IMG/VR virus record: IMGVR_UViG_3300030616_000089
Location: 1-21,127 of that record
DNA: 21,127 bases
Direction: 5' to 3' (one strand)
Source: a virus
Made by a program: the position numbers and the translations under genes. Positions within the stretch are counted from its first letter, which is position 1. Every line of letters starts with the position of its first letter. The notes under the pieces were generated by a model, which saw only the letters and a program-made list of their open reading frames with translations, searched no databases and was not told the origin of the DNA. Positions 1 through 21,127 of this stretch are shown here, one piece after another.

Positions 1-279
1 TCATTTCAAATCCTCCTCTGTGATGTTGAATCTTTCCATCCATTTATATAAATCCATTATTCTTGCTAATTTACACGGGTTATCAACTTTTCCAATATAT
101 TCTATATCTTCTTTTATCCACTTGATTGCTTGTTCTCTTATGTCTCTATCAAAAATCCTATTAATGATTTCTCTATCTCTATTATTGGGATTTAAATCTA
201 TCCAATGTTTTTTTATATCTTTTAATGTTTTTAGTTCTGTTTTATCTAAATTACATTTACCACAGGCACAGGTTTTCAT
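1..279 (-). CDS. Small Cys-rich N-terminus protein, mosaic paralog of 11716-11943
   Basis: A 92-residue protein of unknown function. The N-terminus carries three cysteines (C4, C6, C9) in a CxCxxC pattern and a fourth lies at C69, so metal binding is possible but no full zinc ribbon is visible. The rest is charged and probably helical. It shares blocks with the rightward gene at 11716-11943: TELKTLK near the start, a QAIKWIKEDI-like block in the middle, and the NITEEDLK end. At DNA level these blocks are nearly identical while the sequence between them has diverged, which looks like recombination between cassettes. It is the last gene visible of the 937-1 operon. Its ATG overlaps the stop of the 276-704 gene as ATGA and is preceded by a GAGAGTGAGAA-type ribosome binding region. 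The stop codon is at positions 1-3, so the gene is complete. Confidence 0.75.
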   Translation of the reverse strand: MKTCACGKCNLDKTELKTLKDIKKHWIDLNPNNRDREIINRIFDRDIREQAIKWIKEDIEYIGKVDNPCKLARIMDLYKWMERFNITEEDLK

Positions 280-704
280 TTTTGTTTCTCACTCTCCATT
301 AAATCTTCCGTCTTTAAATTTAATTTTTTTTCTTTATTTAATTCCCTTTCAAATTTCTTTGCTTCTAAATGTATTTTAGCTAATTCTATTCCTTTACTTT
401 TATTAGGGTTATCTTTTTGTGCTTTAATGCTTTCTCGTATTTCCTTATCTGAACATTTCTCATATCTTTTAAGAATCTCTGGACATCTTAAAATTAAAGT
501 TTTGTCTGAATTTAACATAACAATTCCAAATTCTGATTGTAAAACCATGTGATATGCACACATAGGAAGAAAAGTATTCAATTCCATTTCCTTTGTATTG
601 TTTGGAAAAACTATTTTCCCTGATTCTGTTATAGAAACAAGAGGAACTTCAACTTGTGAAAAACATTTTCTTTTACAATTAGGAATTATACATTCGTATT
701 TCAT
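276..704 (-). CDS. Putative zinc-binding small protein
   Basis: A 142-residue protein I do not recognise. Cysteines at 5, 10 and 14, followed by C49 and H52 (MCAYH), suggest a zinc-binding N-terminal half of about 55 residues. The C-terminal third (from about residue 85) is very rich in Lys and Glu and probably forms a long helix. It ends in ESEKQK, a variant of the ESEK tail seen on the hendecad cassettes, and this tail again encodes the ribosome binding site of the next gene. Its ATG overlaps the stop of the 701-937 cassette gene (ATGA), so the two are translationally coupled. A DNA- or RNA-binding role would fit a zinc protein in an early viral operon, but that is a guess. Confidence 0.75.
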   Translation of the reverse strand: MKYECIIPNCKRKCFSQVEVPLVSITESGKIVFPNNTKEMELNTFLPMCAYHMVLQSEFGIVMLNSDKTLILRCPEILKRYEKCSDKEIRESIKAQKDNPNKSKGIELAKIHLEAKKFERELNKEKKLNLKTEDLMESEKQK

Positions 705-937
705 TTCTCACTCTCCTCAATTAATTTATACTTTCTTCCATTATGTTCAATTATCTCTGGAATTTCATCTGGAATTTCATCTGGCTCAGCATTTATCTTT
801 TCACATTCTTCTTGATATTTCTTATAAGCTGGTTGTTGAACTTTCTTATATTTCTCATAAGCTTGTTGTTCAACTTTCTTATATTTCTCCAAAGCTAATT
901 CTTTTCTTTGTTTTTTTGTAAGTTTTTGTTTTTTCAT
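701..937 (-). CDS. Hendecad-repeat cassette protein, isolated copy with 2 internal repeats
   Basis: A 78-residue member of the cassette family that also fills 3111-5539. It has the fixed basic head (KKQKLTKKQRKELAL), two internal 11-residue repeats of the pattern AYxKYxKVxxP, a terminal repeat with a single Cys (YQEECEKI), and the fixed tail (PDEIPEIIEHNGRKYKLIE). It carries one small variation, a doubled PDEI element in the tail. No signal peptide or membrane segment is present, so it should be cytoplasmic. It is the first gene of its operon: a TATA box lies 26 nt upstream of the ATG, so the mRNA is probably leaderless here. The stop overlaps the next ATG. Function unknown. Confidence 0.8.
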   Translation of the reverse strand: MKKQKLTKKQRKELALEKYKKVEQQAYEKYKKVQQPAYKKYQEECEKINAEPDEIPDEIPEIIEHNGRKYKLIEESEK

Positions 938-957
938 AATGTAACCAAGTGTAACAC

Positions 958-967
958 CTTTATAAAT
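958..967 (-). promoter_or_regulatory. Archaeal TATA box for the 937-1 operon
   Basis: Read on the minus strand this is ATTTATAAAG. Its centre is about 26 nt upstream of the ATG at 937, the standard archaeal TATA-to-start distance, so the transcript should begin at or next to the start codon. The same element with the same GGT extension precedes the genes at 6411 and 10529. Confidence 0.7.
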
Positions 968-977
968 GTTTGTTTCA

Positions 978-1229
978 CTATTTAGTTACATTTCTTTTGA
1001 AAAATAAGCCTCTGTTAAATTCATTCTTCCATTTACTAACTAATCCCCTCGCTAAAATCCAATTAAATCCTCCTTTTAAGTCTTTATATCGAGATTTCCT
1101 TTTTTTAGCACTTTCTCCTTCTAATAGTGTGTCCTTAACTTTTACTTCTTTTGCTTTTTTTGTGATATACCTAAACAAATCACTATTTATTGGTTCAACT
1201 TTTTTTTCAAATGTTTTTTTTAAATCCAT
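978..1229 (-). CDS. Small basic protein of unknown function
   Basis: An 83-residue, strongly basic protein (many Lys and Arg, for example AKKRKSRYKDLK) without a motif that I recognise. Nucleic-acid binding is plausible from charge alone. The start is well supported: GGAGGTGA, close to a perfect archaeal Shine-Dalgarno, lies a few bases upstream and is inside the 3' end of the preceding gene, which it overlaps by 23 nt. No Cys, no membrane segment. It is the last gene before the promoter of the 937-1 operon. Confidence 0.65.
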   Translation of the reverse strand: MDLKKTFEKKVEPINSDLFRYITKKAKEVKVKDTLLEGESAKKRKSRYKDLKGGFNWILARGLVSKWKNEFNRGLFFKRNVTK

Positions 1230-1488
1230 TATTCACCTCCCATACAAAAGGTTTTTTAGGTATTAATATTTTTTGTTTTTCTAACATTCTAATCCAAAAC
1301 CTATAATAACTGCTTTTTGCTTTAGCTGTAGTTAATATAGGATTTCTTGATTTAAAAAAAGTAAATTTTCTATTACAATCAAAAGTATATCTTCTAATCA
1401 ACATATGCAAATCTTCTATATATAGTGAATCATACTTTAATACTTCTTGTTTAAACAAATTAAATTGTTTCCATTCTCTTTTTCTCAT
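1207..1488 (-). CDS. Small basic protein, possible helix-turn-helix
   Basis: A 93-residue, basic and aromatic-rich protein. The segment from about residue 53 to 83 (TAKAKSSYYRFWIRMLEKQKIL) could be a helical DNA-binding unit, but I cannot assign a family. It is the first gene after the 1489-1984 gap and is coupled to the 978-1229 gene by a 23-nt overlap. No clear Shine-Dalgarno is present upstream, and I do not see a convincing TATA box at the expected distance. Its start is therefore less certain than those of its neighbours. Confidence 0.6.
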   Translation of the reverse strand: MRKREWKQFNLFKQEVLKYDSLYIEDLHMLIRRYTFDCNRKFTFFKSRNPILTTAKAKSSYYRFWIRMLEKQKILIPKKPFVWEVNNGFKKNI

Positions 1489-1984
1489 TTTTTAAAATAT
1501 ATCTATTTAGTTACACTACTAATCTTCCCCCCGCACCCCCCATCTATTATACTTGAACACACTACTCTCTAAAGGTTTTACTTCAAGAAAGGTTCAAATT
1601 ATGATTTTAACTATATTTTAAGTAGTTTTTTTTAACTTGAACCTTGTTTGTCTGAAAACATAAGACATTACTCTATTAGTTCAGCTTCCATCCCCCCATA
1701 CTTGGAGTCCTTAATCTTTTAATTAGGCTATAAATAACAAAAACTTAAATCCCTCGAGACACGCACAGACAGACTTTCACTTACTTTTTCTAGTAATTCA
1801 TATTAGCTAATAGGTTAGATCCACCTCGTCTAACACATTTTTTCACTTCAACTTCTCCATTATAGGAACTTCGTGAGTGGTGTGAGTTATAAAATAGAAC
1901 TCTTTAGTTTTTATAAACTTTTTCATTTTGAGTAAGAGAGCAACAAAACAGATCTAATGATAGGGGACATTAAATCTCATTCCT
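1489..1984. other. Non-coding gap with dyads and C6 runs
   Basis: About 500 nt without a convincing gene, between the end of the ATPase gene and the next leftward operon. It contains two C6 runs separated by only 3 nt (1527-1532 and 1536-1541) and a third at 1692-1697, which are striking in such AT-rich DNA. It also has a 9-bp inverted repeat (1589-1597 with 1637-1645), a 12-bp palindrome TATTAGCTAATA (1801-1812) and a 6-bp hairpin (1814-1819 with 1829-1834). Transcription signals for the flanking operons are presumably here, but none is clear except the hairpin at 1950-1977. Confidence 0.5.
1950..1977 (-). terminator. Possible terminator hairpin after the ATPase gene
   Basis: AGAT and ATCT enclose TAATG and CATTA, giving a 9-bp interrupted stem with an 8-nt loop about 8 nt downstream of the ATPase stop codon. 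On the minus strand it is followed by a modestly T-rich stretch. The position fits the end of the 6411-1985 operon; the sequence evidence is moderate. Confidence 0.35.
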
Positions 1985-2905
1985 CTACTTTATATATAAA
2001 GCTGTTTTGTCCTCTCTATTGGAATGAGTATAATTGTTTATTTCTATTTTCTCCGCATTTTTAGCACTTTTTTTTGTACTTTTTTGTAATATGTCTGGAT
2101 TACCCTGTTTAGTATCATATTCTTTTAAATATTTAATTGGTAATAGTTTATAATGATTTCCATCAAAAACTAGGAATTTATCTTTATCTAAATCTAATAC
2201 ACTACTTCCTAATTCAACACCTTTATAGCTTAAACAAGTCTCCTTTACTTTGCTTCCATTTATAAAATCTGCTAATGTACTTTTTCCATAGATGAAAATG
2301 CTTAATTTTGCAGAGATATATTTTTTAAAATTCTCTGGAACTCCAGACAGAATTAAAACATTATTGTTATGATATATTAATCTTAATGTTTTCTCAATTA
2401 ATTTCCTTTTTTTCCTATCTTCTAAATCAAAGAGATTAAAAAACTCATCTAACACAATAACCGAACCTCTAATTTTTTCTAATTCTTCTATTGAATTAAT
2501 TTTAATATCATTTACCGATTTTTTCAATCCATAAGTATAAAGATTAAAAGAAAAGTCCTTTTGTAATTCAGTAAGTAAGTAATAAATTAAATTACTTTTT
2601 CCACAATTAGCATCTCCCATAATTCCCATAATAGCTGGTTTAGATAAGAGTTTTGGTATGCTTATTTTGTAATTGTTTTCTATAAATTCTATTTTCATTT
2701 TGTCGTATTTTTCTCCAGAGATTTCTTTTACTTGTTCTTTCATATTATCTCTTACTTCTTGTATTTTTTCTATTAATTGATTCTTATTCTCCATATAACT
2801 TATGTTGTTATCTATATTTGCTTCAATATCAAATAAATCACAATTTTCTTTTAATTCTTTTTTTATGAAATCTTTTAGATATTGTTTATGTGTTTCTGTT
2901 AGCAT
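1985..2905 (-). CDS. P-loop ATPase (AAA-like)
   Basis: A 306-residue NTPase. The Walker A motif GDANCGKS is at residues 97-104 and a Walker B motif (VIVLDE) is at about 149-154. A later hydrophobic strand (VLILSGVP, about 195) could hold a sensor residue. The first 90 residues are helical and charged; the C-terminal 60 residues are polar and probably flexible. The family cannot be named with certainty. It is not a ParA (no KGGxGKT) and not the terminase. Roles such as DNA translocation, replication-initiator loading or virion assembly are all possible. The ribbon-helix-helix gene lies 5 nt upstream in the same operon, so the two may work together as a DNA-binding protein and an ATPase. The gene is last in the 6411-1985 operon. 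The upstream sequence is A-rich with no strong Shine-Dalgarno. Confidence 0.8.
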   Translation of the reverse strand: MLTETHKQYLKDFIKKELKENCDLFDIEANIDNNISYMENKNQLIEKIQEVRDNMKEQVKEISGEKYDKMKIEFIENNYKISIPKLLSKPAIMGIMGDANCGKSNLIYYLLTELQKDFSFNLYTYGLKKSVNDIKINSIEELEKIRGSVIVLDEFFNLFDLEDRKKRKLIEKTLRLIYHNNNVLILSGVPENFKKYISAKLSIFIYGKSTLADFINGSKVKETCLSYKGVELGSSVLDLDKDKFLVFDGNHYKLLPIKYLKEYDTKQGNPDILQKSTKKSAKNAEKIEINNYTHSNREDKTALYIK

Positions 2906-2910
2906 TTTTT

Positions 2911-3114
2911 TTATATTTCTAAAGTTTTTATTTTGCTAATCGCTGTATCTTTTTTAATTTCTTCTTTTTCTTTTGTATCAACAGGTTTTTCCTTTAACAA
3001 ATCAAGTAAAGCCTCATTTAAACTACTAAAACCCATATCTATCTTATGGTATTCCAGCCTTTTTTTCAATTCTGGAGACACAAATATTGGTTTAAATTTT
3101 GTTTTCATTTTCAT
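2911..3114 (-). CDS. Ribbon-helix-helix-like DNA-binding protein
   Basis: A 67-residue protein. Residues 8-40 have the layout of a ribbon-helix-helix (CopG/Arc-like) domain: a short strand (FKPIFVS), a helix (PELKKRLEYHKI), a turn and a second helix (SSLNEALLDLL). A charged tail follows. Proteins of this size and fold normally bind operators as dimers, so it is a candidate repressor or a partner of the downstream ATPase. Its ATG overlaps the stop of the 3111-3329 cassette (ATGA) and uses the ribosome binding site encoded in that tail. The tight coupling places it in the same operon as the cassette array. Confidence 0.7.
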   Translation of the reverse strand: MKMKTKFKPIFVSPELKKRLEYHKIDMGFSSLNEALLDLLKEKPVDTKEKEEIKKDTAISKIKTLEI

Positions 3115-3329
3115 TTCTCACCCTCCTCAATTAATTTATACTTTCTTCCATTATGTTCAATTATCATTTCATCTGGCTCAGCATTTATCTTTCTACATTC
3201 TTTTAAATATTTCTTACCAGCTAAATCTAGAACTTTCAAATATTTCTTCCAAGCTAATTCTTTAACTTTCTCATATTCCTTCCAAACTAAATCTTTTCTT
3301 TGTTCTTTTGTGAGTTTTTGTTTTTTCAT
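3111..3329 (-). CDS. Hendecad-repeat cassette protein, copy with 2 internal repeats
   Basis: A 72-residue cassette protein, last of the tandem array. It has the basic head, two internal 11-residue repeats (WKEYEKVKELA and WKKYLKVLDLA), a terminal repeat with Cys (LKECRKI), and a shortened tail in which the PDEIPE element is reduced to PDEM before IIEHNGRKYKL. Repeat positions 2, 5 and 8 are Trp or Gly, Tyr and Val, consistent with an 11-residue helical periodicity. The start overlaps the stop of the 3326-3586 copy and its own stop overlaps the ribbon-helix-helix start. Confidence 0.8.
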   Translation of the reverse strand: MKKQKLTKEQRKDLVWKEYEKVKELAWKKYLKVLDLAGKKYLKECRKINAEPDEMIIEHNGRKYKLIEEGEK

Positions 3330-3586
3330 TTCTCACCCTCAATTAATTTATACTTTCTTCCATTATGTTCAATTATCTCTGGAATTTCATCTGGCTCAGA
3401 ATCTATCTTTTCACATTCTTTCTCATATTCCTCATAAGCAGGGACTGCAACTTTCTCAAATTTCTTCCAAGATAATGCTTGAGCTTTCTCATGTTCATTC
3501 AAAGCTGGGGCTATAACTTTCTCATATTTCTCCAAAGCTAATTTTTTTCTTTGTTTTTTTGTGAGTTTTTGTTTTGTCATTTTCAT
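3326..3586 (-). CDS. Hendecad-repeat cassette protein, copy with 3 internal repeats
   Basis: An 86-residue cassette protein. The head starts MKMTKQKLTKKQRK, with a second possible ATG two codons in. I keep the first because it overlaps the previous stop as ATGA. Three internal repeats include a divergent one (ALNEHEKAQAL) and a following SWKKFEKVAVP in which Tyr is replaced by Phe. The terminal repeat has the Cys, and the tail is the IIEHNGRKYKLIE type. Divergence inside individual repeats shows that the copies are old enough to drift and are not an assembly duplication. Confidence 0.8.
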   Translation of the reverse strand: MKMTKQKLTKKQRKKLALEKYEKVIAPALNEHEKAQALSWKKFEKVAVPAYEEYEKECEKIDSEPDEIPEIIEHNGRKYKLIEGEK

Positions 3587-3840
3587 TTCTCACTCTCCAT
3601 TATTCTTTTATATCTAATTCCATTATGTTCAATTATCTCTGGAATTTCATCTGGCTCAGAATCTATCTTTTTACATTCTTCTAAATATTTCCTATAAACA
3701 GGGACTATAAATTTTTTATATTTCTTCCAAGCTAGTTTTCTAAATTTTTCATATTCCTTCCAAGCTGGTTTTCTAAATTTCTCATATTCCTTCCAAGCTA
3801 ATTCTTTTCTTTGTTTTTTTGTGAGTTTTTGTTTTTTCAT
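3583..3840 (-). CDS. Hendecad-repeat cassette protein, KF-type repeats
   Basis: An 85-residue cassette protein with three internal repeats in which the usual YEKV is replaced by YEKF (WKEYEKFRKPA twice in succession, then WKKYKKFIVP). The consecutive near-identical repeats indicate duplication of a 33-bp unit within this gene. The tail is the variant IIEHNGIRYKRIMESEK. Coupled by ATGA overlaps at both ends. No membrane segment or signal peptide. Confidence 0.8.
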   Translation of the reverse strand: MKKQKLTKKQRKELAWKEYEKFRKPAWKEYEKFRKLAWKKYKKFIVPVYRKYLEECKKIDSEPDEIPEIIEHNGIRYKRIMESEK

Positions 3841-4103
3841 TTCAAATCCTCCTCTAAATCTATCTTTTCACATTCTTCTTGATATTTTTCCCAAGCGGAG
3901 TCTTTAACTTTTTCATATTCATTCAAAGCAGGGTCTATAACTTTCTCATATTTCTTATAAGCAGGGACTGCAACTTTTTCATATTTCTCATAAGCTAATT
4001 CTTTAACTTTCTCATATTTCTTATAAGCTAGTTGTCTAACTTTTTCATATTCATTCAAAGCTAATTCTTTTCTTTGTTTTTTTGTGAGTTTTTGTTTTTT
4101 CAT
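3837..4103 (-). CDS. Hendecad-repeat cassette protein with 5 internal repeats and EEDLK tail
   Basis: An 88-residue cassette protein with five internal repeats and a different tail: after the terminal CEKI it ends directly in DLEEDLK and lacks the HNGRKYKL element. The DNA of this tail (GAGGAGGATTTGAAATGA) is the same 18-nt ending used by the unrelated-looking genes at 1-279 and 11716-11943 and by the cassette at 9579-9713. It provides an AGGAGG ribosome binding site and the ATGA coupling for the next gene, so the ending behaves as an exchangeable module. Confidence 0.8.
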   Translation of the reverse strand: MKKQKLTKKQRKELALNEYEKVRQLAYKKYEKVKELAYEKYEKVAVPAYKKYEKVIDPALNEYEKVKDSAWEKYQEECEKIDLEEDLK

Positions 4104-4426
4104 TTCTCACCCTCAATTAATTTATACTTTCTTCCATTATGTTCAATTATCTCTGGAATTTCATCTGGCTCAGAATCTATCTTTTTATATTCTTCTTTAT
4201 ATTTCTCCAAAGCTAATTCTCTAACTTTCTTATATTTCTTATAAGCTAAATCTCGAACTTTCTCATATTTCTTCCAAGCTGGTTGTTTCACTTTTTCATA
4301 TTTCTTCAAAGCTTGTTGTTCAACTTTCTCATATTCCTCATAAGCAGGGACTGCAACTTTCCAATATTCCTCCAAAGCTAAATCTTTTCTTTGTTCTTTT
4401 GTGAGTTTTTGTTTTGTCATTTTCAT
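4100..4426 (-). CDS. Hendecad-repeat cassette protein, longest copy (108 residues)
   Basis: The longest cassette of the array, with the MKMTKQKL head, five internal repeats and a terminal repeat in which the usual Cys is Tyr (KEEYKKI). The first repeat has Trp at the position normally taken by Glu (EEYWKVAVP), also seen in the copy at 4683-4940, showing that those two share an N-terminal part. The tail is the IIEHNGRKYKLIE type. ATGA overlaps at both ends. Confidence 0.8.
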   Translation of the reverse strand: MKMTKQKLTKEQRKDLALEEYWKVAVPAYEEYEKVEQQALKKYEKVKQPAWKKYEKVRDLAYKKYKKVRELALEKYKEEYKKIDSEPDEIPEIIEHNGRKYKLIEGEK

Positions 4427-4686
4427 TTCTCACTCTCCATTATTCTTTTATATCTAATTCCATCCTGTTCAATTATCTCTGGAATTTCATCTGGCTCAGA
4501 ATCTATCTTTTTATATTCTTCTTGATATTTCTCATAAGCGGGGGCTATAACTTTCACATATTTCTCATAAGCTAATTCTTTAACTTTCTCATATTCCTCA
4601 TAAGCGGGGGCTATAACTTTCTCATATTTCTCCAAAGCTAATTTTTTTCTTTGTTTTTTTGTAAGTTTTTGTTTTGTCATTTTCAT
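4423..4686 (-). CDS. Hendecad-repeat cassette protein, copy with 3 internal repeats
   Basis: An 87-residue cassette protein with the MKMTKQKL head, three internal repeats (two of them ending VIAP) and a terminal repeat with Tyr in place of Cys. The tail is the EQDGIRYKRIMESEK variant, shared with the next copy upstream, so tails and heads do not co-vary along the array. ATGA overlaps at both ends. Confidence 0.8.
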   Translation of the reverse strand: MKMTKQKLTKKQRKKLALEKYEKVIAPAYEEYEKVKELAYEKYVKVIAPAYEKYQEEYKKIDSEPDEIPEIIEQDGIRYKRIMESEK

Positions 4687-5243
4687 TTCTCACTCTCCAT
4701 TATTCTTTTATATCTAATTCCATCCTGTTCAATTATCTCTGGAATTTCATCTGGCTCAGAATCTATCTTTTTACATTCTTCCTCATATTTATTATAAGCT
4801 AAATCTATAACTTTCAAATATTTCTCCCAAGCTGGTTGTTTAACTTTTTTATATTTCTTATAAGCTTGTTGTTCAACTTTCCAATATTCCTCCAAAGCTA
4901 AATCTTTTCTTTGTTCTTTTGTAAGTTTTTGTTTTGTCATTTCTCGCCCCCCCTTTAATTTCTTCAAACAATCATCCAAATCTTTGAATTGAATTATGTT
5001 TTCTTTAGGTTTAGGAGTTTCCCATTTTTCACCAGTAGAATCCTCATAATAAACCACAATTCTGTTTTCATCAAATTTTCTCCTTACCCAAAAATCATTA
5101 GAATTCTCCCAATAAACTTGATTTCCATTTTCATCAAACTTTCTCTTTATCCAAAAACCAGTAGAATCCTCCCAATAAACTACATGTCCTTTACTATCAT
5201 AAATACTTGTTATTCCGTTTTCTTTTTCTATTTTGTATTTCAT
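4683..5243 (-). CDS. Fusion: three tryptophan/DENG-type repeats joined to a hendecad cassette through a G7 run
   Basis: A 186-residue reading frame. Residues 1-101 hold three repeats of about 21 residues with the pattern VxYxEDSTGxWxxRKFDENGN, similar to small repeat proteins common in tailed phages. From Met102 (ATG at 4940-4938) it continues in frame as a normal cassette (TKQKLTKEQRKDLALEEYW..., three internal repeats, EQDGIRYKRI tail). The junction is a run of seven G on the minus strand (C7 at 4947-4953). With six G the first part would end as GGEK followed by TGA, overlapping the cassette ATG as ATGA, exactly as at every other junction in this array. The fusion is therefore either real and recent, a slippage site, or a one-base sequencing error. 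An independent start at 4940 is also likely to be used. Confidence 0.75.
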   Translation of the reverse strand: MKYKIEKENGITSIYDSKGHVVYWEDSTGFWIKRKFDENGNQVYWENSNDFWVRRKFDENRIVVYYEDSTGEKWETPKPKENIIQFKDLDDCLKKLKGGREMTKQKLTKEQRKDLALEEYWKVEQQAYKKYKKVKQPAWEKYLKVIDLAYNKYEEECKKIDSEPDEIPEIIEQDGIRYKRIMESEK

Positions 5244-5539
5244 TCCTCACTCTCCATTAATTTATACTTTCTTCCATTATATTCAATTATCTTTGGAATT
5301 TCATCTGGAATTTCATCTGGCTCAGAATCTATCTTTTTACATTCTTCTTGATATTTCTCATAAGCTGGTTGTCTAACTTTCTCATATTCCTCATAAGCAG
5401 GGTCTGCAACTTTCTCATATTCCTCATAAGCGGGGGCTATAACTTTTTCATATTTCTTATAAGCTAATTCTTTAACTTTCTCATATTCCTCCAAAGCTAA
5501 ATCTTTTCTTTGTTCTTTTGTAAGTTTTTGTTTTTTCAT
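5240..5539 (-). CDS. Hendecad-repeat cassette protein, first of the array, 4 internal repeats
   Basis: A 99-residue cassette protein opening the tandem array. I start it at the ATG at 5539 because the head then matches the other copies (MKKQKLTKEQRKDLAL) and GGTGAT, a good Shine-Dalgarno, lies just upstream over the previous stop codon. An upstream in-frame TTG would add four residues. Four internal repeats (including VIAPAYEEYEKVADPAYEE) are the clearest example of the 11-residue period. The tail has the doubled PDEI element as in 701-937 and ends YNGRKYKLMESEE. Confidence 0.8.
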   Translation of the reverse strand: MKKQKLTKEQRKDLALEEYEKVKELAYKKYEKVIAPAYEEYEKVADPAYEEYEKVRQPAYEKYQEECKKIDSEPDEIPDEIPKIIEYNGRKYKLMESEE

Positions 5540-5544
5540 TTTAA

Positions 5545-6006
5545 TCACCAACTTGAATGATATTCAAATTCCCACTCCTCAGGAAGTGTTAAACATCTTT
5601 CCATTATTTTAATTGTTTCTTCTAAATCCATAAAATAATACTCATCATATTCTACACCTCCAAAAAAGAAACCCCTTTGAACAGGCAACATTTCTTCTGC
5701 TTTTTTTACTTTATCTTTTTTTGAAGAATTTAAAATAATTTTACAGATTTTCAATAGTTCTCTTAATTGTTCTCTACTTACATAACTTCTTTGACACTCA
5801 TCAACTTCATTTTGACAATTATCAACAAACCATTTATGAATCTGATTTGCTTTTCTCCAATATCCCACTTCAAAAGAAACTTCAATATAATCCAAATTCC
5901 CAGATTTATACATTTCTGGAAATAGTTTTCTCACTTTATCTGCTTCTTCTTCATTTTGATATTTTCCTAAATGCTTTTTAGCCGATAAATACATATCTAA
6001 ACCCAT
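5545..6006 (-). CDS. Conserved phage protein of unknown function (MGLDMYLS family)
   Basis: A 153-residue protein. I recognise the overall pattern from many tailed phages: MGLDMYL at the N-terminus, VGYWRKANQIHKWFVDN in the middle (about residues 48-64), a YVSREQLRELLKIC helix, RGFFFGGVEYDEYYFMDLEETI, and the end EYHSSW. No function is established to my knowledge. The length matches the family. It sits directly upstream of the cassette array and directly downstream of two small genes from the 6436-6446 promoter, so it is an early gene. No signal peptide or membrane segment. It supports the viral assignment of the leftward half. Confidence 0.85.
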   Translation of the reverse strand: MGLDMYLSAKKHLGKYQNEEEADKVRKLFPEMYKSGNLDYIEVSFEVGYWRKANQIHKWFVDNCQNEVDECQRSYVSREQLRELLKICKIILNSSKKDKVKKAEEMLPVQRGFFFGGVEYDEYYFMDLEETIKIMERCLTLPEEWEFEYHSSW

Positions 6007-6007
6007 T

Positions 6008-6199
6008 TTAAATTGCCTCCAATTTTTCTTTATTTATTTGACATTCCTCTAAATCTATTAATCCAAGAGCTTCTAAATCAAGAATTTTCTTTCTTAATTC
6101 TTCAACCTCTCCATAATAGATTTTATGTCTTTTATTTGCTTTACCAAGTTCAAAAGAATTTGGTTTTTCTACTTTATTTACTACTTCTTGTATTTCCAT
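6008..6199 (-). CDS. Small phage-type protein of unknown function
   Basis: A 63-residue protein with a PNSFELGKANKRHKIYY core followed by an EELRKKILDLEALG helix. I have seen this layout in small phage proteins, but no function can be named. The ATG shares its first base with the stop of the upstream zinc-ribbon gene, and GGAGG lies 8 nt upstream. It is followed at once by the MGLDMYLS-family gene. Confidence 0.7.
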   Translation of the reverse strand: MEIQEVVNKVEKPNSFELGKANKRHKIYYGEVEELRKKILDLEALGLIDLEECQINKEKLEAI

Positions 6200-6411
6200 T
6201 ATTTATCCTCCATAAATTTAATTTTATTTTTACAAGCAAGACAAGTAATAATCCTACCATTCTCAATATTTTTACTTAAATTAAAAAGAGAATCACATTC
6301 AGGACAAGCAACTAAATAAGTTTCAATATGATTTAAACTCTTTAGATAACTTTTTCCAAGTATTCTAATCTTTTTAATTTCTTTATTTTCTTTATTTTTT
6401 TGTTCTATCAT
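6199..6411 (-). CDS. Zinc-ribbon protein
   Basis: A 70-residue protein. The C-terminal half has a CPECDSLF knuckle (about residue 35) and a CLACKNKI knuckle about 20 residues later, a four-cysteine zinc ribbon. The N-terminus is Lys-rich (NKENKEIKKIRILGKSYLK). Such small ribbons often act in transcription or nucleic-acid binding. It is the first gene of the 6411-1985 operon. A TATA box lies about 31 nt upstream, so the leader is at most a few bases. Confidence 0.75.
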   Translation of the reverse strand: MIEQKNKENKEIKKIRILGKSYLKSLNHIETYLVACPECDSLFNLSKNIENGRIITCLACKNKIKFMEDK

Positions 6412-6437
6412 TTTATATATTATATAAATAAAACACC

Positions 6438-6446
6438 TTTATAAAT
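6438..6446 (-). promoter_or_regulatory. Archaeal TATA box for the 6411-1985 operon
   Basis: On the minus strand ATTTATAAA followed by GGTGTT, the same element as at 958-967. Its centre is about 31 nt upstream of the ATG at 6411, predicting an almost leaderless mRNA for the long operon that carries the cassette array. Confidence 0.7.
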
Positions 6447-6458
6447 ATTTGTATTTAT

Positions 6459-6623
6459 TTATAAGTTACAATTTTTCTCTATTTCTATTTCTATATTTAT
6501 AAGTTCATTAACTAAATTAAGAAGTTCTGTTTGCTTTTTTGGTTTCATATCAACAATTAACCCTGCTAATTTAGTGCCTAACTCATTTCTTTTCTTTAAA
6601 AGTTCTTCAAATTCGTTATTCAT
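6459..6623 (-). CDS. Small helical protein (54 residues)
   Basis: A short frame encoding MNNEFEELLKKRNELG and continuing to IEKNCNL. It is highly charged and probably all-helical, possibly a coiled-coil dimer. It starts 1 nt after the stop of the 6625-6819 gene, in the same direction, and fills the space up to the promoter at 6446, which supports it as a real gene and the last of the 10033-6459 operon. The Shine-Dalgarno is weak. No family recognised. Confidence 0.6.
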   Translation of the reverse strand: MNNEFEELLKKRNELGTKLAGLIVDMKPKKQTELLNLVNELINIEIEIEKNCNL

Positions 6624-6624
6624 T

Positions 6625-6819
6625 TTATTTACTGCCTTTTGCTATTACCTTTTTAAATCTCTCAAATGCTTCAACACTTAAAAGCCACACTTGAGAATAA
6701 CTACTTAAAATTTCTTCATTTATAATTTCCCAAGCTTTTTCTTCATTTTCAGCTTCTAAATCAAAAACCTCAAAATAAGATTCACTTCTAAGATCTCTAC
6801 TTATTACTTTAAATTTCAT
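6625..6819 (-). CDS. Small conserved-looking protein of unknown function
   Basis: A 64-residue protein, MKFKVISRDLRSESYFEVF followed by a DLEAENEEKAWEIINEEI helix and a final LLSVEAFERFKKV segment. The strand-then-helix layout with an AENEEKAWE segment resembles small phage proteins of the type that begin with a short beta strand and an EEA-helix, but no function is known. It lies 1 nt from each neighbour, inside the 10033-6459 operon. Confidence 0.65.
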   Translation of the reverse strand: MKFKVISRDLRSESYFEVFDLEAENEEKAWEIINEEILSSYSQVWLLSVEAFERFKKVIAKGSK

Positions 6820-6820
6820 T

Positions 6821-7135
6821 TTAAAGTTTATTAATTTTAATTATCTCCTTACAAATATCATTAAAATCTTTTAAATTATCACTTTTAGCTATGTATTCAT
6901 TTGTATTTATTGAAGAGAAAACAAATTCATCTTTTAAATTCATAAGATAATTTAAATCTATTTTCATAAGAGTTTTATCTGTTTCGTTGTTACTTTCACT
7001 AATCCACATACATAAATCTTCAATTAATTGTTCTCTATCTTTTATAATATAACCGACTTTTTCAAAATTAAAAATATCTTCATTTATCTGTATATTGTTT
7101 ATATAAAAAGAATTTCCCTTTAAAGTTATTATCAT
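6821..7135 (-). CDS. Hypothetical protein
   Basis: A 104-residue acidic protein beginning MIITLKGNSFYINNIQINED. No motif recognised; there are no membrane segments and only two Cys. The ATG overlaps the stop of the upstream gene as ATGA, with GAGGAA a few bases before it. Codon use and composition match the neighbours. Confidence 0.65.
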   Translation of the reverse strand: MIITLKGNSFYINNIQINEDIFNFEKVGYIIKDREQLIEDLCMWISESNNETDKTLMKIDLNYLMNLKDEFVFSSINTNEYIAKSDNLKDFNDICKEIIKINKL

Positions 7136-7365
7136 TTTAACAATTCCTCTCTTATAGATTTAATTATTTCCTCTTTATTATAATCTCCTCTCAAATAAAG
7201 TAAAATTAACCAACAAATATGATTAAAATCAGCATCTATATTATGAAAACAAGTATTACACGGAGAATTATTATATTGTATTCCACAAGAAGTTTTATCT
7301 CTAAAAGTTTCTATCAACATATTTATAAATTCTTCTGTATCTTTTTGTTTATGTATTTTTTTCAT
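7132..7365 (-). CDS. Hypothetical Cys-containing protein
   Basis: A 77-residue protein with a cysteine/histidine cluster in its middle (TSCGIQ, PCNTCFHN and NHIC, roughly residues 27-51), which suggests metal binding. A helix follows (KEEIIKSIREELLK). The start is supported by AAGGAGA upstream, encoded in the tail of the 7362-7556 gene, and by the ATGA overlap. Function unknown. Confidence 0.65.
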   Translation of the reverse strand: MKKIHKQKDTEEFINMLIETFRDKTSCGIQYNNSPCNTCFHNIDADFNHICWLILLYLRGDYNKEEIIKSIREELLK

Positions 7366-7556
7366 TTTATCTCCTTTTCACAATCACAACAAAAAACTTT
7401 AACATCTTCATCAAAATCAGATTCCATTTCATCAATCCAAAACTCTCCATTATCACAATAAGCCAAATCTGTTTTTGTTATAATTGCTTTTAATTTTCTC
7501 CCATTACAATAAGGACATTCTGTTTCATTAAAAAATTGTTCTGCTATATGTCCCAT
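7362..7556 (-). CDS. Zinc-ribbon protein with separated knuckles
   Basis: A 64-residue protein with CPYC near residue 14 and CCDC near residue 58, enclosing an acidic segment (EFWIDEMESDFDEDVK). Two CxxC pairs about 40 residues apart fit a single zinc ribbon. The last residues EKEIK are encoded by a sequence that also gives the next gene its ribosome binding site. Third zinc-type protein in the leftward half. Target unknown. Confidence 0.7.
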   Translation of the reverse strand: MGHIAEQFFNETECPYCNGRKLKAIITKTDLAYCDNGEFWIDEMESDFDEDVKVFCCDCEKEIK

Positions 7557-7557
7557 T

Positions 7558-7773
7558 TTAATAATTCTCCTCTTGTTTAAATTCTAAAGAAATCCTTTTA
7601 AGTTTTTGATTAAATTCCTCTCGCATAACTTCAAAATCAATTTTAACATTATCTTTATCATCTAAACAAAAATAAATTGGAATTTCTATACTTTCACTAT
7701 CTAATAAAGAATCACTATAAACTAAATCAGGCATCATTTTTCTTAACTTCTTTAAAAATTTTTCTTCTTTCAT
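7558..7773 (-). CDS. Hypothetical acidic protein
   Basis: A 71-residue protein with no recognised motif. A YFCLDDKDNVKIDFEVMREEF stretch suggests a small alpha/beta fold. It overlaps the 7770-8339 gene as ATGA and encodes GAGGAGA near its end as the binding site for the next start. Part of the 10033-6459 operon. Confidence 0.6.
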   Translation of the reverse strand: MKEEKFLKKLRKMMPDLVYSDSLLDSESIEIPIYFCLDDKDNVKIDFEVMREEFNQKLKRISLEFKQEENY

Positions 7774-8339
7774 TTTAAAACCTCTTGCACTTCACAACAA
7801 CCTTTTAAAGAATCATATATGTTTTCTTCTGCTTGTTCTTTAAATAAAAACTTTGTTGCTTTTTCTTTATTATATCTCCAACTTATAGATGTTGAATTAA
7901 CTTTTCCATAATAATTATCTGGTTTTTTTACAATTATATATCTTTTTTTAGATATTTTATAGTTTAATGCTTTTAAAAGCAAATCTTTAAACTCTTGGCT
8001 TTTCCTTTTTTCTTCAAATTCTATATATTCTTTACTTCCATATTTAAAATTGTTGTTTCTCCAATTAAAATTTTTATATTCTTCTCCATAAACATAATAT
8101 AAAACCCTTAGTGCTTTATAGTATTTATTTTTTACTCCTGCCTGAAATTCTCCACCCTCATAAGCTTTTAAAATTTCTATTTCTGCTTCTTGCTTTCCTT
8201 TTTCCTTTAAAATATTACTTAAAATAGGTGCTTTCCACCAATTAAAATTCTTTGGAAAAACATTATTACTGCTTCCTTTAATCCAAATTTCTTTATTTAG
8301 TTCATTTATTTTAATGCCTGTGACTATTTCATAACTCAT
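7770..8339 (-). CDS. Viral protein of unknown function with an NNVFPKNFNWW motif
   Basis: A 189-residue protein. The SSNNVFPKNFNWWK stretch near residue 23 resembles a motif that I associate with uncharacterised proteins of phages and large viruses. The centre is rich in Tyr and Lys (NKYYKALRVLYYVYGEEYKNFNW), and the C-terminal part (SKKRYIIVKKPDNYYGKV, then a helix) could be a small mixed alpha/beta domain. No catalytic motif is visible. Its ATG overlaps the stop of the small frame upstream. Confidence 0.7.
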   Translation of the reverse strand: MSYEIVTGIKINELNKEIWIKGSSNNVFPKNFNWWKAPILSNILKEKGKQEAEIEILKAYEGGEFQAGVKNKYYKALRVLYYVYGEEYKNFNWRNNNFKYGSKEYIEFEEKRKSQEFKDLLLKALNYKISKKRYIIVKKPDNYYGKVNSTSISWRYNKEKATKFLFKEQAEENIYDSLKGCCEVQEVLK

Positions 8340-8416
8340 TTTAAAACCCTCTTTTCATATTCTTTTAAATCTTTATCTAAAATTACTTTTCTTAAACTAT
8401 TCGCTTTCATCTTCAT
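8336..8416 (-). CDS. Possible 26-residue peptide gene
   Basis: A very short frame beginning MKMKANSLRKV and ending EKRVLK. It overlaps both neighbours in the same way as the genes around it: 20 nt with the gene before and ATGA with the 7770-8339 gene after. It covers a gap that would otherwise be non-coding, so it may serve mainly as a translational coupler. An alternative ATG lies two codons further in. Evidence is positional only. Confidence 0.4.
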   Translation of the reverse strand: MKMKANSLRKVILDKDLKEYEKRVLK

Positions 8417-8576
8417 AAATTCCCAATAAATTTAAATCTCTCCTACTTTGCGCTTCTAATATAAAATTTACTAATTCTTGTTTATCTAAATTCATTAAAT
8501 CAATTTCAACATTTTCAAATCTATTATATTTAAAATTATAGTAATCTTTCAATATCTTTTTAACTCTTATACTCAT
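8397..8576 (-). CDS. Small hypothetical protein (59 residues)
   Basis: A frame starting MSIRVKKILKDYYNF and ending YEDESE. It is charged, and has a LDKQELVNFILEAQ helix. Its ATG overlaps the stop of the 8573-9427 gene as ATGA, which supports translation. No family recognised. Confidence 0.6.
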   Translation of the reverse strand: MSIRVKKILKDYYNFKYNRFENVEIDLMNLDKQELVNFILEAQSRRDLNLLGIYEDESE

Positions 8577-9427
8577 TTTAAACTCCTTTTTGTTAATTTT
8601 TGAGAAATCTTAACCATAGTTTCTAAAAAAATATTTTTATCTTTAAAATAAAATAAATAAGGTTTATTTGGTTTTTCTGCTTCGTATTGTTTTGTTGTCA
8701 GTTCTATATAAGCACTTGGAGATAAATTAAACCCTGTTTTTTTACTTATACAATCCAATTTTAAAAGGTTTCTTATGTCTATTTCTTTGTCTTTTTCCAT
8801 TAAATAAAATCTTATCAATCCTTTCTTTTTCTTTGTTAAAACCATAGCATTTTGATTTATTGATTTATTAGAAGTTAATATTTTAATTCCATCAGATAAA
8901 TTTATTAATTGTTCTTTTTTCAAATAACCATTTTTTATAAATTCTTCAAAATCAGAAGAATTAAAATCAAAATCTAATTTTAAAAATACTTGATTTGAAT
9001 TATCTTCATAAATAACTCTTTTATTGAACGGCTTATTAAATCCTTTTTCTTTTTTGTATTCTTCTATTTTATTTAAAATCTCTGTTGCTTTTTTCTTATT
9101 TATTACTCCGTTGTTTAAATCTGTTTGTAATTCTTGGAAAAAATCTTCGTTTATTATTTTCTGTTCTAAACAACAATAAGCACTTGTCACCAATTGCCTA
9201 TTTAGGTTTGAATTATCAATTAAATCCTTGTCAGCATATTCTAAAAGCCCTGTATCTTCTATAAGATTAAAAGCTGTTTTATTATCTTGGGGGGTATTTG
9301 TATCTATTTCTTTGTGTATTATATCCCAAAAATAAACCTCTTTTTCTGTTTCAATTTCCTTTAATTTATCTGAAAGATTTTCTAAAATTGCTTTAATAGT
9401 GTTGTTTATTATTTCTTTTGTTTTCAT
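8573..9427 (-). CDS. Large early hypothetical protein
   Basis: A 284-residue protein that I cannot place in a family. The N-terminal third is helical (IIHKEIDTNTPQDN, then SAYCCLEQKI). The middle contains a Lys-rich helix (KKKATEILNKIEEYKKEKGF), and the C-terminal half looks like a mixed alpha/beta domain (VFLKLDFDF, LIRFYLMEKDKEI, SAYIELTTKQY). There is no Walker motif, zinc cluster or membrane segment. It is the largest gene of the 10033-6459 operon and is translated from the tail of the short cassette at 9424-9582 (ATGA). Confidence 0.75.
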   Translation of the reverse strand: MKTKEIINNTIKAILENLSDKLKEIETEKEVYFWDIIHKEIDTNTPQDNKTAFNLIEDTGLLEYADKDLIDNSNLNRQLVTSAYCCLEQKIINEDFFQELQTDLNNGVINKKKATEILNKIEEYKKEKGFNKPFNKRVIYEDNSNQVFLKLDFDFNSSDFEEFIKNGYLKKEQLINLSDGIKILTSNKSINQNAMVLTKKKKGLIRFYLMEKDKEIDIRNLLKLDCISKKTGFNLSPSAYIELTTKQYEAEKPNKPYLFYFKDKNIFLETMVKISQKLTKRSLK

Positions 9428-9582
9428 TTTTGTTTCTCACTCTCCTCAATTAATTTATACTTTCTTCCATTATATTCAATTATCTTTGGAATTTCCTCTA
9501 AATCTATCTTTTTACATTCTTCCTTATATTTCTCCCAAGCTAAATTTTTTCTTTGTTCTTTTGTGAGTTTTTGTTTTGTCAT
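9424..9582 (-). CDS. Minimal hendecad cassette, no internal repeat (52 residues)
   Basis: A cassette copy reduced to its fixed parts: the head MTKQKLTKEQRKNLAWEKY joins directly to the terminal KEECKKI, then a shortened IPKIIEYNGRKYKLIEESEKQK tail. It shows that the repeats between head and tail are optional and behave as inserted units. ATGA overlaps at both ends, with AGGAGG of the previous tail as ribosome binding site. Confidence 0.75.
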   Translation of the reverse strand: MTKQKLTKEQRKNLAWEKYKEECKKIDLEEIPKIIEYNGRKYKLIEESEKQK

Positions 9583-9713
9583 TTCAAATCCTCCTCTAAA
9601 TCTATCTTTTTACATTCTTCTTGATATTTCTCATAAGCTTGTTGTTCATCTTTCACATAATCCTTCAAAGCTAATTTTTTTCTTTGTTCTTTTGTGAGTT
9701 TTTGTTTATTCAT
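9579..9713 (-). CDS. Short hendecad cassette with one internal repeat and EEDLK tail (44 residues)
   Basis: Head MNKQKLTKEQRKKLALKDY, one repeat (VKDEQQA), the terminal YEKYQEECKKI and the EEDLK tail, identical in DNA to the tails at 1-18 and 3837-3854. It starts by ATGA overlap with the 9710-9886 gene. Together with the 9424-9582 copy it forms a two-cassette insertion in an otherwise unrelated operon. Confidence 0.75.
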   Translation of the reverse strand: MNKQKLTKEQRKKLALKDYVKDEQQAYEKYQEECKKIDLEEDLK

Positions 9714-9886
9714 TTTAAAACCTTTGTTGAGTTTTTAAATCTATTTCTATCAAATAAAGGATTTTCTTGTTTAAAAAACTCGCATAAATCGCTTAAAAAA
9801 TTACTATTTATAAGGTTTATTTGTCCTTTTATAGTATTTTCTTTAATTAATTTGGCTATTTTTATAAAGTGTTTTTTAGTCATCAT
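9710..9886 (-). CDS. Small phage-type protein (MTKKHF family)
   Basis: A 58-residue protein, MMTKKHFIKIAKLIKE at the start and EFFKQENPLFDRNRF near the end. This start and the ENPxFDRxRF ending are a pattern that I recognise from many small proteins of tailed phages, usually of 50-70 residues and unknown function. There are two adjacent ATG codons (9886 and 9883). The stop overlaps the start of the 9579-9713 cassette. Confidence 0.75.
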   Translation of the reverse strand: MMTKKHFIKIAKLIKENTIKGQINLINSNFLSDLCEFFKQENPLFDRNRFKNSTKVLK

Positions 9887-9898
9887 TTTATAAACTGC

Positions 9899-10033
9899 TT
9901 ATGCTATAATCTTTAATTCTACATTAGGTAATAAATCCATAATAGCATAATTATTATTTTTACTTAACTCTATTTTATTTAATTCTATTTTTCTAAGTAA
10001 GTTAAACTTACATAGCTTATATTTTTTCTTCAT
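9899..10033 (-). CDS. Possible small protein (44 residues)
   Basis: A frame encoding MKKKYKLCKFNLLRKIELNK and ending MDLLPNVELKIIA. It is basic at the N-terminus, with no motif recognised. It is the first frame after the dyad cluster at 10079-10203 and would head the 10033-6459 operon. A weak TATA-like AAATAAAAGG lies about 37 nt upstream. The Shine-Dalgarno is poor. Evidence is limited to position and direction. Confidence 0.45.
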   Translation of the reverse strand: MKKKYKLCKFNLLRKIELNKIELSKNNNYAIMDLLPNVELKIIA

Positions 10034-10078
10034 TTTGTTCTTTTGACTTCTTAATGGTGAGCCAATAACCTTTTATTT

Positions 10079-10152
10079 TGTCACAGATTAAGAAACTTAA
10101 TCTTTTTGTGTGATTGTGAAGGTTTTAGTTTATGATGTGACAGCAAAACCTT
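10079..10152. other. Interleaved inverted repeats, possible pseudoknot or operator/origin element
   Basis: TGTCACA (10079-10085) pairs with TGTGACA (10136-10142), and AAGGTTTT (10119-10126) pairs with AAAACCTT (10145-10152). The two stems interleave, so as RNA they could form an H-type pseudoknot. Nested inside is a third, perfect hairpin, AGATTAAG-AAA-CTTAATCT (10085-10103), which shares one base with the first arm. It lies just upstream of the 10033-6459 operon. The same dyads could instead be protein-binding sites on DNA. Confidence 0.5.
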
Positions 10153-10179
10153 AAAAATCTGCCTTTTTTTTTGAGTATA

Positions 10180-10203
10180 AACAGGAGTTTTAAAACTCCT
10201 GTT
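10180..10203. repeat. Perfect 24-bp palindrome
   Basis: AACAGGAGTTTT followed by its exact reverse complement, 24 bp without a mismatch, lies 23 nt downstream of the 10227-10529 stop codon. It may be that gene's terminator hairpin, although no T-run follows it directly on the minus strand, or an operator for a dimeric regulator. Confidence 0.55.
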
Positions 10204-10226
10204 CGGCTTGAAAAGAGATTATAAAC

Positions 10227-10529
10227 TTATTTATTCTCTAAATACCCCTTTTTAATTACATTTGAATTAAATTTATTGACTGCATTTTGCAAGTTCCTTA
10301 AATCTTCTATATTATTACAATAGGACTTAATAAAATCAATACTACAACAGATAAACTTATTATTATTATTCTTAATCTCTGTTTTAATTTCTGTTTTTAT
10401 TTTCATTTTTATGTGTGCTTTTAATTGTTCTTTTATTAGTGCTTTTACTTGCTTTTTTACTTGTACTTTTTCTGTTTCTTTTTCTGTTTCTTTTTCCGTG
10501 TTCCGTGTGTTTTGTTGTGTTGTTGTCAT
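10227..10529 (-). CDS. Low-complexity helical protein, first leftward gene
   Basis: A 100-residue protein. Residues 1-20 are polar (TTTQQNTRNTEKETEKETEK); residues 21-52 are an alternating Lys/Ile/Glu helix with short repeats (KKQVKALIKEQ, then IKTEI twice). An NNNN linker leads to a small C-terminal segment with FICCSIDFIKSYC. It is the gene nearest the divergent control region and has its own TATA box, so it may be the first gene expressed. The repeated EKET and KTEI units suggest replication slippage. No function can be assigned. Confidence 0.6.
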   Translation of the reverse strand: MTTTQQNTRNTEKETEKETEKVQVKKQVKALIKEQLKAHIKMKIKTEIKTEIKNNNNKFICCSIDFIKSYCNNIEDLRNLQNAVNKFNSNVIKKGYLENK

Positions 10530-10577
10530 CTTTCTTATTAACCTTATTATTTAGATATTCTATAAAGGAATATTACC

Positions 10578-10586
10578 TTTATAAAT
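10578..10586 (-). promoter_or_regulatory. Archaeal TATA box for the 10529-10227 gene
   Basis: On the minus strand ATTTATAAA followed by GGTAAT, the third copy of the element seen at 958-967 and 6438-6446. Here the ATG is about 53 nt downstream of the box centre, giving a leader of roughly 27 nt. A second TATA-like TTTATAGAAT occurs nearer the gene. Confidence 0.6.
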
Positions 10587-11017
10587 GTATCTATTATTAA
10601 GAAATATAAAAATATATATATTTATAATTATATAATAGTAACAAAATATAAAAATATAGATATTATAAAATATATATTCTTATACAATAATAAAATTTAT
10701 TACCTATTTTATTTATATTTTATAATAAACTTATTTACCATTTCTTATAATCACCGAAGATAATAACATATAATAGTTAAGTTACATAAGAGTACATTAG
10801 TATTTATTATTGGATATTGGTAATGTGGAGATTAATTTATATAGATGTAAAGTTTGATCTATAATTATAGTTGTATAATATAGATAGTTAGTATAATAGG
10901 ATATTAATTTGAAGTGTATATAGGGATTGGCACTAGTAAAAGACGGTAAATTTGTTTGTCCATAGGTAGAACTTTTTTAAATTGTTAAAAGTTATATAAA
11001 ATATAAAGTGTAATGAG
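10587..11017. other. AT-rich divergent control region
   Basis: About 430 nt with almost no G or C in its left part and no convincing frame on either strand. It separates the leftward early half from the rightward late half, the usual place for divergent promoters and sometimes for a replication origin. I see many TATA-like words but no clear iterons, so origin function is only a possibility. Confidence 0.5.
10991..11000 (+). promoter_or_regulatory. TATA box upstream of the 11018-11095 RNA
   Basis: GTTATATAAA, centred about 25 nt before the point at which the base composition changes and the foldable segment begins. This is the spacing expected for an archaeal promoter driving a small RNA starting near 11020. 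Confidence 0.5.
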
Positions 11018-11095
11018 AGCTCCACTGGAAATGAAGGTCCATATTTTATTTTGCCCGGCAGTGAAACTCCTAACCTCTATTTCCTATGGAGATTA
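11018..11095 (+). ncRNA. Candidate small structured RNA
   Basis: A GC-richer island in very AT-rich DNA that folds into one long hairpin: CTCCA (11020-11024) with TGGAG (11087-11091), a 2x2 internal loop, GGAAAT (11027-11032) with ATTTCC (11079-11084), a G-T pair, one mismatch, and AGG (11035-11037) with CCT (11074-11076). The loop contains a small TGC-CCG-GCA hairpin. A TATA box lies about 25 nt upstream. There is no open reading frame of note. I found no box C/D or H/ACA signature. It may be a free-standing RNA or the leader of the rightward transcript. Confidence 0.45.
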
Positions 11096-11137
11096 GTAAC
11101 TACAAAATAGAAAGGTTTATAAGTATGTAGTTACTAA
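11093..11137. promoter_or_regulatory. 11-bp inverted repeat centred on a TATA box
   Basis: TTAGTAACTAC (11093-11103) and its exact reverse complement (11127-11137) flank a 23-nt spacer that contains GGTTTATAAG. The TATA box at 11116-11123 is within a base or two of the dyad centre, so a dimeric regulator bound here would cover the promoter. As RNA it would be an 11-bp hairpin. Confidence 0.5.
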
Positions 11138-11148
11138 AATAATTGAAC

Positions 11149-11178
11149 AAGGGAAGGGGATCCCCAAACTCCTCCCTT
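11149..11178 (+). other. GC-rich hairpin upstream of the sulfotransferase promoter
   Basis: AAGGGA-A-GG pairs with CCTCCCTT (one bulged A), enclosing a loop with the palindrome GGGGATCCCC (11156-11165). It could terminate the transcript of the candidate RNA or form part of the leader. It ends 10 nt before the TATA box at 11188. Confidence 0.4.
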
Positions 11179-11187
11179 TGAATAAAA

Positions 11188-11195
11188 TTTATAAA
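11188..11195 (+). promoter_or_regulatory. TATA box for the sulfotransferase gene
   Basis: TTTATAAA, centred about 25 nt upstream of the ATG at 11216. The spacing predicts a leaderless transcript and supports that ATG over the upstream in-frame TTG at 11198, which would lie too close to the box. Confidence 0.65.
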
Positions 11196-11215
11196 CTTTG
11201 GTTCCATCTAGTTTT

Positions 11216-11674
11216 ATGAAATTGCTGCATATCCCTAAAACAGGGGGAACCTCATTACTTGTTTCTGGAATTCCTGGAGGGCATCACATCACTTATAAGC
11301 CAGGAGAAAAATATATTACAATTATTAGGGACCCAGTAGATTGGACACTAAGTTATTTTCAAGAACAGACAGAGAGAAAAAATATTCGTTTGGATCAATG
11401 GCTAAAAGAAGAGTTTTGTAATTTTCAAACAAAGTGGTTGGCTAAAAAAATTCTGGGAAAAAGTAAAGTAAATAGAAAAGTACTAAACGAGGTAATAGAT
11501 ATTTTAAAAAAAGATTTTAAAGTTTTAGTTACATCAAAACTCCAGGACTTTACAAAGGTTCATGTAAACAAAGCTAGAAAAAAATATAGTCTCCTAGAGG
11601 GAGAAAAGGAGATGATACTTGAGAGAAATAATTTAGATCGGAAATTATATAAGTGGGCTATTACTAAAGAATAG
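11216..11674 (+). CDS. Compact sulfotransferase (PAPS-dependent family)
   Basis: A 152-residue protein that should transfer sulfate from PAPS to a hydroxyl, most likely on a carbohydrate. The 5'-phosphosulfate loop HIPKTGGTS is at residues 5-13, and the 3'-phosphate motif IIRDPVDWTLSYF (Arg38, Ser46) follows. NFQTKWLA (about 69-76) and the final NLDRKLYKWA match the later landmarks of the sulfotransferase-2-like group. It is much shorter than usual family members, with only about 25 residues between the two PAPS motifs, so it may be a minimal form. The start at 11216 gives a leaderless mRNA from the 11188 TATA box. It is the first rightward protein gene. A link to modifying the glycans of the sequon-rich surface protein at 18853 is inference; changing the host surface is equally possible. 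Confidence 0.8.
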   Translation: MKLLHIPKTGGTSLLVSGIPGGHHITYKPGEKYITIIRDPVDWTLSYFQEQTERKNIRLDQWLKEEFCNFQTKWLAKKILGKSKVNRKVLNEVIDILKKDFKVLVTSKLQDFTKVHVNKARKKYSLLEGEKEMILERNNLDRKLYKWAITKE

Positions 11675-11683
11675 TAATAAAGG

Positions 11684-11691
11684 TTTAAATA
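11684..11691 (+). promoter_or_regulatory. TATA box for the 11716 operon
   Basis: TTTAAATA preceded by an AAAGG purine element, centred about 28 nt upstream of the ATG at 11716, predicting a very short or absent leader. Confidence 0.6.
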
Positions 11692-11715
11692 CTTAATATA
11701 TTATATAAAATTGAA

Positions 11716-11943
11716 ATGACAGAACTAAAAACATTAAAGGAGATTAATGTAGTATGTCCGGAGTGTTTCAATAATTTTGGTTTATATTTTTCTTTTGAAA
11801 ATAAACCAACAGAACTAAAAGCCGAAGCAATCAAGTGGATAAAAGAAGATATTAAAATATTTGAAAGTGATGGTGGTAGTGATTGGTTGCAGATTGAGAG
11901 ATGGATGAAAAGATTAAACATCACAGAGGAGGATTTGAAATGA
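11716..11943 (+). CDS. Small CxxC protein, mosaic paralog of 1-279
   Basis: A 75-residue protein beginning MTELKTLKEINVVCPECFNN, with one CPEC knuckle, and ending RWMKRLNITEEDLK. Three blocks of near-identical DNA are shared with the leftward gene at 1-279: about 20 nt after the start, about 28 nt in the middle and about 27 nt at the end. The intervening sequence is unrelated. The ending is the same EEDLK module used by two hendecad cassettes and supplies AGGAGG for the next ATG. Possible metal binding; function unknown. Confidence 0.75.
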   Translation: MTELKTLKEINVVCPECFNNFGLYFSFENKPTELKAEAIKWIKEDIKIFESDGGSDWLQIERWMKRLNITEEDLK

Positions 11944-12164
11944 CATTAAAAGATAAAAGGATTAATAGAAATGATAATAAGATATTAGATAGATATTCTT
12001 ATTTTGAAAAAGATGTAAAAAAAGCAGTTGAGGAATTTGTTAAGGAATTGAAACAAAGAGTTTCAGATTTATTTATTAAAGATGATGCTTCTGAAATGTT
12101 AGTAAATAGTATAGTAGACAAACTAAACAAAGATAAATTTGGTTTTGATGGGAGTGAGAAATGA
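11940..12164 (+). CDS. Small charged helical protein
   Basis: A 74-residue protein starting at the ATG that overlaps the previous stop (ATGA); an upstream in-frame ATG at 11901 would lie within the previous gene and lacks a good binding site. It is highly charged, with a long amphipathic helix (DVKKAVEEFVKELKQRVSDLF) and a second helix (EMLVNSIVDKLNK). It ends in GSEK, the other ending used by cassette genes, and again overlaps the next start. Function unknown. Confidence 0.65.
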   Translation: MTLKDKRINRNDNKILDRYSYFEKDVKKAVEEFVKELKQRVSDLFIKDDASEMLVNSIVDKLNKDKFGFDGSEK

Positions 12165-12298
12165 TAGAACTATATTTGAATGAGATAAAATTAATAGGAG
12201 TTATTGTTATTAGTTTGTTGATCTCTAATTGTATTAGATACTATTGTAAGAAACTGTTAATTAAATATAGGAAGTTTAAAGAATGGATGCAGAAATAA
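12161..12298 (+). CDS. Small single-pass membrane protein (45 residues)
   Basis: A short frame, MIELYLNEI followed by a hydrophobic segment (LIGVIVISLLISNCI, about residues 11-25) and a basic tail (RYYCKKLLIKYRKFKEW). The positive tail suggests a cytoplasmic C-terminus. It starts by ATGA overlap with the previous gene and overlaps the next start by 16 nt. A role in lysis or the envelope is possible but unsupported. Confidence 0.6.
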   Translation: MIELYLNEIKLIGVIVISLLISNCIRYYCKKLLIKYRKFKEWMQK

Positions 12299-12618
12299 TA
12301 ATCCCTAACGCAATAAAGGATTTAGATAAAAAGTATCTTTATTTTATAGATTCTAATGGAAATGTTAATAGAACAAAAAAAGGAAGTTTGCCTAGAAAAA
12401 AAGGTAAAAAAAATAAAGTCTTCTCTGAACTGAATTTAACAATTCCAAGAGCTTTAGTTAAAGCATATATTTCAAATAAAGAAAAAAGAGTAATTGCTTA
12501 TGGAAATTCTGGTGCAATGATTAGTATGCCTAATTGGACCATTGGAATGAAAGGAAGAGTTATTATTTTACCTTCAGAAGCAATCAAAGACATAGAAGAA
12601 AATACAATAAACATATGA
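12283..12618 (+). CDS. Basic hypothetical protein
   Basis: A 111-residue protein. Residues 12-30 read IKDLDKKYLYFIDSNGNVNR, a pattern that I have seen at the start of small uncharacterised archaeal proteins. A Lys/Arg-rich segment (TKKGSLPRKKGKKNK) follows, and then a mostly beta region (LTIPRALVKAYI, RVIILPSEAIKDIEEN) that could be an AbrB-like or similar small fold. The basic linker suggests nucleic-acid binding. AGGAAG lies upstream of the ATG. The stop codon TGA directly abuts the tRNA gene. Confidence 0.65.
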   Translation: MDAEIIIPNAIKDLDKKYLYFIDSNGNVNRTKKGSLPRKKGKKNKVFSELNLTIPRALVKAYISNKEKRVIAYGNSGAMISMPNWTIGMKGRVIILPSEAIKDIEENTINI

Positions 12619-12761
12619 TGCTCTATCGTCTAATGGTTAGGATATCAGCCTCATGAACTTATAGGTTTTATTATCACCTCTTTCCTATGAGAAGAAGACA
12701 GGTCATCACTCATTACCTGTTGGGAAAGCTGGAGATCATGGTTCAAATCCGTGTGGAGCAA
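12619..12761 (+). tRNA. tRNA with anticodon CAT (Met or Ile2), intron-containing
   Basis: A complete cloverleaf. The acceptor stem TGCTCTA pairs over 7 bp with TGGAGCA (12754-12760), with A73 at 12761. The D arm is GTCTAATGGTTAGGAT, the anticodon stem is TCAGC (12645-12649) with GCTGG (12728-12732), and the T arm is CATGG-TTCAAAT-CCGTG. U8 and U33 are in place. The anticodon CAT is at 12652-12654. A 71-nt intron interrupts position 37/38. The first pair U1-A72 is unusual for either elongator or initiator Met. An Ile2 tRNA reading AUA after agmatidine modification would suit AT-rich viral genes, but identity cannot be settled from sequence alone. No CCA is encoded, as is common in archaea. Confidence 0.85.
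12656..12726 (+). other. Archaeal tRNA intron with bulge-helix-bulge
   Basis: The central 4-bp helix is CTCA (12650-12653) with TGGG (12721-12724). The 3-nt bulges are TGA (12654-12656) and AAA (12725-12727), and cutting after the second base of each bulge gives exactly this 37/38 intron. Inside are two hairpins: CTTATAGG (12658-12665) with CCTATGAG (12684-12691), and ACAGGT (12698-12703) with ACCTGT (12715-12720). Removal requires the archaeal splicing endonuclease. Confidence 0.8.
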
Positions 12762-12776
12762 TAAAGAAAATGAAAC

Positions 12777-12786
12777 ATTTAAAAAT
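12777..12786 (+). promoter_or_regulatory. TATA box for the 12933 leader
   Basis: ATTTAAAAAT preceded by GAAAC, a plausible BRE. A start about 26 nt downstream falls at 12807, which is where the foldable leader begins. Confidence 0.45.
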
Positions 12787-12806
12787 AACAAATCACTTAA
12801 TTAATT

Positions 12807-12927
12807 GTCAGACAAGCCAAAATATCAGTCATGAGATATTTCAAAAGATGTGTCTGATGGGATTGGCAATCTCGCTAAAACATCTTTTGGAAGCCAATTT
12901 AATAATTATAAAATCAAAAGGGAGGTG
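12807..12927 (+). promoter_or_regulatory. Structured leader with competing stems, possible riboswitch-like element or ncRNA
   Basis: Between the tRNA and the SSB-like gene there is no reading frame, but there is dense pairing: AATATC with GATATT (12821-12840), and a perfect 10-bp stem CAAAAGATGT (12842-12851) with ACATCTTTTG (12880-12889). Competing pairs are TCAGAC (12808-12813) with GTCTGA (12852-12857), and TTGGC (12863-12867) with either copy of GCCAA (12816-12820 or 12893-12897). It ends at the strong Shine-Dalgarno GGAGGTG (12921-12927), 5 nt before the ATG. Alternative folds could control that site, or the segment could be a separate RNA. No known riboswitch class is recognised. Confidence 0.45.
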
Positions 12928-12932
12928 GAAAA

Positions 12933-13256
12933 ATGAGTAATTGGAAAGAAGTAACTTCAGAGCTTTGGAAACCAGCTGCAGGAGAGGAAATATGTGGAAA
13001 GTTTATTGGAGTAGAACATAATGAAGGAAAAGAGATGAATAAGGTATATCATCTAAAAAAAGAAAAGAGTAGGAATGTTAAGTTTTTTGGAAGTGTTGTT
13101 TTAGATGGACTTATGAGGGGAATACCCCTAGGAACTAGTTTAAAGATTATCTACAATGGTTTAGAATCTAACCCAGACGGAAATGATTACAAGAAGTGGA
13201 AAGTATTTGTAGAAGAGATCCCAGAAGTTCCTATACAAAGTGAAAATTTAGAGTAA
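12933..13256 (+). CDS. Single-strand DNA-binding/OB-fold-like phage protein
   Basis: A 107-residue protein with the layout of small phage OB-fold proteins: WKPAAGEEICGKFIGVEHN at the start (strand with a Gly), a VKFFGSVVLDGLMRGIPLG stretch in the middle (about residues 49-67), LKIIYNGLESN, and a YKKWKVFVEE strand near the end. Proteins of this pattern are commonly annotated as SSB-like or of unknown function in phages. Such a protein would protect single-stranded DNA during replication or recombination. It opens the operon that contains a resolvase. The start is firm, with GGAGGTG 5 nt before the ATG. The fold is inferred from pattern only. Confidence 0.65.
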   Translation: MSNWKEVTSELWKPAAGEEICGKFIGVEHNEGKEMNKVYHLKKEKSRNVKFFGSVVLDGLMRGIPLGTSLKIIYNGLESNPDGNDYKKWKVFVEEIPEVPIQSENLE

Positions 13257-13257
13257 G

Positions 13258-13515
13258 ATGGAATTTGGAGAATCTGTATTTGAAAAATTTATTTTAGATT
13301 TAGATGAAGAAGATTATCTGTCAAAGATAAGTAAAAGGATTAATGTTACTATTAGCCATTTATCTAATGTATCTTCTTTACTTAAAAAGAAAGGGATAAT
13401 TGAAAATTCTCCTAATCAAAAAAGTAAAAGATATAATTTGATTAGATTAACTAAAAAAGGAGAAAAAATTAGGCTAAACCTTATTAAGATAAGAGATATT
13501 TTAGAAAATGATTAA
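13258..13515 (+). CDS. Winged helix-turn-helix protein
   Basis: An 85-residue protein with a winged-helix layout: ISKRINVTISHLSNVSSLLKKKGII is helix-turn-recognition helix (about residues 22-46), then the wing SPNQKSKRYNLIRLTKKGEKI, ending in a helix. This is the MarR/archaeal-regulator type of domain. It probably binds DNA as a dimer to control viral transcription. It starts 1 nt after the previous stop and overlaps the resolvase start. Confidence 0.75.
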   Translation: MEFGESVFEKFILDLDEEDYLSKISKRINVTISHLSNVSSLLKKKGIIENSPNQKSKRYNLIRLTKKGEKIRLNLIKIRDILEND

Positions 13516-13876
13516 TATAGTTATCCCTTTTAAAACACCCACCATAAATCATCTTTATGGGCATAGAGGTTTTAGGAAATACTTAAAACCAGAAGCTAAG
13601 AAACTAAGAGAGATGATAGAGAAAGAAAATAAATTATTAGTAAATGGTGGAGAGTTTAAAGACGCTTGTCTTAAAGTAAAAGTAGAGATACATGAAGATT
13701 GGTATACAAAAAAAGGAACAATAAAAAGAAAAGATATTTCAAACAGAGAAAAATTTTTAATAGATAGTGTCTTTACAAGTTTAGGTTTAGATGATAAACA
13801 AATCTTTAATCATACAATGATTAAAGTTCACGATAAAAAAGAATATACTGTTATTACAATCGAAAAATTAAAATGA
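13508..13876 (+). CDS. RusA-like Holliday junction resolvase
   Basis: A 122-residue endonuclease of the RusA type, which cuts four-way DNA junctions. N-terminal PFKTPTINHLYGHRG is the usual first strand and loop. The core KDISNREKFLIDSVFTSLGL ends with DDKQIF; the acidic residues are Asp76, Asp86 and Asp95-Asp96, with Asn79 and Lys82. In most RusA proteins the motif reads DxDN; here the second Asp is Ser78, so metal coordination may differ. The length matches the family (about 120 residues). Neighbouring SSB-like and terminase genes fit a role in resolving replication intermediates before packaging. The gene overlaps both neighbours. Confidence 0.8.
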   Translation: MINIVIPFKTPTINHLYGHRGFRKYLKPEAKKLREMIEKENKLLVNGGEFKDACLKVKVEIHEDWYTKKGTIKRKDISNREKFLIDSVFTSLGLDDKQIFNHTMIKVHDKKEYTVITIEKLK

Positions 13877-14073
13877 AAATATTAAACTTTGATGGTTATG
13901 GAAGAGAATATTTTAATGATATAAATCTTAAAATAATTCAAGAACTATTAAAGTTAAAAGAAGGTGAAGATGTAGAAGTTAAATTTGGGGATGGCAGCAT
14001 AATTCTTAAAAAATTAAATACAGATAAAAGTAAGATAAAATTAAAAAAATTAAAAGGAACTTATGATGTTTAG
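13873..14073 (+). CDS. Small AbrB-like protein
   Basis: A 66-residue protein whose middle reads LLKLKEGEDVEVKFGDGSIILKKL, the strand-turn-strand layout of SpoVT/AbrB-type DNA-binding domains. The remaining parts are short and basic. It overlaps the resolvase stop as ATGA and the next gene by 11 nt. A regulatory or antitoxin-like role is possible; the domain call is tentative. Confidence 0.6.
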   Translation: MKILNFDGYGREYFNDINLKIIQELLKLKEGEDVEVKFGDGSIILKKLNTDKSKIKLKKLKGTYDV

Positions 14074-14299
14074 AAGAATAAGAATAAAGTATGCTTTTAA
14101 ATTTGGCAAACTAGAACATTTTTTCGGAAGATTATTAGGTTTAACTCTTTTTCTTAATTGTGTTTATTTAGTTCTTTTTTTTGATAATAAATTTTTACAG
14201 ATTTTTTCTATCATAAATTTTTTAATTTGGTTAGGATATATACTCTCTCACACAACAGAAAAAAAACTTTTTGGAAAATATAGATGGAGTAAAAAATGA
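14063..14299 (+). CDS. Two-helix membrane protein, holin-like
   Basis: A 78-residue protein with a basic N-terminus (FRRIRIKYAFKFGK), two hydrophobic segments (LLGLTLFLNCVYLVLFF, about residues 23-39, and FLQIFSIINFLIWLGYIL, about 44-61) and a basic tail. Size and topology resemble holins, but similar small membrane proteins of other functions exist and no lysin gene is seen nearby. Start is ATG at 14063 with AAGGAA upstream; a second ATG follows directly. Its stop overlaps the terminase start. Confidence 0.6.
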   Translation: MMFRRIRIKYAFKFGKLEHFFGRLLGLTLFLNCVYLVLFFDNKFLQIFSIINFLIWLGYILSHTTEKKLFGKYRWSKK

Positions 14300-15720
14300 G
14301 AACAAAAGAAGAATGTTTACAAGGAATGAATCTAGTAGAATTTATAACAAGATGTAGAATAGATTTTAAATTTTTTTGTGAAAGATTACTTGGGCTTACA
14401 GAATATGGAGGAATTCATAGATTCCAATTAGAGTGGTTTTATCTTATACAAAATAATGATAGAGTTATAATTGAAGCTCCATCTGGTTTTAGTAAGACAA
14501 CAATCGTAGGAGTAGCTTATCCTCTTTGGTTAATCTTTAATTATGATAGAAGAAAAATTCTTTTAGTTTCAAAAACAATGCCTCAAGCAAAAGATAATAT
14601 GCTTGGGCAGATTAGAGAATATATTGAGGAGAATGAAATGTTAAGACATCTAATTCCAAAAGATGCAGATCGAACATGGAACCAGTCACAACTTAGAACT
14701 TCAAATTCTTGTTCTATAATCAATAGACCATACTCTGTAAATATTAAATCTTATAGGGCAGATTATATTCTTCTAGACGAACTTGATTCTTATGAAGATA
14801 CAAGCATTTATTTTGATTATGTTGTTTCAAGAGTTAATCCAGGAGGGAAAATTGTGGGAATTTCTACTCCAGAACATGAAGAGAGATTAATTGGATTAAT
14901 TAGAGCAAAGAAATTAAAAGAGTATGTTTTAAGAAAATATGTGGCTATTGTTAATTGCAAAGTTCCAGGAGATATATCTACAGGAGAATCAATTTGGAAA
15001 GAGAGGTTTTCATTAAAATATTTATTGAAATTAAAAAACGAACAAGGAGAACAATTTTTTCAAAAAAATTATATGTGCAATGTCAAATTAGGAGGAGAGG
15101 ATGCAATTTTCAGACTTCCTCACATCTTGGAATGTTTTGATGCAAAAAGAAAATTTACAAGTCTTAAAGAAAAAAATGATGGGTTCATAATTCTTGGAGC
15201 AGATTTTGCAATCTCTTCTGGACCAAAAGCAGATTATGATGCTTATTGTATTATAGAAAAAGTAGGAAATAATTATATTTTAAAACATTTAGAAAAATGG
15301 AAAGGAATTCCAGTTCCAGAAAAAATACAAAGAATATCAGAACTAATGCACGAGTATAATGTTGATGCTATTATAGCAGACGAATCAAATATTGGAAAAG
15401 AAGCTATTGATAGATTGCTAGCAAAAGGATATTATGTAGTTCCACAAAAATTTAGTTCAGAAGAAAGAAAAAAGATTTTAGTTACTTTAAAAAATATTCT
15501 TGAGTCTCATAAATTAATTATCCCAAGACATCCAGATGATGATTATGGATTAAGAATAGTAAATGAACTTGTTACTCAACTAACTGGATTTGAAGAAGAA
15601 GTGAGTGAAAAAACAAAACACAAACTTCTTGTATCAAAAGCAAGACATGATGATTTGGCTATTGCTACGGGGTTAGCAGTGAAATTAGGAACCGAACAGA
15701 TAACAGACTCTTTTTATTAG
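14296..15720 (+). CDS. terL: Terminase large subunit
   Basis: A 474-residue packaging motor and nuclease. The ATPase half has the P-loop APSGFSKTT (residues 61-69, Lys67), a Walker B YILLDE (157-162) and the coupling motif GKIVGISTP (184-192). The nuclease half has GADFA with Asp303, the ADES stretch with Asp362-Glu363, and ARHDDLA with Asp452-Asp453, as expected for the RNase H-like metal centre. The residue before the P-loop Lys is Ser where Gly is usual. The length is typical. It pumps genome DNA into the prohead through the portal encoded at 16277. No small terminase subunit is evident directly upstream; the winged-helix protein at 13258 could serve. The ATG overlaps the previous stop as ATGA. 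Confidence 0.95.
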   Translation: MRTKEECLQGMNLVEFITRCRIDFKFFCERLLGLTEYGGIHRFQLEWFYLIQNNDRVIIEAPSGFSKTTIVGVAYPLWLIFNYDRRKILLVSKTMPQAKDNMLGQIREYIEENEMLRHLIPKDADRTWNQSQLRTSNSCSIINRPYSVNIKSYRADYILLDELDSYEDTSIYFDYVVSRVNPGGKIVGISTPEHEERLIGLIRAKKLKEYVLRKYVAIVNCKVPGDISTGESIWKERFSLKYLLKLKNEQGEQFFQKNYMCNVKLGGEDAIFRLPHILECFDAKRKFTSLKEKNDGFIILGADFAISSGPKADYDAYCIIEKVGNNYILKHLEKWKGIPVPEKIQRISELMHEYNVDAIIADESNIGKEAIDRLLAKGYYVVPQKFSSEERKKILVTLKNILESHKLIIPRHPDDDYGLRIVNELVTQLTGFEEEVSEKTKHKLLVSKARHDDLAIATGLAVKLGTEQITDSFY

Positions 15721-15731
15721 ATTTCAAAACA

Positions 15732-15739
15732 TTTATATA
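15732..15739 (+). promoter_or_regulatory. TATA box for the 15762-portal operon
   Basis: TTTATATA preceded by CAAAACA (BRE-like), centred 26 nt before the ATG at 15762. It predicts a leaderless mRNA starting the virion-gene operon, separate from the terminase transcript. Confidence 0.65.
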
Positions 15740-15761
15740 GTTTAGGTATTTAGATATTTAT

Positions 15762-16277
15762 ATGGGTAACTATGGACAATCTCTAATTGATGAAATTTCT
15801 AAAAGCAAAATAAAAACAAAAAAAACCACAAAAAAGCTAGAAAAAACTAAAAAAAACTATGAAAAAGCATTAATTTTTCAAAAAAAACAAGAAAATCCTA
15901 AAATTTCTGTATATGAACTTTCAACTCAATTAGGAATATCTAAGGATGATGTAAATACTTATTTAGAAGATTGGGGGAAGTTTGTAGAGGAACAGGCTTT
16001 AGCCAAAAAACCAAAAGAAAAAAAAATAAACAAAGTAAAACAAAAAGTAAAAGAAATAAAAGAAAAATCAAAAAAATATAAACTAGACGAAGTAGATAAA
16101 GAACTAGTAAAAAATATTCTTTTAAAAATAGTACTATATGGTATTCCAATAAATTTCTCACTTTATTGTATATTTAGAATACCTTTCACATTTTATACTT
16201 GGATTGGTTGGGGTTATGCTTTTTGGTTTATTAAAAAGGAGGCAATAAGTTTTTTTAGATCTTTATGGTTTAGATAA
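15762..16277 (+). CDS. Coiled, possibly HTH-containing membrane-anchored protein
   Basis: A 171-residue protein between terminase and portal. Residues 12-55 are Lys-rich and helical. ISVYELSTQLGISKDDVNTY (about residues 49-68) reads like a helix-turn-helix. A second very basic helix follows (PKEKKINKVKQKVKEIKEK). The C-terminus has one or two hydrophobic segments (ILLKIVLYGIPINFSLYCIF, then FTFYTWIGWGYAFWFI) and a short basic end. The position suggests a virion, assembly or scaffold role, but membrane segments are unusual for that slot. Leaderless start from the 15732 promoter. Family not recognised. Confidence 0.7.
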   Translation: MGNYGQSLIDEISKSKIKTKKTTKKLEKTKKNYEKALIFQKKQENPKISVYELSTQLGISKDDVNTYLEDWGKFVEEQALAKKPKEKKINKVKQKVKEIKEKSKKYKLDEVDKELVKNILLKIVLYGIPINFSLYCIFRIPFTFYTWIGWGYAFWFIKKEAISFFRSLWFR

Positions 16278-18046
16278 TGGGATATATAAATAACATTTTG
16301 GGTGAAACACAAATAGAGAATATTAAATTAGCTAGTTCTGAAATTGGAGGAATGCAATATTCTTTAGCAGAAAAAGTTAAACCTCAAGAACCTTCTGTAT
16401 CTTTTATTGAATTAGAATATGCTTACAAAATGGATTCAATTAATTTTACTTCTATTAATAGGTCTGTTCAGATGATTATGGCTGGAGGATTTAAAAGATT
16501 TGTTTACGAAAAGAAAAAAAGTGTAGTTAAAAACTTTGATGAGTTCTTTGAGAATATTGGAGAGGTTGGAGGAGATTTAACTTTTGAAGAATTACTTGAA
16601 GGCATTTTTAGAGATGAGATGGTTTTTGGAAATTCTTATGTAGAAATTATTTTTAATGATACTGAAGATAAAATAGTTGATTTGGCTTTGGTTGATCCAA
16701 AAAAGATAGATTATGCAAAAACACATGATGGAAAAATTATTTTAGATAGTAGAGGAAATTCAATTGGATATATGATAAAATTAGGCTCAGAAATTTTTGC
16801 AGAGGGAGATCCTATGCCAGAGAAATATGAAAGACATATAAAAAGAGAAGGGGGGGCTATTTTTGTTCTTGCTAAAAGGATTTGTCAGTTTAAGCTTTAT
16901 ACTATAGGAGATAGATTTTATGGAGTAGGATTGCTTGAACCTTCTTATAAATCGGTTTTATACAAAAAGAATATTGAAAAAGGACAGGCAAATTCAATTT
17001 ATACTAAAGGTTTCAATCCAATAATTGGTTATGTTGGAAGCGATAGAAAGATGGCTACTCCTAAAGATATAGATTCTGTTAATAAAAAACTTCAAGAATT
17101 AGAATCTACAAAAATTGGAACTTTTCCAGAATGGGTAAAAGTGGATACACTAAAAATGGATTCTACAGACTTAGCAGAATCTGCATTAAAAGATATGAGA
17201 ATTGATCAATTTGCAAGTTTAGGAACACCAGAAGGTTTAGTTTCAAAGGGAGAAGGAGTTAATAAATCTACTTTGGGGGATCAAAGAGTTATTTGGGAAT
17301 TCACCCTTAAAGATATAATAAAACAAACAATGTCTTATTTTAAAAAGTATATTTTGAAACCAATTAATGAATATAATGGATATGGAGGAGTTCCAGAAAT
17401 AGAATGGGGAGAACTTAAAGCAGAAGATATTGATGTAACTGTTGGAAATATAATTAGAGTTTTAACTTCAAAAAGCAGCATGATTAGCCAAGATTTAAGA
17501 AATGATATGGAAGGGTATTTGAGAGAATTAATGGTTATTGGAAAATATAAGCCCCCAAGAAATCCTGCAGTTGATGTTGAAAAACAAAAAGTAGAATCTA
17601 AAGAAGAAAAGAAAGAATTAAAAAGAAAGCTTACTTTAATAAATAGTAAGCTAGTAGGAAATTTAGAAAAAATTAATGAACTTAAAAAAGAGAAAGAAAA
17701 TCTTAATCAGAGCATGTTAAAATTAAAAGAGGATAATGAGTTCGAAAAACAAAAATTAATGGCTAAAGATAAAAAAGAATTAGAAAAGCAGATAGGGAAA
17801 TTAGAGGAGAAAAATAAAAAGTTAGAAACAAAAGTTCAAAATCTAGTAGAGGGATCTAATTCTAAAATATCAGAAAGAGATACTACTATACAGTTTCTAC
17901 AAGATGAACTATCAAAAATAAAAAATGAATTAAACCAAAACAATCAAGAAGTAAAAACATTAGTAGAAGATAAAAAAATGAAACTACTAGAAAGAAAAGA
18001 AAAAATACTAAGAAAACTAGAGGAGGAAATGCAAGATGGAAAATGA
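16277..18046 (+). CDS. Portal protein
   Basis: A 589-residue portal protein, the dodecameric ring through which DNA enters and leaves the capsid. Landmarks are INFTSINRSVQMIMAGGF near residue 54, FEELLEGIFRDEMVFGNSYVEII (about 100-125), LALVDPKKI, FKLYTIGDRFYGVGLLEPSYKS (about 209-231) and LASLGTPEG-type text near 315. The last 155 residues (from about 432) are a Lys/Glu-rich coiled coil not found in compact portals; it could be a fused assembly or scaffold-like tail. The ATG shares one base with the previous stop. The gene follows TerL after one intervening gene. Confidence 0.9.
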   Translation: MGYINNILGETQIENIKLASSEIGGMQYSLAEKVKPQEPSVSFIELEYAYKMDSINFTSINRSVQMIMAGGFKRFVYEKKKSVVKNFDEFFENIGEVGGDLTFEELLEGIFRDEMVFGNSYVEIIFNDTEDKIVDLALVDPKKIDYAKTHDGKIILDSRGNSIGYMIKLGSEIFAEGDPMPEKYERHIKREGGAIFVLAKRICQFKLYTIGDRFYGVGLLEPSYKSVLYKKNIEKGQANSIYTKGFNPIIGYVGSDRKMATPKDIDSVNKKLQELESTKIGTFPEWVKVDTLKMDSTDLAESALKDMRIDQFASLGTPEGLVSKGEGVNKSTLGDQRVIWEFTLKDIIKQTMSYFKKYILKPINEYNGYGGVPEIEWGELKAEDIDVTVGNIIRVLTSKSSMISQDLRNDMEGYLRELMVIGKYKPPRNPAVDVEKQKVESKEEKKELKRKLTLINSKLVGNLEKINELKKEKENLNQSMLKLKEDNEFEKQKLMAKDKKELEKQIGKLEEKNKKLETKVQNLVEGSNSKISERDTTIQFLQDELSKIKNELNQNNQEVKTLVEDKKMKLLERKEKILRKLEEEMQDGK

Positions 18047-18341
18047 AATAAGTTTATATTATGATGTAGAATGTAATGATTTAGTAACCCAAGAAATAGT
18101 TTTTGATCCAATCCCTGCAGGAGAAGTTACTAGAAAATCCTTATATTTAAAAAATGAATTAAATTATGATATAAAATATGAGATAGAATTAGTAGGAAAT
18201 TCAGTAGAGATTAAAAATAACAAGGGACTCTTAGCATTAAAAGATACAACAGAGATAATATTAGTATTCTCCCCAGAAAAAGAGATACGAGCCCCATTAG
18301 ATGTTCAATTAAAAATTAAAGTAAGCTATTTAGTAATATGA
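18036..18341 (+). CDS. Ig-like small virion protein
   Basis: A 101-residue, mostly beta protein. The pattern DPIPAGEVTRKSLYLKNELN with alternating hydrophobic strands, followed by TEIILVFSPEKEI and a final LKIKVSYLVI, resembles Ig-like (ASH/beta-sandwich) domains. Such domains are common in virion proteins and in archaeal surface proteins. The start overlaps the portal stop by 11 nt and uses GAGGAGG upstream. The ATGA overlap with the next gene places it in the virion operon. The fold is inferred from pattern. Confidence 0.65.
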   Translation: MENEISLYYDVECNDLVTQEIVFDPIPAGEVTRKSLYLKNELNYDIKYEIELVGNSVEIKNNKGLLALKDTTEIILVFSPEKEIRAPLDVQLKIKVSYLVI

Positions 18342-18856
18342 GCAATAACCTTTTACTACAATCAGTTGGAACAGGAACTACTAGTGGGAGTTCTACTCAA
18401 ACACTAGAGCAATTTTCTGGAAGCGATTGTTCTGGAAGTGACGGAGATGCTAATAGAGTTTTGACTACTTCAGGAGTTTCAGGTGCTTCTGGAGAGGTTA
18501 TGGTTGTAATGGATGGACAACTTTTGAGAAAGACTGACAAATATACTGTTTCTGGAGATGATATAACTTTTTTAGTTAAAGTATTTGATTCAAGTGGAAT
18601 AGATATTTTTTATGTTACTGGTTCAATTACTCAAACACTAGAGCAATTTTCTGGAAGCGATTGTTCTGGAAGTGATGGAGATGCTAATAGAGTTCTGACT
18701 ACTTCAGGAGTTTCAGGAGCTTCAGGAGAAATAATTATTGGAGTAGATGGGCAGATAATTAGAAAGACAGATAAATTTACTGTCTCTGGAGACGATGTTA
18801 CTTTCTTAATAAAAATATTTGATTCAAGTAAAATAGATATCTTTTATATAACATGA
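18338..18856 (+). CDS. Duplicated fibre-domain virion protein
   Basis: A 172-residue protein made of a short Ser/Thr/Gly-rich start and two copies of a 78-residue module. Each module begins TQTLEQFSGSDCSGSDGDAN, continues through VLTTSGVSGASGE and a VDGQLLRKTDKYTVSGDDITF strand pair, and ends KVFDSSGIDIFYVT. The second half of the module has the layout of phage tail/fibre beta domains (xVxVDGxLxxxxxYTVSGxxITF). It probably decorates the virion. Each module has one Cys. The gene overlaps the next start (ATGA), so it is co-translated with the large surface protein. Confidence 0.75.
   Translation: MSNNLLLQSVGTGTTSGSSTQTLEQFSGSDCSGSDGDANRVLTTSGVSGASGEVMVVMDGQLLRKTDKYTVSGDDITFLVKVFDSSGIDIFYVTGSITQTLEQFSGSDCSGSDGDANRVLTTSGVSGASGEIIIGVDGQIIRKTDKFTVSGDDVTFLIKIFDSSKIDIFYIT
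18395..18856 (+). repeat. Two tandem copies of a 234-bp module
   Basis: Copy 1 begins at 18395 and copy 2 at 18629, exactly 234 nt (78 codons) apart. The first roughly 100 nt are almost identical, and later parts have diverged mainly by substitutions, so the duplication is older than those in the next gene. Confidence 0.8.
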
Positions 18857-21127
18857 AAAAACTAATCCCTATAATATTGCTCGGAATATTCTTAATTTCT
18901 TTAGTTGGAGCAGATTATACTCCAACAGATAATTGGAATTTTCAAGATTATTATAATCTTTCAAATGTGAGTTATTTAGATACAAATTATTTAAATGTAG
19001 ATAATCCTTCAGAAGATGCTTGGATTATTAAGTACCAGAATATTTCAAATATCCCTACTTGTGGTGCTGGAGAACATTTAGATTTCGATGGTTCAACATT
19101 AAGTTGTACAGCAGATACAGGAGGAGGAAATGCTAGTTGGAATGAGAGTTATGCTGACACACTCTATGCAGACATCTCAGTTACTGGAGATAACTCAAGC
19201 TGGAATGAAACTTTAGCGGATACTTTATATCTTGGAATTGGGGATGAAGGAAATTTAGATGTTAATTCTTCAGATTATTGGGATGATATGAATACTATTA
19301 ATACTACTCAAATGGAAGATAATGGGGGGACTTTGAATATTTTAGAATCTTGGATTACTAGCTTTTTTAATACTTTATTTGGAGGAAAGAGTACAGATGA
19401 TTTGTCTGAAGGTTCTAGTAATTTTTATGATAACTCAAGCTGGAATGAAACTTTAGCAGATACTCTTTACGCAGACATCTCAGTTACTGGAGACAATTCA
19501 AGCTGGAATGAAAGTTATGCTGATACAAAGTATGTGGAAACAGAAACAGATCCTCAATGGAGTGCAAACTATTCTGCTCATAATGATAGTTGGAGTTCAA
19601 CTTACAATGTCACTTACGATGCTTATAACAATACTGGATTGATTAAGGATTGGAACGCAAGTGGATGGATTATTAATTGGAATGCTACAGGTTTGATTGC
19701 TAACTGGACTGCTGACTTTAGTGATTACTTTAGCAAAGCAGACATTATTGGATTTGGATATTGGAACGATACTCATGCAGGTTTCAATAAAACATACGCT
19801 GACACATTGTATGCAGACATCTCAGTTACTGGAGACAATTCAAGTTGGAATGAAAGTTATGCAGACACATTGTATGCTGGTAATGAATGGAACTATAATC
19901 AAACTGAAGCTGCTAATAGTTATGCGGATTCTAAGTTTTTTTCAAATATTACTAATTTTACAGGGACCCTTACAGATACTAAATATTGTACTTATGATTC
20001 TGGAGGAAACCAAATAGTATGTAATTCTGAAGGAGGGGGAAGTGATTATTATAATGGTACAGGAATAGAAATAAATGGCGACAATAATATTAGTGTTGTT
20101 TTAGCATATAGACTTCCTCAGAGTTGTAATGATGGAGAAATAGCAGAATATAATACTTCTAGTGGAGGGTGGGACTGTGCAATAGATAATTCTGCTGCTT
20201 CTGGTATGAGTAATTGGGTTGTTGCTGCAAATGATACTGGAGGAAGTTCTCAAATAACAGATGGAGAAACAGTAAGATTTGATGATGATGGGTCTTATAT
20301 AAATATTACCAGAAGTGGGGATAATATAATCATTTCTCTTTATGAAACTAAACTTAATGAAACTATAGAAGATTTAGATACAGACACTACTTATTCTGCT
20401 GGAACAGGATTAGAATTAAGTTCTACTACTTTCTCGGCAAATACAACTTACTTAGATGAAAATTATAAATTTACTCATTTCTCTAATTTTACTGATGATT
20501 TGTCTTATTATAATACTAGTGATTTTGATATTAATGATTATCCTACTCTTGCGGAAGTTTTAGGATTTGGATATTGGAACGATACTCATGCAGGTTTCAA
20601 TAAAACATACGCTGACACATTGTATGCAGACATCTCAGTTACTGGAGACAATTCAAGCTGGAATGAAAGTTATGCTGATACAAAGTATGTGGAAACAGAA
20701 ACAGATCCTCAATGGAGTGCAAACTATTCTGCTCATAATGATAGTTGGAGTTCAACTTACAATGTCACTTACGATGCTTATAACAATACTGGATTGATTA
20801 AGGATTGGAACGCAAGTGGATGGATTATTAATTGGAATGCTACAGGTTTGATTGCTAACTGGACTGCTGACTTTAGTGATTACTTTAGCAAAGCAGACAT
20901 TATTGGATTTGGATATTGGAACGATACTCATGCAGGTTTCAATAAAACATACGCTGACACATTGTATGCAGACATCTCAGTTACTGGAGACAATTCAAGT
21001 TGGAATGAAAGTTATGCTGATACAAAGTATGTGGAAACAGAAACAGATCCTCAATGGAGTGCAAACTATTCTGCTCATAATGATAGTTGGAGTTCAACTT
21101 ACAATGTCACTTACGATGCTTATAACA
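18853..21127 (+). CDS. Repetitive, sequon-rich secreted surface protein (adhesin/fibre), truncated by window end
   Basis: An open frame from the ATG at 18853 to the window end, at least 758 residues. Residues 1-20 are a signal peptide (KK, then LIPIILLGIFLISLVGA). The mature part is Ser/Thr/Asn/Asp/Tyr-rich and built from repeats such as SWNESYADTLYADISVTGDN and WNASGWIINWNATGLIANW. I count about 54 N-x-S/T sequons, roughly one per 14 residues, so the exported protein could be very heavily N-glycosylated. Repeats of the YADTLYA type recall phage tail-fibre repeats. It is co-translated with the fibre-domain gene (ATGA). A receptor-binding fibre or glycoprotein spike is the best reading; the signal peptide means that it passes through the host membrane, which is odd for an ordinary tail fibre. 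Confidence 0.8.
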   Translation, partial: MKKLIPIILLGIFLISLVGADYTPTDNWNFQDYYNLSNVSYLDTNYLNVDNPSEDAWIIKYQNISNIPTCGAGEHLDFDGSTLSCTADTGGGNASWNESYADTLYADISVTGDNSSWNETLADTLYLGIGDEGNLDVNSSDYWDDMNTINTTQMEDNGGTLNILESWITSFFNTLFGGKSTDDLSEGSSNFYDNSSWNETLADTLYADISVTGDNSSWNESYADTKYVETETDPQWSANYSAHNDSWSSTYNVTYDAYNNTGLIKDWNASGWIINWNATGLIANWTADFSDYFSKADIIGFGYWNDTHAGFNKTYADTLYADISVTGDNSSWNESYADTLYAGNEWNYNQTEAANSYADSKFFSNITNFTGTLTDTKYCTYDSGGNQIVCNSEGGGSDYYNGTGIEINGDNNISVVLAYRLPQSCNDGEIAEYNTSSGGWDCAIDNSAASGMSNWVVAANDTGGSSQITDGETVRFDDDGSYINITRSGDNIIISLYETKLNETIEDLDTDTTYSAGTGLELSSTTFSANTTYLDENYKFTHFSNFTDDLSYYNTSDFDINDYPTLAEVLGFGYWNDTHAGFNKTYADTLYADISVTGDNSSWNESYADTKYVETETDPQWSANYSAHNDSWSSTYNVTYDAYNNTGLIKDWNASGWIINWNATGLIANWTADFSDYFSKADIIGFGYWNDTHAGFNKTYADTLYADISVTGDNSSWNESYADTKYVETETDPQWSANYSAHNDSWSSTYNVTYDAYN
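20563..21127 (+). repeat. Tandem 342-bp repeat, with an earlier partial copy at 19471-19872
   Basis: The unit starting GGATTTGGATATTGG at 20563 repeats at 20905, exactly 342 nt (114 codons) later, and the second copy runs off the window. The same sequence is already present at 19471-19872, starting part-way through the unit. Copies are almost identical; one difference seen is a silent C/T in the AAGCTGG/AAGTTGG position. Each unit encodes 11 N-glycosylation sequons. Near-identity indicates recent duplication or ongoing gene conversion. Confidence 0.9.

What the first reader, a model, noticed from the sequence alone, without database searches (positions are those of the whole stretch)
3111..5539. 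A tandem, translationally chained array of 11-residue-repeat proteins
Eight paralogs in a row (plus three elsewhere) share a fixed basic head (QKLTKxQRKxLA), 0 to 5 internal copies of an 11-residue unit A-Y/W-xx-Y-E-K-V-xx-P/L, a terminal unit with a mostly conserved single Cys, and one of two tails. An 11-residue period is that of hendecad or amphipathic-helix repeats. Copy number varies per gene, repeats diverge inside genes, and heads and tails assort independently, so the array looks like a recombining protein-length generator. Similar EYEKV-type repeats occur, as I recall, in phage sequences without assigned function. What is gained by making many length variants from one mRNA is unexplained: hetero-oligomers, decoys against host defence or rulers are all possible.
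Basis: partly seen in the sequence, partly recalled or inferred. Interest (0 to 1): 0.7.

Follow-up and report, generated by a model that had tools for sequence, protein, structure and literature searches.

The report
Recombining array of helical-repeat virus genes
A virus of microbes carries eight near-copies of a small helix-repeat gene in a row, each ending in the signal that starts the next, and comparison with a sister virus shows that repeat numbers and gene ends are swapped at related loci; what the proteins do is not known.

Summary
Eight paralogs lie head to tail on the minus strand (3111-5539), with three more at 701-937, 9424-9582 and 9579-9713. They share a head, 0-5 internal 11-residue units and one of a few tails. 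Every junction in the array is a 4-nt ATGA overlap, and the last tail codons spell an SD-like site for the next gene. The same boundary sequences end unrelated genes.

A close relative (G001, IMGVR_UViG_3300028883_000134) shows recombination. The main array is unchanged (3 differences in 2429 nt). At the outlying loci, units differ by exact multiples of 33 nt (1 vs 2; 2 vs 9), one domain is inserted at two loci, and a neighbouring gene is replaced between shared boundaries. In the window, d, e, f and i show all four head/tail combinations.

Similar hendecad repeats occur in 22 other viral contigs, one repeat-bearing frame per fetched stretch. AlphaFold predicts helices plus a beta-hairpin. The paralogs matched no named family, solved-structure sequence or cultured-phage record.

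Most likely: an accessory (probably early) set of small helical proteins kept variable by recombination; function unproven. A bolder reading, diversifying selection on a frozen DNA backbone, is only hinted at and is not significant in the window alone.

The parts
5240..5539 (-). paralog c, 99 aa, 4 internal units, tail NGRKYKLMESEE; first gene of the array
4683..5243 (-). ORF of 186 aa: W/Y repeat domain (5243-4941) fused in frame to paralog d (4940-4683, 3 internal units, tail DGIRYKRIMESEK)
   Evidence: separate copy of the domain in G001
4423..4686 (-). paralog e, 87 aa, 3 internal units, no Cys; 3' end identical to d over 91 nt
4100..4426 (-). paralog f, 108 aa, 5 internal units, no Cys; modelled: helices 10-43 and 49-85, strands 93-96 and 99-102
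3837..4103 (-). paralog g, 88 aa, 5 internal units, short tail DLEEDLK; within G001 its counterpart has a second copy elsewhere (3 of 267 nt differ)
3583..3840 (-). paralog h, 85 aa, 3 internal units, tail NGIRYKRIMESEK
3326..3586 (-). paralog i, 86 aa, 3 internal units; head and first unit like e, 3' end identical to f over 86 nt
3111..3329 (-). paralog j, 72 aa, 2 internal units; last of the array, overlaps the next gene at 3114
701..937 (-). outlying paralog k, 78 aa, 2 internal units; the G001 counterpart has 9 units and an added C-terminal domain
9424..9582 (-). outlying paralog b, 52 aa, no internal unit; in G001 the head is cut by 12 nt and 117 nt are inserted before the last codons
9579..9713 (-). 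outlying paralog a, 44 aa, 1 internal unit; the G001 copy has one unit more (33 nt) and a 1-nt frameshift
3837..3854 (-). boundary sequence GAGGAGGATTTGAAATGA (SD-like GAGGAGG + stop/start); also at 1-18 and 9579-9596 on the minus strand and 11926-11943 on the plus strand
   Evidence: 4 matches, shuffle mean 0.00
3111..3125 (-). boundary sequence GAG(A/G)GTGAGAAATGA; also at 701, 3326, 3583, 4100, 4423, 4683 and (1 mismatch) 5240
   Evidence: 9 matches, two of them with 1 mismatch, shuffle mean 0.04; 8 of the 9 are at paralog ends, the ninth at 12150 (+)

Best explanation
A lineage-specific set of small, mostly helical proteins, made from one leftward accessory (probably early) transcript by stop-start (ATGA) translational coupling, with each gene's tail codons doubling as the ribosome-binding site of the next gene. 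The set arose by amplification of one 33-nt (11-residue) unit and one gene cassette. It stays variable by homologous recombination between units (changes of whole units) and between the shared gene boundaries (swaps of tails and whole genes). Shown: gene order, overlaps, shared boundaries, whole-unit length changes, domain insertion, gene replacement, four-combination mosaicism. Inferred: translation by re-initiation, early expression, helix-bundle assembly, and a role as host-facing accessory proteins (binding a host or defence protein).
For: Overlaps and embedded SD-like sequences at all array junctions. Boundary sequences reused at ends of unrelated genes in window and G001. Exact 33-nt and 231-nt unit differences, a 117-nt insertion and a replaced neighbour gene between two viruses whose long matching blocks are 98.5-99.5% identical, with one block of 1009 nt at 93% around locus a/b. 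The inserted domain occurs twice in G001 (124 nt identical) and not in the window. Four head/tail combinations in d, e, f, i. Codons fixed by position (K4 AAG in 14 of 14, A2 GCT in 29 of 29) although 11 other genes of the window use mixed codons, which argues for copying of one DNA unit. Helix plus beta-hairpin prediction, mean pLDDT 80.8. The array lies on the minus-strand arm, away from the terminase.
Against: No expression data. The promoter scan found no excess over shuffles (67 vs 68.5), so a single transcript is unproven. The main array did not change between the two viruses. Gene a in G001 is frameshifted and gene b has lost part of its head, so at least some copies look dispensable. 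No homolog gives a function. Unit numbers at a and k rest on metagenome assemblies, which can miscount repeats. The function half of this statement is inference; I put it at about 0.25 alone, the anatomy and recombination half at about 0.85.
Confidence: 0.5

Rival explanations
1. Near-neutral amplification: the repeats spread because AT-rich repeated DNA recombines easily in a tolerant accessory region, and most copies have little function.
For: Event count in the window is what neutrality predicts (9 synonymous and 31 nonsynonymous steps, 7.9 synonymous expected). Gene a is frameshifted and b has a damaged head in G001.
Against: All eight array genes are open in both viruses, with 3 mismatches in 2429 nt. 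A2, Y6, K8, V9 are held in 29, 29, 31 and 26 of 31 units. The same core motif recurs in 22 other viral contigs.
Confidence: 0.27
2. Length series or ruler/hetero-oligomer set: the point of the array is to make several lengths of one coiled coil at once.
For: Unit numbers 2-5 in the array, 0-9 with the outlying and G001 copies. The 3-4-4 spacing of Y6/V9/A2 is that of a hendecad coil. The f model superposes on a designed helical homo-oligomer (best Z 9.6, rmsd 2.7, 81 aligned). One repeat protein elsewhere, L041, matches tail tape-measure PHROGs (phrog_1272 E 1.3e-5, phrog_4070 E 4.5e-5), and L047 does so weakly (E 0.003-0.006).
Against: Lengths in the array are not graded (3 units in d, e, h and i). 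Z below about 13 for helical bundles may be only a common arrangement (note). The tape-measure matches may be due to helical, low-complexity composition. No oligomer could be modelled.
Confidence: 0.15
3. Modular recognition array under diversifying selection: unit DNA is homogenised while exposed residues are driven to change, as in HNWD NLR repeats of Podospora.
For: pN exceeds pS in 17 of 21 unit sets. Third codon positions are frozen in places (codon 10 of the window: 8 codons, third base A in 31 of 31; L037: 0 of 9 minor alleles at third positions). The cellular control L053 shows the opposite (pN/pS 0.24).
Against: Counting events: window alone 9 synonymous vs 7.9 expected, P 0.74. Nine sets pooled: 20 vs 26.3, P 0.10 (kappa 1) or 0.015 (kappa 2). 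With three more groups added: 29 vs 33.8, P 0.20 or 0.035. L050, L066, L068 and L072 go the other way. Sets are not all independent.
Confidence: 0.17
4. Diversity-generating retroelement target.
For: Variation is concentrated in the first two codon positions.
Against: No reverse transcriptase (PF00078) in 6 of 6 records tested, though all may be fragments. Third-position A is never changed at codon 10 and non-A bases vary, unlike adenine mutagenesis (recalled).
Confidence: 0.02

Closest known systems
Unnamed phage proteins with AEYEKV-type 11-residue repeats (22 IMG/VR contigs found here, e.g. L044, L041, L043, L047, L069)
   Same: Same unit A-x-x-x-Y-x-K-V-x-x-x, several to many units, helix predicted (L069 helix 75-166), variation mostly amino-acid changing
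   Different: One repeat-bearing frame per fetched stretch, in those read in full behind an N-terminal domain of their own; no tandem paralogs seen and no QKLTKxQRK head
HNWD NOD-like receptors of Podospora anserina (het-d, het-e; PMC12222747, abstract and outline read)
   Same: Highly alike repeats kept by concerted evolution, some sites hypervariable
   Different: WD40 beta-propeller repeats in a fungal immune receptor; diversifying selection reported there, only hinted at here
Borg amino-acid tandem repeats (PMC9879509, passages read)
   Same: Fast-changing in-frame repeats in an extrachromosomal element, unit lengths divisible by three
   Different: Borg units are mostly perfect at the DNA level and linked to disordered regions; these units average 74-75% identity and are predicted helical
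Mobile regulatory cassettes of T4-type phages (Arbiol et al. 2010; seen only as a reference-list entry; content recalled)
   Same: Short repeated sequences at gene borders that promote gene shuffling
   Different: Here the border is coding: tail codons, SD-like site, stop and start overlap

Membership tests
Hendecad helical repeat | 11-residue period with hydrophobic 3-4-4 spacing | tested here: met
   Y6, V9, A2 kept in 29, 26 and 29 of 31 units
Hendecad helical repeat | forms an oligomeric coiled coil | not testable with these tools
   only monomers could be predicted
AEYEKV-type phage repeat proteins | tandem units with conserved A2, Y6, K8, V9 | tested here: met
AEYEKV-type phage repeat proteins | single gene with an N-terminal domain of its own | tested here: not met
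   array of short genes with a basic head
Diversity-generating retroelement | reverse transcriptase nearby | tested here: inconclusive
   0 of 6 records, all possibly fragments
Diversity-generating retroelement | adenine-specific variation | tested here: not met
   third-position A constant in 31 of 31 at codon 10; other bases vary
Borg perfect tandem repeats | units identical at the DNA level | tested here: not met
   mean unit identity 0.749 within genes, 0.740 between
HNWD-like diversifying repeat array | excess of amino-acid change at exposed sites | tested here: inconclusive
Any Pfam, PHROGs, NCBIfam or PDB-sequence family | sequence match to a named family | tested here: not met
   f, g and the d ORF in Pfam: none reach a cut-off (best E 0.011; ArdA for g E 0.02, 16 of 27 bits). 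f, g, d ORF and j in PHROGs: best E 0.011, unknown function. f and g in NCBIfam: none at E 0.01. Profile A1 in PDB sequences: none at E 1. a, b, c, e, h, i and k were not scanned singly

The most novel reading that the evidence does not exclude
Prokaryotic viruses use hendecad repeats as a combinatorial recognition scaffold: recombination keeps the unit's DNA backbone alike while exposed residues are diversified by selection. In this lineage the scaffold has been cut into a co-translated battery of paralogs with exchangeable heads, unit numbers and tails, a virus-side counterpart of repeat-based immune receptors.
Probability: 0.15. Interest if true: 0.85.

Novelty: new variant of a known kind. 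Interest (0 to 1): 0.55.

Why it matters
It shows two viruses that differ at the same loci by whole units (2 or 9), by a domain present or absent, and by a replaced neighbouring gene, all joined at sequences that are at once protein tail, ribosome-binding site and stop/start. That suggests a simple rule by which small accessory genes can be swapped without breaking translation of an operon. It also points to a spread-out, unnamed group of viral hendecad proteins whose variation is mostly amino-acid changing; whether that is selection is directly testable with more genomes.

Tried and rejected
DGR: no reverse transcriptase in 6 of 6 records and the wrong base pattern. Antisense or other-frame coding: in the sets with the clearest pattern two of the three codon positions vary, so no other frame gives the usual third-position pattern. 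L054, the only other head-pattern hit: the matching frame is not a relative. L053, the only cellular hit of the YEKV pattern: the tail of a 515-residue frame with apparent membrane segments (my reading) and ordinary synonymous variation; used as a control. Relatives by terminase (L010-L015, TerL 44-74% identical): no array in 6 of 6 records, but five are 5-17 kb fragments. The search for related loci with the paralog alignment: 600 stretches matched a pattern, none confirmed, G001 included in the miss, so that tool is poor for these repeats. Relatives by the ATPase gene beside the array: only G001 again. Family searches of the N-terminal parts of six other repeat proteins: none at E 0.01. Whole repeat proteins do touch a few families: L044 passes the Pfam cut-offs of PSME4_C (26.2 vs 22.5 bits) and Protein_K (26.0 vs 25) and L043 that of Kazal_1 (21.5 vs 21), each with no single stretch passing, which I read as repeat artefacts; L041 matches phrog_12429 (E 1.4e-6, unknown) and tape-measure PHROGs. 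Fold searches: no Foldseek hit with E up to 0.001 for f (BFVD) or L069 (PDB). VIA matches for f (helical hairpins, among them Esx proteins, designed oligomers and T4 Vs.4 at Z 8.3, rmsd 6.2) are within what unrelated helical bundles give. Promoters: none above shuffles. No tRNA. tblastn in the phage collection filters low complexity, so its 'no match' for repeat proteins is weak. One search used a pattern with one N too many and wasted a scan; the corrected one was checked on the window first. In-print check: searches listed no paper on these repeats (by title and abstract start); most subscription papers and preprints are not held.

Rows dropped: unit sets used runs of at least 3 units, so L046, L052, L073 and L074 were left out, and L049/L051 (G001 itself) entered only as the 9-unit gene. 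L053 was kept out as control.
Full report
WHAT IS THERE. The window is a 21,127-base IMG/VR virus record. It has a tailed-virus terminase at 14296-15720 and two arms that read away from about 10.5-11 kb: small genes leftward; terminase and, by position, structural genes rightward (GC skew changes sign there). On the left arm, eight paralogs c-j run from 5539 to 3111, and a, b and k lie elsewhere on the same strand. The pattern for the head occurs 11 times and the two-unit pattern 10 times, with none in 100 shuffles. Each protein is M-x-KQKLTKxQRKx, then 0-5 units of 11 residues, a terminal unit with E/K-E-C/Y-x-K-I, and a tail. Cys is present in 9 of 11. I count three tail kinds rather than two. 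Paralog d is the C-terminal part of a 186-residue ORF whose first ~100 residues are W/Y repeats. A free copy of that domain exists in G001, and part of it matches Verrucomicrobia phage P8625 (49% identity over 59 residues).

HOW THE GENES ARE CHAINED. All seven junctions in the array and the one after it are ATGA overlaps. The bases before them, which encode ...ESEE...ESEK...EGEK or ...EEDLK, contain GGAGAG, GAGGGTGAG or GAGGAGG, so the tail codons are also a Shine-Dalgarno-like site. These boundary words recur far above chance (9 matches against 0.04 expected, 8 of them at paralog ends; 4 matches against 0.00). They, or close forms, also end genes unrelated to the paralogs, for example the ITEEDLK genes of the window and G001 and the KKKEESEK genes of G001. 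Re-initiation itself was not tested.

RECOMBINATION SEEN BETWEEN TWO VIRUSES. G001 (IMGVR_UViG_3300028883_000134, 24,519 bases) has a terminase 100% identical and long blocks at 98.5-99.5%, with one of 1009 nt at 93%. The main array differs at 3 of 2429 bases, all in gene e (two synonymous, one K to E), with no change in units. Differences between the two viruses cluster at 501-1500, 9001-10500, 11501-12000 and at 18001 to the end of the matched stretch at 18588; the first three hold genes k, a/b and an ITEEDLK gene. At a, G001 has exactly 33 nt more, and a 1-nt deletion that cuts the protein. At b, the head has lost 12 nt and 117 nt are inserted in frame just before the last codons. At k, G001 has 231 nt more (7 units), another linker before the same kind of hairpin tail, and the same inserted domain. 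The next gene (142 aa) is replaced there by one of 54 aa before both viruses rejoin at a shared boundary (gap lengths recounted). The inserted domain is found twice in G001, identical over 124 nt, and not in the window; a second g copy in G001 differs at 3 of 267 bases. Within the window, e and i share their 5' parts (0.99 over 72 nt) and d and f theirs (0.93), the cross pairs being 0.83-0.88, while d and e share tails (1.00 over 75 nt) and f and i theirs (1.00): all four combinations. Both assemblies agree on the 8-gene array, which argues against an artefact there; the unit numbers at a and k still need long reads, since such repeats can be misassembled from short reads (reported for another repeat gene in PMC12222747, abstract).

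THE UNIT. Over 31 units, A2, Y6, K8 and V9 are held in 29, 29, 31 and 26, with 3-4-4 spacing of A, Y, V. Synonymous choice is fixed by position: K at position 4 is AAG in 14 of 14 and at position 5 AAA in 17 of 17, while 11 other genes use AAA 303 and AAG 48 times (chance figures). This says the units descend from one DNA unit by copying. Unit identity is hardly higher within genes (0.749, 40 pairs) than between genes (0.740, 425 pairs), which fits exchange between genes. AlphaFold for f (11 sequences) gives helices 10-43 and 49-85 and strands 93-96 and 99-102, mean pLDDT 80.8, pTM 0.60.

ELSEWHERE. The two-unit pattern found 16 stretches in viral contigs (14 contigs, one of them G001) and 1 in cellular genomes; a second pattern added 9 contigs. 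Thus there are 22 contigs beside G001. Each of their fetched stretches, which are parts of the contigs, has one repeat-bearing open frame, against 10 in the G001 stretch L049. Outside the window the head was found only in G001. The tail motif occurs in four other contigs on different proteins, all four of which also have short tandem repeats of other kinds (L062, L063, L064, L065). One hendecad protein, L069, is predicted as one 92-residue helix behind a small domain (mean pLDDT 76.7, pTM 0.50).

VARIATION. In 17 of 21 unit sets pN exceeds pS; L050, L066, L068 and L072 do not. Third codon positions are often invariant where the first two vary (L037, L042, L043, L045, L048: no third-position alleles among 4-9; some of these are related to each other). 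Counting events rather than pairs is more sober: in the window 9 synonymous and 31 nonsynonymous steps, as expected under neutrality (7.9); nine sets pooled give 20 against 26.3 expected, P 0.10, or 0.015 with transitions weighted twofold. Adding the three groups found later gives 29 against 33.8, P 0.20 or 0.035; all 21 sets, not independent, give 38 against 48.4, P 0.05 or 0.003. The cellular control L053 (pN/pS 0.24) and the paralogous W/Y domains (pN 0.107, pS 0.192) show the ordinary pattern. I take this as a hint of relaxed or diversifying selection, not a demonstration.

FUNCTION. No Pfam, PHROGs, NCBIfam, PDB-sequence or cultured-phage match gives the paralogs a function. Position on the accessory arm, damaged outlying copies and rapid change suggest host-facing accessory proteins, probably helical bundles; this is inference. 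The host is unknown.

VERDICT. It is a new arrangement of an unnamed kind of viral repeat protein.

Noticed in passing
window 19371-21127: Four copies of a 260-nt stretch (68-100% alike) and a pair of 300-nt stretches 97% alike, 1155 nt apart, on the rightward arm: perhaps a repetitive surface or tail protein running off the end.
   Followed up: no
window 18338-18856: A 172-aa ORF made of two copies (85% at DNA level) of a SGSDGDANRV... domain; weak tail-fibre hit in PHROGs.
   Followed up: no
window 11216-11674: ORF with the motif HIPKTGGTS, which I recall from sulfotransferases; no family hit confirms it.
   Followed up: partly
L062, L063, L064, L065: The tail motif IIELNGKKYKLIE/V sits on unrelated viral proteins that all have short tandem repeats (GDARVS, NSSNGV, CTFKTGDS, NTGDW types). 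Unit alleles in L062 are only amino-acid changing (0 synonymous, 3 nonsynonymous), in L064 mostly (2 and 13), but L065 shows no such excess (pS 0.194, pN 0.183); L063 was not measured.
   Followed up: partly
window 1985-2905: 306-aa ORF with a Walker A-like GDANCGKSN, the second gene downstream of the array; only weak ATPase hits, and only G001 has a relative in viral contigs by this search.
   Followed up: partly
window 4941-5243; L036:9407-9724: W/Y repeat domain related to a hypothetical protein of Verrucomicrobia phage P8625 (49% over 59 residues, three places in that record).
   Followed up: partly
window 15719-15727; L035:2870-3301: G001 has about 430 nt more than the window just downstream of the terminase gene (block ends).
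   Followed up: no
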